DNA of 64,000 nucleotides, taken from the NCBI RefSeq assembly GCF_036250755.1, contig NZ_CP109583.1:6363501-6427500 (forward strand), written 5' to 3'. This DNA is from Streptomyces uncialis (GTDB lineage: Bacteria > Actinomycetota > Actinomycetes > Streptomycetales > Streptomycetaceae). Made by a program: the position numbers and the translations under genes. A model generated the notes under the pieces. That model made no database searches. It had not been told where the DNA came from and was given only the letters and a program-made list of their open reading frames with translations. This document shows, one piece after another, positions 1-64,000 of this stretch. Position 1 is the stretch's first letter. Each line of letters starts with the position of its first letter.

Positions 1-1504
1 AGACCCGCTCCCAGACGGTGGTGGAGTGGCGGTTGGAGGCGAGGCTGTAGTCCCAGCGGTCGCAGCGCTCCAGCAGCTTCTCGAAGTCCATGCTGGTCGA
101 CGCGGGGTACTTCCGCTGGTCGAGCCCCATGGTCTTCAGCGGGGTGCCGTGGTGGGTCTGGAGATGGATCTGGCCCTCGCGCTTGACCAGCGCGTCGGCG
201 AAGTTGACGTTGTTCACCAGGTACTTGGCGCGGGCGAGCGCCGACCAGTACTCACGGGAGCCGACCCGGACGATCTCCACGCCCTTCGGCACCCCGGCCG
301 TGCTGTCGGCCCGCACCGCCCACACCTGCCGCATCCGCGGGGCCAGCCGCGCCAGCTCCGCGGCGATCGCGGCCGGGTTGCAGGAGACGCTGCGGCTCCA
401 GTACGCGGAGAACAGCGCCAGGTTCTCGTCGATCGGGGCGCGCAGCTGCGACTGGTAGTAGAGGCCCATCGCGCCGCGCTTGGAGCGCTTGACCGCGGCG
501 GTGGCCCGGCGCTTGACGGCCGCCCGGGTCCGGACCGCCTTGGTGGCGCCCACCAGCGCGGAGTAGGAGTCCCGCTCCAGCATCGCGTACTTGTAGCCGA
601 CGTGGCCCGACGGGCGGGTGAAGCCCTCCGGGACCCGGGCGGCGTAGTCGGCGGCGGCCCGGTGGAAGAACTCGGCGCGCGCGTCCTGCGGGAGGCGGTC
701 CGGACGGCCGAGGATCGTCAGGTACTGGTCGACCATCTTGCGGAACAGCCGGGGCCGCCACCGGTCCCGCTCGGGGCGCGCCGCCAGGAAGCCGAAGACC
801 CGCTCGTACTGCTCGAACACGTCGAAGTGGTTGCGGCTGACCGTACCGAGTATGTTGCCGCCCTCACGGCGCTGCCGGTAGTGGACGCACACCCGGTCCA
901 GTACGGCGATGCGCTCGGCGGAGATCAGCGCGCAGAACGTCCAGGGGGCGTCCTCGTAGTACCCGGGCGGGAAGCGGAGGCCCTCGCGCTCCACGAACTC
1001 CCGGCGGTACGCCTTGTTCCACACGATCTGGAGCAGGTCCAGCAGCTCGGGGCGGTCCTGGAGGGGGAGTGCCCCGTCGCCCTCGTCGCGCAGTACGCCG
1101 GCCCACTTGTTCGGCTGTATCTCACCGCTCCAGTAGGTGCGCACATAGTCATAGACAAGGATGTCGGGGTCACCGGTTGCCTCAAGGCGGTGGCCTATTG
1201 CCGCCAGCGCGCCCGGGTCCAGGGTGTCGTCGCTGTCGAGGAAGAGGACGTAGTCGCCACGGGCCTGCGCGAGGCCGGCGTTGCGGGCGCGGCCGAGGCC
1301 GACGTTCTCCGTGAGGTGGATCACGCGTATTCGGTCGTCGCGTGACGCGTAGTCGTCGAGTATCGCGCCGGATCCGTCGGGCGAGCAGTCGTCGACCGCG
1401 ACGACCTCGAAGTCCGTCCAGTCCTGGCGCAGGATCGAGTCGAGACACTCGGCCACATAGCCTTGCACCTTGAAAACGGGAACGACGAGCGTGAGTCTGG
1501 GCAT
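1..1504 (-). CDS. Bifunctional GT2 glycosyltransferase / CDP-glycerol glycerophosphotransferase (3' end beyond window)
   Basis: Reading frame open from the ATG at 1504 to the window edge, so the C-terminus is missing. The N-terminus (LTLVVPVFKVQGYVAECLDS) is a GT-A family 2 fold, with VAVDDCSPDGS and the DXD-type FLDSDD near residue 85. From about residue 400 it becomes a CDP-glycerol:poly(glycerophosphate) transferase, with LVNNVNFADALVKREGQ followed by QTHHGTPLKTMG, the usual TagF-type start. It likely builds teichoic or related glycerophosphate wall polymer at the inner membrane face. It is transcribed divergently from galE, and another glycerophosphotransferase lies at 3-5 kb. The start codon is chosen because the GT2 motif begins four residues in; the ribosome-binding site (GAAGG) is unusually close. 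The acceptor cannot be told from sequence. Confidence 0.85.
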   Translation of the reverse strand, partial: MPRLTLVVPVFKVQGYVAECLDSILRQDWTDFEVVAVDDCSPDGSGAILDDYASRDDRIRVIHLTENVGLGRARNAGLAQARGDYVLFLDSDDTLDPGALAAIGHRLEATGDPDILVYDYVRTYWSGEIQPNKWAGVLRDEGDGALPLQDRPELLDLLQIVWNKAYRREFVEREGLRFPPGYYEDAPWTFCALISAERIAVLDRVCVHYRQRREGGNILGTVSRNHFDVFEQYERVFGFLAARPERDRWRPRLFRKMVDQYLTILGRPDRLPQDARAEFFHRAAADYAARVPEGFTRPSGHVGYKYAMLERDSYSALVGATKAVRTRAAVKRRATAAVKRSKRGAMGLYYQSQLRAPIDENLALFSAYWSRSVSCNPAAIAAELARLAPRMRQVWAVRADSTAGVPKGVEIVRVGSREYWSALARAKYLVNNVNFADALVKREGQIHLQTHHGTPLKTMGLDQRKYPASTSMDFEKLLERCDRWDYSLASNRHSTTVWERV

Positions 1505-1843
1505 CCTTCAACCTGTTCCGAGAACTGTCCGGGGGAGCGTCGGGCTGCGCTGGGACTTCGCCGGACCAGTGCCGAGACCGCGCCGGCCAATCCTAAAGGA
1601 TTCACCCGAAGTTTCCCGGGGGCGGTAGCACACCGTCGCACTCCTGTGACGGTCGAAACCCGTACCCGGATCGGATGGTAATGGTCGGTACATGACCGGC
1701 ACACGATCGGCTTCGATCGTGGAGAGATGTGTCACAGAACCGGCCGTTCACCGCAAAACCAGCAAGCCGTACGGAATGTCCGATTCGATTTTCGGGCGCC
1801 GCCGGGTGATTCTGCCTCGGACAGCGTCGACGAAGGGAAGTCC
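1505..1843. promoter_or_regulatory. Divergent promoter region between the teichoic-acid transferase and galE, with palindrome
   Basis: A 339-bp gap between divergent genes. It holds a perfect 8-bp inverted repeat, CACGATCG-N4-CGATCGTG, at 1702-1721, which could be an operator or a hairpin. GAAGGGAAG just before 1844 is the galE ribosome-binding site. No convincing promoter hexamers were identified, and the short open frames here have no coding support. Confidence 0.35.
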
Positions 1844-2815
1844 ATGAGCTGGCTGGTGACGGGCGGTGCCGGATACATCGGGGCGCATGTCGTGCGCGCG
1901 CTGACCGAGGGCGGCCAGCGGGTCGTCGTCTACGACGATCTGTCGACCGGAAGCCGCGACCGGCTCCCGGACGGGGTGCCGCTCGTGGTCGGCAGCGTCC
2001 TGGACCGTCTCGCGCTCGACGCGGCCCTGCGCGAGCACGGGGTGACGGGCGTGGTGCACATCGCGGGGAAGAAGCAGGTCGCGGAGTCCGTCGAGAAGCC
2101 GCTCTTCTACTACCGCGAGAACGTCACGGGACTCCAGACCCTCCTCGACGCCATGCGTGACGCGGACATCGACCGGCTGGTGTTCTCCTCGTCCGCCGCC
2201 GTCTACGGCATGCCGGACGTGACCCTCGTCACCGAGGACACCCCCTGTGCCCCGATGAGCCCCTACGGCGAGACGAAGCTGATCGGCGAGTGGCTGATCA
2301 ACGGCGCCTCCCGCGCGTACGGGCTGCGGGCCGCCTCGCTGCGGTACTTCAACGTCGCGGGCGCCGCCTCCGCCGAACTGGCCGACTCCGGGGTCTTCAA
2401 CCTGATCCCGATGGTCTTCGAGCGGCTAGAGGCCGACCAGGCCCCGCTGATCTTCGGCGACGACTACGCCACCCCCGACGGCACCTGCGTACGCGACTAC
2501 ATCCACGTCCAGGACATCGCCTCCGCGCATCTCGCGGCCGCCCTGCGGCTCACGGACGCCGAGCCGGGCACCGCGCTCACCCTCAACATCGGCCGCGGTG
2601 AGGGCAGCTCGGTCCAGGAGATGGTGGAACGCATCCTCAAGGTGACCGGGCGCGAGGACATCGCCCCCGAGGTCACCGCCCGCCGGCCGGGCGACCCCGC
2701 CCGGGTCGTCGCCGCCGCCGACCGTATCCGCGCGGAACTCGGCTGGTCCGCGCGGCACGGGGTGGACGAGATGATCGAGTCGGCGTGGGCGGGCTGGCGC
2801 CACCGCCACCCCTGA
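1844..2815 (+). CDS. galE: UDP-glucose 4-epimerase
   Basis: Extended short-chain dehydrogenase, 323 residues, the usual length for the family. The N-terminus carries the NAD-binding GGAGYIGAHVV. The catalytic Tyr-Lys pair lies in SPYGETK, with the serines of VFSSSAAVYG upstream, and LRYFNVAGA and RRPGDPARVVA are further GalE hallmarks. It interconverts UDP-glucose and UDP-galactose in the cytoplasm, feeding galactose into cell-wall polymers or the Leloir pathway. The ATG at 1844 follows GAAGGGAAG at good spacing; the in-frame extension upstream to 1727 lacks family sequence. It lies beside teichoic-acid genes, suggesting sugar supply for a wall polymer, and ends toward a strong terminator shared with the next gene. 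Confidence 0.95.
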   Translation: MSWLVTGGAGYIGAHVVRALTEGGQRVVVYDDLSTGSRDRLPDGVPLVVGSVLDRLALDAALREHGVTGVVHIAGKKQVAESVEKPLFYYRENVTGLQTLLDAMRDADIDRLVFSSSAAVYGMPDVTLVTEDTPCAPMSPYGETKLIGEWLINGASRAYGLRAASLRYFNVAGAASAELADSGVFNLIPMVFERLEADQAPLIFGDDYATPDGTCVRDYIHVQDIASAHLAAALRLTDAEPGTALTLNIGRGEGSSVQEMVERILKVTGREDIAPEVTARRPGDPARVVAAADRIRAELGWSARHGVDEMIESAWAGWRHRHP

Positions 2816-2927
2816 CCTCCGGCCGGGTCGGTCCTGATCCCCGGCCCGGTCGCCGACCTCCGGTGACCTCCGGACCGGCCCTGCCTGGCGGCCCCGGCCC
2901 GGACCTCCGGCCTGGTCCTGGGGCCCG

Positions 2928-2971
2928 GGCGCCCGGCGCACCGCGTACAAGGCGCCCGGCGCACCGCGTAC
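2928..2971. repeat. Two 21-bp direct repeats after galE
   Basis: The 21-bp unit beginning GGCGCCCGGCGCACC occurs at 2928-2948 and again at 2951-2971, immediately before the terminator hairpin. No function is evident. Confidence 0.5.
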
Positions 2972-3018
2972 GAACGGCGCAGGACCCGCACGCCCGGCGT
3001 GCGGGTCCTGCGCCGTTC
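2972..3018. terminator. Bidirectional terminator, 22-bp perfect stem
   Basis: Perfect inverted repeat with 22-bp arms (2972-2993 and 2997-3018) and a 3-nt loop, in the gap between convergent galE and the glycerophosphotransferase gene. There is no T-tract, as is common for Streptomyces terminators; the symmetric position suggests it serves both genes. Confidence 0.85.
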
Positions 3019-3052
3019 CCGCCGGTCCGCCCCTGGCCCGGGGCGGGACCGG

Positions 3053-5119
3053 CTAGCCCTCCACGGTCCGCGACGGCACCGCGCCCCGCGCGGACGCCTC
3101 CCGCCGGGGCGCGCCCGGCTGGGTCGGGATCGCCGACACGATCCGCTCCCGGTGCGCCCGCGCGGCCTCGGCCAGGGCCCGGACCCCGTCCTGGAAGCGC
3201 AGGGCCGACGCCTCGGAGGCCGGTCCCAGCAGCCGGGTCCGGAGCGTGGCCCGCGCCCCGGCCAGTCCGTCGCGCGCCGGATGCCGCACCATGTCCAGCA
3301 GCTCCGCGACCCCGGCGCCGTCCGGGGTGAGGATCGCCGCCGCGCCGACCGTCGGGAACACCTCCCGGAACGTCTCCTCCGGCAGCCCGCTGGTATTGGC
3401 CACCGCGTACGGCTTCTCGCTCGCCAGATAGTCGGAGACCACGCTCGACACATCGCTGATCAGCAGATGCGCCTGGTCGAAGCAGGAGTACAGCGCGGGC
3501 CGCGACCCCGTCACGACCTGGTGCTCACCGGCCGGGAGCGACGCCCAGTAGAGGTCCTCCCAGCGCGCGGTCGCCTCCGCCACCGCCTGTGCGCGGCCCG
3601 GCTCCGGCGTGGACTGGAGCAGCATCCGCTCCGCCTCGTCCGCCGCCGTCCGGAACCCGCCGTTGGTCAGCCGCTCCAGCTCCGCCGTCGCCCGCTCCAG
3701 TTCCGCCGTGACCGCGGGGTCGGGCCGCGCCGCCTCCCGGCGCGCGTTCGCCGCCCGGATCAGCTCCTGGACACGGAGGTTCGCCGCGCCCGCGCACGGA
3801 TCGACCGAACCGGTCATCGGATGCGGCTTGTACAGCAGCCGTACCCCCGGGTCCGCGAGCAGTTCCCGGACGATGTTCTCGCCCGCCTCGACGACCGAGG
3901 TGTTGCCGGGATTCCCGTCCCAGCCCTCCCAGGTCGGCGCGTACAGCACGGTGACCGGACCGCCCGCGGGCCCGCCGGTGTCCGCGCGGATACCGTCCAG
4001 CTGGGGACGCCCGACCTCCACGATGTCCTTGTCCTCGACACCGACATCGGCGAGCGCGTACCGCTCCCGCGCCGCGGTGCCCGCCACCCACACCTCGTCG
4101 TAAGCCTTCGAGTACGGGTTGACCGACGACAGCTTGTCGCTCTCCCCGTGGTTCACGAACGCGTGCTTGATCGTCGGGATGCGCAGCACCTGCGAGGTCT
4201 TCCCGGAGTTCGCCGGATGCAGCAGCACCTGGAGCGTCGAGTGCTCCAGCCGCATCAGGTCGGCGACCTTCGGCACGCACACGATCGGGAGGTCCGTCGC
4301 ACCGATCTTCTGGAGCATGAACCGCTCCCGCAGCACGATCAGCGGACGGCCCTCCACCTTGCCGAGGGTGTCGAGCCACATGTTCGCCTGGTAGGCGGAC
4401 GACGTGCCGCCGGAGAAGTACATGCCGACCGTCGGCCGGTACTCCGCCAACCACGCGTCGAACCATTCGAGGACCTCCTCCGGCCGCGCGGGACGCCGTC
4501 CCGGCAGCAGCCGCACCAGCAGCTCGGCGAGGCCCACCGCCCCGGCGGCGATCGACAGGCCCACGCCCGCCGCCGCGTACCAGGGCCGGTCGGTGAGGGC
4601 CGTCGCCATCAGCCCCGCCGTGGCCGGCAGTCCGAAGAGCAGCAGCCGGTTGCTGGGCCTGCGGGCCAGCAGCGCGGGCGGCGCCGCACTGAGCCGCAGC
4701 GCCGAGGCGTCGATGTTGCGGGTGACGACCGGCAGGGTACGGGTGCGCCGCACCAGCAGCGCCGTGGCGTGGCACGCGAAGTGCAGGGCGTAGAACGTCA
4801 ACAGCCCGAGCAGCAGCGGCAGGTACACCGTGCGCTGCTCCGGCTGGTGCTGATGGCCGAGCAGTCCGGCGACCAGCAGCAGATCGCGGAGCACCACACG
4901 GACGGTGACATCGGCTCGGGTACGGGCGATCGCCGACGCCACCGGCCGCTGCCAGCGGTGCAGTACGCCCTCGGCCGCGAGTCCGGCCGCGGTCGCCGCG
5001 ACCAGCAGCCGGATGTCGGGCAGCAGGGCTCCCATGACCTGGGCCGCGAACGACAGCACCAGGACAGCGGGAAGGCCGAGCTTCCCCACGCGGAGCAGGG
5101 TTGGGGGGATGGAACGCAA
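3053..5119 (-). CDS. Membrane-associated CDP-glycerol glycerophosphotransferase (TagF-like)
   Basis: About 688 residues from the TTG at 5119, which follows AGGAGAG at ideal spacing; an in-frame ATG at 5203 would add 28 Arg-rich residues. The N-terminal third contains several hydrophobic segments (for example VLVLSFAAQVMGALL). The C-terminal half has GT-B-like glycerophosphotransferase motifs: NHGESDKLSS, YDEVWVAGTAARERY, VLYAPTWEGW, LLYKPHPMTG and LLISDVSSVVSDYL. It probably transfers glycerophosphate from CDP-glycerol to a wall-polymer precursor at the membrane. An insertion rich in Arg, Ala and Glu (around residues 460-500) lies after the KPHP motif. Its proximity to the fusion enzyme at position 1 points to one teichoic-acid locus. 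The exact substrate is unknown. Confidence 0.88.
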   Translation of the reverse strand: MRSIPPTLLRVGKLGLPAVLVLSFAAQVMGALLPDIRLLVAATAAGLAAEGVLHRWQRPVASAIARTRADVTVRVVLRDLLLVAGLLGHQHQPEQRTVYLPLLLGLLTFYALHFACHATALLVRRTRTLPVVTRNIDASALRLSAAPPALLARRPSNRLLLFGLPATAGLMATALTDRPWYAAAGVGLSIAAGAVGLAELLVRLLPGRRPARPEEVLEWFDAWLAEYRPTVGMYFSGGTSSAYQANMWLDTLGKVEGRPLIVLRERFMLQKIGATDLPIVCVPKVADLMRLEHSTLQVLLHPANSGKTSQVLRIPTIKHAFVNHGESDKLSSVNPYSKAYDEVWVAGTAARERYALADVGVEDKDIVEVGRPQLDGIRADTGGPAGGPVTVLYAPTWEGWDGNPGNTSVVEAGENIVRELLADPGVRLLYKPHPMTGSVDPCAGAANLRVQELIRAANARREAARPDPAVTAELERATAELERLTNGGFRTAADEAERMLLQSTPEPGRAQAVAEATARWEDLYWASLPAGEHQVVTGSRPALYSCFDQAHLLISDVSSVVSDYLASEKPYAVANTSGLPEETFREVFPTVGAAAILTPDGAGVAELLDMVRHPARDGLAGARATLRTRLLGPASEASALRFQDGVRALAEAARAHRERIVSAIPTQPGAPRREASARGAVPSRTVEG

Positions 5120-5420
5120 GATGGGGACTCTCCTAGCAGCTCGAACGCGAGATCCGCGCGGGCGTGTGGGGAACGCGGCGCGGCTGTCGGGCTTGCTGGT
5201 CAACGCTGGGGCGGGGGTACCGGTATCGGGTTCGTTTCCGGGTTCACGCTATGGAATCGTTCCCTGTGGTCAGTGACCCACCCGTGAGATTTCCGTGAGA
5301 GGGACGCAACGGTTCCAGTCACCGGACCGGCACGGGGGCCGTCGCAGGTCTCCCGTAGATTGCGAAGCGGCGTCCGGCGTTGTGCCGGGACCGGTGTGCG
5401 GGGCGGCTGGGAGGAAGCGC

Positions 5421-6692
5421 GTGTCAGGGGCAAGGCGGGTGCCGGGAACGGAGCGGGACACGGGCGGCCGGGACGGTACGGGCACCCGGGAGGGTACGGA
5501 TTCCGGTCAGGGCACGGACGCCCGGGAGGGTACGGACGCCCGGCGGGACGCGGACACCGGGCGCGACGCGGACATCCGGCGGGGGGTCGGGCAGGCGCAC
5601 CGGATCGTCGTCAAGATCGGGTCGTCCTCGCTCACCACCGCGGCGGGCGGACTCGACGCGGACCGGGTGGACGCCCTCGTGGACGTCCTCGCCAAGACCC
5701 GCGACGGCGGGGCGAGGGAACTCGTCCTGGTGTCCTCCGGCGCGATCGCGGCCGGACTCGCCCCGCTCGGGCTGCGCCGCCGCCCCAAGGACCTCGCCCG
5801 GCAGCAGGCCGCCGCCAGCGTCGGCCAGGGGCTGCTCATGGCCCGGTACACCGCGTCGTTCGCCCGGTACGGCATCCGCGTCGGCCAGATCCTCCTCACC
5901 ACCGACGACACCAGCCGCCGCGCCCATCACCGCAACGCGTCCCGCACCCTCGACAAGCTCCTCGCGATGGGGGCGCTGCCCGTCGTCAACGAGAACGACA
6001 CCGTCGCCACCGACGAGATCCGCTTCGGCGACAACGACCGGCTGGCGGCCCTGGTCGCCCATCTGGTCCGCGCCGACCTGCTCGTCCTCCTCTCCGACAT
6101 CGACGGTCTGTACGACGGTGACCCGAGCCGCCCCGGCACCTCCCGGCTCGCCGAGATCCGCGGGCCCGCCGACCTCGACGGGGTGGAGATCGGCAGCACC
6201 GGCCGCGCCGGGGTCGGGACCGGCGGCATGGTCACCAAGGTCGAGGCGGCCCGGATCGCCGCCGCCGCCGGGATTCCCGTCGTGCTGACCTCCGCCGTCC
6301 ACGCGGCGGACGCCCTCGCCGGACGGGACACCGGGACGTTCTTCCACGCCACCGGCCGCCGCTCCGCCGACCGGCTGCTGTGGCTCCAGCACGCGTCGAC
6401 CCCGCGCGGTGCCCTCACCCTGGACGACGGCGCCGTACGGGCGGTCGTCGAGGGCCGCAAGTCGCTGCTGCCCGCCGGGATCGCCGCGGTCGAGGGCGAG
6501 TTCACGGCGGGTGACCCCGTCGAGCTCCGTGACACCGCGGGACGGGCGGTCGCCCGCGGTCTCGTCAACTTCGACGCGAAGGAGCTGCCCCAGCTGCTCG
6601 GCCGCTCCACCCGGGACCTCGCCCGGGACCTCGGGCCCGCGTACGAGCGGGAGGTCGTCCACCGCGACGATCTGGTCCTGCTCGCTCCGTGA
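5421..6692 (+). CDS. proB: Glutamate 5-kinase
   Basis: First enzyme of proline synthesis; it phosphorylates glutamate to gamma-glutamyl phosphate. The kinase domain begins at IVVKIGSSSLTTAAGG, with VLVSSGAIAAG, VNENDTVATDEIRFGDND and STGRAGVGTGGMVTK all present, followed by a C-terminal PUA domain. The GTG at 5421 is chosen because GGGAGGAA sits just upstream. This leaves an unusual N-terminal extension of about 60 residues of imperfect Gly-Thr-Asp-x-Arg repeats before the kinase core, where most homologues have 5-20. proA follows at 8.1 kb but is separated by a repeat array and a small gene, so the two are probably not tightly co-transcribed. Function is certain; the start is less so. Confidence 0.93.
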   Translation: MSGARRVPGTERDTGGRDGTGTREGTDSGQGTDAREGTDARRDADTGRDADIRRGVGQAHRIVVKIGSSSLTTAAGGLDADRVDALVDVLAKTRDGGARELVLVSSGAIAAGLAPLGLRRRPKDLARQQAAASVGQGLLMARYTASFARYGIRVGQILLTTDDTSRRAHHRNASRTLDKLLAMGALPVVNENDTVATDEIRFGDNDRLAALVAHLVRADLLVLLSDIDGLYDGDPSRPGTSRLAEIRGPADLDGVEIGSTGRAGVGTGGMVTKVEAARIAAAAGIPVVLTSAVHAADALAGRDTGTFFHATGRRSADRLLWLQHASTPRGALTLDDGAVRAVVEGRKSLLPAGIAAVEGEFTAGDPVELRDTAGRAVARGLVNFDAKELPQLLGRSTRDLARDLGPAYEREVVHRDDLVLLAP

Positions 6693-6877
6693 GACAGGGG
6701 TCCCCGTCCGGCGGACATCCCGAACGCCAGTGCCGGTACCGATGACCGAAGAGGCCCGGACCGCCGTGTGACCAACGGCACGATCCGCGCGTCCTACCGG
6801 GTGGGGCGAGTCGCACGGTGCCGTTCCGGGGACGCCCCCGGAACCTGGACCGGCCCGCGCGACTCGCCCCACCCTTC

Positions 6878-7424
6878 GAACGTCCTGCCAGCTGGACGCT
6901 CCGTGCGGTGTCCGCCCGGGGGCTGGTCCGCGCGATCCCGGCCGGGGGCGCGGCCTGCCAGGTGGACGTTCCGTGCGGTGTCTGTCCAGGGGGCGGCCCC
7001 CGGACCCCCGGCCGGGGTGTCACTTACCGCACGATCCGAACGTCCTGCCAGGTGGACGTTCCGTGCTGCGTCTACCCGGGGGGCGGCCCCCGGACCCCCG
7101 GCCGGGGTGTCACTTACCGCACGATCCGAACGTCCTGCCAGGTGGACGTTCCGTGCTGCGTCTACCCGGGGGGCGGCCCCCGGACCCCCGGCCCAGGTGT
7201 CACTTACCGCACGATCAGAACGTCCTGCCAGGTGGACGTTCCGTGCTGTGTCCACCCGGGGGGCGACCCCCGGACCCCCGGCCGGGGTGTCACTTACCGC
7301 ACGATCAGAACGTCCTGCCAGGTGGACGTTCCGTGCTGTGTCCACCCGGGGGGCGACCCCCGGACCCCCGGCCGGGGTGTCACTTACCGCACCATCCGAA
7401 CGTCCTACCAGGTGGACGTTCCGT
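6878..7424. repeat. 90-bp tandem repeat array between proB and the next gene
   Basis: The marker CACTTACCGC recurs at 7021, 7111, 7201, 7291 and 7381, an exact 90-bp period. The hairpin GAACGTCC-N8-GGACGTTC recurs at 6878 (degenerate), 7038, 7128, 7218, 7308 and 7398 (variant loop), with a half copy near 6950. Each unit also contains a very GC-rich palindromic stretch around GGGGGCGGCCCCC. As 90 is a multiple of three, several frames stay open through the array, but none has a convincing start or ribosome-binding site. The array ends about 80 bp before the Shine-Dalgarno of the downstream gene. Confidence 0.9.
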
Positions 7425-7586
7425 AAAAGTGCCCCATCGGAGTCGATCGGCTGTCAACTTTGTTGCAGGGACCAGCGGCATGACCATTGCGTGAAGGAGG
7501 TCGTCGTGAGACGAGTGCGCCAAGGGGCGGCAACACGTGGCGCCCGTGCCTCCCACACCCTCCAGTCGGTGGGGGAGGAGCGCGCG

Positions 7587-7973
7587 GTGACGAACCTGGC
7601 GGGCGGAACGGCCGGGGAGGGCCCGGGGCCGGTGGCCCGGCTGTGGCACGTGACGCTCAGCGTCTCCGGCGCCGAGGCGCCGCTCGCGGAGGTGAGACGG
7701 GGGCTGGAGCAGCTCGCCCACGACCACCCCTTCCTACTGACCAGCCGGTACGCGCGCGACCACGCGGAGATCCGGTACTGGGAGGAGGCACGTGACCTGC
7801 ACGACGCCGCCGCCGTCGCGCTGCGGCTGTGGGGCGAGCACCGGCAGACCGCGAAGCTGCCGCCGTGGGAGATCGTCGGCCTTGAGGTGATCGACCGCGA
7901 GACGTACCACCAGCGCGTCGCGGCGGGCTACGGCCCGGCTCCGGCGACCCCCGTCGGGGTCCACCCGTACTGA
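7587..7973 (+). CDS. Conserved hypothetical small protein
   Basis: 128 residues from the GTG at 7587, preceded by GGGGGAGGAG. An alternative GTG at 7506 follows a perfect AAGGAGG and would add 27 residues, so the start is genuinely ambiguous. The body is conserved-looking: ARLWHVTLSVSGAE, HPFLLTSRYARDHAEIRYW, LHDAAAVALRLWGEHR and PPWEIVGLEVIDRETYHQR. There is no signal peptide, membrane span or metal motif, so it is probably cytoplasmic. I recall proteins of this type beside proA in streptomycetes but know no function. Its position between the 90-bp repeats and proA means the array may influence its expression. Confidence 0.8.
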   Translation: MTNLAGGTAGEGPGPVARLWHVTLSVSGAEAPLAEVRRGLEQLAHDHPFLLTSRYARDHAEIRYWEEARDLHDAAAVALRLWGEHRQTAKLPPWEIVGLEVIDRETYHQRVAAGYGPAPATPVGVHPY

Positions 7974-8108
7974 GCCGCCGCCGGGCGCGGGGTGCGCGGC
8001 GGGCCGCCCGGGACCACCGGCGACCCGCGCCGTTCCATCCTCCGGACGCCTGTCTCGGGGGATGGGACAACCGCCGACGGCCGCGCGGCGGCGCATTACC
8101 CTGCCGTC

Positions 8109-9422
8109 ATGACGTCGCTGCCGCCGCATCCCCCGCTCTCCGCGCCCTCGCCGTACGACAACATGTCCGAGGTCGCCCGCGCCGCCTACCGGGCCCGCGC
8201 CGCCGCCGCCGACATCGCGCCGCTGCCCAGGGCCACCAAGGACGACGCGCTGCTGGCGATCGCCGACGCCCTGGAGGTACGGGCCCGCGAGATCGTCGAG
8301 GCCAACGCCCGGGACATCGCCAAGGCACGCGAGGCGCGCACCAGCGAGGCCATCGTCGACCGGCTCACCCTGACCCCGGAGCGGGTCCGCGCCATCGCCT
8401 CCGACGTACGGGACGTCGTCGCGCTGCCCGACCCCGTCGGTGAGGTCGTCCGCGGCTCCACCCTGCCCAACGGCATCGACCTGCGGCAGGTCCGGGTCCC
8501 CCTCGGCGTCGTCGGGATCATCTACGAGGCCCGGCCCAACGTCACCGTCGACGCCGCCGCGCTCTGCCTCAAGTCCGGCAACGCGGTCCTGCTGCGCGGC
8601 TCGTCCTCCGCGTACGAGTCGAACAGCGCACTCGTCCGGGTGCTGCGGGACGCCGTCGGCGGCGCCGGACTGCCCGCCGACGCCATCCAGCTCGTCCCCG
8701 GCGAGAGCCGTGAGTCGGTCCGGGAACTGATGCGCGCCCGCGGCCTGGTCGACGTGCTCATCCCGCGCGGCGGCGCCTCCCTGATCCGTACGGTCGTGGA
8801 GGAGTCCACCGTCCCGGTCATCGAGACCGGCACCGGCAACTGCCATGTCTACGTCGACGCGCAGGCCGACCTCGACATGGCCGTCGACATCCTCATCAAC
8901 TCCAAGGCGCAGCGCCCCAGCGTCTGCAACGCCGCCGAGACGCTCCTCGTCCACGCGGACATCGCCGACGCCTTCCTGCCGCGCGCCCTCGAAGCGCTCG
9001 CCGAGGCCGGGGTCACCGTCCACGCCGACCCCCGCGTCCAGGCGTACGCCGAGGGCAGCAAGGCGACCGTGGTGGAGGCCACCGCCGAGGACTGGGACAC
9101 CGAGTACCTCTCGTACGACATCGCCGCCGCCGTCGTGGACTCCCTCGACAAGGCCGTCGAGCACATCCGGCTGTGGTCCTCCGGTCACACCGAGGCCATC
9201 GTCACCGGTTCGCAGCAGGCGGCCCGCCGCTTCACCCAGCTGGTCGACTCCACGACGGTCGCCGTCAACGCGTCGACCCGCTTCACCGACGGCGGACAGT
9301 TCGGCTTCGGTGCCGAGATCGGTATCTCCACCCAGAAGCTGCACGCCCGGGGCCCCATGGGCCTCCCCGAGCTCACCAGCACCAAGTACATCGTCACGGG
9401 CGACGGGCACATCCGGGGCTGA
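8109..9422 (+). CDS. proA: Gamma-glutamyl phosphate reductase
   Basis: 437 residues, standard length. Aldehyde-dehydrogenase superfamily enzyme that reduces gamma-glutamyl phosphate to glutamate semialdehyde with NADPH, the second step of proline synthesis after ProB. Diagnostic stretches are [53 protein letters not shown] and [15 protein letters not shown], which contains the catalytic cysteine (about residue 278). The C-terminus has [16 protein letters not shown]. The ATG at 8109 is the first plausible start before conserved sequence; no strong ribosome-binding site is visible, so the mRNA may be leaderless or nearly so. Confidence 0.96.
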
Positions 9423-9535
9423 CCCCGACCGGGCGCCCACCCCCCCCCGGACGGCCCCGTCCGCGCCGGGGGACGGGCGGCCTGGAATCCTCCGTCCGTC
9501 TGCCCAAAACGACCCCCCGGGTCTACTCTGGAGAC

Positions 9536-10111
9536 GTGCCGGAGGACGTGGGGGGCAAGCCGCTTCCGGGCGGCGAGGAGCCCGACGACCGCGACCACGG
9601 AAGTGCGGACGAGGAGTTCGCCTCCGTGGTCCTCGACGAGGACTTCATCCGGGCCGCCGAGATCCGCGAGCCCAGCGCGGTGGAGCGACTGCTCGCCGCC
9701 GCCGAGGCCCGGGCCGAGGCGACCGAGGCGGAGGCCCGCCGCACGGGCTCACGCGCGGGTCGCCATGACGACCCGGACGGCTCCGACCAGGACGGATTCG
9801 GTCCGCACCGCGACTACGACCCCGACGACCGGTACGCCCGGGACATCCTGGAGGAGTCCTACGGCCGCTCCGCCACCTTCATGGGACACGCCCGCTGGCA
9901 CCGGCCCGTGGCCTGGCTGCTCGCCCTCGTCATGGGCGTCGGCATGGTCGCCCTGGCCTTCGCCGCGGTCTACCGGGGCGCCTCCTCCAGCCGGCAGGAC
10001 CCGGTGCCCCGGCCCAGTTCCACCGGACTGGAGAAGAGCCTCCCGACGGGCCCCGCCACGTCCGCCGACCACTCCCGGCCCCCCGTGACGGCACTGCCCC
10101 GCACCCCCTGA
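9536..10111 (+). CDS. Hypothetical single-pass membrane protein
   Basis: 191 residues from the GTG at 9536 (GGAG about 5 nt upstream). The acidic cytoplasmic N-terminus contains ASVVLDEDFIRAAEIREPSA, then an Ala/Glu-rich helix. One membrane segment follows (VAWLLALVMGVGMVALAFAA, about residues 122-141) and a short Pro/Ser/Thr-rich outer tail. The N-terminal motif recurs in the next gene product, so the two are probably paralogues or partners. I do not recognise a family function; co-orientation with the next gene suggests an operon. Confidence 0.75.
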   Translation: MPEDVGGKPLPGGEEPDDRDHGSADEEFASVVLDEDFIRAAEIREPSAVERLLAAAEARAEATEAEARRTGSRAGRHDDPDGSDQDGFGPHRDYDPDDRYARDILEESYGRSATFMGHARWHRPVAWLLALVMGVGMVALAFAAVYRGASSSRQDPVPRPSSTGLEKSLPTGPATSADHSRPPVTALPRTP

Positions 10112-10211
10112 CACCGCACGGCACCGTAGGGTTCCGGCCGCCCTCACCCCTGGGGCAAGTTGTCGCGCGGCAGCGCGTTTACCGTGCCCTCTTCAGACCT
10201 ACCCTGAAGGT

Positions 10212-11282
10212 ATGGGCGGGCCAGGAGACCCACCGCCGGGGACACCCGAGGGCGGCCCCGGCGAGGACGAGTACCGATCCGTCGTCTTCGACGAGTCGTT
10301 CGTCCGTGCTGCCCGGCTCCAGGAGTTCTCCGCCGAGGAACGCATCACCGAACACGCGCCCGCCGTCCGCCGCCGCGCCCCGCAGCGCCGTGGCGGTATG
10401 CCCCGGCAGGCCCTGCTCCTCGTCCTGCTGATCGCCATGGCCTTCGTCACCGCCGTCTACCTCGGTGTCCGCCATCCGTACGACACCCCGGTGGTCAGAC
10501 CGCCCGGCGCGCTGCGGATGACGGTCATCCCGCTGGCGCCCTTGTCCGCCGTGCCCGGGGGCGTCCCGTCCCGGCTCTACGCGCACAGCCCCGCCGCCCA
10601 GTTCCGGATCGGGGCCGAGGGCATCACCCTTCCGGCCGCACGGCGTACGGCGAACTTCTCCGACAGCCAGGTCGTCACCGCGCTGACCACCGCCAAGGAC
10701 TATCTGGTGGAGTCCTCCCTCGACCCGGACGTGCTCACCGGCCGCGCCGTCCGGCCGGTGCGCATCCTGCTGGACCCGGAGCAGCTCACCCAGTTCGACC
10801 GCAGCTTCGCCCGCCCGGCCACCGACGGACTGCACGCCGCGACCGGATGGCTGGTGCGGTTCGACCCCGCCCGCGCCGCCCTCGCGGAACCCCGCGTCCA
10901 TGTCCAGGGGACGCTGCGGGCCGCCGAGACCGGGCCGGACACCCTGGAGGTCAGCAGCGACCACACCTTCGTGTACGCGCTGCGGCCCGCGCGGGGCGGA
11001 CCCTCGGCACCGGCGTCGCTGTTCACGGTCCGCCGCGAGCTGCTGTTCCGGTTCGACCGGGACGATCTGCGGCGGCATCAGACCGAACTGGTGATGTCCT
11101 ACGCGCAGGCCGGGCCGCTGGCCTGCGCGGCCGACTGGGCGAGGCATCTGCGGCCACTGCTCGCGGGGCAGGTCCCCGGGGCGGGGACGCCCCCGGGGAC
11201 CGACCCCTACGCCACGGGCACCCCGACGAGTCTGTGCGGGACGCTCTCCTCGAACGCCCAGCCGGATCCGCCCCGCGACTGA
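10212..11282 (+). CDS. Hypothetical membrane-anchored protein with extracytoplasmic domain
   Basis: 356 residues. The N-terminus contains YRSVVFDESFVRAARLQEFS, matching the motif of the preceding gene product. An Arg-rich stretch and one membrane segment follow (ALLLVLLIAMAFVTAVYLGV, about residues 62-81), then a large outer domain of about 270 residues. That domain includes RILLDPEQLTQFDRSF and DLRRHQTELVMSYAQAGPLACAADW. N-in topology is inferred from the basic flank. No known enzyme motif was found. It is convergent with the M48 protease gene that follows. Confidence 0.78.
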   Translation: MGGPGDPPPGTPEGGPGEDEYRSVVFDESFVRAARLQEFSAEERITEHAPAVRRRAPQRRGGMPRQALLLVLLIAMAFVTAVYLGVRHPYDTPVVRPPGALRMTVIPLAPLSAVPGGVPSRLYAHSPAAQFRIGAEGITLPAARRTANFSDSQVVTALTTAKDYLVESSLDPDVLTGRAVRPVRILLDPEQLTQFDRSFARPATDGLHAATGWLVRFDPARAALAEPRVHVQGTLRAAETGPDTLEVSSDHTFVYALRPARGGPSAPASLFTVRRELLFRFDRDDLRRHQTELVMSYAQAGPLACAADWARHLRPLLAGQVPGAGTPPGTDPYATGTPTSLCGTLSSNAQPDPPRD

Positions 11283-11399
11283 GTCCCGCGGTGAGGTTCC
11301 ACGGGGCACCGGGCTCGTCGGGGCACCGCAGTGTCCGGCTCGGCGGGCGCGGATCGCGGGACCCGGGGCGCTCGGGCCGCGGCGCGGGACGCCAGGCGC

Positions 11400-12554
11400 T
11401 CAGGTCGCGGAGGGGCCGCCCTTGGCCTCGCCGCTCCCGCCGCTCTCCTCGCCGGAGGCGTCCGGACCCCTGCCGGAGCCGCCTGAGCTCTTGCCGGAGC
11501 CGCCGAACCTGCTGCGCACCCGGCCGCCGAGGTCGCCCGCGCCGCCCGCTATGTCGGTCACCAGCTTCATCAGCGGGTCCTTGGAGTCACGGACATCACT
11601 GGCGTACGCCGAGGCCGACTGACGGAACGAGTCCGTCACGGAGGTGTCCTTGTCCTCGTCGCGGCGGGGGTAGTGACCGTCCATGAGCCGCTGGTGGTCG
11701 CGGGACTCGGCCCACTTCTTGAGCTCGGCCGCCCGCACCGTGGTGAAGGGGTGCGTACGGGGGAGCACGTTCAGGATCTTCAGGACGGAGTCCCGCAGAT
11801 CGCCGCCCTGCTCGTACTCCTCGGCCTGCTTGAGGAACGCGTCGACGTTCATCTCATGGAGGTGGTTGCCGCCCGCCATCTTCATCAGGCCCCGCATCGA
11901 CGCCTGGAGGTCCTGGCCCACCAGGAGCCCCGCGCGGTCGGCCGACAGCTCCGACTTGCGGAACCACTCGCGCAGCGCCGTCACGATCGCCATGATCGCG
12001 ACATTGCCGAGCGGTATCCACGCCACCCGCAGCGCCAGATTCGTCAGGAACAGCAGGACCGTGCGGTACACCGCGTGCCCCGACAGGGCGTGCCCGACCT
12101 CATGGCCGACTACGGCCCGCATCTCCTCCTCGTCCAGCAGCTCGATCAGACCGGTGGTGACGACGATGATCGGCTCGTCGAGACCGATGCACATCGCGTT
12201 CGGCTGGGGATTCTGACTGACGTACATCGCGGGGACCTTCTCCAGGTCCAGGATGTAACACGCGTCCCGCAGCATGTCGTTGAGATGGGCGAACTGGGCG
12301 TCGGAGACCCGCACCGAGTCCGAGAGGAACAGCAGCCGAAGGCTCCGCTCGGGAAGCAGCCCGCTCAGCGCCTTGAACACCGTGTCGAAACCGCTGAGCT
12401 TGCGCAGCGCCACCAGCGCCGAGCGGTCGGCCGGATGCTCGTACGCCCGCGAGGAGATACCGGGGAAACGCCTGCGCCGCCTGCCGGGCAGATTCTCCGC
12501 GCCGGTGTCCTCGCCCGTCGGCCGCGGTGTGCCGTTGGTGTTGTCGTCGCTCAT
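11400..12554 (-). CDS. M48 family metalloprotease
   Basis: 384 residues from the ATG at 12554 (an ATG four codons earlier is possible). The zinc site is HEVGH, about residue 150, extended as HEVGHALSGH, and the third-ligand helix reads SELSADRAGLL. Hydrophobic segments follow the HEXXH region (TVLLFLTNLALRVAWIPL and NVAIMAIVTAL), so it is probably membrane-bound with a cytoplasmic catalytic site, as in HtpX-like proteins. N-terminal sequence such as PAMYVSQNPQPNAMCIGLD is typical of the family. The C-terminus is a Gly/Ser/Pro-rich tail of about 50 residues. A role in membrane protein turnover is inferred from the family. Confidence 0.88.
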   Translation of the reverse strand: MSDDNTNGTPRPTGEDTGAENLPGRRRRRFPGISSRAYEHPADRSALVALRKLSGFDTVFKALSGLLPERSLRLLFLSDSVRVSDAQFAHLNDMLRDACYILDLEKVPAMYVSQNPQPNAMCIGLDEPIIVVTTGLIELLDEEEMRAVVGHEVGHALSGHAVYRTVLLFLTNLALRVAWIPLGNVAIMAIVTALREWFRKSELSADRAGLLVGQDLQASMRGLMKMAGGNHLHEMNVDAFLKQAEEYEQGGDLRDSVLKILNVLPRTHPFTTVRAAELKKWAESRDHQRLMDGHYPRRDEDKDTSVTDSFRQSASAYASDVRDSKDPLMKLVTDIAGGAGDLGGRVRSRFGGSGKSSGGSGRGPDASGEESGGSGEAKGGPSAT

Positions 12555-12895
12555 GACGCCCCCCATGTCTCGCGTTGTCGTCCGGTTGAACGGGTGGCCG
12601 TCCGCTTCGGTTCCCGTGCCGCGCCGTTCCGCCCGGACGGTTCGTCACGACGGCTCGTCACCGACGGCTCGCCGCGGGCGCGGGGCGCGGTCGTGGAAAG
12701 GGACGCCGAACAGCGCCGTGCCGTTGCCCGGGGTCCGGTCGGGACTCCCCGGGTGACGGGGCGTGACCGCCGCCGCGGCGACCCGGGTCCCCGTAACCAC
12801 GGCCCTCCCGCGAATCCGCTTTACCTCACGCTTACGATGGCCTCAGAGGCTTCCTGTCTCCAGCCCGTTCCCACTCCGGATTGGTCCTCCCGAAG
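12555..12895. other. Divergent intergenic region
   Basis: About 340 bp between the M48 gene and a 52-residue membrane peptide gene. Near the right end a more AT-rich patch (TTTACC and TTACGAT around 12818-12836) may hold the promoter of the small gene. No structured RNA or supported gene was seen. Confidence 0.3.
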
Positions 12896-13054
12896 ATGAC
12901 TCTGCACAGCAACGCGGCCCAGCTCGTCACCCTCGCCGAGGGCGGGCACCACGGCCCCCACGCGAGCATCAACCCGTTCGTCACGGGTGGTGGCGCCCTT
13001 CTCGCCCTGCTCCTGCTGCTCTGGATCACCACCCGCTTCAACCGGGACCGCTGA
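12896..13054 (+). CDS. Small single-pass membrane protein, 52 residues
   Basis: An ATG at 12896 opens a 52-codon frame ending TGA at 13054. The sequence begins [20 protein letters not shown], continues through a His-rich loop, and has one clear membrane helix ([16 protein letters not shown]) followed by the basic tail RFNRDR. GC-biased third positions and this sensible topology support a real gene despite its size. It lies just upstream of nadD in the same direction. No function is recognised. Confidence 0.75.
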
Positions 13055-13163
13055 CCTTCGTACGCAGGCGGATCACCGGCCCGCTGAGCCACCGCGCCCG
13101 CCGAACGTGACGGAATCCCTCCGGCGTCCGGTCCCGCGGTACGGGCCGGTAGGGTCTGCACGC

Positions 13164-13790
13164 ATGGGACAGCAGGACATGCCTACCGGCCCGGCGGACA
13201 GCGGCAAGCGCCGCCTCGGCGTCATGGGCGGAACGTTCGACCCGATCCACCACGGGCACCTCGTGGCGGCGAGCGAGGTCGCCGCGCAGTTCCATCTCGA
13301 CGAGGTCGTGTTCGTGCCGACCGGGCAGCCCTGGCAGAAGAGCGACACGCGCGTGTCGCCCGCCGAGGACCGCTATCTGATGACGGTCATCGCCACCGCG
13401 GAGAACCCCCAGTTCTCCGTGAGCCGGATCGACATCGACCGCGGCGGCCCCACCTACACCACCGACACGCTGCGTGATCTGCGCGCGCTCAACCCGGACA
13501 CGGACCTCTTCTTCATCACGGGCGCCGACGCCCTCGGCCAGATCCTGACCTGGCGGTACACGGAAGAGCTGTTCTCCCTGGCACACTTCGTCGGGGTCAC
13601 CCGGCCGGGCCACCCCCTCACCGACCCCGGACTCCCCGAGGGCGGTGTCTCCCTCGTGGAGGTCCCGGCACTCGCCATCTCGTCCACCGACTGCCGCGCG
13701 AGAGTCTCGGCGGGAGCCCCCGTCTGGTACCTGGTGCCCGACGGCGTGGTGCGCTACATCGACAAGCGCGACCTGTACCGCGGCGACTGA
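13164..13790 (+). CDS. nadD: Nicotinate-nucleotide adenylyltransferase
   Basis: 208 residues. It transfers AMP from ATP to nicotinate mononucleotide in NAD synthesis. The nucleotidyltransferase signature is [20 protein letters not shown], with the adenylate-binding [12 protein letters not shown] near the C-terminus and the family regions [11 protein letters not shown] and [14 protein letters not shown]. The ATG at 13164 is preferred because upstream in-frame sequence is not family-like. It is followed closely by the LCP-like gene, rsfS and a phosphatase; a nadD-LCP-rsfS order is common in actinobacteria as far as I recall. Confidence 0.95.
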
Positions 13791-13806
13791 ACCGGGAGGG
13801 GGACCT

Positions 13807-16005
13807 GTGAACGGTCGAGACGACCGCTACGACGGCCATCCGGGCGGGACGGACCCCGAGGGTTCCGACGGCTCCGACGGATTCGCCAGCTACGAACTGG
13901 CCGGTTACGACGAGTACGGCCGTCCCGTCTACCAGCAGGCGAACGCCCCCGAGCAGTCCCGCCGGCAGCCGGAGTGGACCGACCCGTACGGCGGCCAGGG
14001 CCAGGCACCGGGGCAGTCGTACGACGCCCAGCAGGGCTACGGCACCCCGGACGCCCAGGGTTACGGCACCCCACAGGACCACGGCGGCTACGGCGAGCAG
14101 CAGCAGTCGTACGGCACCTTCCCGGCCGACCAGCAGCAGCCCTACGGCACGGCCACGGGCTACGACCCGGCGCAGGGCCAGGGCGGCGGCTACGGGACCG
14201 GCCAGGGCTACGGCGACTCCTCCCAGGGCTACGGCAACACCGGGCAGAACTATGGCGACACCGGGCAGGGCTACGGTGACCCCTCCCAGGGCTACGGGAA
14301 CGCCGCTCAGGGCCACGAGAGCGCCGCTCAGGGCCACGGCGACGCCCATGGCGGCCAGGACCAGGGCTACGGCTCCTACGCGGCCCCAGCGCCCTCCTAC
14401 GGCGATTACGGGGACGGGCCCGGGGCCCAGGGCCAAGGCCAGGCCGACCCATACGACCCCTACGGCCAGGCGGGCGCCGCCGGACAGCGGCAGCACGCCG
14501 ACGCGCCGGCCCCCGGCACCGCCGAACAGACCGCCTACATCCCCCAGCAGACCGCCGCGCCCACCGCCGCCCACCCGGCCGGACCCACGGCGTACCCGGG
14601 CCACGGGACGGACCCCGGACAGACCGCCGGCGGCCCCGGGACGCAGTACGCGGCCGAGGCCGCCGCACCGGACACCGCGGCCGGGCCGACCGGTCCGGAC
14701 GCGTCGGACCAGGCGGACGGACAACGCGACTACCGCACCGAACAGTTCGCCTTCGTGGAGGAACCCGAGGGCGAACCCGAGGACGTCATCGACTGGCTCT
14801 CGTTCACCGAGAACCGCACCGAGCGCCGCGAGGAGGCCAAGCGCCGCGCGCGGGGCCGGGTCGTCGCGCTCGTCGTCGTCCTCGCGCTGATCGTGGTCGG
14901 CGGCGTCGGCTATCTGTGGCTCGCCGGCAAACTGCCCGGACTCTCGGACGACGAGGGGTCGAGCGGCCCAGCGGCGGGACCGCAGAAGCGCGACGTGGTC
15001 CTCGTGCACCTGCACAACACCAAGAAGGGCGGCACCTCCACCGCGCTGCTCGTCGACAACACCACCACCAAGCAGGGCAACACCGTCCTGCTGCCCAACG
15101 CGCTCTCCGTCAGCGCCGACGACGGCTCCACCACCACGCTCGCCAAGTCCGTCGAGGCCGACGGCTCCAGCGGCACCCGCGAGTCCGTGGACACCCTCCT
15201 GGGGACCCGTATCGAGGGCACCTGGCGACTGGACACCCCGTTCCTGAGCAACCTGGTCGACCTGGTCGGCAACATCGACGTCGACACCGACGCGAACGTG
15301 CCCTCGGAGAAGGCCAGGAAGGGCGAGGCGCCGCTCGTCAAGCAGGGCGCCCAGCAGACCCTCAGCGGGCGGATGGCCGTCGCCTACGCCACCTACCGCG
15401 CCCCGGGGGAGGGCGAGGAGTTCCAGCTCGCCCGCTTCGGCCAGGTCATGCAGGGCATCCTGCGCAAGATCTCGTCCGACGCCGGGTCCGCCACCGTCAC
15501 CGTCGAGTCGCTCGCGCAGATCCTCGACCCGTCCCTGTCGGAGAAGGACCTGGGGGCCTTTCTGGCGAGGCTCTCCGACCGGGCCAAGGGCGGCGACTAC
15601 AAGACCGCGCTGCTGCCCGTCGAGTCCGACGGCGCGCTCACCGCGCAGGCCACCGAGACCGTCGTCAAACCGCTGCTCGGCGGCACCGTGAAGAGCCCCG
15701 AACAGGGCGACGCCGTCCGGGTCAGCGTCCGTGACGCCGGCGGCTCCGGTGACGCCACCGAGGCCGCGCGGGTCGTGCTCGTCAACGGCGGCTACACCTT
15801 CGTCGAGGGCGGCAAGGGCGACGCCGTCGCGGCGACCCGGGTGCTCTACGCCAGTGACGCCCGCGAGTCCGACGCCGTGGAGGTCGCCAAGACCCTGGAC
15901 CTGCCCGCGTCGGCGGTCCGCAAGGGCGAGGTCGACGGCAACGCGGAGGTCGCGGTGGTCCTCGGTCCGGACTACACCCCCAAGAAGGGCGCCGACAGCC
16001 CGTAG
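13807..16005 (+). CDS. LCP (LytR-CpsA-Psr) domain protein with long repetitive cytoplasmic N-terminus
   Basis: 732 residues from the GTG at 13807 (GGGAGGGGGACC upstream). Residues 1-310 are Gln/Tyr/Gly-rich with many QGYG and similar repeats. One membrane helix follows (VVALVVVLALIVVGGVGYLW, about 356-375). The outer part resembles LCP (DVVLVHLHNTKKGG, LLGTRIEGTWRLDTPFLSNL, ISSDAGSATVTVES), then a LytR_C-like domain (EAARVVLVNGGYTF to VAVVLGPDY). LCP enzymes attach polymers to peptidoglycan, but the conserved LCP arginine/aspartate motifs (R-x-D-T and SIPRD type) are not evident, so catalysis is doubtful. It sits between nadD and rsfS and ends at a hairpin. Confidence 0.82.
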   Translation: MNGRDDRYDGHPGGTDPEGSDGSDGFASYELAGYDEYGRPVYQQANAPEQSRRQPEWTDPYGGQGQAPGQSYDAQQGYGTPDAQGYGTPQDHGGYGEQQQSYGTFPADQQQPYGTATGYDPAQGQGGGYGTGQGYGDSSQGYGNTGQNYGDTGQGYGDPSQGYGNAAQGHESAAQGHGDAHGGQDQGYGSYAAPAPSYGDYGDGPGAQGQGQADPYDPYGQAGAAGQRQHADAPAPGTAEQTAYIPQQTAAPTAAHPAGPTAYPGHGTDPGQTAGGPGTQYAAEAAAPDTAAGPTGPDASDQADGQRDYRTEQFAFVEEPEGEPEDVIDWLSFTENRTERREEAKRRARGRVVALVVVLALIVVGGVGYLWLAGKLPGLSDDEGSSGPAAGPQKRDVVLVHLHNTKKGGTSTALLVDNTTTKQGNTVLLPNALSVSADDGSTTTLAKSVEADGSSGTRESVDTLLGTRIEGTWRLDTPFLSNLVDLVGNIDVDTDANVPSEKARKGEAPLVKQGAQQTLSGRMAVAYATYRAPGEGEEFQLARFGQVMQGILRKISSDAGSATVTVESLAQILDPSLSEKDLGAFLARLSDRAKGGDYKTALLPVESDGALTAQATETVVKPLLGGTVKSPEQGDAVRVSVRDAGGSGDATEAARVVLVNGGYTFVEGGKGDAVAATRVLYASDARESDAVEVAKTLDLPASAVRKGEVDGNAEVAVVLGPDYTPKKGADSP

Positions 16006-16017
16006 CGAGCGTTCGGA

Positions 16018-16047
16018 GCGGGGGTCCACGCGCGCGTGGCCCCCCGC
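16018..16047. terminator. Terminator after the LCP-like gene
   Basis: GC-rich hairpin 13 nt past the stop: GCGGGGG and CCAC pair with GTGG and CCCCCGC around a small CG-rich loop, with one mismatched or bulged position. rsfS starts about 110 bp later, so it probably has its own promoter. Confidence 0.6.
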
Positions 16048-16159
16048 CTCCGCCCAGGCGGGGCGTATTCGTGCGGCCACGGAAGGTGACCGTTTCGTGA
16101 GCTGTCAGCGGTCCGTGAGACGCTTGGGAGACACCCGACCGTCGAAGGAAAGCCGCGCA

Positions 16160-16618
16160 GTGACCGCAACTGACCGTTCCCTTGAGCTGATCTCCGCCGC
16201 CGCACAGGCCGCTGCCGACAAGCTCGCGCACGACATCATCGCCTACGACGTCAGTGACGTCCTGTCGATCACGGACGCCTTCCTGCTGGCCTCCGCGCCC
16301 AACGACCGCCAGGTCAAGTCGATCGTCGACGAGATCGAGGAGCGGCTGAGCAAGGAGCTGGGCGTCAAGCCCGTGCGCCGCGAGGGCGACCGCGAGGCCC
16401 GCTGGGTCCTGCTGGACTACGTCGACATCGTCGTCCATGTGCAGCACAGCGAGGAGCGCGTCTTCTACTCCCTTGAGCGGCTGTGGAAGGACTGCCCCGA
16501 GATCGACCTGCCCGAAGAGGCCAAGGCGACCCGCGGCAAGGGCGCCGAGCACTCCCAGCGCACCCAGGCGGCCGAGGAGGCTTCAGGGCTGCGCGAGCTC
16601 GGCGGGGAAATGCTGTGA
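16160..16618 (+). CDS. rsfS: Ribosomal silencing factor RsfS
   Basis: 152 residues from the GTG at 16160 (GAAGGAAAG upstream). RsfS (Iojap/YbeB family) binds ribosomal protein uL14 and blocks subunit joining when nutrients fall. Family motifs are present: DVSDVLSITDAFLLASAPND, RQVKSIVDEIEERL and ARWVLLDYVDIVVHVQH. The C-terminal 35 residues are a charged extension. It overlaps the next gene by GTGA, showing translational coupling. Confidence 0.95.
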   Translation: MTATDRSLELISAAAQAAADKLAHDIIAYDVSDVLSITDAFLLASAPNDRQVKSIVDEIEERLSKELGVKPVRREGDREARWVLLDYVDIVVHVQHSEERVFYSLERLWKDCPEIDLPEEAKATRGKGAEHSQRTQAAEEASGLRELGGEML

Positions 16619-17295
16619 GCGCTTCCTCCCGCACGGACCTCAAGCCCTTCTCCGAGTCGGGCCCCAGCCGCCGGATCATCCTCTGGCGGCACGGCCAGAC
16701 CGCGTGGAACCTGGAGCGGCGCTTCCAGGGCACCACGGACATCGGCCTGACCGGTACGGGTGTCCTCCAGGCCCGTCGTGCCGCCCGGCTGCTCGCCTCG
16801 CTGAACCCCGACGCGATCATCGCCTCGGACCTCCAGCGCGCGGCCTCCACGGCCGCCGAGCTGGCAGCGCTCACCGGCCTCGACGTCACCCACGACGAGG
16901 GCCTGCGCGAGTCGTACGCGGGCGTGTGGCAGGGCCTCACGCACGACGAGATCATCGCGCGGCACGGTGACGAGTACGCGGCGTGGAAGCGCGGCGAGCC
17001 CATCCGCCGGGGCGGCGGCGAGCTGGAGACCGAGGTCGCCGACCGCGCGGCCCCCGTGGTCCTCGCGCACGCCGAGAAGCTTCCCGACGAGGGCACGCTG
17101 GTCGTCGTCAGCCATGGCGGCACCATCCGCACCACCATCGGGCGCCTCCTGGGGCTCGACTCCCACCACTGGGAGAGCCTCGGCGGCCTGTCCAACTGCT
17201 GCTGGTCCGTACTGGGCCGCGGCGCGCGCGGCTGGCGCCTGCTGGAGCACAACGCGGGCACCCTCCCGGAGCCGGTCCTCGGCGACGACGACTGA
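16615..17295 (+). CDS. Histidine phosphatase family protein (phosphoglycerate-mutase-like)
   Basis: 226 residues, starting at a GTG that overlaps the rsfS stop. The catalytic RHG motif is in ILWRHGQTAWN (about residue 26); the second histidine region is VVSHGGTIRTTIGRLLGL. The pattern NLERRFQGTTDIGLTGTGVLQ is typical of broad-specificity acid phosphatases and cofactor-dependent mutases. The substrate cannot be predicted. Coupling with rsfS implies co-expression, and tRNA-Ala follows 113 bp later. Confidence 0.9.
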   Translation: MSASSRTDLKPFSESGPSRRIILWRHGQTAWNLERRFQGTTDIGLTGTGVLQARRAARLLASLNPDAIIASDLQRAASTAAELAALTGLDVTHDEGLRESYAGVWQGLTHDEIIARHGDEYAAWKRGEPIRRGGGELETEVADRAAPVVLAHAEKLPDEGTLVVVSHGGTIRTTIGRLLGLDSHHWESLGGLSNCCWSVLGRGARGWRLLEHNAGTLPEPVLGDDD

Positions 17296-17342
17296 CGGGT
17301 TCACGCCACCGCGTGACCGGTCGGGCGGCCGTCGGCACGGAT

Positions 17343-17372
17343 TTCACTTTCCGGCGGCTCCCAGGCTAAAGT
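17343..17372 (+). promoter_or_regulatory. Possible promoter of the first tRNA-Ala
   Basis: TTCACT (17343-17348) and TAAAGT (17367-17372) with an 18-nt spacer lie 36 bp before the tRNA 5' end. This fits a housekeeping-sigma promoter loosely and is based on position and hexamer resemblance only. Confidence 0.35.
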
Positions 17373-17408
17373 TCTTCTTGTTCAGCCCGCAGGGCGGGAA
17401 GAACGCAA

Positions 17409-17481
17409 GGGGCTATAGCTCAGTTGGTAGAGCGCCTGCATGGCATGCAGGAGGTCAGGAGTTCAATTCTCCTTAGCTCCA
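17409..17481 (+). tRNA. tRNA-Ala (anticodon GGC)
   Basis: A 73-nt cloverleaf: acceptor GGGGCTA paired with TAGCTCC (one G-T), D stem GCTC/GAGC, anticodon stem CCTGC/GCAGG with loop ATGGCAT (anticodon GGC, reads GCC and GCT), and T arm AGGAG-TTCAATT-CTCCT. The discriminator is A and the CCA end is not encoded. A sequence-identical copy lies at 18403. Confidence 0.97.
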
Positions 17482-17487
17482 CACTTG

Positions 17488-17531
17488 GAAGGGCGATCGG
17501 TACCGCGCGGGACGCGGCCCGGTCGCCCTTC
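17488..17531 (+). terminator. Terminator after the first tRNA-Ala
   Basis: GAAGGGCGA (17488-17496) pairs perfectly with TCGCCCTTC (17523-17531), and further CG-rich pairing is possible inside. The rest of the gap to 17830, about 300 bp, holds no gene that I can support. Confidence 0.65.
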
Positions 17532-17830
17532 GCGTATGCCCGTGCCGAGACAGGACGCCTGTGCGGGGCACGGGTACTGGACAAACGCGGGTTCTTGGTG
17601 GCCATTTTCCCGGCCCGCGCGGTTGCCCGGCGCTCCGTCGAGGTACGTGGAGGGGCACAGACGTATCGCACCGGTGGACGCGTTCCCCGCGCACGGGTCC
17701 TCGTACAAGCCTGGGCCCTGGGCGGACGCCGTGTCCGGACCGGTACGCGTACGTCGCTGACCGTGGTGCTCCCGTCGTGGCAGAATCAAACGGCCGGATG
17801 GGGGACGCGTCCCGACGGGAGGGAGAAGCG

Positions 17831-18028
17831 ATGCCTGCGAGCATCCGCGAGGGGGAAGACCACCTCCTCGCCCTGGCGGTGCCACGCGGGGACGGCATAC
17901 TCCCCGGGCGCCCCACCAGGTCCCTCATCGACTGCCCCTCCTGCGGCTCCACCCAGGTCGCCCAGCTGCTCGGCGACAACGGCGGGGTCTCCTTCATGTG
18001 CACGGCCTGCGGCCACTCCTGGAGCTGA
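17831..18028 (+). CDS. Small zinc-ribbon protein, 65 residues
   Basis: ATG at 17831 after GGGAGAAG. The C-terminal half holds two CxxC knuckles, DCPSCGST and MCTACGHSW, 17 residues apart, typical of a rubredoxin-like zinc ribbon. The N-terminus is REGEDHLLALAVPRGDGILP. Probably a small nucleic-acid- or protein-binding factor; no specific role is known to me. It ends 3 nt before the next small gene, so the two form a mini-operon between the tRNA-Ala copies. Confidence 0.75.
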   Translation: MPASIREGEDHLLALAVPRGDGILPGRPTRSLIDCPSCGSTQVAQLLGDNGGVSFMCTACGHSWS

Positions 18029-18031
18029 TCG

Positions 18032-18265
18032 ATGGGTGCACACAGGCGCAAATGCGATTGGTGCGGCAGCGGGACGCCGATCGTCCGGGACATGGAGCCG
18101 GTCAACCCGGACTACCAGTACTGGTGCGAGGAATGCGCGCGGGCGCTGATCATAAAAGGCGACCCCATCGAGACCTATCGTGAGCTGGAGGGCGAGCCGA
18201 TCTACGGCCGGCTGCTGGACGAGCACTGCACCCTCAAACGCTTCTACTCCTTCGCCACGGCCTGA
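18032..18265 (+). CDS. Small cysteine-pair (zinc-ribbon-like) protein, 77 residues
   Basis: ATG at 18032, 3 nt after the previous stop. It has two CxxC pairs, KCDWCGSGTP and YWCEECARAL, 25 residues apart, suggesting one zinc site, then an acidic C-terminal helix (ETYRELEGEPIYGRLLDEHC). It is not a recognised enzyme. Together with its neighbour it forms a pair of consecutive mini zinc proteins flanked by tRNA genes; an RNA- or ribosome-related role is speculation. Confidence 0.75.
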   Translation: MGAHRRKCDWCGSGTPIVRDMEPVNPDYQYWCEECARALIIKGDPIETYRELEGEPIYGRLLDEHCTLKRFYSFATA

Positions 18266-18402
18266 TCCGCCCGCCCGCCCCGGCGGGGGACATCCCGGGC
18301 GGAATCCTCCGCGCCGCCGCGAACCGGAATCGATTTGGTGAACGGCTGGGAGGACCGTTAATGTTGGCGTCGCCGCCGGGGAGACCGGGCGGTGCACCAC
18401 GA

Positions 18403-18475
18403 GGGGCTATAGCTCAGTTGGTAGAGCGCCTGCATGGCATGCAGGAGGTCAGGAGTTCAATTCTCCTTAGCTCCA
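18403..18475 (+). tRNA. tRNA-Ala (anticodon GGC), second copy
   Basis: Identical over all 73 nt to the copy at 17409, with anticodon loop ATGGCAT. A possible promoter lies upstream (TTGGTG near 18335 and TAATGT near 18359). The CCA end is not encoded. Confidence 0.97.
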
Positions 18476-18486
18476 CAAGCGGTTGA

Positions 18487-18524
18487 CGGAAGGTCCCGCC
18501 CGGTACTCCGGGCGGGACCTTCCG
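18487..18524. terminator. Terminator, 17-bp perfect stem
   Basis: Inverted repeat with 17-bp arms (18487-18503 and 18508-18524) and loop TACT, 11 nt past the tRNA and 53 bp before the end of the convergent NuoF-like gene. Probably bidirectional. Confidence 0.85.
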
Positions 18525-18576
18525 CGTCCACCCCGTCGTCTCAGTCAACGTCCCGCGCGCGTGCGTGCGCGTGGTC

Positions 18577-20187
18577 TCACTCCCGGCCGCTGCCCAGGGC
18601 GCGGCGGCCCCGGCCCGGCTGGAGCATCGGCAGCACCGAACGGCCCGCCGCCTTCGCGGGGTCCTCCTCCAGCCGCAACGCCAGGGCCGGGCAGCGGCGC
18701 ACGGCCCGCACCGCGCGGGCCTGCGAGTAGCGCGGCACCGCGGCCTCCGCCACGGACGGATAGCCGTCCTGCCCGAGCTGGATCAGCTCGGGCACGATGT
18801 CGGCGCACAGCCCGTGCCCCTGGCACAGCGTCCAGTCCACCGCGAGGCGCTGTCCGCTGGGGCCCGCGTCGCCCCCGGTCCCCGTGCCCGGCGCGGGCTC
18901 CTCCTGGAGCGGCAGCACGCCCCGCACGGGACGGCCGCAGCCGCTGCCGAGCACATGCGCCGCGAGGTCGTCGGTGAACGCGGAGACGGAGGACTCGATG
19001 AACGCCGCGGAACCGTCCGGGTGCTTGCACGCGCCCCGCCGCTTCACGGCGTGGGTGATCTGTCGCAACGCCTCCAGTGCGGCCGGTCCGCCGCCGTTCA
19101 GCACGTCCTCCAGGCCCCGGGCGGCGGCCGGGAGCCCCCGGTAGCAGGGGCCGCACTGCCCGGCGCTCTCGCCCGCCAGCCACCGCGCCACCAGCAGGGC
19201 CTCGCCCAGCGGACAGGTGTCCTGGCCGAGGGGCAGGATCGCGCCCGCGCCGAGCGCGCCGCCCGCCGCCTCCAGCGCCGCGCGGGAGACGATCGCGTCG
19301 TGCGCGGTGGCCGTGTCGAGCCATCTGCCGTGGTAGCCGCCCGTCAGCACGCCCTGCGGCAGCGGCGGGGCACCGGCCAGTTGCAGGACGTACCGCAGGG
19401 GGACACCCGAGGGCGCCTCCAGGACCATCGGCCGGGCGACCGCGCCGGACACCGTCAGCAGCACCGTGCCCGGCTCGTCCCGCAGACCGGTCCTGCGGTA
19501 CCGGTCGGCGCCCGTCCGGGCGGCTATCGCGAGCTGCGCGAACGTTTCCGCGTTGGACAGCAGTGTCGGGGCGCCACCGACACCCGCCTCCGAGGCGCGC
19601 ACCTTGCGCCCCGGAGGCCGGGCCGGGCCCCCGTCGGCCGAGCGGATCAACGCCGACGACTCACCGGTGACCATGCGCACCGGGTTGCGCTGCACCCGCG
19701 CGCGCATGGAGGCCCCGCGCCGGTTCGACAGACCGCGCTCGGCGAGCGCCCGCTCCATGGACCGCTGGGTGGACTCCCGGGTCACCCCGACCACCAGGGT
19801 CCGCGCGCCGAGGGCCTCCGCGGCCAGCAGCGCGCCGTCGAGGACGAGATGCGGGGCCCGGTTGATCAGGACCGTGTCCTTGCGGCACGCGGGCTCGTCC
19901 TCGCTGCCGTTGACGACGACCACGGGGCGCACTCCCCGGCGGATCGCGGCGTCGGCCACGGAACGCAGTTTCCTGGCGAACGGGAACCCGGCGCCGCCGC
20001 GCCCCCGCAGCGAGATCCGCTCGGCCAGCGCGGCCAACCGCTCCCCGCCGATCGGTTCGAGGGGACCGTGCACCTGGAGATGCGTGCCGAGGTCGAGCCG
20101 TTCCACGAGGTCGAACCCCGAGGTCAGCTGAGGCAGTCCGACGACCCGGACCTCGGGCACGTCGGGCAGGGCCGCTCCGCCGTTCAA
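18577..20187 (-). CDS. NuoF-like flavoprotein fused to a 3Fe-4S-type ferredoxin
   Basis: 536 residues from a TTG that overlaps the upstream stop (TTGA), with GGAG just before it. Residues 50-170 hold the NuoF-type FMN/NADH site (ISLRGRGGAGFPFARKL, VVVNGSEDEPACRKD). An SLBB domain and a cluster helix follow; the latter reads ESAGQCGPCYRG with a later GACKHPDG. The first of the four usual N3-cluster cysteines is Ala here. The C-terminal 85 residues form a ferredoxin with LCQGHGLCAD and a downstream RRCPALAL. It probably passes electrons between NAD(P)H and the membrane haem protein encoded just upstream. It is not part of a complex I operon; the true partner is unknown. Confidence 0.83.
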   Translation of the reverse strand: MNGGAALPDVPEVRVVGLPQLTSGFDLVERLDLGTHLQVHGPLEPIGGERLAALAERISLRGRGGAGFPFARKLRSVADAAIRRGVRPVVVVNGSEDEPACRKDTVLINRAPHLVLDGALLAAEALGARTLVVGVTRESTQRSMERALAERGLSNRRGASMRARVQRNPVRMVTGESSALIRSADGGPARPPGRKVRASEAGVGGAPTLLSNAETFAQLAIAARTGADRYRRTGLRDEPGTVLLTVSGAVARPMVLEAPSGVPLRYVLQLAGAPPLPQGVLTGGYHGRWLDTATAHDAIVSRAALEAAGGALGAGAILPLGQDTCPLGEALLVARWLAGESAGQCGPCYRGLPAAARGLEDVLNGGGPAALEALRQITHAVKRRGACKHPDGSAAFIESSVSAFTDDLAAHVLGSGCGRPVRGVLPLQEEPAPGTGTGGDAGPSGQRLAVDWTLCQGHGLCADIVPELIQLGQDGYPSVAEAAVPRYSQARAVRAVRRCPALALRLEEDPAKAAGRSVLPMLQPGRGRRALGSGRE

Positions 20188-21461
20188 TTGGCTCCTCCGG
20201 TGGGCGCGTTCCAGGGCTCACCGGAGCTGGGCGCCTGGAAGGGCCCCGGGAGCTGTTCGGTGGGGGTGTGGCCGGTCGCGGGGTACGTGGGGGTGCTTCC
20301 GTAGGGGGTCGAGGCGAGCGGGTCGTAGAGCGACCGCGGGGCCTCGGCGGGCGGCCGGGGTGACGGGGCCGGCCAGCGCTCCGCGCCGTCGCCCTGGCGG
20401 GGGACGCCGCCGGTGGGCCGCACATCCACGGGGACCCGGCTGCCCGGGTAGCTGTCCGGTACCGCCCGGTGGTCGTCGGGGAAGGCGCCGGGCGGTGCCT
20501 CCGGGTACGGCGGCGGGGGCGTCGGGACGGCCCGGTACGCGGCGGCCATCCCGAGCCCGCCGCCCGGTTCGTCGGGGCGCCCCGGGGACGCGGTGACCCG
20601 GGCGGCCGGGGCGGGCGCCGGGGGTTCGCCGGAGCGGGGCCGGAGCGTGGTGGACAGGGGCGGCGGACCGGTGTCCCACGCGCGGGATGCCGTGGCCCAC
20701 CCGCGCGTGGGGGGCGCGACACCCGGCAGCGGCATCTCGGCGGTGTCGCGCGGGGCCCGGCCGCCCGGCCGATGGCCGGACCCCAGGACGGCGAGCACCT
20801 GGGCGGTGACCCTCCGCCGCACCGGGGCGGGCGCCGCACGCAGCCCGAGCGCCCCGATGACGGCCACCAGGCTCATGCCGTACAGGAACGTGATCCACCC
20901 CGCCGCGGGGCGTCCGGCGAACAGCCCGTGCACCAGGGCCGAGCACCAGGCGGGGTACGCCAGCGTGTGCACCGCACGCCAGCGGGCGGCCACCGGGGCC
21001 GGGGAGGCGAAGGCGCTGCGCAGGGCGCCGGTGAGGCCCGTGGCGACCATCAGCAGGGCCGCCAGCGAGCCGAACCCGATGAGTCCGGCGGCGCCGTCCA
21101 CGCCGAGCCCGAAGGGGACCAGGGCGGCGAGGACGGTGGTGTGGTCCAGCGCGATCTTGACGCTGATGTGCAGCAGGAGGAAGACGATCGCGGCGACGGC
21201 CGTCGCGCGGTGGATGCCCTGGGCCACCAGTCGCTGACGGGAGTTCAGGAAGACCCGGTCCGACGCGACGAGTCCCCAGAGCACCGAGGAGGTGAGCGAG
21301 ACCAGGGAGAGCACTCCCGCGCCGTGGTTGACGAAATCACGGAATCCCTCACCTCCGATGACGGCGAGCAGGGGTATCAGCAGCATCACTCCGGCTGCCG
21401 TGCCTCCCCGGGCCCACGGTTTAGGGGCGCGGGAGGGGCGGACTTTCCGACGAGGGTTCAT
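20184..21461 (-). CDS. Ferric-reductase-like / cytochrome b-type membrane protein
   Basis: 425 residues. The N-terminal 230 residues contain about six hydrophobic helices with histidines suited to haem (FVNHGAGVLSLVSLTSS, GIHRATAVAAIVFLLLHISV, VHTLAYPAWCSALVHGLFAG), as in ferric reductase-like transmembrane domains. The last 190 residues are Pro-rich and low-complexity, presumably cytoplasmic. It overlaps the downstream NuoF-like gene by 4 nt. Together they look like a two-protein electron-transfer unit: soluble flavin/Fe-S protein to membrane haem. The direction of flow and terminal acceptor are unknown. Start ATG at 21461 with GGAG upstream. Confidence 0.8.
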   Translation of the reverse strand: MNPRRKVRPSRAPKPWARGGTAAGVMLLIPLLAVIGGEGFRDFVNHGAGVLSLVSLTSSVLWGLVASDRVFLNSRQRLVAQGIHRATAVAAIVFLLLHISVKIALDHTTVLAALVPFGLGVDGAAGLIGFGSLAALLMVATGLTGALRSAFASPAPVAARWRAVHTLAYPAWCSALVHGLFAGRPAAGWITFLYGMSLVAVIGALGLRAAPAPVRRRVTAQVLAVLGSGHRPGGRAPRDTAEMPLPGVAPPTRGWATASRAWDTGPPPLSTTLRPRSGEPPAPAPAARVTASPGRPDEPGGGLGMAAAYRAVPTPPPPYPEAPPGAFPDDHRAVPDSYPGSRVPVDVRPTGGVPRQGDGAERWPAPSPRPPAEAPRSLYDPLASTPYGSTPTYPATGHTPTEQLPGPFQAPSSGEPWNAPTGGAN

Positions 21462-21871
21462 GGGGCGACTCCGAACGACGCGGCACAGTGGTCCCGCCGC
21501 CGCACTCTAAGTGGCCCCATACCGAGGGGTGCGGGGTTTGAGTTATTACCCTGTTATCAAAGAGGCGCATGATCTTTGTGTTGTCCCGTTAGCGGGCGGT
21601 ACGCGAAGTAATCGATGGCCAATGATTCTGTGTGCCGATCCTCATCAAGGCGTCACCGGTCTCTCACATGACGCCGGACACCGCGCCCCTTCGGTCGCAT
21701 CCACGCACGCGTGGGGACTCCCGTGCCGGACGCCCCCACCCACAGCTCGCCACCGGTCACCCCGCGCGCGTGAGGGCGTTCCCATGTCCGGGTGAGAGGG
21801 CTCCCACGCGCGCGCGGCGACCGCACGCCTGTACCGTCGCGACGATGCGGGCCCTGCGGTACCCTGGCGCC
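21462..21871. other. Intergenic region upstream of the leuS leader, with an AT-richer block
   Basis: About 410 bp. Positions 21535-21660 are distinctly AT-richer than the surroundings (for example GAGTTATTACCCTG and CGAAGTAATCGATGG) and may contain promoters for the divergent membrane gene. No supported coding sequence; open frames here lack codon bias. A TACCCT at 21860 could be the -10 box for the leader transcript. Confidence 0.35.
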
Positions 21872-21910
21872 ATGCGTGCCGTACGCCTTCTGCTTAGCGG
21901 GCCGCGCTGA
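21872..21910 (+). CDS. Leucine leader peptide for leuS
   Basis: A 12-codon frame encoding [12 protein letters not shown], with three consecutive leucine codons (CTT CTG CTT, two of them rare in this genome). It has no upstream ribosome-binding site and lies a few nt after a possible -10 box, so it would be a leaderless leader. It is followed by a 9-bp hairpin (about 21916-21940) and an intrinsic terminator. This is the layout of ribosome-mediated attenuation: stalling at Leu codons when charged tRNA-Leu is scarce would favour read-through into leuS. Inferred from arrangement only. Confidence 0.6.
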
Positions 21911-21953
21911 TCAGTCCCGACGGATGACGAATCCGGTCGGCATCGGCGCGGCG

Positions 21954-21978
21954 CCCCCTCCTGTGCGAGGGGTTTTTT
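21954..21978 (+). terminator. Attenuator terminator before leuS
   Basis: CCCCTC (21955-21960) pairs with GAGGGG (21967-21972) and is followed directly by six T residues, a classical intrinsic terminator and the only one with such a T-tract that I noticed in the window. It sits about 80 bp before the leuS ATG and therefore must regulate leuS. The 5' arm overlaps CG-rich sequence able to pair with the end of the leader ORF. Confidence 0.65.
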
Positions 21979-22058
21979 CGTTTCCGGACCGTGCCGCGAC
22001 CGGACCCGAACGGGTCGACGCCCGCAGGCAGATGACGATCGATGGAGCTTTAGGGATC

Positions 22059-25049
<2,991 letters not shown>

Positions 25050-25088
25050 CCCGCCGATCCACCGGCCCGCCCGCTTGAACGGCCCGGC

Positions 25089-25111
25089 CCCCGGGGACAC
25101 TGTCCTCGGGG
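25089..25111 (+). terminator. Terminator after leuS
   Basis: CCCCGGGGAC (25089-25098) pairs with GTCCTCGGGG (25102-25111) with one G-T pair and a 3-nt loop, 40 bp past the leuS stop. Confidence 0.65.
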
Positions 25112-25235
25112 AGCCGGACCCGGTCGGCGGGCCGGGGGTATCCCCTACGGGTGGGACGGGGGCCGGGATGGAACTCGCGCACCGCCTTTTGCGTTTACCG
25201 TTGAAGAGACGTCGCAGGACCGGGAGAGGACCGTC

Positions 25236-26030
25236 ATGGAAGCCGTGATCGCCGTCGTGGCGTTGCTCTTCGTCCTGCTGGTCGCGCTCGGGGTGTACGC
25301 CACGGTCAAGGTCGTCGGCGCGGCCAAGCGCGGCGTGGACCGCACGATCCACCAGGCGCGGCGCACCGTCGAGGACACCACCCTCAAGGCGAAGTCCTAC
25401 ACCCAGCCGGGTGCCGCCGGGGAGCTGGCCCAGCTGCGGCTGAAGCTGCGCACCTCCATGCGGGCCACCCAGGACGCCCTCCAGGCGGCCGTCGGCGAGG
25501 ACGAGTCGCTGCGGGAGTCCCTCAGCCTCTTCGACCGGCTCAGCACCCACGGCCATGAGCTCGACCGCGAGCTGAAGCGGCTGGAGACCGAGCCCGACCG
25601 CTCCCGGCTCTCCGCCGCGCTGCCCGAGATGCGTGAGCGCACCGACCAGATCACCAAGTCCGCCGACGCCCTGCGCTGGGCGGCCCGCGACCGCGCCCAC
25701 CGCTTCGCCAACGACGACCTGGACTCCCTCAGCCTCCAGATCGACATGGAGGCGGGCGCCCTGCGGCACTGGACCACCGAAGCGGGCCCCGGCGCGCAGG
25801 ACCCGGCCGGCGCACCTTCGTCGGCGTCCACCGCGTCCGCGTCCGCCGAGCCCGCCAAGGACGGCCCCGCGCCCTGGCCCGCGCCCGCCGGTCCCGAAGG
25901 CCGCGCCGGGGCCCAGGAGCAGACCTGGCCCGCAGGCGGTGCCGAGCCGGCCGCTCCGGCCATCGCGCCGCCCGTCGCCCGGCCCACCTACTCGTGGGAG
26001 AAGAAGCCCCGCCCGGAGAGCACCACCTGA
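25236..26030 (+). CDS. Hypothetical N-terminally anchored coiled-coil protein
   Basis: 264 residues. It begins with one membrane helix (VIAVVALLFVLLVALGVYAT, residues 4-23), then a basic and helical region. Long amphipathic helices follow (ELAQLRLKLRTSMRATQDAL, DRELKRLETEPDRSRL, MRERTDQITKSADALRW), likely coiled coils. The C-terminal 80 residues are Ala/Pro-rich and disordered. The soluble part is probably cytoplasmic, since a basic segment follows the helix. No known family function; such proteins are common in streptomycetes as far as I recall. The ATG has GAGAGGA upstream. Confidence 0.8.
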   Translation: MEAVIAVVALLFVLLVALGVYATVKVVGAAKRGVDRTIHQARRTVEDTTLKAKSYTQPGAAGELAQLRLKLRTSMRATQDALQAAVGEDESLRESLSLFDRLSTHGHELDRELKRLETEPDRSRLSAALPEMRERTDQITKSADALRWAARDRAHRFANDDLDSLSLQIDMEAGALRHWTTEAGPGAQDPAGAPSSASTASASAEPAKDGPAPWPAPAGPEGRAGAQEQTWPAGGAEPAAPAIAPPVARPTYSWEKKPRPESTT

Positions 26031-26104
26031 CCGGGCCCCTCCGGTCACCGCTCCCCGACGGCCCGGACTGCCGCTCCGCAGGCCCGGCGGGTAATCTCCA
26101 GCCC

Positions 26105-26953
26105 ATGTCCAGCCATGTCGCCATCGTCACCGATTCCACGGCCTACCTGCCGGAGCGGGCGATGCGGCAGCACGACATCACCTCGGTTCCGCTGACCGTC
26201 GTCCTCGGTGACCAGGCGCTGGAGGAGGGCACCGAGATCTCCGCCCGCTCGCTCGCCCAGGCCCTCCAGAAGCGCCGCCCCGTCACCACCTCCCGGCCCG
26301 CCCCCGAGGTCTTCGCCGCCACCTACCGCGAGGTCGCCCGGTCGGGAGCCCCGGGCATCGTCTCGCTCCATCTCTCCTCGGAACTGTCCGGTACGTACGA
26401 CGCGGCCGTGCTCGCCGCGCGGGACGCTCCGGTGCCCGTCCATGTGGTCGACACCGGCATGATCGCCATGGCCCTCGGGTTCTGCGCCGTCGCCGCGGCC
26501 CAGGCCGCCGCGGCGGGCGCGGGGATCGACGAGGCGGTCGCCGCGGCCGAGAAGCGCGCGGCGGCCACCTCCGCCTACTTCTACGTCGACACCCTCGACT
26601 ATCTGCGACGCGGCGGACGGATCGGGACGGCCCAGGCGCTGTTCGGGTCCGCGCTCGCCGTGAAACCGCTGCTCCAACTGGCCGACGGGCGGATCGAACC
26701 GCTGGAGAAGGTACGCACCGCGGCGAAGGCGATCGCCCGGCTGGAGGAGATCGCGGCGGACCGGGCGGGGGTCGGGGGACCGGTCGACATCGCGGTCCAT
26801 CACCTCGCGGCGGCCGAGAAGGCCGCGGCGCTCGCCGAGCGACTGCGGGAACGTATCCCCGGGCTGGGGGAGTTGCACGTCAGCGAGGTGGGCGCGGTGA
26901 TCGGGGCGCATACCGGGCCCGGGCTGCTCGGGGTCGTGGTGTCCGGACGGTAG
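26105..26953 (+). CDS. DegV family fatty-acid-binding protein
   Basis: 282 residues, normal length. N-terminal VAIVTDSTAYLP and SVPLTVVLGDQ, then the ligand region TSRPAPEVF, SLHLSSELSGTYDAA and VHVVDTGMIAMALGF. Later come YVDTLDYLRRGGRIGTAQAL and the C-terminal AVIGAHTGPGLLGVV. All are DegV hallmarks. DegV proteins bind a single fatty acid; in firmicutes (FakB) they present it to the kinase FakA. No FakA-like gene is visible here, so the partner is unknown. It lies just before comEA, separated by an intergenic repeat region. Confidence 0.92.
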   Translation: MSSHVAIVTDSTAYLPERAMRQHDITSVPLTVVLGDQALEEGTEISARSLAQALQKRRPVTTSRPAPEVFAATYREVARSGAPGIVSLHLSSELSGTYDAAVLAARDAPVPVHVVDTGMIAMALGFCAVAAAQAAAAGAGIDEAVAAAEKRAAATSAYFYVDTLDYLRRGGRIGTAQALFGSALAVKPLLQLADGRIEPLEKVRTAAKAIARLEEIAADRAGVGGPVDIAVHHLAAAEKAAALAERLRERIPGLGELHVSEVGAVIGAHTGPGLLGVVVSGR

Positions 26954-26955
26954 TC

Positions 26956-27330
26956 CCTCGCGGGTCGCCTTCGCTTGCGCTTCGTAGGTCTGTCCGGCGG
27001 GACGCGCCTGTTCCTGTGCGGTCGCTCGTGGGTTTTGCGCAGTTCCTCGCGCCCCTGGGTTTCCTGTGCTGGGCGCACTTGTTCCTGTGCCGTCGGTCGG
27101 TGGTTTTGCGCAGTTCCTCGCGCCCCTGGGTGCTGCCCCTTCGGGTCTGTTCGTCGGGTGCGGGTCTGTCCTCGTCTTCGCGCAGTTCCTCGCGCCCCTT
27201 TGGGGCGCGTTCTGTTTGTTCTTCGGGTCGGGGCCGGTCGGGATTCTCCGTCCTCGCTCCAACGCGCTCGGTACGGGCGTTCAGTGGCTGTAGTGGGGGC
27301 GTCGGAGTCTGCGGGCAGAGATTCCCGCCC
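26956..27330. repeat. Composite intergenic repeat, copy 1 (with copies of a GCGCAGTTCCTCGCGCCCC motif)
   Basis: Contains three copies of the short motif GCGCAGTTCCTCGCGCCCC (near 27038, 27117 and 27180). Around them are long stretches also found at 53.3-53.6 kb: GTCGCCTTCGCTTGCGCTT near 26965, GTCGGGGCCGGTCGGGATTC near 27228, and AGTCTGCGGGCAGAGATTCC near 27306. The order is the same in both copies, so this is one composite unit rather than scattered motifs. No gene is supported in the whole 540-bp gap. Confidence 0.8.
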
Positions 27331-27417
27331 ACCCCCTTCCGTGAGTCCTGCGACTGCGCGAAGAGGGGGGTCCCAAGTGTGTTCCGGAGGTGTCCGTCAC
27401 TCCTTCGGGGGGTGGAG

Positions 27418-27445
27418 TTATCCACAACCGGGGTGCTGTCCACGG
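27418..27445 (+). promoter_or_regulatory. DnaA-box-like pair upstream of comEA
   Basis: TTATCCACA at 27418-27426 is a perfect DnaA box. TGTCCACGG at 27437-27445 is a near match in the same orientation. They lie 50-78 bp before the comEA start. Two boxes are too few for an origin; transcriptional control by DnaA is possible but unproven. Confidence 0.45.
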
Positions 27446-27495
27446 GAATCGTTCATGATCATCGCGGGTCGGGCGAAATCCCTACCGTCGAAGGC

Positions 27496-28512
27496 ATGAG
27501 TTCTCGAATTCTTCCTGGTGAGGGTACGGATGCGTCGGCGGAGCTCGCGGAGCCCCCGGCCGAGGTAGCGCGGCGGCGGCGCGGGCCGAGTGGAGCGGGC
27601 AGCGGTCCCGGCCGGGCCGCGGGGTCGGACGGGCGGGTGCGGCGGCGGGCGGACGCGTCGTTCGCGGAGTACGGGCGGCGGGGACCCGGGCCGGGGGAGC
27701 GGTACGGGCCGTTGGGTGGGGGGTCTTCGCGCCCCGGGCCGCAGGGGTCCGGTCCCGGCGGGCGGGAGTCCGGGGGGCGACTGCCTCCGGGCCCCGACGC
27801 TGAGCTGTCGCGTGGGGCACGGGCGGTGCTCGCGGTACGCGAGCGGCTGCCGCTGTGGCTCCGGACGCGCTGCGGGCTGGAGCGCCGGAGCCTGGTGGCG
27901 CTGACCGTCGTCCTGGTGATCGCGGTCGGGTTCGCCGTCCAGCACTTCTGGGCCGGCCGTCCGCAGCCCGTACGCGCCCCGGAGCTGGTGCGCGCGGCTC
28001 CTCCCGGACCGACCGCGTCCGCGCGACTCGCCGGGCCACGGGTGGTGGTCGACGTCGGCGGCAAGGTACGTGATCCGGGGCTCCAGCGGCTGCCCGCCGG
28101 GTCCCGGGTGGCCGACGCGCTGGGCGCGGCGGGCGGCGTGAAACCGGGCACGGACCTCACCGGGCTCAATCGCGCGCGGATGCTCGTGGACGGTGAGCAG
28201 ATCGTCGTGGGGGCACGTCCCGAAGGGCCGGGGACGGCGACCGGTGCCGGGTCGGTGGCCGGTTCCCCAGCGGGGCCGGTGACCGGCGCCGGACCTTCCG
28301 CGGGCGGCGCACCGGGGTCCGCGCCGCTCACGCTCAGCTCCGCCACCGCCGCCCAACTCGACACACTGCCCGGGGTGGGACCGGTGCTCGCCCAGCGGAT
28401 CGTCGACCACCGCGCCCAGCAGGGCGGCTTTCGCACCGTGGCACAGCTCCGCGAGGTGACCGGGATCGGTGACCGGCGCTTCGCCACGCTGAAGGACCTG
28501 GTCCGGCCATGA
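27496..28512 (+). CDS. comEA: ComEA-like DNA-binding protein
   Basis: 338 residues. A long basic, Gly/Pro-rich cytoplasmic N-terminus (about 130 residues) is followed by one membrane helix (SLVALTVVLVIAVGFAVQHF) and an outer SLBB domain (VVVDVGGKVRDPGLQRLPAG to MLVDGEQIVVG). At the C-terminus is a double helix-hairpin-helix (SATAAQLDTLPGVGPVLAQR, VTGIGDRRFATLKDLV). ComEA binds incoming double-stranded DNA outside the membrane for uptake through ComEC. It overlaps comEC by ATGA, so the two are translationally coupled. Since comEC is interrupted here, ComEA may have no working channel partner. Confidence 0.92.
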   Translation: MSSRILPGEGTDASAELAEPPAEVARRRRGPSGAGSGPGRAAGSDGRVRRRADASFAEYGRRGPGPGERYGPLGGGSSRPGPQGSGPGGRESGGRLPPGPDAELSRGARAVLAVRERLPLWLRTRCGLERRSLVALTVVLVIAVGFAVQHFWAGRPQPVRAPELVRAAPPGPTASARLAGPRVVVDVGGKVRDPGLQRLPAGSRVADALGAAGGVKPGTDLTGLNRARMLVDGEQIVVGARPEGPGTATGAGSVAGSPAGPVTGAGPSAGGAPGSAPLTLSSATAAQLDTLPGVGPVLAQRIVDHRAQQGGFRTVAQLREVTGIGDRRFATLKDLVRP

Positions 28513-30410
28513 GCGGGGCTCCTGGGGTCGTCTCCTCCGGCAGCCCAGCCCTTGGCAGCACAGCGCGTGGCAGCACAGCATCCGGCAACACGGCGCTCGG
28601 CAACACGGCCGCGGACCTCCGGCTGGTGCCGCCCGCGCTCGCCGTGTGGCTGACCGCCGCGCTGCTCCTCGGAGCCTCACCGTGGTGGACGGCGGGGGTG
28701 GTGCTGTGCGCCGCGGTCGGGGCCGTGGCGCTGCTTGTGCCCTGGCGCCCGAGCGGTGGCCGGACGGCGGCACGGCGGGTGACCTGGGCTGCGGTGCTGC
28801 TGTGTGTGGCGGCCTCGGCTGCCGCGGCCGGTCTGCACGGGGCCGATCTATGGCGGGGGCCGGTCCCGGAGCTCGCCGACCGGTACGCGGCGGCGACCTT
28901 CGAGGTGGAGGTGGCGGCGGACCCGCGCCGGGCGCGCCCGCGTCCGACGGGAGCCGCGGCGCCGCCGCTCGTGCTGGTCGACGCCCGGGTGGTCCGGGTG
29001 ACGGCGGCGGACGGCGCGGTCACCCGGACCCGTACGCCCGTGCTGCTCATGGTGGACGCCGGCCGGGCGCCGGGGCGGTGGCTGGAGGTACTGCCGTCCA
29101 CCCGGCTGCGGGTCATGGGACGGCTCGCCCCGCCCCAGCGGCGCGGCGGTGACATCGCGGCCGTCGTACGGGTCGACGGGGAGGGACCGCCGCGTGTGGT
29201 CGCCCCGCCGTCGGCGGTGCAGCGGATCGCCGGGGAGTTACGGACGGGCCTGCGCCGGGCCACCTCGGGGCTGCCCGAGGACGCGCGGGCGCTGTTGCCG
29301 GGACTGGTGGTCGGGGACACCTCGCGGGTCACCCCGGAGCTGCGGGACGCGTTCGAGAGGACGGATCTGACGCACCTCATGGCGGTGAGCGGTTCGAACT
29401 TCGTCGTGCTGCTCGCGTTGCTCGTCGGCCCGCCGGGGATGTCGCAGTCCGTGGAACGGCGGGGGCTGGCGCCCAGGCTCGGCATCGGACTGCGGGCGAC
29501 GGCGGTCCTGGCCGCAGGGCTCAGTCTCGGGTTCGTCGTGGTGTGCGGACCGGAGCCGAGTGTGGTGCGGGCGGCGGCCTGCGGCGGGATCGCGCTGCTC
29601 GCGATGGTCACCGGACGCCGGAGATCGTTGCTGCCCGCGCTGGCGGCGGCCGTGCTGTTGCTGGTGCTCCATGACCCGTGGCTGGCCCGGAAACCGGGCT
29701 TCCTGCTGTCCGTCCTCGCGACGGGCGCCTTGCTCACGGTGGCGCCGGGGTGGAGCGCGGCACTGCGGCGGCGCGGTGTGCCCGGCCGGGTCGCCGAGGC
29801 GCTGGCGGCGGCGGCCGCCGCCCAGGCGGTGTGCGCGCCGGTGGTGGCGACGTTCGCGCAGCGGGTGAGTGTCGTCGGGGTGCCGTGCAATCTGCTGGCG
29901 GAGTTCGCGGTGGCGCCCGCGACGGTCCTGGGGTTCGGCGCCCTGATCACGGCGTGGGTGGCGATGCCGGTGGCGGAGGTCATCGCGTGGTGCGGCGGCT
30001 GGCCGGCGGGGTGGATCGCCGGGATCGCCCGGACGGGGGCCGCCTTGCCGGGCGGTTCGCTGGGGTGGCCGGGCGGCTGGCGGGGCGCGCTGCTGCTGGC
30101 GGCGGCGGTCGCGCTGGCCGTGCCGACGGTACGGCGGTTGCTGCGGAGTCCGGCCCTCGCGTCGGCGTGCGCCTTCGCCCTGGTGCTGGCCGTGGTGCAG
30201 CCGGTGCCGCTGACCCGGGTCATGACGGGATGGCCGCCGCCCGGGTGGCGGTTGGTGATGTGCGATGTGGGGCAGGGGGACGCGTTGGTGCTGGCGGCGG
30301 GTGGGGGCAGTGCGGTGGTGGTCGACGCGGGACCCGATCCGGGGCGGGTCGACCGGTGTCTGCGGCGGCTCCAGATCACCCGGGTGCCACTGGTGCTGCT
30401 CACCCACTTC
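28509..30410 (+). pseudogene. comEC: comEC 5' part, interrupted by a mobile element
   Basis: ComEC is the polytopic channel for transformation DNA, with a C-terminal metallo-beta-lactamase (MBL) nuclease domain. This part holds the N-terminal hydrophobic region, the OB-like domain and the competence domain (DLTHLMAVSGSNFVVLLALL), then enters the MBL domain at WRLVMCDVGQGDALVLAAGG. Normal sequence stops inside the metal-binding motif at LLTHF (30410), then ten foreign codons lead to TGA at 30440. The rest of the gene resumes at 42005. Codon 244 (29238-29240) is TTA, so the intact gene would depend on the bldA tRNA. A truncated membrane protein lacking the nuclease domain could still be made. 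Confidence 0.93.
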
Positions 30411-30442
30411 TTCTTTCCGCTGTTCAGATCTGTCTCATGAGA
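30405..30442 (+). repeat. Left end of mobile element (imperfect terminal inverted repeat)
   Basis: CACTTCTTC (30405-30413) is inverted at the right end as GAAGAAGTG. Further in, CGCTGTTCAG matches CGCTCAG of the inverted right end. The palindromic TGTCTCATGAGA (30431-30442) also recurs at the right end, and a half site TGAGACA lies at 30476. CACTTC itself belongs to comEC, so target and element end resemble each other, as expected of a tyrosine-recombinase core site. Confidence 0.7.
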
Positions 30443-30529
30443 TCTGTGGTTCAGTCTCGTTCCGTTGTGGCGGTATGAGACAGGTGAGCCGACAGGAGTT
30501 TCTCTCCGGGCCCCTGGGAAGGGGCGAGA

Positions 30530-31996
30530 GTGGATCTTGCTTTTGTGCAGTCCGGACTGTTGGAGAGGTTCCTGGACAGCGACGTCATCTCCGCGGCGGA
30601 GGTGGACGCGATGCTGAAACGGCGAGGTGTGCTCGACGGGACGCCGGTTCTCCTCGACGAGGAGACGATGATGCCGGTGCCGACCCTGTGCGAGTACGGC
30701 CGGTATCTGTCAACGGCACTGTTGGACGAGACGACGCTCAAGGATTACGGCCGGGTGATCAGCCGACTGAACAACTACCTAGTCAAATTGGAAAGTGACG
30801 TTTTGTCGGCGGTGGAAACGGATCTCGTCTCTTACCGCAGTCATCGGACGCAGTGGCAGGAGAAGCCGATCGGCGGCTCGGCATGGGGCAAGGAGTCATT
30901 CGTCCTGGACGACCTCTATGGGTTCCTGGTCGACCGTGGATTCCTGTCACACCGGCCAGCCCGGGTAGCGGCGCGAGGACGCAACGCGCTGGCACCGCGC
31001 GTCCGGTCGAGCAAGGACATCCGGCACCTGACCTTCGATCAGTACCGGTACTTCCGGGACGTGGGGTTCGGCGGCCAGCTGCCCGACGCCCAGGTTGACC
31101 TGCATTTTCGTGGATGGTCTCCGCTGCGCAACCGGGCTGGCTCGGATATGGCCCTGGGGTCGGGGATGCGATGGCGGGAATGGTCCACAGTGCTGATGCC
31201 AGAGATCGGCCTGTGGCCTGGGATGCCGGGCGGGGCAGCGGAGTTCACGGTCCAGGCATGCGCGAAGTACGGCAAGGCTCGCCCCATCTATGTCCCCGAA
31301 GACGCGGTCGGATCCGCTGACCTGTTCTGTCTATTGGAGCGTCCGGACATCGTCCGCCGGGCCGCGCGGACTCTGGAGCGCAAAGCCCGCGACCTGTTCG
31401 TGGTGAGCAAGGTGGACGTGGCTGGCGGACGGGTGCGGGGTGTACAGGACGGCGTTGTGCGCGAATATCAGATGTCGGCGATGCCCGCGAAACTGCGGCG
31501 GATCGCTGTTCACGAGGGCGAGTTCGGCCTGGAGGCATTGTCCCTGTTCGTCTGCCGCGGCGGGCTGATGCCGGGGGCGGACGCCTGGAAGGGTTACCGC
31601 CATCGGGCCTGGGTGCGCATGAACGCGCTCGCTGACGAGACCACGCCGCTTCTGCCCGTCCGGCGGTGGAGATGGCACGACCTGAGGCACACATACGCTC
31701 TGCGGCTTTTGACCTACCTGGAGAACGTCATGGACGGCGAGGAGCCGAACCTGCAGGCCCGTCGGCGCCGGCATCGTTCCTACCTGACGGGGCACCTCCG
31801 GCATAATCCGCTGCTCATTGTCAGCCGTAGGCTCGGTCACGCAAGTCCGGAGACCACGTACCAGTACCTCCAGTACACGGACGATCTGATCAACGAATTC
31901 GAGAACGCGTTTGCCTGCTGGGTGGGCGACGACGAGGCGACCTACGCCGAGATCGCCACGCATGCCCTGACCGCAGCAGACGAGGGCCGTCGATGA
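30530..31996 (+). CDS. Tyrosine recombinase A (TnpA-like)
   Basis: 488 residues from the GTG at 30530 (GGGAAGGGG upstream). It has a complete catalytic set: Arg in SGMRWREWS, Lys in KYGKARPIYVP, the box HDLRHTYA (about residue 383), His in RRLGHASPETT and Tyr in TYQYLQY (about 443). The N-terminal half should be the core-binding domain. It is the first gene of a four-gene set with 4-nt overlaps, implying the proteins act together in equal amounts. The arrangement recalls Tn554 tnpA and recombinase-in-trio elements. It should cut and rejoin DNA at the element ends and target. Confidence 0.88.
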   Translation: MDLAFVQSGLLERFLDSDVISAAEVDAMLKRRGVLDGTPVLLDEETMMPVPTLCEYGRYLSTALLDETTLKDYGRVISRLNNYLVKLESDVLSAVETDLVSYRSHRTQWQEKPIGGSAWGKESFVLDDLYGFLVDRGFLSHRPARVAARGRNALAPRVRSSKDIRHLTFDQYRYFRDVGFGGQLPDAQVDLHFRGWSPLRNRAGSDMALGSGMRWREWSTVLMPEIGLWPGMPGGAAEFTVQACAKYGKARPIYVPEDAVGSADLFCLLERPDIVRRAARTLERKARDLFVVSKVDVAGGRVRGVQDGVVREYQMSAMPAKLRRIAVHEGEFGLEALSLFVCRGGLMPGADAWKGYRHRAWVRMNALADETTPLLPVRRWRWHDLRHTYALRLLTYLENVMDGEEPNLQARRRRHRSYLTGHLRHNPLLIVSRRLGHASPETTYQYLQYTDDLINEFENAFACWVGDDEATYAEIATHALTAADEGRR

Positions 31997-33921
31997 CCGC
32001 GCCGAGCAGGAAGCGCCGGACCAAGCAGGAACGCGAGCGGTTCCTCGCAGCCTTGGCGAACCCTGTCCCGGCTGGAGGTGTCGGCCCCCGCGTGGTGCAG
32101 ACCCCCGGACGCCTTCTGGCGGTGGATCCCGCAAATTACCGTTCCTCGCTGCTGGCCATGCAACTGGCGGACGAGTGGACTGAGTACGTCGCTGCCACCG
32201 CGATCGGGGCACACGCGCGGAATTACCAGCAGGCGATCGACCGCCTCTGCCAGCACGTCGACAAGGTGCTCGGCCCTGCGGCCGAAGAAGCCAGCCTGGC
32301 CGATCCGGACCTCTTCGACATCCTGGTGAAATGGGAGCTGTCCCTAACTGAAGGCTATGCCTCGGGTTCAACAAAGCCGGGCCTGCTGGCTGCCTCGTTG
32401 CGTGTGCTGATCATCCGCCGGGACGACCACTCTGACCGCGTGGTCGCTGCGGACCTGGCACGCCTGGCCCGCGGTCCGGCGCTCCTCGGCAGCGGCGAGA
32501 AGGCAGAGCGAGATGAATTCACCCGCCCGGAGAAGCGGGCCCTGGTTCGCGCAGCCTGGAAGAGCGCGCACGCCACCCGCAAGCGTCTGAACGACGGCTG
32601 GGCTCTGGCCGAACAGGGTCGCCACCCCGATGAGGGAAGCTGGACCAACATTCCTGACCTGCTCTGGGGCCTGGCCCGCGAGCAGATCGTTGCCGAGGAC
32701 TTGCGCCGGTTCGTGCCCGGGTCACTTGAGTGGCCGAAGGAACTGATGGAGTTCACCGCTGGGCCCGGCAAGGTCCCGTATCCGCAGACCGCGCGACCTC
32801 AACTGGCGCGCAGGCTGTTGGCATCGTTGTATCCAACCAACCTCGACCTTCATGCTTTCCGCGTCTTGCTGATGGATGCCACCGGCCACACCTCCGAGGA
32901 GGTCGCTGGCTTCGGAGAGGCGGATGTGGAATTCCTTCCTAAGGGTGTTCGGCTGACCTTGCTCAAGAATCGCGCCGGACGGCTGCGGCGCCGGGCGTTC
33001 CGGGACCAGGACCCGCCCGATGCTCCAGCACCGGATGGCGATGGACAGCTCACCGTGAACTGGCCGCGGCGGGAGGCCAGCGAGGTGGTCCGGCAGCTTA
33101 TGGATCTCACAGCCCGGGTTCGCGCCAAGGCCCCGCACATCGCCGACACCCTCTTTGTCAGCGCCAGCGTCCGCCCCGACTACACCACCGTGTTCGACCA
33201 GTGGAACCCGCGCTTCCCAGGAGGACGCTTCTCCGAGTGGCTGGCTGTCATGGACGTCGAAATTGAGGGAGACCAGCACATCGGTCGCCTGCGCAAATCG
33301 ACCAAGGTCGAGAAGGCCATCGTCACCGAGGGTCGCATCGACGCCGCTGCGGATGACCACACCGAGGAGACCTTCGCCCGTCACTATGCCCAGGGCACCA
33401 CACTGCGGATCCTGTCCGGGCGGACGATCGCCACGGCTCAACAGCATTGGTTCGACACGGCTCTCGGCCGAATCTACGGCCCCACCGTCATCTCTGACGC
33501 CGAAAGCATTGACCAAAAACTCCTGGAGGACGTCGGCTTGTCCGCGCAGGAGGCTGAGGACATCATGACCGGCCAGCTCGACATGGGCGTCTCCCACTGC
33601 AAGAACCCATACCAGGGGCCATACAGTCGCCCCGGCGAACTCTGCGCCGTCGCTCCTCTTCGCTGCCTCGAGTGCCGCAACGCCTGGATCCTGCCCGACA
33701 ACCTCCCTCAACTCCTGCTCTTCAAAGCGCACCTGGAACGACTTCGTACGCTTCTGACACCGCAGGCCTTCAGCCGGCTATGGGGGCAGAGCTGGGTGAA
33801 CCTGAACACCGTCCTGGACGACCGTACGCCTGAGGAACGTGCCCAGGCCCGCAAGCACATCGAAGCCGGCGAGGCGTCCCTCGACCTGCCGTTGGCCGCC
33901 CATACGGAGTTTGACGCATGA
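31993..33921 (+). CDS. Tyrosine recombinase-like protein B (TnpB-like, active site unusual)
   Basis: 642 residues, close to the 630 of Tn554 TnpB. It starts at an ATG overlapping the stop of recombinase A. The usual first catalytic Arg position reads DATGHTSEEVAGF, with His where Arg is expected. The HxxR box is not clear; the nearest is QHIGRLRKST. A candidate Tyr lies in TFARHYAQGTT (about 464). The C-terminus has a cysteine cluster (SHCKNPYQGPYS, LCAVAPLRCLECRNAW) like a zinc-binding tail. It may be a structural or targeting partner rather than an active strand-cutter. Assignment to the family is by context and partial motifs. Confidence 0.7.
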   Translation: MTAPSRKRRTKQERERFLAALANPVPAGGVGPRVVQTPGRLLAVDPANYRSSLLAMQLADEWTEYVAATAIGAHARNYQQAIDRLCQHVDKVLGPAAEEASLADPDLFDILVKWELSLTEGYASGSTKPGLLAASLRVLIIRRDDHSDRVVAADLARLARGPALLGSGEKAERDEFTRPEKRALVRAAWKSAHATRKRLNDGWALAEQGRHPDEGSWTNIPDLLWGLAREQIVAEDLRRFVPGSLEWPKELMEFTAGPGKVPYPQTARPQLARRLLASLYPTNLDLHAFRVLLMDATGHTSEEVAGFGEADVEFLPKGVRLTLLKNRAGRLRRRAFRDQDPPDAPAPDGDGQLTVNWPRREASEVVRQLMDLTARVRAKAPHIADTLFVSASVRPDYTTVFDQWNPRFPGGRFSEWLAVMDVEIEGDQHIGRLRKSTKVEKAIVTEGRIDAAADDHTEETFARHYAQGTTLRILSGRTIATAQQHWFDTALGRIYGPTVISDAESIDQKLLEDVGLSAQEAEDIMTGQLDMGVSHCKNPYQGPYSRPGELCAVAPLRCLECRNAWILPDNLPQLLLFKAHLERLRTLLTPQAFSRLWGQSWVNLNTVLDDRTPEERAQARKHIEAGEASLDLPLAAHTEFDA

Positions 33922-36017
33922 TCCTGACTTTGCCCCAGCAGCGACATCCGTCGCTGTTCTTGAACGACGAGCCTGTCGTCCAAGGCCAGCCACTGCTGCC
34001 CGAGGCCCGTAAACCCGGCGCCTACGTTCCCCGATTCGGCGACACCGTCCTGTGGAACTTCAACGGTGTCCTCAAACGGCCTGCAAACGTTGCCCCCAGC
34101 AGCTGGAAGATCCACTTCAGTCTGGAGCTGGAGGACCTTTACTGGAACCTGCTGGCGCGGGAGCTGACGATGATCACCTTCAATCAGCGCCACCCTGCAG
34201 TTCTCAAGAGCGGCGTCATCCTCGAAGGTCTCACCAGCCCCCGCAGTCTGGCCCAAGCCACCTCCCACCTGCGGACGCTCGCGCGATGGGCCCGCAAGAA
34301 CGGGCTTGCCGCTTACCCGGACGGATGGACGGTGGAGGATCTGCGGCAGCGCATCGCCAGCATGGCCACCGACGGTCTCGCCCCGGCAACGATCAGAGGC
34401 CACGTGGGCACCTTGAAAAACCTGGCAGCAGTTGGGCCCGTCTTGAGCCTGCCATGGCCAACGGGAGATCCATGGCCTGGCCAGAGCGCGGGCGATGTCG
34501 CCAAGGTCATTTCCACCGGAGTCATCTCAACCCCCACGGTTCACCCGGCGACCTGGTTCCCGCTAATCCGCGCCGCCTGGGCCTACATTCATGACTTCGC
34601 CCCTGACGTCCTGCGCGCCGACCGCCGCCTCCACGAACTGAGAGCCGTCGCCCACTCGTCAGCCCGAGGCATCGATAGGCGACTTGAGGAGTGGCTTGCG
34701 GACACTCAGAACAAGATCCCCGTCCATCCCGCATCCCTGTCCGACCAGACCCCACAGGTTCAGTGGAGGCTTCTGACGCTCCTGCTCGGCTACAAGCCCG
34801 TCGTTCGCACACAGATCGCCCAGACCGACCGGCCGGGGAAGAGACGCCGACGCACCCTGATCCTGGACGCAGTTGCCGAGGGCCGGACCACGACTCACGC
34901 ACTGACTGGAGAACTCCTCCAGGTCACCCGACCGGATGGCAGTATTGGGCCCTGGCACCCAGGCCTCGACCAGCGGACCCTGTTCGAGGCAAAGAAGGCA
35001 CTGCGTGACGCAGCATTCGTGCTGGTCGTGGGCTTGTCGATGATGCGCGACTCGGAGATCCACGAGATCCTGCGGAATCCCGTCGTCGACCACTACAACA
35101 CCCCTGCCATCGCCTCCACGAAGATCAAAGGCACTACCAACCGCCCACGCAAACATTGGTGGATCGCCGAACCGCTCGTGGAAGCCCTTGAGGTCGCCGA
35201 GGCCGTCTCTCTACACCCCGAACGAGTCTTCGCACCCGTCCGTGCTTCCAGGCAGGACGACGGCACCCTGGTGGGAGTCCAGATGCTGGCGGCGTTCGTG
35301 ACGTTCACCAACGAGGGCCGGGCCTGGACCGGGCTCGATGAGATTCCCACCGCCTACATCCGCCCGCACATGTTTCGCCGGACCATGGCGATGCTCACCG
35401 ACCAGTTCCCGGGCTCCGAGATCGCCACCGGGATCCAGCTCAAGCACCTCGCCACGAGAGCCCTGGCCAATGCCACAACCCGTGCCTACGCCGCCTCCAC
35501 CAAGGAATGGGCCAAGTATCTAGAGGACGCCCTCGACAACGTCAAGTTCCGCAAGATCAAGGACCTCTACCAGCGTCACAGCGCAGGCGAGGAGATCGGG
35601 TTCGGGCCTGGCGCCGAACGCGTCAAGGACGCCTTCGACCAGATCGCCGCCACCGTCAAGGCCCGCAACGGCGACGCCCGCACCGCCGACACCCTCTTGC
35701 GCACCACGCGGATCCACATCCGGTTCGGCCTGCTCAACAACTGCACGGCCGACCACACCAATCCCGTCGGTGCCGTCTGCCTTGAGAACGCGATCGTCCC
35801 CGAAGGACATGTCGGCCCGCTTGACGAACGCTGCCGGCCCGACCGATGCGCGAACAGCATGATCGGCCCCGAGCATCTACCAATTTACGACTCGCACCAG
35901 CGCACACAGCTCCAGCTCATCAATAACCCCTCCATGCCGACCTGCCGCCGCGACCTCGCCGAACGCGAACTCGACATCACCCGCAACGTCCTCAAGATGG
36001 CGGGTGTGTCCCAGTGA
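33918..36017 (+). CDS. Tyrosine recombinase C
   Basis: 699 residues, starting at an ATG overlapping the previous stop. The catalytic set is present: Arg in GLSMMRDSEIHEI (about 376), Lys in STKIKGTTNRPRKH, the box RPHMFRRTMAML (about 483), and Tyr in TTRAYAAS (about 522). The C-terminal 100 residues contain cysteines and histidines (NNCTADHTNPVGAVC, ERCRPDRCANSM, PTCRRDL), likely zinc-binding, as in recombinase B. It should be catalytically competent. It overlaps the small fourth gene by GTGA. Confidence 0.86.
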   Translation: MILTLPQQRHPSLFLNDEPVVQGQPLLPEARKPGAYVPRFGDTVLWNFNGVLKRPANVAPSSWKIHFSLELEDLYWNLLARELTMITFNQRHPAVLKSGVILEGLTSPRSLAQATSHLRTLARWARKNGLAAYPDGWTVEDLRQRIASMATDGLAPATIRGHVGTLKNLAAVGPVLSLPWPTGDPWPGQSAGDVAKVISTGVISTPTVHPATWFPLIRAAWAYIHDFAPDVLRADRRLHELRAVAHSSARGIDRRLEEWLADTQNKIPVHPASLSDQTPQVQWRLLTLLLGYKPVVRTQIAQTDRPGKRRRRTLILDAVAEGRTTTHALTGELLQVTRPDGSIGPWHPGLDQRTLFEAKKALRDAAFVLVVGLSMMRDSEIHEILRNPVVDHYNTPAIASTKIKGTTNRPRKHWWIAEPLVEALEVAEAVSLHPERVFAPVRASRQDDGTLVGVQMLAAFVTFTNEGRAWTGLDEIPTAYIRPHMFRRTMAMLTDQFPGSEIATGIQLKHLATRALANATTRAYAASTKEWAKYLEDALDNVKFRKIKDLYQRHSAGEEIGFGPGAERVKDAFDQIAATVKARNGDARTADTLLRTTRIHIRFGLLNNCTADHTNPVGAVCLENAIVPEGHVGPLDERCRPDRCANSMIGPEHLPIYDSHQRTQLQLINNPSMPTCRRDLAERELDITRNVLKMAGVSQ

Positions 36018-36463
36018 CCGGGCCCGTCGATGTTGACCTCAAGGACCAGGTCAGCCCCAAGACCGCCGCCGCCCTGGGGGCGGCGATGACGCGCCTTATT
36101 GAAGGCCGCCCCCAGCGGACCGACGGCCGCCTCACCAAAGAGAATCTCTACAAGGAGGCCCAGGTCAGCCGCGCGACCATGAACAGGGCGCACGCCACCC
36201 TGGCCGAATGGGATGCCTACCTTGCAGCCCATGGCAAGGCCACCCCTGGCGAGGCAAAGCGCGACGTGACCATCGCCGACCTCAAGAAGCGCCTGACCAA
36301 GAAGACCCAGGAGTGCACGTTCCTGGAGAACAAGCTCAAGGCTGCCCACACCGCGATCGCTGCCCTCTTTCACGACAACGAAGCCCTCCGGCAGCAGCTC
36401 GGCAAGGACGTCTCCAGCACCGTCACACCCATCCGTCCCCGCGGGCCCAGGCAAGGACGCTAA
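36014..36463 (+). CDS. Small HTH/coiled-coil accessory protein (TnpC-like)
   Basis: 149 residues from a GTG overlapping the recombinase C stop. The middle has a likely helix-turn-helix (NLYKEAQVSRATMNRAHATL). A heptad-type coiled coil follows (DVTIADLKKRLTKKTQECTF, LENKLKAAHTAIAALFHDNE), then a short basic tail. Size, position and make-up match Tn554 TnpC (125 residues), which raises transposition efficiency and sets orientation. It probably binds the element ends or bridges the recombinases. Inferred from context; no direct motif proves it. Confidence 0.75.
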   Translation: MTGPVDVDLKDQVSPKTAAALGAAMTRLIEGRPQRTDGRLTKENLYKEAQVSRATMNRAHATLAEWDAYLAAHGKATPGEAKRDVTIADLKKRLTKKTQECTFLENKLKAAHTAIAALFHDNEALRQQLGKDVSSTVTPIRPRGPRQGR

Positions 36464-36494
36464 GCCAGACCAGACGAATTTTGAGGACCACGGA

Positions 36495-36535
36495 GGCCGC
36501 GCTCGGCAGAAAGGTCAGATCTGCCGAGCGCGGCC
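36495..36535. terminator. Terminator of the recombinase operon
   Basis: A 16-bp perfect inverted repeat (36495-36510 and 36520-36535) with a 9-nt loop, 31 bp past the accessory-gene stop. It insulates the recombination genes from the cargo. Confidence 0.8.
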
Positions 36536-36542
36536 GCCAGGC

Positions 36543-36863
36543 AGCGACGACGAGTCCCTTCCAGGGCAGCTGGACGAACTCGCGTACAGCTGGCTCGCGT
36601 ACCGCCAGGGAGCGAAGGCTGCCTTGGACGCGCGGACGTAGTCCTGGATCCGGCCTACCGGACGCGGGCAGGGCGTCCACACTGAGGTTGCCAGGTTCGA
36701 GGCCGACGATGCGGAGCTCGCTTCCCTGTCAGTCGCCATGTCTAGATTTCGGGCCTACGTTCCGGGTTTTGGGATGCGGGCAGGGAGTTCGGTCAGGGCA
36801 TTGGTGGAGATCCGTGGACGATTGCGGCAGGTGACTGCTTCACTTAGCGAAACACGGTTGTGA
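36543..36863 (+). pseudogene. Possible remnant of a lost cargo gene
   Basis: One frame (codons from 36543) reads like protein with strong G/C third positions: LPGQLDELAYSWLAYRQGAK, then a TAG at 36639-36641. It continues in the same frame as VARFEADDAELASLSVAM and onward to a TGA at 36863. It has no start codon and begins at the edge of the terminator hairpin. The rest of this 418-bp gap holds nothing else I can support. It may be a truncated, decayed passenger gene. Confidence 0.3.
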
Positions 36864-36881
36864 CGTGCTCAGGGGGTCGCA

Positions 36882-38432
36882 GTGCACTTTTCCGTTTCGC
36901 CAGTCCGTGTCTTTCCTCGGGCGGCCCAGCCAGGGAAGCCTCGCGTCTACTTGGTCACCGATGACTGGGACGACTGGTTTCAGTTCAATACGCAGTACGA
37001 CCTGCGCTACCAGGACGAGCACGGCGACATCCATGATGTTGGCCAGGTCAAGATTGGGCAGTTCGACATGGCGGCAGACCAGAGCCGTCCCGATCTGCCC
37101 AGCACGTTCTCGCAGCTCGACAACCGCTTCTTCTCGGTTGGGCAGGATGACAGCTACTACCAGAGTCTCAATCGATTGGGCAGCAAAGTCAGAGATGAGA
37201 TCCTTCGGGGTCTACATGACATTGCCCTGGATTCAGCTCTCTATACACGGGCCTTGCGTGAGAACGTAACGGGTACGTCGCTCCTCCGATCTGTGAGTCG
37301 AGCGACTGTAGAAATTCAATTTCGCCGTCTCGCCCGAGGTGGGCGCCGACTCTCGCGATATCACTTCACGTATGAACTACCTTCGACACCTAGATCTCAG
37401 CAACCTGCCTTGTCCTTGGAGTTCGAGGTAGTGCCAGAATCCGAACCGCCTACTAATATTCACGTACTAATTGGGCGCAATGGAGTCGGCAAGACCCATC
37501 TACTCAACCATATGGCCCGCGCACTAGCGGATCCCCACGCCGACCCAGAGGAAGTTGGCACATTCACGATGAGAGGTTCTGACAGGAACCGGCTCGCAAA
37601 TCTTGTTTCGGTCACTTTTAGTGCCTTTGATCCGTTCGAGCCTATCAGCCAGCCTCGTGATAAGACGAAAGTGGTACTGCCTTATGCTTATATTGGCCTG
37701 AAGCGAATTGGATCTAAGGTCGACGGAAAACCCCTGCCGCCTAAGGATCCGCGAGCACTAGCCAGTGAATTTACGAAGAGCGTGCAAGTCTGCGTTCAGG
37801 GTGCCCGCCTGGTGCGCTGGCGTAGAGCGCTAGAGATGCTAGAAGCTGATCCAATCTTCAGCGATGCGCGCGTTGCCGATCTCGCTGAGTCTGCGGCAGA
37901 CGCCGCCGATCTCGCTGAAAGGGCAAGTCTGCTCTACCGGAACCTTAGTTCGGGTCATAAGATCGTACTGCTGACAATAACTCGCCTCGTTGAAACCGTT
38001 GAGGAGAGTTCTCTGGTTCTCCTGGATGAGCCAGAGGCCCACCTTCATCCACCGCTACTGAGTGCTTTTACTCGCGCTCTCTCTGACCTTCTGATCAATC
38101 GAAATGGCGTTGCTGTGATTGCCACTCACTCGCCCGTTGTATTGCAAGAAGTGCCGCGAAAGTGTGCATGGCGGTTGAGGCGTTCCGGGCGAGAGGTATT
38201 GGTGGAGCAGCCCGGTGTGGAGACCTTCGGCGAGAACGTCGGCGTGCTTACCAGAGAGATCTTCGGATTGGAAGTTACGCGCTCCGGTTTTCATCGGGTG
38301 CTGCAAGAAGCCGTAGAGGGTGGCGCTTCCTATGAGGATATCTTGGAGCGATTCGATGGGCAGTTGGGTGGGGAGGCTCGCGGGCTAATTCGTGCCCTGG
38401 TTGCAGCGAGGGTCCAGGAGGGTGAGCTCTGA
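36882..38432 (+). CDS. ABC/SMC-type ATPase of a Septu-like defence pair (PtuA-like)
   Basis: 516 residues from a GTG preceded by AGGGGG. Residues 1-190 form a separate domain (VYLVTDDWDDWFQFNTQYDL, DVGQVKIGQFDM). Then comes an AAA_21-type ATPase: Walker A IGRNGVGKTHLLNH (about 195), signature NLSSGHKIVLLT, Walker B SSLVLLDEPEAHLHP (about 377) and the switch His in VIATHSPVVLQ. It overlaps the HNH nuclease gene by one base (TGATG). An ATPase followed by an HNH nuclease is the layout of Septu (PtuA-PtuB), where the ATPase controls the nuclease during phage infection. GC content is lower than the chromosome. Defence role inferred; the extra N-terminal domain is unusual. Confidence 0.82.
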   Translation: MHFSVSPVRVFPRAAQPGKPRVYLVTDDWDDWFQFNTQYDLRYQDEHGDIHDVGQVKIGQFDMAADQSRPDLPSTFSQLDNRFFSVGQDDSYYQSLNRLGSKVRDEILRGLHDIALDSALYTRALRENVTGTSLLRSVSRATVEIQFRRLARGGRRLSRYHFTYELPSTPRSQQPALSLEFEVVPESEPPTNIHVLIGRNGVGKTHLLNHMARALADPHADPEEVGTFTMRGSDRNRLANLVSVTFSAFDPFEPISQPRDKTKVVLPYAYIGLKRIGSKVDGKPLPPKDPRALASEFTKSVQVCVQGARLVRWRRALEMLEADPIFSDARVADLAESAADAADLAERASLLYRNLSSGHKIVLLTITRLVETVEESSLVLLDEPEAHLHPPLLSAFTRALSDLLINRNGVAVIATHSPVVLQEVPRKCAWRLRRSGREVLVEQPGVETFGENVGVLTREIFGLEVTRSGFHRVLQEAVEGGASYEDILERFDGQLGGEARGLIRALVAARVQEGEL

Positions 38433-39283
38433 TGTGGAGAGTTGACCGACCCGAAGACACGGCGAAGGATACCTTCCGGTTGTGCATTAGTCGCGTGCGC
38501 GTCGCGGACTTGAAGAAGCGTCTCCAAGAGGCCGAAGGGCAGGTTGTTGCAGCTGGTAAAACGTATGTCGAGGCCGCCGAGTCGGCGACTCTTCATGATC
38601 TAGATGTAGAGGACTTCGAGCTCACCAGAGTCGGCACCTCAGAGATGGTCACCGTCTATAGCGGTCGCATGGCTGGTAAGAGATCCCCTGGGCGGGTAGT
38701 CTACGACGCGCTTATATTGGGTGCTAAGGATGGCTGTTGCCCGCTTTGTGGCCAGCGTACGGTATCCACCCTCGACCATCACCTGCCTAAGTCTCTTTAC
38801 CCGGCCTTGGCGGTTAACCCACTGAACCTGGTTCCTGCCTGCTCTGATTGTAATAAGCTGAAGCTGGACGTCGTCCCATCCAGTGCAGAGGATCAGACGC
38901 TTCATCCGTATTTTGATGACGTCGAGGGGCAGGCTTGGCTCCGTGCTCGAGTTGTTAAAACCTCTCCAGTTGCACTGCAATTCTTCGTGGATACTGCGTC
39001 GGATATGGATGAGATCCTCGCTCGGCGCGTGCGTGCACATTTCAAGAAGCTGAGGCTCTCCTTCCTCTACGGTTCTCAGGCCGCCCAGGAGCTAAGTAAT
39101 ATTCGTTTCCGCTTGCTCGACATCTATGCAAGTGGTGGAGCCCTTGGGGGGCAGCAGGTACAGCAGCACTTGGCCGCAGAGGCGAAAAGCCGATGTAAGG
39201 CAAATGTGAATAGTTGGCAGACTGCGATGTATGCGGCTTTGGCTAGCAGTTCGTGGTTTTGTAATGGGGGGTTCGACGCATGA
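38432..39283 (+). CDS. HNH endonuclease of a Septu-like pair (PtuB-like)
   Basis: 283 residues from the ATG that overlaps the ATPase stop. The HNH core is GCCPLCGQRTVSTLDHHLPK (about residues 101-120) followed by NPLNLVPACSDCNKLK, with four structural cysteines and the DHH catalytic pair. The N-terminal 100 residues include a helical segment (VADLKKRLQEAEGQVV). The C-terminal 120 residues are helical and may contact the ATPase. It should cut DNA or RNA when released or activated by the ATPase. Size fits PtuB-type proteins. Codon use is AT-richer than the core genome. Confidence 0.85.
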   Translation: MWRVDRPEDTAKDTFRLCISRVRVADLKKRLQEAEGQVVAAGKTYVEAAESATLHDLDVEDFELTRVGTSEMVTVYSGRMAGKRSPGRVVYDALILGAKDGCCPLCGQRTVSTLDHHLPKSLYPALAVNPLNLVPACSDCNKLKLDVVPSSAEDQTLHPYFDDVEGQAWLRARVVKTSPVALQFFVDTASDMDEILARRVRAHFKKLRLSFLYGSQAAQELSNIRFRLLDIYASGGALGGQQVQQHLAAEAKSRCKANVNSWQTAMYAALASSSWFCNGGFDA

Positions 39284-39296
39284 TGATGAGGGAGCG

Positions 39297-39386
39297 TTGA
39301 CTTTGCTGGCACCTGCAGTTCGTCTGGTAAAGGACGGAACCGGGATTAAGCAGTCGGCAGCGGAGTACGGGGCGATCACGTCGTAA
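39297..39386 (+). CDS. Possible mini-ORF after the HNH gene
   Basis: A TTG with GATGAGGGAG just upstream opens 29 codons (LLAPAVRLVKDGTGIKQSAA and onward), ending TAA at 39386. It could be a small third component of the cassette or the remnant of a gene. Support is weak: size, a non-ATG start, no recognised motif. Confidence 0.2.
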   Translation: MTLLAPAVRLVKDGTGIKQSAAEYGAITS

Positions 39387-39527
39387 CGTCAGCCGGGAGC
39401 GATAGCCTGGTTCTGGTGCGTCGAGCGGGCCGAAACGTCGTCACATACCAGGACGCCGGCGGGCGTCCATCTTGGCTGGTCCTCCACTGTCTCACGGCGC
39501 CTTGATCCTGTGTGTTCCATGACCAAG

Positions 39528-39566
39528 TCACAGCTTCCCGGCCGTGCCGCGGCCGGGAAGCTGTGA
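39528..39566. terminator. Bidirectional terminator, 16-bp perfect stem
   Basis: TCACAGCTTCCCGGCC pairs with GGCCGGGAAGCTGTGA around a 7-nt loop. It lies between the convergent HNH and XRE-ImmA genes and can serve both. The remaining bases from 39387 to 39634 hold nothing else I can support. Confidence 0.88.
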
Positions 39567-39634
39567 GTGGTAAAGATGTAGCCGTCCTGGCTTTGTGGTG
39601 CATGCCGGGATGGTCTATCGGCGCGTGTCTTGAC

Positions 39635-40813
39635 TTATCCTTCAACAAGTTGAAGGAAGCCGTACGCGTTATCGGGGGAATCAGACGGTTCTTCGGTGTC
39701 GGGATTAGGCTTCAGGTTGATCCGAGGGCGCGTCATTGTGGCTGTCGTGTACACCTGATCGGCCAGCTCGGCGGGCAGGCCGGATCGTGCAACGATTTCA
39801 GCAAATGGCACGCCGGTCTCCTCACACAGTCGAACCGCTGACTCAAGGAGCGCGGGGGATTCGCGAGGGCCGAGATCGCATGGTTCCGGATCTCCATGTT
39901 GAGAAAGCGCCATCATCGCCCTTTTGTAGGTGGTATCGCGAAACACGCCAATAGAGTGCGCACGGTAAACGAGAGCCTTTAGCGAGGTGCCCCATCTGAG
40001 CTTTAGGGAGTAGAGAGTCTCCCAATCCAGGCGTCGCGGCAATTCATCGGCAATTTCGGCGCGAGGCATCAAAAATTCTGCAGCGAAGTCGTGCGCTTGA
40101 TTCTCTACAATTCTGCTGCCGGGTTCGGCATCGAGATGCATAATCAGATGCCCTACTTCGTGAGCGACATCGAAGCGGGAGCGGGGTAGATCATTCTTGA
40201 GAGGATTGCGAAAAATGATTGGCCGGCTGCCGTACCAATGAGAGAAGGCGTCGACCCGCTCGGAGACCGGCGGGAGTTCCATGACTACGACGCCGTGTGC
40301 TTCTAGGAGTCGGGTCACGTGGGGCAAGGGGCCGCTCTTCACGCCCAGGGCGGAACGGGCCTGCTGAGCAGCGGCCGCTACCTCTGAGCGCGTTGGGTCC
40401 GAAGGGATTGGTAGTCGTGGCAGGACCACGGTCGGGAGTTCGACGTACTTCTCAACCGTGGTCACCAACTGCCAAGCGATCTTTCCGAATGCAAGAGCTT
40501 GGTCCCGTTGCAGTTGAGTCGTTGCGCGAAGGCTGCGGAAGTGGGCGGCGCTCGGCATGGCTGGATGGGGGTGCCCGCTCGCGAAGAACGCGGCTGGCAC
40601 CCCTAGCGCCATTGCAAGCTGAGCAACGACAGAAGCTGATGGCCGGCTCTGCGCAAGCTCGTACTGGCTCACTGCCGCAGGCGTCAGTCCTACTTGCTTG
40701 GCCAATTCGTTCTTGCGCAATCCGCGCAACTGCCGTGCAGTGGTCAAGGATTGAGGGTCGAACGCGCGAGACGCGAAACCGGCCTCTCCCTGACGATGGT
40801 GCGTCGTGGACAT
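39635..40813 (-). CDS. XRE-family HTH / ImmA-IrrE metallopeptidase fusion
   Basis: 392 residues from the ATG at 40813, 10 nt after the upstream stop; an in-frame start at 40867 would overlap that gene. The N-terminus is an XRE HTH (ARQLRGLRKNELAKQVGLTP, AAVSQYELAQSRPSA, about residues 25-70). The middle holds the zinc motif HEVGH in FDVAHEVGHLIMH (about residue 215), then ENQAHDFAAEFLMPRAEI, the usual ImmA/IrrE pattern. Such fusions bind operators and cleave a repressor or antitoxin. Here it probably regulates its own operon or another element gene. It is convergent with the ATPase-HNH pair. Confidence 0.88.
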   Translation of the reverse strand: MSTTHHRQGEAGFASRAFDPQSLTTARQLRGLRKNELAKQVGLTPAAVSQYELAQSRPSASVVAQLAMALGVPAAFFASGHPHPAMPSAAHFRSLRATTQLQRDQALAFGKIAWQLVTTVEKYVELPTVVLPRLPIPSDPTRSEVAAAAQQARSALGVKSGPLPHVTRLLEAHGVVVMELPPVSERVDAFSHWYGSRPIIFRNPLKNDLPRSRFDVAHEVGHLIMHLDAEPGSRIVENQAHDFAAEFLMPRAEIADELPRRLDWETLYSLKLRWGTSLKALVYRAHSIGVFRDTTYKRAMMALSQHGDPEPCDLGPRESPALLESAVRLCEETGVPFAEIVARSGLPAELADQVYTTATMTRPRINLKPNPDTEEPSDSPDNAYGFLQLVEG

Positions 40814-40823
40814 CGTTGAAATC

Positions 40824-41645
40824 TCAGTCTTCTTGGTTTTGAGTCTTCGGCTGCTCGTCCGGATCATTCCGGCGACGCTTCAGGGGGATCTTGGACTCGC
40901 CGAGGTCCATGAAGTTCTGCTGTTCCTTCGAGCCGCTCTCCTCAGGGAATCCTTCATCATCGCGCGGTTGCTCGGCAGTACCAGCCGGCCGCAGGGAGTC
41001 GGTGGGGTCCGCGGAGGCTGAGGCCTTCTCGAGATCCTCGGGCTTCGCCTGTGTTCTTGGAGCTGGCAGCGATACCTGCAAGCCGTTGTGCAGCTGCGCT
41101 GTCCCGTCGAGCCAGGGAGAACCACCTGCCCGGTTGTCTCGGGGGAGACCCAACTCGATGACACAGCCACCGGTCTCAGGGTCGCCTGTGTGCATAATGC
41201 GGACATGCCCCTGCGTGATCGCCGGGGCGAAGGCCGAATCCCATCCGGACTCTTCGCTCAAGGCGAGCTGAACGCCAGCGGAGCTGTTGGCCACAGCGCC
41301 ACGCAGTCGCGGACTACTCCCGTCCCAGCGGACCTTCTCCAGCGCCGCCGGGATCTTGTCGGGTGTGGTGAAGCGGAACTTATAGAACCGCACTACCCAC
41401 GGCCCACTGGTGATCTCGACTGCGCCACCCGCCACGATGCGAGCCGAGATTCCAGCCTGCACCAAGCGCAGCCGAACCAGGTTGGCGATGTTTCGCCAGG
41501 TTTGCTGCCCGAACGTGCCCATGTCGTCGCCGAACCTGGGCTCGAAGCGGTCGGCGTTGGTTTCGTAGACCTGCTGAGTGACTTCCTCAACGATCCCAAG
41601 TACGCCGTCTCGGCGCAGATCTGTCATGGCTTGCCGCAGAGTCAT
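40824..41645 (-). CDS. Unrecognised partner protein of the XRE-ImmA gene
   Basis: 273 residues from the ATG at 41645 (MTLRQAMTDLRRDGVLGIVE); the open frame extends to 41723. The folded part spans about residues 1-170 (WRNIANLVRLRLVQAGISAR, GPWVVRFYKFRF, GHVRIMHTGDPETGGCVIEL). The last 90 residues are Pro/Glu/Asp/Gln-rich and disordered, ending very charged. No catalytic motif is visible. It lies 10 nt before the XRE-ImmA gene on the same strand, so the two are one operon; it could be the peptidase substrate, a toxin, or a sensor. The 360 bp from 41646 to the right end hold no other supported gene. Confidence 0.7.
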   Translation of the reverse strand: MTLRQAMTDLRRDGVLGIVEEVTQQVYETNADRFEPRFGDDMGTFGQQTWRNIANLVRLRLVQAGISARIVAGGAVEITSGPWVVRFYKFRFTTPDKIPAALEKVRWDGSSPRLRGAVANSSAGVQLALSEESGWDSAFAPAITQGHVRIMHTGDPETGGCVIELGLPRDNRAGGSPWLDGTAQLHNGLQVSLPAPRTQAKPEDLEKASASADPTDSLRPAGTAEQPRDDEGFPEESGSKEQQNFMDLGESKIPLKRRRNDPDEQPKTQNQED

Positions 41646-41968
41646 ATCCACGGGGAGAACATAGCAGAAGGCCACCGTTTCTGCGTGAGAATCAAGTAGG
41701 CGATGTGTGGCGCTTCTGGCCAAGCGGCCTCGTGTGGAAGGGCACCACCGACAGGCTGCCTACCGATGATCTTGTTCAGCCTGGCAGTTGCTTCGCAGTC
41801 ATGGCGTGCGCCTCGGTGGAGGTCGCATCTACTGACGCCCCTTCAGGGATGGCGCTCTTCGAGGGGTTACCTGCAGCTGTGTCAGCGGCTGCATAGACGG
41901 TGATGTTTCCTGAAGCTCCACGAGCAACGGTGTTCCCTGGTCCAGCGCGTAGCTCGTGATCGGCCTGA

Positions 41969-42001
41969 TGTCTCATGAGACATGCTGAGCGCGAAGAAGT
42001 G
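41969..42001 (-). repeat. Right end of mobile element (imperfect terminal inverted repeat)
   Basis: TGTCTCATGAGACA (41969-41982) is a perfect palindrome sharing 12 bases with the left-end copy. GCTGAGCG and GAAGAAGTG (41993-42001) are the inverted counterparts of the left-end blocks. comEC sequence resumes within the next 4-10 bp. Confidence 0.7.
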
Positions 42002-42004
42002 TGC

Positions 42005-42613
42005 CATCTGGACCATGTGGCGGGACTGGAGGGGGTGTTGCGGGGCCGGGACGTGGGGGTGATCGAGACGACGGGTCTCGCGGAGCCCGCCGCGCAGGCC
42101 GCGGCGGTGCGACGGACCGCCGCCGGGCGGGGGATCGCGCTGCGGCACGCGGTGGCGGGGGAACGGCGGCGCACCGGACCCGTCGAGTGGGAGGTGCTGT
42201 GGCCGCAGGACACACGGGCGCCCGGTGCGATGGGTCCGCTGGAGCCGAACGACGCGAGCGTGACGCTGTTGGTGCGCAGCGGCGGGCTGCGGATGTTGTT
42301 GCTCGGTGATCTGGAGCCGCCCGCGCAGCGGGCGTTGGTGCGGGGGCCGCTCGGCGGCCGGTCCGCGCGGGTGGACGTGGTGAAGGTGGCGCACCACGGG
42401 TCGCCCTTCCAGGACCCGGAGCTGCTGGAGCTGACCCGTGCGCGGCTCGCCCTGATCTCCTGCGGCCGGGACAACCCGTACGGGCATCCCTCGGCGAGGA
42501 CGATCGGGGCGCTGGAGGCGGCCGGGGCACAGGTGTCGCGCACGGACCGTGACGGTTCGGTGGCCGTGCTCGACGGGGACGGGCGGGGTCCCGCGACGGT
42601 CGCGCACCGCTGA
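42005..42613 (+). pseudogene. comEC: comEC 3' part (metallo-beta-lactamase domain remainder)
   Basis: Continues the ComEC MBL domain in frame: HLDHVAGLEGVLRGRDVGVI, DASVTLLVRSGGLRMLLLGD, VDVVKVAHHGSPFQDPELLE, ALISCGRDNPYGHPSARTIG. These are the later metal-binding motifs of ComEC and complete the 5' part. Together the halves would give about 836 residues, a normal ComEC length. An ATG inside the element (41975) could start a short protein, but without the first His of the THFHxDH motif it should be inactive. Confidence 0.93.
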
Positions 42614-42856
42614 CCGGCACCGGGCATCGCGTTGGCAAAGCGGAGGGGGGAGGGGGAGAGCGGGCGGAACGGTGGGAACGGAGCCGCGGATCAACGTGCG
42701 AGGGAGAGAATGGGCGGTGCCGGGGAAGTCGCGGGCAGCGGGACCGGACGGTGGGGGTGGTGCGGATACGGCGCGCGTTTGCCGGGAATGCGCTGCGGAT
42801 GGTCGAATGCGTTATCGAATCGAACGACGTCGCGCCGCACTGGAGTGTTTTCGGGA

Positions 42857-43741
42857 ATGCTGGGCCGTTGGCTGGGAAATCGTAGGAACGCTCAGCGGGT
42901 TGGTCCCGTGTCGGCGGTGAACGTCCCGCAGAGCGCCGGGGTGCTCGGTTGCCGGGTGCTCGACCCGGTGCACGAACCGGCGCGCGGCGCGACACTGACC
43001 GTGACGGACAGCGACGGACGTATGACGGTGAACGGCGGCACGGACCCGTACGGATCTTTCGTGGCGGCCGTACCGGCGGGGGAGTACCGAATCGTGGTGA
43101 CCTCGGACGGCTACGCACCGTACCGGGCCGATGTCACGGTCGCGGAGGGCACGCACTCCTCCCTCGGTGACGTGGTGCTGCAACTCGCCCCGGCGCAACC
43201 GCTGCCCTCGACCGGGGACTGGGAGATCGAGCCCACGCATTCCTCGATCGGTTTCACGGCACGGCATATCGGGCTGGCGCGGATTCACGGACGGTTCAAC
43301 AGGTTCGCGGGGGCGTTGCGGATCGGTGAGCGGATGGAGGAGTCGGCGATGCATGTGGTGATCGACGCGGCGTCCATCGACACCAATGTGCGGATGCGTG
43401 ACGATCATTTGCGGTCGGCGGACTTTCTCGACGTCCAGCGCTTTCCGACCCTGGAGTTCTACAGCGAACGCTTTGCTCACCGGGGTGGTCAGCGATGGGG
43501 GATCACCGGGGCCCTGTCGCTGCACGGGGTGACACGGACCGTGACGCTCGACGCGGAGTACCTGGGCCTGGGCAACGGTATGGAGGGCGAGACACGAGCC
43601 GCGTGCCGGGCCACCACCGAACTGCACCGTGACGACTTCACGGTCAGCTGGCAGACGATGCTCGCGCGCGGGATAGCCGTGGTCGGCCCGAGTATCGGGA
43701 TCACCCTCGACGTGCAGGTCGTCCCCATGGCGGCGGGGTGA
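42857..43741 (+). CDS. YceI-like protein with N-terminal carboxypeptidase-regulatory-like domain
   Basis: 294 residues. Residues 20-115 resemble a CarboxypepD_reg-like beta-sandwich (GATLTVTDSDGRMTVNGGTD, GEYRIVVTSDGYAPYRADV). The rest is a YceI lipocalin-like domain (GDWEIEPTHSSIGFTARHIG, DDHLRSADFLDVQRFPTLEF, GALSLHGVTRTVTLDAEYLG). YceI proteins bind polyisoprenoid lipids. No signal peptide is evident, so it is probably cytoplasmic. The ATG at 42857 is preferred; earlier in-frame sequence is not family-like. The gap after comEC (243 bp) holds its promoter region only. Confidence 0.87.
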   Translation: MLGRWLGNRRNAQRVGPVSAVNVPQSAGVLGCRVLDPVHEPARGATLTVTDSDGRMTVNGGTDPYGSFVAAVPAGEYRIVVTSDGYAPYRADVTVAEGTHSSLGDVVLQLAPAQPLPSTGDWEIEPTHSSIGFTARHIGLARIHGRFNRFAGALRIGERMEESAMHVVIDAASIDTNVRMRDDHLRSADFLDVQRFPTLEFYSERFAHRGGQRWGITGALSLHGVTRTVTLDAEYLGLGNGMEGETRAACRATTELHRDDFTVSWQTMLARGIAVVGPSIGITLDVQVVPMAAG

Positions 43742-43749
43742 CCCTCGGC

Positions 43750-43915
43750 CGTTGACCGCCGGTAGTCGTGACGCCCGCCGGTAGCCGTGACGCGTGACGC
43801 CCGCTGGTCGCTGACGGCCGGACCTCCGCTGGCGGCTGGACTTCCCGCTGACCGCTGACCGCTGACCGCTGACGGCTGGACCTCCCGCTGACCGCTGACT
43901 GGGCCGGCCGCTGTC
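43750..43915. repeat. Degenerate short tandem repeats (CGCTGAC type)
   Basis: The unit CGCTGAC or CGCTGACCGCTGAC recurs many times between 43750 and 43915, with variants CGGCTGGACCTCC and TTGACCGCCGGTAG. It is a low-complexity intergenic array before a small gene. Confidence 0.65.
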
Positions 43916-43948
43916 CCGGGCGTTCCGCCGGTGCCGGACAATGTTCCG

Positions 43949-44194
43949 GTGAGCGATGTGAGACATGTGCTGGTGCTGCCCGACCGGGACGCGGCGGAGG
44001 AAGCGGCCGAGGCGTTGGGCGACCGGTTCGGGGTGCGGGAGGAACCGCAGCTCGTCCGGGACGCGCTGGCGGGGGAGGACGACGCCGAGGACGCCCAGTG
44101 GCTGGTGGTCGTCGAGGACCCCGACGCCCGCTTGGACGCCGCCGCGCTCGACGCCTTCGCCGGTGAGTGGGACGGCTGGCGCGAGGCGCCGTAG
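43949..44194 (+). CDS. Conserved hypothetical small acidic protein, 81 residues
   Basis: GTG at 43949 (another GTG at 43931). The sequence HVLVLPDRDAAEEAAEALGD continues through a very acidic middle (ALAGEDDAEDAQWLVVVEDP) to DAFAGEWDGWREAP. The alternating strand and helix pattern suggests a small alpha-beta fold. Codon bias supports a gene. Function unknown. The 262 bp that follow up to holA contain only short GGGAACGGG-type direct repeats. Confidence 0.7.
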   Translation: MSDVRHVLVLPDRDAAEEAAEALGDRFGVREEPQLVRDALAGEDDAEDAQWLVVVEDPDARLDAAALDAFAGEWDGWREAP

Positions 44195-44456
44195 CGGCGA
44201 GCCGGCCGTGCGGGTGCGGCGGCCGTACCTGGTCGGTTCCGGCGGCCGTACCCGGCGAGTTCTTCGGTGCCGCCCGGGTGGGTCGGCATCCACGCCAGGG
44301 TAGCGCGACACCGTTGAGGCGAGGTACCCCGCGCCACCCGGGAAACGGGACCGCCAGGGGAACGGGACTCCCCGGCAACGGCTCCCCCCGCAACGGAACC
44401 GCTCAGCGCGTCGTCCACGCGGGGACTGTCGGTGGGGCGTGGGATGCTGGACCGTG

Positions 44457-45443
44457 ATGGCCAAGAAGACCGCAAACGACGATCCGCTCGCCCCCCTCAC
44501 GCTCGCCGTGGGCCAGGAGGACCTCCTGCTCGACCGCGCCGTGAAGCAGGTGGTGACGGCCGCCCGCGCGGTCGACGCGGACACGGACGTCCGTGACCTC
44601 ACGTCCGATCAGCTCCAGCCCGGCACCCTCGCCGAGCTGACGAGTCCTTCGCTGTTCGCCGAGCGCAAGGTCGTCGTCGTCCGTAACGCGCACGACCTGT
44701 CCGCCGACACCGTCAAGGACGTGAAGGCGTATCTCGGGGCGCCCGCCGAGGAGATCACGCTGGTGCTGCTGCACGCGGGCGGTGCCAAGGGCAAGGGCCT
44801 GCTGGACGCCGCGCGCAAGGCGGGTGCGCGGGAGGTCGCCTGCCCGAAGATGACGAAGCCAGCGGACCGGCTGGCCTTCGTCCGGGGGGAGTTCCGCGCG
44901 CTCGGCCGGGCGGCGACCCCGGAGGCGTGCCAGACACTGGTCGACGCGATCGGCAGCGATCTGCGGGAGCTGGCGTCGGCGGTGGCGCAGCTCGTCGCGG
45001 ATGTCGAGGGCACCATCGACGAGGCGATCGTCGGCCGCTACTACACGGGCCGGGCCGAGGCGTCGAGCTTCACGGTCGCGGACCGGGCGGTCGAGGGACG
45101 GACGGCGGAGGCGCTGGAGGCGCTGCGCTGGTCGCTGTCGACGGGTGTCGCGCCCGTGCTGATCACCAGCGCGCTGGCGCAGGGGGTGCGGGCGATCGGG
45201 AAGCTGTCGTCCGCGCGGGGCGGCCGTCCCGCCGACCTCGCCCGGGAGCTGGGTATGCCCCCTTGGAAGATCGACCGGGTGCGTCAGCAGATGCGCGGCT
45301 GGACCCCGGACGGGGTGTCGGTCGCGCTGCGCGCGGTCGCGGAGGCCGACGCGGGGGTCAAGGGCGGCGGTGACGATCCGGAGTACGCGCTGGAGAAGGC
45401 GGTCGTCACGATCGCCCGCGCGGCCCGTTCGCGACGAGGCTGA
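44457..45443 (+). CDS. holA: DNA polymerase III delta subunit
   Basis: 328 residues, usual length. Clamp-loader delta opens the sliding clamp for the replicative polymerase. Family features are PLTLAVGQEDLLLDRAVKQV, the clamp-binding LTSPSLFAERKVVVVRNAHD, SDLRELASAVAQLVADVEG, ASSFTVADRAVEGRTAEALE and MPPWKIDRVRQQMRGW. No Walker motifs are present, as expected for delta. The ATG at 44457 fits. comEA-comEC-holA-rpsT is a widespread order, so the inserted element interrupts an otherwise conserved block. Confidence 0.93.
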   Translation: MAKKTANDDPLAPLTLAVGQEDLLLDRAVKQVVTAARAVDADTDVRDLTSDQLQPGTLAELTSPSLFAERKVVVVRNAHDLSADTVKDVKAYLGAPAEEITLVLLHAGGAKGKGLLDAARKAGAREVACPKMTKPADRLAFVRGEFRALGRAATPEACQTLVDAIGSDLRELASAVAQLVADVEGTIDEAIVGRYYTGRAEASSFTVADRAVEGRTAEALEALRWSLSTGVAPVLITSALAQGVRAIGKLSSARGGRPADLARELGMPPWKIDRVRQQMRGWTPDGVSVALRAVAEADAGVKGGGDDPEYALEKAVVTIARAARSRRG

Positions 45444-45455
45444 GGCCCGTTCGAC

Positions 45456-45485
45456 GTGACGTGACGTGACGTGACGTGACGTGAC
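45456..45485. repeat. Pentanucleotide repeat (GTGAC)x6
   Basis: Six exact tandem copies of GTGAC just after the holA stop. They are followed by a GTAC-rich, more diffuse repeat region to about 45680 (CCCGTACG-type motifs). Copy number could vary between strains. Confidence 0.9.
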
Positions 45486-45698
45486 GGTGTGGGTGTCCCG
45501 CACCCGGCTCCCCGTACCGGCCCCATACCCAGAGCCCCCGGTACCCCAGAGCGCCCCGTAGTCACGGCCCCGTACCCGTACGACTCAGTATCTGCGGCTC
45601 CCGTACCCGCAGGCGCGGCCCCAGGTCCCCGTACGCATACGGACGGCTCCCGTACGCATGCGGAACGTAAGCGTACGTAACGTGCAGATGTGAAAACG

Positions 45699-45751
45699 CC
45701 GAGGACCCCGGGTCCGGCGCCTGGGGAAGGCGGCGGACGCGGGGTCCTCGG
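45699..45751. terminator. Terminator between holA and rpsT
   Basis: CCGAGGACCCCG (45699-45710) pairs perfectly with CGGGGTCCTCGG (45740-45751); the 29-nt loop can fold further. It lies between convergent holA and rpsT. The rest of the gap to 45952 shows nothing more. Confidence 0.7.
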
Positions 45752-45952
45752 TTCACGATGCTGAGCCCGTACCCGCGTGGCGAACGCAGGCCGCGTACAG
45801 GCTCGGGGTGCCGGACGGGAGCGGAGAGAGAGGGCCCGCTGGGTCCCTTCCGGCGGTCAAGTCGGTGCGGACGGGTCCGTCGGTCCCGGCCCTGGGGGCC
45901 GGGCGGTCCGTGCCGCTGCCGGGTCCGTGGGGCGGGGCCCCACGCCCTCGGC

Positions 45953-46219
45953 TCAGCCCTTGAGGGAGGCGACCTGCGAAGCCAGGGCCGACTTCTTGTT
46001 GGCGGCCTGGTTCTTGTGGATGACGCCCTTCGAGACGGCCTTGTCCAGCTTGCGCGAAGCCTCGCGGTTCGCGGCGGTGGCCTTCTCGACGTCGCCGGCG
46101 GCGACGGCCTCACGGGTACGGCGGATCGCGGTCTTCAGGGAAGACTTGACGGCCTTGTTGCGCAGCCGCGCCTTCTCGTTGGTCTTGATCCGCTTGATCT
46201 GGGACTTGATGTTCGCCAC
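45953..46219 (-). CDS. rpsT: 30S ribosomal protein S20
   Basis: 88 residues, very Lys/Arg/Ala-rich and fully helical: [59 protein letters not shown]. It binds 16S rRNA early in 30S assembly. ATG start with GAAGG upstream on the minus strand. It is divergent from lepA, as in many actinobacteria. Confidence 0.97.
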
Positions 46220-46522
46220 GAATGAGCCTTCTCAGGTTCAGAGGCGCGCACGGACCTCGGTCCGTACCCGCCGATGATTTGAATCTTCGGGTGGCGCCAC
46301 GGGCCAGGACCGGAGAACCGGCCGGACCGGGGTGCCGAGCGGACACCGGGACCCGGTGCGCCGCGCGTGTCCCCGCTGAGAGGGGCAGGAGACACAATGA
46401 CCTAGGTTATCAGCCGTGCTCCCGGCGGCCCAAACCGGTCGCAGTGCCGCGCCCATGGGACGATGGAGGCTACGTAACGATCCGCGCCGAGGCGTGAGAA
46501 GCCTCAAGAGACAGGACCCTGC

Positions 46523-48400
<1,878 letters not shown>

Positions 48401-48578
48401 CGCAGCGGAGCGGGCCCCGAGGGGGTCCGTGACGGTCGTCGGGCTCGGGGACCGGTTGGGGGGACATCCCTCCGCCGGTCCCCGAGGCCGTTCCGCCGGA
48501 CCGTTTCCCCGGACGTTTCCCCGGCCGTTCCGGGGCGGCGATTCTCCCCCGCCCGGCGCGCCCGGTCCCGGCACGGAC

Positions 48579-48713
48579 CGTGGAAGTGACAGCTCACGGG
48601 CCGCGGGGTGACAGCTCGGGGGCCGCGGAAGTGACAGGCCGCGGGCCGCGGAGTGAAAGCTCACGGACCGCGGGCGTGGCAGGACAGGGCCCGTGGAAGT
48701 GACAGCTCACGGA
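48579..48713. repeat. About 22-bp imperfect tandem repeats upstream of the acyl-CoA synthetase
   Basis: Six variants of CCGCGGAAGTGACAGCTCAC follow one another (starting near 48579, 48601, 48622, 48645, 48667 and 48690). They lie in the 440-bp gap between lepA and the synthetase gene. The region just after it (48720-48780) is AT-richer and probably holds the promoter. Confidence 0.75.
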
Positions 48714-48844
48714 CTCTTACGCGGCGGGCGACCTCGCTCTACTCTGATCACTGCCCGGTAGTTACTGGTGAGTTAAACAACAAGCCGAAACCAAGCAGCC
48801 GCACGCAGTCGGACGCACGCACTGTCGCGGGCCCGGAGGATGTC

Positions 48845-50734
48845 GTGAGCGACACACAGACCCTGATCGAGAACCGGCCGCCCTCGGTGGCGAATCTGTT
48901 CCTGGAGCGCGTCGTCAAGACACCGGACGCCGAGGCGTACCGGTATCCCGTACCGGCCGCGTCCGGCACGGGACCCGATGAGTGGAAGTCCCTGACCTGG
49001 GGTGGGACCGCCGAGCGGGTGTTCGCCATCGCCGCCGGACTGGTCGATCTCGGGCTCCGGGCCGAGGACCGTGTCGCGCTGATGTCCGCCACCCGGGTCG
49101 AGTGGATCCTCACGGACCTGGCGATCCTGTGCGCGGGCGCCGCCACGACCACCGTCTATCCGCAGACCAACGCCGAGGAAGCCGCGTTCATCGTCGCGGA
49201 CTCCGCGAGCAAGGTCCTCATCGCGGAGAACGCCGAACAGCTCGCCAAGGCCCGAACCCAGCGCGCCGCGCTGCCCGAGCTGGACCATGTCGTCCTCATC
49301 GACGCCGCCGGCCACCAGGCCGACCCCGGTGACCCGGAGGGCTGGATCCTCACCCTCGCCGAGCTGGAGGCCCGGGGCGCCGCCCTGCTGGAACGCGAGC
49401 CCGGTGTGGTCAAGGACCGGGTCGCCGCGATCACCGCCGACCAGCTCGCCACCCTCATCTACACCTCCGGCACCACCGGCCGCCCCAAGGGCGTACGGCT
49501 GCCGCACGACAACTGGTCGTACATGGCCAAGGCGATCGCGGCGACGGGTCTGATCGGCGCCGACGACGTGCAGTACCTGTGGCTGCCGCTCGCCCATGTC
49601 TTCGGCAAGGTGCTCACCTCCGGACAGATCGAGCTCGGGCACGTCACCGCCGTCGACGGCCGTATCGACAAGATCATCGAGAATCTGCCGGTGGTGCAGC
49701 CGACCTACATGGCGGCCGTACCCCGCATCTTCGAGAAGGTCTACAACGGCGTCGCCGCCAAGGCCCGCGCGGGCGGACCCGCCAAGTACAAGATCTTCCA
49801 GTGGGCCGCCGGGGTCTCCCGCGAGTACGCGCGGACCAGCCAGGACAGCTTCCGCCGCACCGGCCGCGCCGATGTCCCGTTCGGGCTGCGCTCCAAGCAC
49901 AAGGTGGCCGACGCCCTCGTCTACAGCAAGCTCCGCGACGCGTTCGGCGGACGGCTGCGGGCCTGTATCTCCGGCTCTGCGGCCCTCTCCCCGGAGATCG
50001 GGTTCTTCTTCGCCGGGGCCGGGGTGCACATCCTGGAGGGCTATGGCCTCACCGAGTCGTCGGCGGCGTCGTTCGTCAACCCGGGCGAGGCGTACCGCAC
50101 GGGCACGGTCGGCAAACCGCTGCCCGGTACCGAGGTGCGGATCGCCGAGGACGGCGAGGTGATGCTGCGCGGCCCCGGCATCATGCAGGGCTACCACGGA
50201 CTGCCCGAGAAGACCGCCGAGGTGCTGGAGAGCGACGGCTGGCTGCACACCGGGGACATCGGGGAACTCTCCGAGGACGGCTATCTGCGGATCACCGACC
50301 GCAAGAAGGACCTCATCAAGACCTCGGGCGGCAAGTACGTCGCCCCGGCGGAGGTCGAGGGACTGTTCAAGGCGGTCTGCCCGTACGTCTCCAACATCGT
50401 CGTCCACGGCGCCGACCGGAACTTCTGCACCGCGCTGATCGCCCTGGACGAGCCCGCGATCCTCGGCTGGGCCGCGGAGAACGGCCTGGAGGGCAAGTCG
50501 TACGGCGAGGTGCTCGCCGCGCCGGAGACGAACGCGCTCGTCCAGGGCTATGTCACGGAGCTGAACCAGGGGCTCCAGCGCTGGCAGACCGTGAAGAAGT
50601 TCCGGCTCCTGCCGCGCGACCTCGATGTCGAGCACGGCGACCTCACCCCGAGCCTCAAGCTCAAGCGGCCGGCCGTGGAACGTGAGTTCAAGCACCTTCT
50701 CGACGAGATGTACACAGGGGCCAGGGAGGCCTGA
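48845..50734 (+). CDS. Long-chain acyl-CoA synthetase (FadD15-like AMP-binding enzyme)
   Basis: 629 residues from the GTG at 48845 (GGAGG upstream). ANL superfamily. The ATP-binding motif is TLIYTSGTTGRPKGVRLPHD. The adenylation motifs are GYGLTESSAASFVNPG, DGWLHTGDIGELSEDGYLRI and TDRKKDLIKTSGGKYVAPAE. The C-terminal lid follows (PSLKLKRPAVEREF). It activates fatty acids to acyl-CoA for lipid synthesis or breakdown at the inner membrane face. Strongest family resemblance is to actinobacterial long-chain fatty-acid-CoA ligases. Stands alone between lepA and the phosphatase. Confidence 0.93.
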   Translation: MSDTQTLIENRPPSVANLFLERVVKTPDAEAYRYPVPAASGTGPDEWKSLTWGGTAERVFAIAAGLVDLGLRAEDRVALMSATRVEWILTDLAILCAGAATTTVYPQTNAEEAAFIVADSASKVLIAENAEQLAKARTQRAALPELDHVVLIDAAGHQADPGDPEGWILTLAELEARGAALLEREPGVVKDRVAAITADQLATLIYTSGTTGRPKGVRLPHDNWSYMAKAIAATGLIGADDVQYLWLPLAHVFGKVLTSGQIELGHVTAVDGRIDKIIENLPVVQPTYMAAVPRIFEKVYNGVAAKARAGGPAKYKIFQWAAGVSREYARTSQDSFRRTGRADVPFGLRSKHKVADALVYSKLRDAFGGRLRACISGSAALSPEIGFFFAGAGVHILEGYGLTESSAASFVNPGEAYRTGTVGKPLPGTEVRIAEDGEVMLRGPGIMQGYHGLPEKTAEVLESDGWLHTGDIGELSEDGYLRITDRKKDLIKTSGGKYVAPAEVEGLFKAVCPYVSNIVVHGADRNFCTALIALDEPAILGWAAENGLEGKSYGEVLAAPETNALVQGYVTELNQGLQRWQTVKKFRLLPRDLDVEHGDLTPSLKLKRPAVEREFKHLLDEMYTGAREA

Positions 50735-50777
50735 GCGGACGCCGCGGCACCGGGCCCATGGGTCCGGGTACGCCGTT

Positions 50778-50805
50778 CTCCGTACCGGACCGGCCCGGTA
50801 CGGAG
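50778..50805. terminator. Terminator after the acyl-CoA synthetase
   Basis: CTCCGTACCGG (50778-50788) pairs perfectly with CCGGTACGGAG (50795-50805) around a 6-nt loop, 44 bp past the stop. Confidence 0.7.
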
Positions 50806-50965
50806 CGGGTGTTCTCAGTCGCACGGCCAGTACACGTCCCCTGATCGGGACGGGGCACTTCGGTCACCCGGCGCGTACGGGTGCGCTCGGTCTGTCACTC
50901 TGTCCGTGTCGCCCGAGGCGTATTCGCCCGAAGTTCCCAGCAGTTGAGGAGTGGGGTCCGTTCCG

Positions 50966-53284
50966 ATGCGACGGGAGAACACGGTCCGTGCCGGAGTACG
51001 CCGTGGCCGGGGGCGCCCACGGGCGCGCGTGGCGCGCACATCGCTGCCCGGGAACTCCGCGGCGCCCTCGGCCGCGCGGGTGTTCGCCCGCAGCGTCCTC
51101 GGGGAGTGGTCGCGCGGCGGCACGCCGGGCGCGCCGTCCGGCCGGGTACGGATACCCGAGCGGCTGATGCAGGACGCGACCCTCCTGGTCAGCGAACTGG
51201 TCACCAACGCCGTCGTCCACGCGGGCACGGACGTGGGACTGCTCTGCCGCTGGGAGGAACGGTCCGCCGACACGGAGGACGAGGGCGGGGACGGGGACGA
51301 GGGCGAGGGCGAAGGCGAGGAAGCGGACGAGGTCGGGGGCGGGGACGGTACCGAGGGCTCCGGGGGCTCCGGCGGCTCCGAGGGTTCTGACGGCTCCGCG
51401 GCGGACTCCGATGACATCGATGGCGCGGCGCACGGGCACGACGGGGACGCCGGCGGGCACGACCCCGGCGCACTGGTCATCGAGGTGTCCGACCAGCACC
51501 CCGCGCGCCCCATCAACGGCGCCCCCGCCGCCCGCAGCAGCGACGCCCCCGAGTACGGCCGGGGGCTGCAACTGGTCGCGCGGCTCGCCACCGCCTGGGG
51601 TGTCACCTACCGCTCCGGTACCAAGACCGTCTGGGCGCGGCTCCCCGCCCACCGCCCCGACCACCCCGCCGCCGGACCGGACGCCCGGCCCGACGAGGCG
51701 ATGCCGGGGTACGAGGCCGTCGCCGGGTACGGCGTGATGGCGGGCTCCGAGCCCGGCGGGCCGCGCCCCACCGGACCCGGCTGGCCCGAACCGGGCGACG
51801 ACACCGGGGGAGCGGCACCCGGGCACACCCCCGGACCGGCCGGACCGCTGCCCTCCGGCCCGGCGCCCGCCCTCCCGTCCCGTGTCCCCGACGGCACCGC
51901 CGCGTGCGCCCGGAGCGGCGAGGAGGGCAGCTGCGCGGAGGACGGTTCGTGCGGTCAGGGCGGCCAGGACTGGGTCAACCGGGGCGCGCTGTCCTTCCTC
52001 GCGGAAGCCTCCGAACTGCTCGCCGGACAGCTCGACGAGGACCTGGTCGCCGCCCTGGCCGGGCAGCTCCTCGTACCCCGGCTCGCGGAGTGGTGCGCGG
52101 TCTGGCTCAGCGACGAGGCCGACCGCTCCGGCTCCGACCCCGGCGCGGGTGCCACGACCGGCGGCGGCCCCCGGCTGGCCCGGGTGTGGCACGGCAGCGA
52201 GAACCGGATGGAGGAGCTGCGCCGCGTCCTGGAGAAGGAACCGCCTGTCCTCGGCGGGGACCCGGCCCGGTCCGGTCCGCTGCCCGTCCCCTGGCCCGGC
52301 GCGTCGTTCGGGGAGGCCGAGCCGACCGGCGCGGCCGTGGCGTTCCGGCTGGTCGCGGGCGGCCGTCCGCTGGGCGCCCTGCTGATCGGCCGGTCCGGGG
52401 CGACCCGGTTCCCCGACGAGGTGACCGGGCTGGTCGAGGACTTCTGCCGCCGGGTCGCGCTCGCGATCGGCGCGGCCCGTCAGTACGCCCGGCAGGCCAC
52501 CATCAGCCGGGTCCTCCAGCGGGGGCTGCTGCCCAGCGCCGTCGCCGAGATCCCGGGCATGCGCAGCGCCCTCGTCTACGAGCCCCGGGAGCGGGGCGGC
52601 CCCGGCGGCGACTTCTACGACGTGTTCCCCGCCGGGGACGGCCGCTGGTGCTTCGCCCTCGGCGACGTCCAGGGCAAGGGCCCCGAGGCGGCCGTCGTCA
52701 TCGGGCTGGCCCGGCCCTGGCTGCGGCTGCTCGCCCGCGAGGGGTACGCCGTCGGCGCGGTGCTGGACCGGCTCAACCAGCTGCTGCTCGACGACGCGAC
52801 GGAGGCGGCGGACGCGGGGGCGCGGGCCCTCGCGGGTACGGGCGGCATCGGGATGCCGCCCGAGGGTTTCATGCCGCGGTTCCTGTCCGCGCTGTACGGG
52901 GAGCTCGTGCCCACCCCGCACGGTGTGCGGTGCACCCTCGCGTCGGCCGGACACCCGCTGCCGCTGGTGCTGCGGCCCGACGGGGAGGTGTCGGTGGTGT
53001 CCGGGCCCCAGGTGCTGCTCGGGGTGGTCGAGGACGCGACGTACTGGGCCGAGTCCTTCGATCTCGCGCCCGGCGACACGCTGCTCTGCGTCACGGACGG
53101 GGTCACGGAGCGGAGGTCCGGGCGGCGGCAGTTCGATGACGGTGAGGGGCTCGCCGTGGCGCTGTCCCACTGCGTGGGGCTTTCGGCGGAGGCGGTGGCG
53201 GAGCGGATCCGGGCGGAGGTCCACGGGTTCGCGGTCGAGCCGCCTGAGGACGACCTGGCGATCCTGGTCCTCCAGGCGACGTAG
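50966..53284 (+). CDS. Anti-sigma-type ATPase / GAF-like / PP2C (SpoIIE) phosphatase
   Basis: 772 residues from the ATG at 50966 (an in-frame GTG lies at 50951). The N-terminus is an RsbW-like HATPase: N-box LLVSELVTNAVVHAGTDVGL and glycine box PEYGRGLQLVARLATAWGV. It is split by an acidic Gly/Glu/Asp-rich insert of about 65 residues. A Pro/Gly-rich linker and a GAF-like domain (DLVAALAGQLLVPRLAEWCA to LVEDFCRRVALAIG) follow. Last is a SpoIIE/RsbU PP2C domain (PREGGPGGDFYDVF-like PRERGGPGGDFYDVF, CFALGDVQGKGPEAA, DTLLCVTDGVTERR). It likely controls a sigma-factor partner-switch by dephosphorylating an anti-anti-sigma factor. The partner is not in this window. Confidence 0.88.
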   Translation: MRRENTVRAGVRRGRGRPRARVARTSLPGNSAAPSAARVFARSVLGEWSRGGTPGAPSGRVRIPERLMQDATLLVSELVTNAVVHAGTDVGLLCRWEERSADTEDEGGDGDEGEGEGEEADEVGGGDGTEGSGGSGGSEGSDGSAADSDDIDGAAHGHDGDAGGHDPGALVIEVSDQHPARPINGAPAARSSDAPEYGRGLQLVARLATAWGVTYRSGTKTVWARLPAHRPDHPAAGPDARPDEAMPGYEAVAGYGVMAGSEPGGPRPTGPGWPEPGDDTGGAAPGHTPGPAGPLPSGPAPALPSRVPDGTAACARSGEEGSCAEDGSCGQGGQDWVNRGALSFLAEASELLAGQLDEDLVAALAGQLLVPRLAEWCAVWLSDEADRSGSDPGAGATTGGGPRLARVWHGSENRMEELRRVLEKEPPVLGGDPARSGPLPVPWPGASFGEAEPTGAAVAFRLVAGGRPLGALLIGRSGATRFPDEVTGLVEDFCRRVALAIGAARQYARQATISRVLQRGLLPSAVAEIPGMRSALVYEPRERGGPGGDFYDVFPAGDGRWCFALGDVQGKGPEAAVVIGLARPWLRLLAREGYAVGAVLDRLNQLLLDDATEAADAGARALAGTGGIGMPPEGFMPRFLSALYGELVPTPHGVRCTLASAGHPLPLVLRPDGEVSVVSGPQVLLGVVEDATYWAESFDLAPGDTLLCVTDGVTERRSGRRQFDDGEGLAVALSHCVGLSAEAVAERIRAEVHGFAVEPPEDDLAILVLQAT

Positions 53285-53304
53285 CCGTGCGGCCCGCCCC
53301 GGGT

Positions 53305-53705
53305 TTTCTGCGCGGGTCGCCTTAGCTTGCGCTTCCCAGGTCTGTCCGGCGGGGCGCACTTCGTTCCTGTGCCGTCGTTCGTGGGTTTTGCGCAGTTCCC
53401 CGCGCCCCTATCGGGGCGCCATCTGCCGGTCCTTCGGGTCGGGGCCGGTCGGGATTCTCCGTCCTCGATCCGACGCGCTCGGTACGACGTCCAGCGGAGC
53501 TACTGAAGAGCATCGGAGTCTGCGGGCAGAGATTCCCGCCCACCCCCTTCGGTAGTCGGGCGGGTGCGCGGGGAGGAGGGTGAAAGACAACCTCAGGAGG
53601 CTGAGGCGCCCCAAAGGGGCGCGGGGAACTGCGCAAAGACGAGGGCGACCCGCACCCGAGGTACAACGGATCGGGGCAGCATCCAGGGGCGCGGGGAACC
53701 GCGCG
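53305..53705. repeat. Composite intergenic repeat, copy 2, with GGGGCGCGGGGAACTGCGC motifs
   Basis: Stretches shared in the same order with 26.96-27.33 kb are GTCGCCTTAGCTTGCGCTTC, TTTTGCGCAGTTCCCCGCGC, GTCGGGGCCGGTCGGGATTC and AGTCTGCGGGCAGAGATTCC. After them, inverted copies of the short motif appear (GGGGCGCGGGGAACTGCGC near 53618 and GGGGCGCGGGGAACCGCGC near 53684). The whole 510-bp gap before hemW has no supported gene. Confidence 0.8.
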
Positions 53706-53795
53706 GGCCGCCGGGTGCCCGTATCGACGTGAGAACGCTCACCTGGGGTGGTCCGGAGGGGCGGGGGGAGGTGGGCCCGGGGGGACAATGGGGGT

Positions 53796-55028
53796 ATGCC
53801 TTCCGTACTCCCCGAGGGGGAACCCGTGCCCGAGAGCGGCGTGCTGCCCCCCGCCGCGCTCGAAGGCGCGGACACCCGGCCCCTCGGGTTCTACCTCCAC
53901 GTCCCCTACTGCGCGACCCGCTGCGGTTACTGCGACTTCAACACGTACACCGCCACCGAACTGCGCGGCACGGGCGGCGTCCTCGCGTCCCGTGACAACT
54001 ACGCGGCGACCCTTGTCGACGAGGTCCGCCTCGCCCGCAAGGTGCTCGGGGACGACACCCGTCCGGTCCGGACCGTCTTCGTCGGCGGGGGCACGCCCAC
54101 CCTGCTGCCCGCCGACGACCTGGTGCGGATGCTCGCCGCGGTCCGTGACGAGTTCGGGCTGGCGCCCGACGCGGAGATCACCACGGAGGCCAACCCCGAG
54201 TCCGTCGACCCGGCGTATCTGACCGCCCTGCGCGAGGGCGGCTTCAACCGGGTGTCGTTCGGGATGCAGAGCGCCCGCCCGCACGTCCTGAAGATCCTCG
54301 ACCGCACCCACACCCCCGGCCGCCCCGAGGCGTGTGTCGCGGAGGCGCGGGCCGCCGGGTTCGAGCACGTCAACCTGGATCTGATCTACGGCACCCCCGG
54401 TGAGTCCGACGACGACTGGCGGGCCTCCCTCGACGCGGCGATCGGCGCCGCGCCGGACCATGTGTCGGCGTACGCGCTGATCGTGGAGGACGGCACCCGG
54501 CTGGCCCGCCAGATCCGCCGCGGGGAGATCCCCATGACCGACGACGACGTCCACGCCGACCGCTATCTCATCGCCGACGAGACCTTCGCCGCCGCCGGGT
54601 ACGACTGGTACGAGGTGTCGAACTGGGCGAACTCGCCCGGCGGCCGCTGTCTGCACAACGAGCTGTACTGGCGGGGCGCCGACTGGTGGGGCGCGGGACC
54701 CGGTGCGCACAGCCATGTGGGCGGGGTGCGCTGGTGGAACGTCAAGCACCCCGGCGCGTACGCCGCCGCCCTCGCGGAGGGGCGTTCGCCCGGGGCGGGA
54801 CGCGAGCTGCTGTCCGACGAGGACCGCCGGGTGGAGCGTGTGCTGCTGGAGCTGCGGCTGCGGGACGGCTGCCCGCTGGACCTGCTGCGTCCGGCGGGCC
54901 TCGAAGCGGCGGGGCGCGCGCTCGGGGACGGGCTCCTGGAGCGCGCGCCCTTCGAGCGGGGGCTGGCGGTGCTGACCCTGCGGGGACGGCTGCTGGCGGA
55001 CGCGGTGGTCCGGGACCTGGTCGACTGA
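53796..55028 (+). CDS. hemW: Radical SAM haem chaperone HemW
   Basis: 410 residues. The Fe-S motif CATRCGYC (Cx3Cx2C) lies in FYLHVPYCATRCGYCDFNTY, the HemW signature. VFVGGGTPTLLP, TTEANPESVDPAYL, RVSFGMQSARPHVLKILDRT and NLDLIYGTPGESDDDW complete the fold, with a C-terminal winged-helix-like HemW domain (GAGPGAHSHVGGVRWWNVKH). HemW delivers haem to membrane cytochromes; older annotations call it coproporphyrinogen oxidase HemN. The N-terminus is about 25 residues longer than most. Confidence 0.93.
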   Translation: MPSVLPEGEPVPESGVLPPAALEGADTRPLGFYLHVPYCATRCGYCDFNTYTATELRGTGGVLASRDNYAATLVDEVRLARKVLGDDTRPVRTVFVGGGTPTLLPADDLVRMLAAVRDEFGLAPDAEITTEANPESVDPAYLTALREGGFNRVSFGMQSARPHVLKILDRTHTPGRPEACVAEARAAGFEHVNLDLIYGTPGESDDDWRASLDAAIGAAPDHVSAYALIVEDGTRLARQIRRGEIPMTDDDVHADRYLIADETFAAAGYDWYEVSNWANSPGGRCLHNELYWRGADWWGAGPGAHSHVGGVRWWNVKHPGAYAAALAEGRSPGAGRELLSDEDRRVERVLLELRLRDGCPLDLLRPAGLEAAGRALGDGLLERAPFERGLAVLTLRGRLLADAVVRDLVD

Positions 55029-55044
55029 CCCGCCGCCGGGGCCG

Positions 55045-55854
55045 TCAGCTCGTGCCGACCGTCACATGGTCGATCAGATGCTCCACCGGGCCCAGCAGCT
55101 CGGGTTCCAGGTCCTTGTACGTACGGACCCGGGACAGGATGTGCTGCCAGGCCGCGCCCGTGTTCGCGGGCCAGCCGAGGGCCGCGCACACGCCCGTCTT
55201 CCAGTCCTGTCCGCGCGGGACCTGCGGCCAGGCGCGGATACCGACGGACGCGGGCTTCACCGCCTGCCACACATCGATGTACGGATGCCCGACGACCAGG
55301 GTGTGCGGGTCGGTCACGGAGGCCGCGATACGGGACTCCTTGCTGCCCGGGACCAGATGGTCGACCAGGACGCCGAGACGGGCGTCGGGGCCCGGGCCGA
55401 ATTCCGCGACGATCGCCGGGAGGTCGTCCACGCCCTCCAGGTACTCCACGACCACGCCCTCGATACGGAGGTCGTCGCCCCAGACCCGTTCGACGAGTTC
55501 CGCGTCGTGGCGGCCCTCGACGTAGATGCGGCCCGCGCGGGCGACCCGGGCCCGGGTGCCGGGGACGGCGACGGAGCCGGACGCGGTACGCGCCGGCCGA
55601 CGGGGCCCACCGGCCGGGGGGCGGGTCAGGGTCACCGGCCTGCCGTCCAGCAGGAAGCCCCGGGGTTCCAGGGGGAAGACCCGGAGCTTGCCGAAGCGGT
55701 CCTCCAGGGTGACGGTGCCGGCCTCCACGCGGGTGACCGCGCCGCAGAAGCCCGTGGTCGCCTCCTCCACGACAAGGCCCGCCTCCGCGACGACCTCGGC
55801 GATCGGCCCCTTCTTCTTCCAGGGCGGTGTCAGATCCGGAGAGTACTGGCGCAT
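55045..55854 (-). CDS. DUF3097 family protein
   Basis: 269 residues from the ATG at 55854 (another in-frame start at 55875). Conserved-looking regions are DLTPPWKKKGPIAEVVAEAG, RFGKLRVFPLEPRGFLLDGR, RIYVEGRHDAELVERVWGDD, EYLEGVDDLPAIVAEFGPGP, LVDHLVPGSKESRIA and HPYIDVWQAVKPASVGI. It matches my recollection of actinobacterial DUF3097. VEGRHDAEL followed by EGVDDL and VDHLV looks like a Toprim-type acidic site, so nucleic-acid processing is possible (inference). It ends 16 bp from the convergent hemW stop. Confidence 0.8.
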   Translation of the reverse strand: MRQYSPDLTPPWKKKGPIAEVVAEAGLVVEEATTGFCGAVTRVEAGTVTLEDRFGKLRVFPLEPRGFLLDGRPVTLTRPPAGGPRRPARTASGSVAVPGTRARVARAGRIYVEGRHDAELVERVWGDDLRIEGVVVEYLEGVDDLPAIVAEFGPGPDARLGVLVDHLVPGSKESRIAASVTDPHTLVVGHPYIDVWQAVKPASVGIRAWPQVPRGQDWKTGVCAALGWPANTGAAWQHILSRVRTYKDLEPELLGPVEHLIDHVTVGTS

Positions 55855-55940
55855 CCCCCGACGATAGTTCCCCACTCGCGACAGACACCCGTTCCCGGGG
55901 TCCCGTCTGCCCGCACCCGGGAGCCGGCCTCAAGGGTCGC

Positions 55941-56150
55941 CCCAAAGGGGCGCGAGGAACCGCGCACCCCCGGACGACGGCACAGAAACAAGTACGGCCA
56001 CCCGGCCAGACCTCAGGGGCGCGAGGAACCGCGCACCCCCGGACGACGGCACAGGAACAGGTACGCCCACCCGGCCAGACCTCAGGGGCGCGAGGAACCG
56101 CGCACCCCCGGACGACCCGCACAGGAACAGGTACGCCCACCCGGACAGAC
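55941..56150. repeat. 69-bp tandem repeats containing GGGGCGCGAGGAACCGCGC
   Basis: Three copies with GGGG at 55947, 56016 and 56085 (69-bp period). Each has the motif GGGGCGCGAGGAACCGCGC followed by a spacer with CCCCCGGACGAC and ACAGGAACAGGTACG. They lie in the gap between two divergent starts' downstream flanks (DUF3097 and the MBL hydrolase). A related family lies at 61.5-61.8 kb. Confidence 0.85.
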
Positions 56151-56214
56151 CTCGAACCACCTGTACAGGAACAAGTGCGCCCGGCACAGCGAACCCAAAA
56201 GCCAGCGCACCGAT

Positions 56215-56955
56215 TCAGCGGAGACGCCCCAGCACCACCCGCTGCTCCCGCAAGAACCCCGCGTCGACCACCGCCCCGTGCCCCGGCACGTACACCGCCC
56301 CCGCGCCCCCGAGCCCCAGCAGCCGGTCCACCGCGAAAGGCCAGCGCAGCGCCTCCGCGTCGGGGCCCGCCTGCGGTTCCCCGGACTCCTCCACGAGATC
56401 ACCGCAGAACACGACCGCGGGTTCCCCGGGCACCAGCACCGCGAGATCGTTGCGGGTGTGTCCGGGGCCCACGTCCGCGAGGACGACCACGAGCCCCCCG
56501 AGATCCAGCGACAGCGACCCCGTCACCTCCACCCCGGGCGAGGCCAGCGCCTCCGCGGCCCGCGCGGCGTCGTCCGGCGCGACCCCGTGCCGTACCGCGT
56601 CCGCCCGCAGCTCCTCGCGCCCCGCGGTCAGCACCGCCCCGATCCCCGCCGCCCCGTACACCCGCGCGGTGCCGAAGACGGACGCCCCCATCACATGGTC
56701 GAAGTGCGCGTGCGTCAGCGCGACATGGGTGACCTCGCGGACACGCCCGGGTCCGCCCCGCAGCAGCCGCCGGGTCTGCTCCCGCAGCTCGGCCCCCTCC
56801 CGCAGGGTCGACCCCGCGTCGACCAGCAGGGCCGCACGGTCGCCCACGACCAGCCCGACCGTGCAGTCCCAGCCCGGCAGCCGCCGCCGCCCCGCCCGGG
56901 GAGCCAGCCGTTCCCAGCCCTCCGCCGCCCAGTCGGTCTCTTCCGTTCTCCGCAT
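56215..56955 (-). CDS. MBL-fold metallohydrolase
   Basis: 246 residues. Metal motif THAHFDHVMGA (about residue 80), later histidine in VGPGHTRNDLAVL, Asp in VVFCGDLVEESGEPQAGPDA and the final YVPGHGAVVDAGF. This is a complete set for a two-metal site. It resembles broad-specificity class B or glyoxalase II-like hydrolases; the substrate is unknown. It has no signal peptide, so it is cytoplasmic. Divergent from hrcA, with about 110 bp between. Confidence 0.88.
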   Translation of the reverse strand: MRRTEETDWAAEGWERLAPRAGRRRLPGWDCTVGLVVGDRAALLVDAGSTLREGAELREQTRRLLRGGPGRVREVTHVALTHAHFDHVMGASVFGTARVYGAAGIGAVLTAGREELRADAVRHGVAPDDAARAAEALASPGVEVTGSLSLDLGGLVVVLADVGPGHTRNDLAVLVPGEPAVVFCGDLVEESGEPQAGPDAEALRWPFAVDRLLGLGGAGAVYVPGHGAVVDAGFLREQRVVLGRLR

Positions 56956-57023
56956 ACCGTGACGCTAGGTCATCCCCGCAGGACGCACGACGGCACCCGT
57001 CCTGAGCCTCGTGTGCCCCGGCC

Positions 57024-57094
57024 TTGCTACGTGCGCACCCACCGGCCGTACACTGGGCCGGGGAACTCTGGCACTCGACCGTCATGAGTGCCAA
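57024..57094 (+). promoter_or_regulatory. CIRCE operator and promoter of hrcA-dnaJ
   Basis: TGGCACTC-N9-GAGTGCCA at 57069-57093 matches the CIRCE consensus (GCACTC-N9-GAGTGC core) perfectly in its palindromic core. It lies just downstream of possible hexamers TTGCTA (57024) and TACACT (57049). HrcA binds CIRCE, so the operon is autoregulated and induced on heat shock when HrcA loses activity. Confidence 0.88.
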
Positions 57095-57137
57095 GCAGTG
57101 GAAAGAGCTGGGGCAGGCGAAGCGGGAGGTGTGCGCG

Positions 57138-58154
57138 ATGCTCAGTGAACGCAGGCTGGAAGTGCTGCGCGCCATCGTCCAGGACTACGTCGGTACGGAG
57201 GAGCCCGTCGGCTCCAAGGCGCTGACCGAGCGGCACAGTCTCGGTGTCTCCCCGGCGACCGTCCGCAACGACATGGCGGCGCTGGAGGAGGAGGGGTTCA
57301 TCGCCCAGCCGCACACCAGCGCGGGGCGTATCCCCACCGACAAGGGGTATCGCCTGTTCGTGGACAAGCTGGCGGGGGTCAAACCGATGACGGCGCCCGA
57401 GCGGCGCGCCATCCAGAACTTCCTCGACGGCGCGGTCGACCTCGACGACGTGGTCGGCCGTACGGTGCGGCTGCTGGCGCAGCTCACCCGGCAGGTCGCC
57501 GTCGTGCAGTACCCGTCGCTGACCCGTTCGACCGTGCGGCACGTGGAACTGCTGTCGCTGTCGCCCGCGCGCGTGATGCTCGTCCTGATCACGGACACGG
57601 GCCGGGTCGAGCAGCGGCTGGTCGACTGCCCGGCGCCCTTCGGGGAGAGCTCGGTCGCGGATCTGCGGGCCCGGCTCAACAGCAGGGTCGCCGGCCGCCG
57701 CTTCGCGGACGTCCCGCAGCTCGTGCAGGACCTCCCCGATGTCTTCGAGAACGAGGACAGGGGTACCGTCTCGACTGTCCTCTCCACCCTGCTGGAGACC
57801 TTGGTCGAGGAGATCGAGGAGCGGCTGATGATCGGCGGAACCGCCAATCTGACCCGCTTCGGACATGACTTTCCTCTCGTGATCCGGCCCGTCCTGGAGG
57901 CCCTTGAGGAGCAGGTCGTGCTCCTCAAACTCCTTGGTGAGGCGAAGGATTCGGGCATGACCGTACGGATCGGTCATGAGAACGCCCACGAGGGGCTCAA
58001 CTCCACGTCCGTCGTGTCGGTGGGCTACGGTTCGGGCGGCGAGGCAGTCGCCAAGCTCGGCGTGGTCGGCCCGACCCGCATGGACTACCCGGGAACGATG
58101 GGAGCAGTACGCGCAGTGGCACGTTACGTCGGACAGATCCTGGCGGAGTCGTAA
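57138..58154 (+). CDS. hrcA: Heat-inducible transcriptional repressor HrcA
   Basis: 338 residues from the ATG at 57138 (GGGAGG upstream). N-terminal winged helix: [59 protein letters not shown]. The C-terminal GAF-like effector region ends [20 protein letters not shown], a strong family mark. It represses chaperone genes through CIRCE; an operator lies directly upstream, showing autoregulation. Its stop TAA abuts the GTG of dnaJ. Confidence 0.96.
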
Positions 58155-59291
58155 GTGGCCACGGACTACTACGCCGTACTCGGCGTACGCCGCGACGCAT
58201 CCCAGGACGAGATCAAGAAGGCGTTCCGCAGACTCGCACGCGAGCTGCATCCGGACGTCAACCCCGATCCGAAGACCCAGGAGCGGTTCAAGGAGATCAA
58301 CGCCGCCTACGAGGTGCTGTCGGACCCGCAGAAGAAGCAGGTCTACGACCTCGGCGGCGACCCGCTGTCCGCGTCGGGCGGTGCGGGGGCCGGTGGCTTC
58401 GGCGCCGGTGGCTTCGGCAACTTCTCCGACATCATGGACGCCTTCTTCGGCACGGCGTCGCAGCGCGGTCCGCGCTCGCGGACCCGCCGTGGCCAGGACG
58501 CGATGATCCGGCTGGAGATCGAGCTGGACGAGGCGGCCTTCGGGACCACCAAGGACCTCCAGGTCGACACGGCCGTCGTCTGCGGCACCTGTAGCGGCGA
58601 GGGCGCGGCTCCGGGCACCAGCGCGCAGACCTGTGACATGTGCCGGGGCCGGGGTGAGGTCTCCCAGGTGACCCGCTCGTTCCTCGGCCAGGTCATGACC
58701 TCGCGCCCGTGCCCCCAGTGCCAGGGCTTCGGCACGGTCGTGCCGACGCCGTGCCCCGAGTGCGCGGGCGACGGCCGGGTCCGGTCCCGTCGCACCCTGA
58801 CGGTGAAGATCCCGGCGGGCGTCGACAACGGCACCCGTATCCAGCTCGCGGGCGAGGGCGAGGTCGGCCCCGGCGGTGGCCCCGCCGGTGACCTCTATGT
58901 CGAGATCCATGAGCTGCCGCACGCGGTGTTCCAGCGTCGCGGGGACGATCTGCACTGCACGGTCACCCTCCCGATGACAGCTGCCACGCTCGGTACGAAG
59001 GTGCCGCTGGAGACGCTGGACGGGATGGAGGAGATCGACATCCGGCCCGGGACCCAGTCCGGGCAGTCGATCCCGCTGCACGGCCGGGGTGTCACGCATC
59101 TGCGGGGCGGCGGCCGGGGCGATCTCGTCGTCCATGTCGAGGTGCAGACCCCGTCGAAGCTGGACCCCGAGCAGGAACGCCTGGTGCGGGAGCTGGCCAA
59201 GCTGCGCGGCGAGGAGCGGCCGACCGGTCAGTTCCAGCCAGGTCAGCAGGGCTTGTTCTCCCGGTTGAAGGACGCGTTCAACGGTCGCTGA
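58155..59291 (+). CDS. dnaJ: Molecular chaperone DnaJ
   Basis: 378 residues, starting with a GTG immediately after the hrcA stop. J domain with HPD ([11 protein letters not shown]), Gly/Phe-rich linker ([17 protein letters not shown]), and four zinc-finger repeats [24 protein letters not shown] and [10 protein letters not shown]-terminal substrate domain follows ([20 protein letters not shown]). It stimulates DnaK ATPase. Linked to hrcA, it corresponds to the second DnaJ typical of actinobacteria, separate from the dnaK operon copy. CIRCE control is expected. Confidence 0.96.
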
Positions 59292-59297
59292 GCCGTC

Positions 59298-59338
59298 GTC
59301 CGGCGCCGCGTCGCTGGTACGTGGACGCGGCGCCGGAC
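59298..59338 (+). terminator. Terminator of hrcA-dnaJ
   Basis: GTCCGGCGCCGCGTC (59298-59312) pairs perfectly with GACGCGGCGCCGGAC (59324-59338) around an 11-nt loop, just past the dnaJ stop. The following 270 bp up to 59608 contain only upstream sequence of the next gene. Confidence 0.85.
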
Positions 59339-59608
59339 ATCTGTCCGTGACGCGTCGGCGCGCGGCGGTCTGGACCGGCGCCGAACCGGTTCCCGAGCGG
59401 TTCCCGAGCGGTGTCCCGGGGGTGGCTTGTCCCCGCCCCCGGCCCTACGGTGCGTACTCGGCCACCCATACTCGTAGAACCGTCAATTACCGCCCTGACC
59501 AGCGGAAACAGTGGTCTTTAGAGGGGCTGTCAGTACGCTCTCGCGGCTGAATATGCCAGGCACACGGCTGGATTCGGACTTGCGCGGGCGACGTGACAAC
59601 ATGCCGTC

Positions 59609-60682
59609 ATGTCCTCCGCACTGACCGATCTCCTCCCTCGTCCGATCGTGCAGGCCCCGATGGCGGGCGGTGTGTCCCGGCCTCTGCTCGCCGCCGCCGT
59701 GTCCGACGCGGGCGGGCTGGGATTCCTCGCCGCCGGGTACAAGACCGCCGACGGGATGTACCAGGAGATCAAGGAACTGCGGAGTCTGACCGCCCGGCCG
59801 TTCGGCGTCAATGTCTTCATGCCCCAGCCCGAGTACGCCGACCCGGCCGTCGTCGCCGTGTACGGCCATCAGCTCGCGGGCGAGTCCGCCTGGTACGACA
59901 CCGAGCTGGGTGACCCCGACCACGGCCGCGACGACGGGTACGACGCGAAGCTCGCGATCCTCGTGGACGACCCCGTCCCCGTCGTCTCGTTCCACTTCGG
60001 CTGTCCGATCCCCGGGGTCCTCGACTCGCTGCGCAAGGTCGGCACCGTCACCCTCGTCACCGCCACCACCCCCGAGGAGGCGCTGGCCGTGGAACGGGCG
60101 GGCGCCGACGGGGTGATCGTCCAAGGCATCGAGGCGGGCGGCCACCAGGGCACCCACCGGGACACCACCGAACACGACGGCACCGGCATCGGGCTCCTCA
60201 CCCTTGTCGCCCGGGTCCGGGAGGCCGTGGAACTGCCGGTCGTCGCGACCGGGGGACTGATGCGCGGCAGCCAGATCGCCGCCGTCCTCGCCGCCGGGGC
60301 CGACGCCGCGCAGCTCGGCACCGCCTTCCTCCCCACCCCCGAGTCCGGCGCCCATCTGCTGCACAAGCACGCCCTCACCGACCCGCTGTACGCGCGCACC
60401 GAACTCACCCGCGCCTTCACCGGCCGCCCCGCCCGCGGCCTGGTCAACCGCTTCCTGCGCGAGCACGGCCCGTACGCCCCCGCCGCGTACCCGCAGGTCC
60501 ACCACCTCACCGCCGGACTGCGCAAGGCCGCCGCGCGGGCCGCCGACCCGCAGGGCATGGCCCTGTGGGCCGGACAGGGCCACCGGCTCGCCCGCGAGAT
60601 GCCTGCCGGACAGCTCATGGACGTCCTGTACGACGAACTCGCCGACGCCGCCGAGACCCTGGCCTTCGGGAGGGCTTCATGA
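59609..60682 (+). CDS. Nitronate monooxygenase family flavoprotein
   Basis: 357 residues. FMN-dependent TIM barrel: PRPIVQAPMAGGVSRPLLAA at the N-terminus, GGLGFLAAGYKTADGMYQEI, FHFGCPIPGVLDSLRKVGTV, the active-site region GVIVQGIEAGGHQGTHRDTT (catalytic His in AGGHQG), and FMN-phosphate motifs PVVATGGLMRGSQIAAVLAA with GADAAQLGTAFLPTPE. It probably oxidises nitronates such as propionate 3-nitronate. It overlaps rsmE by ATGA, so they are coupled, although the functions are unrelated. Confidence 0.92.
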   Translation: MSSALTDLLPRPIVQAPMAGGVSRPLLAAAVSDAGGLGFLAAGYKTADGMYQEIKELRSLTARPFGVNVFMPQPEYADPAVVAVYGHQLAGESAWYDTELGDPDHGRDDGYDAKLAILVDDPVPVVSFHFGCPIPGVLDSLRKVGTVTLVTATTPEEALAVERAGADGVIVQGIEAGGHQGTHRDTTEHDGTGIGLLTLVARVREAVELPVVATGGLMRGSQIAAVLAAGADAAQLGTAFLPTPESGAHLLHKHALTDPLYARTELTRAFTGRPARGLVNRFLREHGPYAPAAYPQVHHLTAGLRKAAARAADPQGMALWAGQGHRLAREMPAGQLMDVLYDELADAAETLAFGRAS

Positions 60683-61437
60683 CCGCACCCGTCTTCGTCG
60701 TCGACGACCTCGCGAGCGTCAGGTCCGGGCCCGGCGGACGCTTCGTCCTCGACGGTCCGGAAGGGCGGCACGCCGTGTCCGTCAAGCGGCTGCGTGCCGG
60801 CGAGGACGTCGTCCTCACGGACGGGCGGGGCGCCTGGGCCGACTGCGTCGTCCTCGCCACCGAGGGCAAGGACCGGCTCGTCGTCCAGCTCGACTCGGTC
60901 AGCGAGGAACCCGCCGAGACGCCCCGGATCACCGTCGTCCAGGCGCTGCCCAAGGGCGACCGCGGGGAACTCGCCGTCGAGACCATGACCGAGACCGGTG
61001 TCGACGCGATCGTGCCGTGGGCCGCGTCCCGGTGCGTCACGCAGTGGCGCGGCGACCGGGGCGCGAAGGCCCTCGCGAAGTGGCAGGCCACCGCCCGGGA
61101 GGCCGGGAAGCAGTCCCGCCGGGTGCGGTTCCCCGAGGTGTCCGACCTCATGACCACGAAGCAGGTCGCGGGGCTGCTGGCCGGCGCGGATCTCGCGGCG
61201 GTCCTGCACGAGGACCGCGAGCACGGGAGCGTGCCGCTCGCGACGGCCGAACTCCCCGTGGACGGGGGGATCGTGCTCGTCGTGGGGCCCGAGGGGGGTG
61301 TCTCGCCGGAGGAGCTCGCGGTGTTCGCGGGGGCCGGGGCGGGGACGTACCGGCTGGGGCCGAGCGTGCTGCGGACGTCCACGGCGGGGACGGCCGCGAC
61401 GGCACTGGTCCTCGGCCGGACGGGCCGCTGGTCCTGA
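60679..61437 (+). CDS. rsmE: 16S rRNA (uracil-1498-N3)-methyltransferase RsmE
   Basis: 252 residues from the ATG overlapping the previous stop. SPOUT methyltransferase with an N-terminal PUA-like domain (EGRHAVSVKRLRAGEDVVLT) and the knotted SAM site (VLVVGPEGGVSPEELAVF, YRLGPSVLRTSTAGTAATAL). QALPKGDRGELAVETMTETG and WAASRCVTQWRGDRGAKALA are RsmE signatures. It methylates U1498 in the 30S subunit. dnaJ-nmo-rsmE order is seen in other streptomycetes as far as I recall. Confidence 0.96.
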   Translation: MTAPVFVVDDLASVRSGPGGRFVLDGPEGRHAVSVKRLRAGEDVVLTDGRGAWADCVVLATEGKDRLVVQLDSVSEEPAETPRITVVQALPKGDRGELAVETMTETGVDAIVPWAASRCVTQWRGDRGAKALAKWQATAREAGKQSRRVRFPEVSDLMTTKQVAGLLAGADLAAVLHEDREHGSVPLATAELPVDGGIVLVVGPEGGVSPEELAVFAGAGAGTYRLGPSVLRTSTAGTAATALVLGRTGRWS

Positions 61438-61529
61438 CCCCTACGGCCCGCCGCGTTTCCTGGATCGCACCCGCGCGCCCCTTGGGTCACCCCACCTGGA
61501 CGGACTTGTCCCTGTGCGGGCGGTTCGTG

Positions 61530-61830
61530 GGTGCGCGGTTCCTCGCGCCCCTGAGGTCTGCCCGGCTGGGCGTGGTCGCTCCCGTGCGGGTCGCTCGTGG
61601 GTTCGCGCAGTTCCCCGCGCCCCTTGGGCCTGTGCCTCCGTCGTTGTCAGACTGCGGCAGCACCCGCCCCAAAGGGGCGCGGGGAACTGCGCACCCCGGA
61701 CGTACCCGCACGGGAACAAGTAGGTCCAGGGGGACGAACCTCAGGGGCGCGGGGAACTGCGCACCCCGGACGTACCGCACGGGGACAAGTAGGTCCAGCG
61801 GGACGAACCTAAGGGGCGCGGGGAACTGCG
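61530..61830. repeat. Repeat cluster with GGGGCGCGGGGAACTGCGC, 70-bp and 69-bp spacing
   Basis: Direct copies have GGGG at 61674, 61744 and 61813; each is followed by ACCCCGGACGTAC and GACAAGTAGGTCCAG-type spacers. Two inverted copies lie upstream (near 61535 CTCGCGCCCCT and near 61605 GCGCAGTTCCCCGCGCCCC), so the cluster is roughly palindromic. It fills the gap between rsmE and the protease gene; no coding support. Confidence 0.85.
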
Positions 61831-61982
61831 CGAACCCCTGAACCACCCCGCACCGGAGCCCGCACCGGAACCCGCACCGGAGCCCGTACGGGCAACCCCG
61901 GGGACCCGGGGACGTGGGGTGACGGGCGGTGAGGTGATCGAAACCGCTGACCGGCGGAGCCACCGCTGCCTAGGGTGATCGG

Positions 61983-64000
61983 GTGACTCAGTCTGCGTAC
62001 TTCCGGTACCCCCATGTCCACGGCGAGTTGATCGCCTTCACGGCAGAGGACGACGTCTGGATCGCGCCACTCGACGGCGGCCGCGCATGGCGGGTCAGCG
62101 CCGACAACGTGCCCGTCAGCCACCCCCGTATCTCCCCGGACGGCACCACCGTCGCCTGGACCTCGACCCGCGACGGCGCCCCCGAGATCCACGTGGCCCC
62201 CGTGGACGGCGGCCCCTCCCGGCGGCTCACCCACTGGGGCGGCCCCCGCACCACCGTCCGCGGCTGGACCCCCGACGGCCGGGTCCTCGCACTCGGCGCC
62301 CACGACCAGGCGAGCACCCGCCGTTCCTGGGCCCGCGCGGTCCCCCTCGACGGCGGCCCCGCCGAGACCCTGCCCTACGGACCCGTCGGCGACGCCGTGT
62401 TCGGCCCCGGCGGACGGACCGTCCTGCTCTCCGCGCCGATGGGCCGCGAGGCCGCCTGGTGGAAGCGCTACCGGGGCGGCACCGCGGGCAAACTCTGGAT
62501 CGACCGCGACGGCGACGGGGAGTTCGTCCGGTTCCACGAGGACCTCGACGGCAACATCGAGTACCCGCTCCAGGTCGGTGAGCGCGTCGCGTTCCTCTCC
62601 GACCACGAGGGCGTCGGCGCGCTCTACTCGTCCCTCGCGGACGGGACGGACCTGCGCCGCCACACCCCCGTCGACGGCTTCTACGCCCGCCACGCGGCCA
62701 CCGACGGCACCCGCGTCATCTACACCAGCGCCGGTCAACTCCTGCTCCTGGAAAGCCTGGACAGCCTGGACAGCCTGGACAGCCTGGACGACGTGAACGG
62801 CCCGGCGGGCTCCGACCGCCCGACCACCGGCCCCCGCCCCCTGACCGTCCGTCTCGGCGGCCAGCGCACCGACCTTCAGCCGCATCCCGTCAGCGCCGCC
62901 CGCTGGTTCGGCGCCGCCGCCCCCGACCACACCGGACGCGGCAGCGCGCTCGCCGTCCGGGGCGCGGTGCACTGGGTCACCCACCGCGAGGGCCCCGCCC
63001 GCGCCCTCGCCGCCGAGCCCGGGGTACGGGCGCGGCTGCCCCGGACCTTCCGGGTGGCGGGGGAGGAGCATGTCGTCTGGGTCACCGACGCGGAGGGCGA
63101 GGACGCGCTGGAGTTCATCCCCGCGACCGGCACCCCGAGCGCCACCGGTACCCCGGACGCCACGGGCACCCAGAGCGCCACCGGCACCCCGAGCGCTCCG
63201 GACGCCACCGGCACCCCGAGCGCCACCGGAGCCTCCGCCGACGCCCAGAACGGCACCGGCACCGGCACTCCGAACGGGGACGCCACCCCGAACACCACCG
63301 GCACCCCGGACGCCGACGCCACCCTTCCGGACAAGGCCCCCGGCGCCACGGCCGACGCGACCCCCCAGACCACCCAGACCACCCCGACCCCCGACAAGAC
63401 CACCACCACCTCGGGCCCGGCGACCACCCCCGACCCGCCCACGGAGGACACCACCTCCCCGGCGCGGGCGGCCCCCCGGCGAATCGCGCGCGGCCAGCTC
63501 GGCCGTGTGGTCGGACTGGCGATGGCCCCCGACGGCGGACGGGCCGCCGTCGCCGCGCACGACGGACGCGTCCTCCTCGTCGAACGGACCACCGGCGACG
63601 TCCGCGAGATCGACAGCAGCGAGTACGGCGACGCCTCCGGACTGACCTTCTCCCCGGACTCCGCCTGGCTCGCCTGGTCGCACCCCGGACCGGGCCCGCT
63701 GCGCCAGCTCAAACTCGCGCACACCGCCGACGGCACCGTCACCGAGGCGACCCCGCTGCGCTTCCAGGACCACTCGCCCGCCTTCACCGCCGACGGCAGA
63801 CACCTCGCGTTCCTCTCCGCCCGCGCCTTCGACCCCGTCTACGACGAGCATGTCTTCGACCTCGCGTTCGTGGAGAGCGCCCGGCCGCATCTGATCACCC
63901 TCGCCGCGACCACCCCGTCCCCCTTCGGACCCCAGCGCCACGGCCGCCCGTTCGAGACCCCCGACAAGGACGAGACCCCCGACAGCGAGGGCGCCCCCGC
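61983..64000 (+). CDS. Tricorn-like S41 family protease (N-terminal part, cut by window edge)
   Basis: GTG at 61983 opens a frame of 672 codons running off the window. The N-terminus begins SAYFRYPHVHGELIAFTAED and shows repeated beta-propeller blades (DVWIAPLDGGRAWRVS, HPRISPDGTTVAWTSTRDG, LSDHEGVGALYSSLADGTDL), as in tricorn-protease homologues. Between blades lies an unusual Thr/Pro/Gly-rich segment (about residues 382-495), with GTPSATGTPDATGT-like repeats; an SLD repeat occurs near residue 258. The catalytic PDZ and S41 domains would lie beyond the edge. Probably cytoplasmic peptide processing. Confidence 0.85.
   Translation, partial: MTQSAYFRYPHVHGELIAFTAEDDVWIAPLDGGRAWRVSADNVPVSHPRISPDGTTVAWTSTRDGAPEIHVAPVDGGPSRRLTHWGGPRTTVRGWTPDGRVLALGAHDQASTRRSWARAVPLDGGPAETLPYGPVGDAVFGPGGRTVLLSAPMGREAAWWKRYRGGTAGKLWIDRDGDGEFVRFHEDLDGNIEYPLQVGERVAFLSDHEGVGALYSSLADGTDLRRHTPVDGFYARHAATDGTRVIYTSAGQLLLLESLDSLDSLDSLDDVNGPAGSDRPTTGPRPLTVRLGGQRTDLQPHPVSAARWFGAAAPDHTGRGSALAVRGAVHWVTHREGPARALAAEPGVRARLPRTFRVAGEEHVVWVTDAEGEDALEFIPATGTPSATGTPDATGTQSATGTPSAPDATGTPSATGASADAQNGTGTGTPNGDATPNTTGTPDADATLPDKAPGATADATPQTTQTTPTPDKTTTTSGPATTPDPPTEDTTSPARAAPRRIARGQLGRVVGLAMAPDGGRAAVAAHDGRVLLVERTTGDVREIDSSEYGDASGLTFSPDSAWLAWSHPGPGPLRQLKLAHTADGTVTEATPLRFQDHSPAFTADGRHLAFLSARAFDPVYDEHVFDLAFVESARPHLITLAATTPSPFGPQRHGRPFETPDKDETPDSEGAP

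Follow-up and report, generated by a model that had tools for sequence, protein, structure and literature searches.

A probable site-specific mobile element with a four-gene recombination operon splits comEC of Streptomyces uncialis within its metal-binding motif

Introduction

Why does comEC of Streptomyces uncialis break off in the middle of its catalytic metal-binding motif, to resume more than 11 kb downstream? The locus lies in a window of 64,000 nucleotides (contig NZ_CP109583.1, positions 6,363,501 to 6,427,500 of the forward strand), to which all coordinates below refer. A sequence-only reading of this stretch likened it to Tn554, whose favoured chromosomal target is radC (att554). Is comEC such a target, and what kind of element has entered it?

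Results

The interruption is an 11.6-kb insertion in the THFHxDH codons of comEC. The 5' part of the gene (28509..30410, + strand) encodes the Competence domain (Pfam Competence, E 2e-41) and the start of the metallo-beta-lactamase (MBL) domain; its frame continues into the element and meets a stop at 30440. The 3' part (42005..42613, + strand) encodes the remainder of that domain, positions 502-663 of TIGR00361. Joined, the flanks form 2511 nt of a single frame without internal stop (836 codons) in which THFHxDH is restored, and the predicted protein aligns with four intact Streptomyces ComEC proteins across LTHFH.DHVAG, with no gap or duplication in the stretch compared. Since the joined frame and the alignment agree, the two parts belong to one gene. 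An element inside the motif and restoration of the motif in frame had both been described by the sequence-only reading, which proposed alignment with intact comEC as a check. Its junctions, 30405 and 42010, located the split, and we now place them more tightly: the element proper spans 30411-41998, with one hexamer outside each end. As ComEC is cut from its MBL nuclease motif, the insertion should abolish MBL nuclease function.

At the left junction (attL) the target hexamer CACTTC, the H-F codons of THFHxDH, is retained from the host (30405..30410, + strand). The left end (30411..30449, + strand) consists of the arm TTCTTTCCGCTG (30411-30422) and a palindrome around CTCATGAG (30434-30441). 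The right end (41968..41998, + strand) consists of the palindrome ATGTCTCATGAGACAT and the arm GAGCGCGAAGAA (41987-41998), inverted with respect to the left arm; as inverted repeats, the two arms agree at 9/12 positions. There follows a foreign hexamer, GTGTGC (41999..42004, + strand), presumably a 6-bp "fingerprint" from a donor site, and host comEC resumes at 42005 with CATCTGGAC. Compared by eye, the two hexamers agree at 2/6 positions.

Which enzymes could have brought the element here? Four genes, all open frames in the window, make up a recombination operon. Genes A and C encode tyrosine recombinases, each with the full set of catalytic residues: the product of A (30530..31996, + strand) has an ordinary size (488 aa; R214, K246, H383, R386, H437, Y446), and that of C (33918..36017, + strand) is large (699 aa; R377, K404, H484, R487, H510, Y524). 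Between them, gene B (31993..33921, + strand) encodes a degenerate protein of tyrosine-recombinase fold (642 aa) that keeps R434, H456 and Y465 but has neither the first Arg nor the box-II His. Because R, H and Y are retained, it may be catalytically alive rather than dead. Degeneracy of the second gene, with loss of the first Arg, is shared by the window and all nine outside operons whose second gene was aligned. Gene D (36014..36463, + strand) encodes a small coiled-coil protein of 149 aa, with N-terminal helices followed by one long helix (78-136), an architecture like that of TnpC, GinD and Srap.

No match of A-D to Pfam or NCBIfam was found at E 0.001, and Pfam searched up to E 10 gave weak matches only (for example, Phage_integrase at 0.21 for A). 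The fold of gene B weakly matches XerH/Cre (Foldseek E 0.17), and a fold search with gene D returned no significant match. In comparisons of hidden Markov models, A, B and C match one-to-one, in the same order, the genes of four operons from Alpha-, Beta- and Gammaproteobacteria (L087, L088, L090, L091), and gene D is homologous in three of the four. A search of genome contigs with gene A identified one locus.

The cargo of this copy comprises two modules of anti-phage families, as assigned by PADLOC. The first pairs a PtuA-like AAA ATPase (36882..38432, + strand; E 5e-203 for PDC-M01A, 2e-182 for PtuA) with the partner protein PDC-M01B (38432..39283, + strand; E 2e-106). The second is a RosmerTA pair: RmrA, of the antitoxin family, with HTH and ImmA/IrrE-type protease domains (39635..40867, - strand; E 2e-176), and an RmrT-like partner of the toxin family (40824..41723, - strand; E 3e-62). 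Cargo varies among copies of the element, and L034 has almost none.

Is the position in comEC an accident? It is not chance, for the same split occurs in 12 further genomes, as the sequence-only reading had proposed to check. With the window, 13 comEC genes from three genera are split at the THFHxDH codons among 699 Streptomycetaceae genomes, a figure inferred from the numbering as the distinct genomes behind searches of 392 and 394. Thirteen is a lower bound, because only a handful of candidates is scored in each genome (nearly always 4). First recombinases of the comEC-splitting elements are from 85% to 42% identical. The expectation that almost every host would offer the site also held: the C-terminal part of comEC is present in 379/392 Streptomyces genomes, and LTHFHADHVAG stands in 29/29 intact loci, the best-matching of the 379 genomes with a comEC match. 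In a reading of the forward strands of 30 loci, 15 gave the motif (10 THFHADH, 3 THLHADH, 2 SHFHADH). As a separate observation, comEC of G056 is split at its other conserved motif, KVAHHGS, by an unrelated large-serine-recombinase element (Pfam Resolvase, Recombinase).

Is the motif, then, the element's specific target, as had been claimed? Within the recombinase clade, 13/28 readable left ends lie in comEC and 15/28 at other sites (28 of 29 rows, L049 having no readable left end; outside comEC the left ends were assigned by eye). Among the latter is one element (L007/L036) whose first recombinase is 84% identical. Related elements at unrelated sites were what the sequence-only reading had named as evidence against it, and here they count against it in part. 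Exclusive specificity is ruled out: comEC is a recurrent preferred target, not an exclusive one. Other targets in the clade or family are genes for HIT-domain proteins, a sigma factor, an EF-G-like GTPase, an MFS protein, DNA polymerase III alpha and IstB, and gene A itself. On the recombinase tree the comEC label takes 9 changes, at least 7 by the starred branches, and is weakly clustered, as few changes arising in 35/500 shuffles. It is very improbable that we are looking at an immobile island, fixed and inherited together with comEC. Such an island would fit an assembly in which neither a circular form nor an empty site is visible; the repeated changes on the tree, the right hexamers and cargo that vary from copy to copy, and the open frames of A-D all speak against it.

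What do the junction hexamers record? CAYTTY stands on the left side of 12/13 comEC insertions. Both ends could be read in 17 copies, with unlike hexamers in 12 and equal ones in 5, a mixture compatible with crossover over 6 bp and carry-over from the donor. L043 has the target GTCTTC in a sigma-factor gene and, at its right end, CACTTC, the hexamer of comEC. L041 has the comEC hexamer at right and CACGAC at left, which runs against the strand-biased rule, unless its host comEC read THDH. We rejected the proposal that all right hexamers derive from other comEC genes: CAYTTY is at the right in only L037 (and L041, if so read) of 11 comEC copies read at both ends. Hexamers starting with CA are common at non-comEC targets too, and a general core preference can therefore explain them.

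A plain sequence preference of this kind is the account of the recurrence towards which we lean. The site would be degenerate, with core CANNNN and a right half-site like CANGCCGA; it would happen to occur where GC-rich genes encode conserved motifs, and comEC would match it best. CA starts the left hexamer in 7/15 non-comEC clade members (L048 by eye) and the right hexamer in 7/11 comEC copies, an excess noticed after the fact, whereas CA makes up 5% of the dinucleotides in the window. The right flanks are alike in comEC (CACGCCGACC), L036 (CACCGCGACC) and L098 (CAGGCCGAGG), and HIT genes are cut after VPHL, likewise at a His codon. Less readily accommodated are the left half-site, which shows no clear consensus by eye, and the right half-sites of L042, L043 and L048, which fit poorly.

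Searches with two scar patterns in 333 Streptomyces genomes (9 matches and 0 matches) found no excision scar in comEC; the patterns are blind to variant flanks, the window's own included. Six of the 9 matches (G106, G017, G125, G084, G312, G070) are on contigs other than that of comEC, and each of the other three (G155, G313, G179; comEC unplaced) is at most 2 letters from the non-comEC match in G125. Given no scar in comEC, excision may be rare or absent.

In a distant clade of the same element family, with 13 distinct elements (L023 and L052 counted as one), three (L023, L025, L110) interrupt the gene of a type II/IV secretion ATPase at RPANQEG[AT]. All three targets match Pfam T2SSE and are, by eye, of the TadA/CpaF type.

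Discussion

Four direct observations (which genes are present, how the element ends, which hexamers flank it and that the split recurs) argue that the insertion is very probably a mobile element that integrates site-specifically and belongs with Tn554, GInts and SEs, with A-B-C-D as its recombination operon. In the mechanism we infer, a circular copy, its end arms bordering a 6-bp crossover region, would recombine with a chromosomal site, and 6-bp strand exchange would leave the hexamer of the target on the left and that of the donor on the right. The commonest target found in the clade is the HFHADH-coding DNA of comEC; since this hardly varies within the family, nearly every host offers a site. 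The cargo is interchangeable, and here two modules of anti-phage families would repay the element's keep.

Could the loss of ComEC itself be useful to the element? A host without ComEC would take up no DNA and therefore could not remove the element by transformation, so copies in comEC might be kept by selection on the element, beyond site preference. We think this unlikely. Conservation of the target DNA accounts for the recurrence without selection; many targets (the HIT, EF-G-like GTPase, sigma-factor, MFS, DNA polymerase III alpha and IstB genes and gene A) have no known link to competence; and Streptomyces is not known to undergo natural transformation. On the other side, in another actinobacterium, Micrococcus luteus, deletion of comEC is reported to abolish transformation, and Tad/Flp pili belong to the apparatus (PMC4322843). 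A second component of that kind, the T2SSE-type ATPase, is split by three of the 13 distant-clade elements, and the serine-recombinase element of G056 hits comEC independently of the present family. There is also precedent in a transposon within pneumococcal comEC (PMC12637031) and in resistance islands and defence loci that interrupt comM (PMC11472951). Extended to both clades, the argument would be that they settled on DNA-uptake parts (ComEC, TadA/CpaF-type ATPase) to block curing by transformation while the cargo excludes phages, both doors being closed; this we hold doubtful. If it were true, comEC splits would mark a transformation system in use, now or recently, in Streptomyces.

A four-gene recombinase family in Actinobacteria gains a defined, repeatedly used coding target, and active-site codons, constrained at the protein level, serve site-specific elements as an attachment site. 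The junction hexamers may record the origin of each copy, so that genome sequences by themselves could suffice to trace movement. The splits bear on present or past use of ComEC for DNA uptake in Streptomyces, and comEC becomes a locus worth searching for anti-phage cargo.

How does the element compare with known systems? Like Tn554 it has one favoured chromosomal target, here comEC instead of radC, and the proposed parallel stands as regards the 6-bp hexamer swap and, by architecture, the TnpC-like small protein. It fails at the fourth gene: Tn554 has three (tnpA, tnpB, tnpC), and a degenerate recombinase between the two others rules out plain membership. Tn554 and its actinobacterial relatives, as described in PMC3414803, pair an ordinary with an abnormally long tyrosine recombinase and add a small TnpC-like gene; such pairs were already reported from Streptomyces there in 2012, in an account whose relevant sections do not mention comEC. 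The 6-bp core change of Tn554, target hexamer on one side and donor hexamer on the other (summarised in PMC10214605), has its counterpart here in CACTTC and GTGTGC. RITs are described as trios of recombinases (315-410 aa, each with the catalytic tyrosine) that have no fourth gene (PMC10214605); 488, 642 and 699 aa plus a fourth gene rule out membership.

GInts (PMC5385486) share a four-gene operon at one end (three recombinases and a small protein), varied cargo, short and imperfectly matching junction sequences with 6-nt staggered cuts, and one target used by distantly related members, ssb for GInts and comEC here. They differ in the position of the degenerate recombinase gene, described as third (GinC) in GInts and second here, and in that the product stays intact after insertion at ssb, whereas comEC is cut. 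Imperfect direct repeats of 10-17 nt flank GInts but not the element in the window (hexamers 2/6 alike), and equal hexamers occur in 5/17 copies. The main text of that paper, as far as it was available to us, mentions neither Actinobacteria nor Streptomyces. By blastn, the third gene of a Klebsiella relative had no match in E. coli genomes.

Competence genes cut by mobile elements (PMC12637031, PMC11472951) offer a likeness, with comEC or comM interrupted and defence systems on some elements; these concern other phyla and other enzymes, and the relevant sections describe no recurrent cut at active-site codons.

SEs, strand-biased circularizing integrative elements that form a circle without an empty site, come close in several respects (PMC10214605). 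Their order intA-tfp-intB-srap is likewise recombinase, degenerate recombinase, large recombinase and small auxiliary protein; they too have inverted end arms, 6-bp fingerprint and footprint hexamers and insertion within coding genes. SE ends are imperfect inverted repeats of 13-19 bp; the arms in the window agree at 9/12 positions. XerH (5JJV) is a structural match of both Tfp and, weakly, gene B, and a coiled coil is common to Srap and gene D. They differ in being reported, in that account, from Gammaproteobacteria only. Against the one Vibrio plasmid operon compared, which we take to be SE-like, the profile of gene B did not resemble that of the operon's second gene (hhalign probability 0.2%), and gene D gave a weak match (69%, E 4e-5); this comparison does not place them in the SE Tfp/Srap sequence families. 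The element thus combines the gene order of SEs, the four-gene plan of GInts and the 6-bp signature of Tn554 and SEs.

Interruption of comEC by a mobile element

The comEC gene of the window is interrupted within the codons of its metal-binding motif. Its 5' part (28509-30410) and 3' part (42005-42613) join into a single open frame of 836 aa, and through LTHFH.DHVAG, the stretch shown, the joined ComEC aligns gap-free to each of four uninterrupted ComEC proteins from Streptomyces. With the junctions fixed and the flanks joining in frame, the interruption is real, and the ends proposed in the sequence-only reading, which had placed an 11.6-kb element in this motif, prove almost exact. The left arm of the element, TTCTTTCCGCTG, starts at 30411 and the right arm, GAGCGCGAAGAA, ends at 41998; the two match in inverted orientation at 9 of 12 positions, and a palindrome centred on CTCATGAG lies near each. 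The host hexamer CACTTC (30405-30410) abuts the element on the left, and GTGTGC (41999-42004), which is not comEC sequence, on the right. GC content is 72.7% in the window minus the element, 65.0% in the element's left end and four core genes, and 59.0% in its remainder. Elsewhere in the window, two tRNA-Ala (GGC) genes lie on the same strand about 1 kb apart (17409-17482 and 18403-18476).

A recurrent, not exclusive, target

Is the split peculiar to this strain? We searched for gene A, the first tyrosine recombinase of the element, in 392 Streptomyces genomes (E 0.001; a match in 95, mostly at ~25-32% identity) and in 394 Streptomycetaceae genomes (E 1e-60; a match in 23), together 699 distinct genomes as counted from handle numbers. 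A comEC split at the same codons was found in the window and in 12 other genomes, comprising a first set (G264, G031, G391, G175, G092, G232, G311) and a second (G501, G560, G439, G484, G398). Nine of the 13 cases belong to the window's genus, three to genus g7 and one to genus g8. Gene A of these copies ranges from 85% down to 42% identity to that of the window (tblastn), and the order A-D is conserved wherever A-D were readable.

On a gene A tree of 43 rows, all 13 comEC rows fall within one clade of 29 (the comEC clade). The comEC label requires 9 changes, at least 7 by starred branches, and is only weakly clustered, because 35 of 500 label shuffles need as few. Among 28 readable left ends in this clade, 13 lie in comEC and 15 at other sites. 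The proposed targeting of the comEC motif therefore holds as recurrence at the same codons in 13 genomes and fails as exclusivity: this four-gene tyrosine-recombinase element hits the comEC active-site codons repeatedly but also uses other sites.

Intact comEC carries CACTTC at 27 of 29 loci, CACTTT at one and CATTTT at one. Judged against these hexamers, 12 of 13 comEC copies keep the target's sequence at the left junction, and of the 11 with a readable right end, 9 have a foreign hexamer there. Like the window, copies L033, L034, L035, L044, L112 and L114 have CACTTC on the left, followed on the right by CACTCC, CACGCC, ACGGTG, CACGTG, CGCGGC and CATGAC, respectively; L116 has CACTTT and CGCCTG, L045 CATTTT and CAGGTC, and L037 CATTTT on both sides. 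L041 (left CACGAC, right CACTTC) is the exception to the pattern. The right ends of L113 (left CACTTC) and L115 (left CATTTC) lie beyond the sequence read. A 6-bp pattern of this kind is described for strand-biased circularizing integrative elements (SEs) and Tn554 in PMC10214605.

Outside comEC, identical hexamers flank L036 and L042 (CAGCTC), L046 (CCGTCC) and L098 (GATGAG), and L048 has CATTGC on the left and AGTGGG on the right. The hexamers of L043 (left GTCTTC, right CACTTC) suggest that it reached its sigma-factor gene from a comEC-like site. L098 (1383-4066 in genome G589) is a ~2.7-kb relative with both ends present whose gene A match stops at residue 438; it looks like a deletion derivative.

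Other targets, and why comEC

Pfam matched 7 of 10 left-flank frames submitted, and both of 2 further flanks. In the comEC clade it named a HIT domain (L102), an EF-G-like GTPase (L017/L046), a sigma-70 region 2 gene, ECF-like by eye (L014/L043), and an MFS transporter (L010/L039); L101 and L086 have a junction after VPHL, of the same kind as the HIT-domain case. In the distant clade of the same family, comEC was struck in 0 of 13 distinct elements, and Pfam named IstB (L028), DNA polymerase III alpha (L109) and a type II/IV secretion ATPase. The ATPase was hit at the same codons, RPANQEG[AT], in L025, L023 and L110. Other left flanks of this clade end in WALPG (L024, L107), resembling the start of a NUDIX box, or LRLPAG (L106); the short L024 and L106 fragments had no Pfam match.

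In L112 (2630-10200 in G501), L101 (~2650) and L021 (~2610), an insertion interrupts the element's own gene A within the codons for its catalytic box, HDLRH; catalytic-motif codons therefore seem to serve as insertion sites beyond comEC. The DNA inserted in these genes starts alike (ATTGTCTCTGCTTAGTTTCCGTGTGGCGATTGACT or near), unlike the comEC-element ends; the L112 insert encodes a further, distant set of A/B/C-like recombinases.

Why this gene? On the simplest account, the recombinases recognize a DNA site which comEC offers in nearly every host. Could loss of ComEC instead benefit the element? Three observations speak for this bolder reading. Transformation of Micrococcus luteus needs ComEC, and Tad/Flp pili participate (PMC4322843). 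The ATPase struck three times by the distant clade is, by eye, of the TadA/CpaF type. In another Streptomyces comEC (L147 and L148; G056, contig C4, ~91.2-135.5 kb), an unrelated ~44-kb insert with a large serine recombinase at its right end (Pfam Resolvase and Recombinase) interrupts the second conserved motif, KVAHHGS, so that the same gene is used by a different enzyme type. Most other nameable targets, however, are not known to be linked to competence, and to our knowledge natural transformation is not established in Streptomyces. We consider such a benefit unlikely and favour the reading of a widely available DNA site.

Cargo

The element at comEC often carries defence-family cargo. PADLOC was given 1-4 predicted cargo proteins per element from 12 of the 13 comEC elements (all but L113), and strong defence-family matches were obtained in five. 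The window cargo matches a PDC-M01A/PtuA-like ATPase with a PDC-M01B partner, and a second pair predicted from profiles to be RmrA/RmrT (RosmerTA); PDC names denote PADLOC candidate systems, not proven ones. The others are L035 (DUF3644/HEC-08), L041 (DUF3644/HEC-08 and an LmuA-like protein), L044 (SduA and PDC-S28) and L114 (type IIG restriction-modification). L115 and L116 gave solely helicase or HerA matches, and no PADLOC match was found among the cargo proteins tried from L033, L034, L037, L045 and L112. L113 encodes relatives of the window PtuA-like, PDC-M01B and RmrA proteins (tblastn). RosmerTA members are toxin-antitoxin systems of phage defence, according to PMC10440598. The cargo of L115 (10195-16673 in G484) may include a lanthipeptide-type gene cluster: by eye, some of its proteins resemble a LanB dehydratase and a cyclase, and another is a methyltransferase fusion.

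Core genes and relation to known elements

The tyrosine-recombinase active site is complete in genes A (488 aa) and C (699 aa). Gene B (642 aa) keeps residues 4, 5 and 6 of the R-K-H-R-H-Y set (R434, H456 and Y465 in window numbering), whereas its first Arg and box-II His are missing. Counts of residue conservation cover 20-21 proteins per family. The top Foldseek hits of the gene B AlphaFold model (mean pLDDT 74.8) are the tyrosine recombinases XerH and Cre, and are weak (best E 0.17, probability 0.89). The model of gene D (149 aa; mean pLDDT 85.3) has N-terminal helices, then a long helix (78-136), and gave no significant fold match. A-D had zero matches to Pfam and NCBIfam models at E 0.001.

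HMMs built from Streptomycetaceae A-D proteins matched plasmid operons of Pukyongiella, Rhizobium, Klebsiella and Paraburkholderia one-to-one and in the same gene order (best E: A 1e-62, B 5e-35, C 1e-64, D 9e-26), save that no gene D counterpart was found in the Paraburkholderia operon. In Vibrio plasmids, matches were limited to A (one of two plasmids, 3e-8) and D (3e-5, 6e-5); C was the sole match in an Alteromonas plasmid (8e-13). Tn554-like pairs are already known from Actinobacteria (PMC3414803). A literature search, with most subscription papers outside reach, returned no paper linking such elements to comEC. Because the degenerate recombinase is the second gene in all operons aligned, the order A-D is that of SEs, whose gene order is described in PMC10214605; the four-gene plan is common to GInts, genomic islands with three integrases (PMC5385486).
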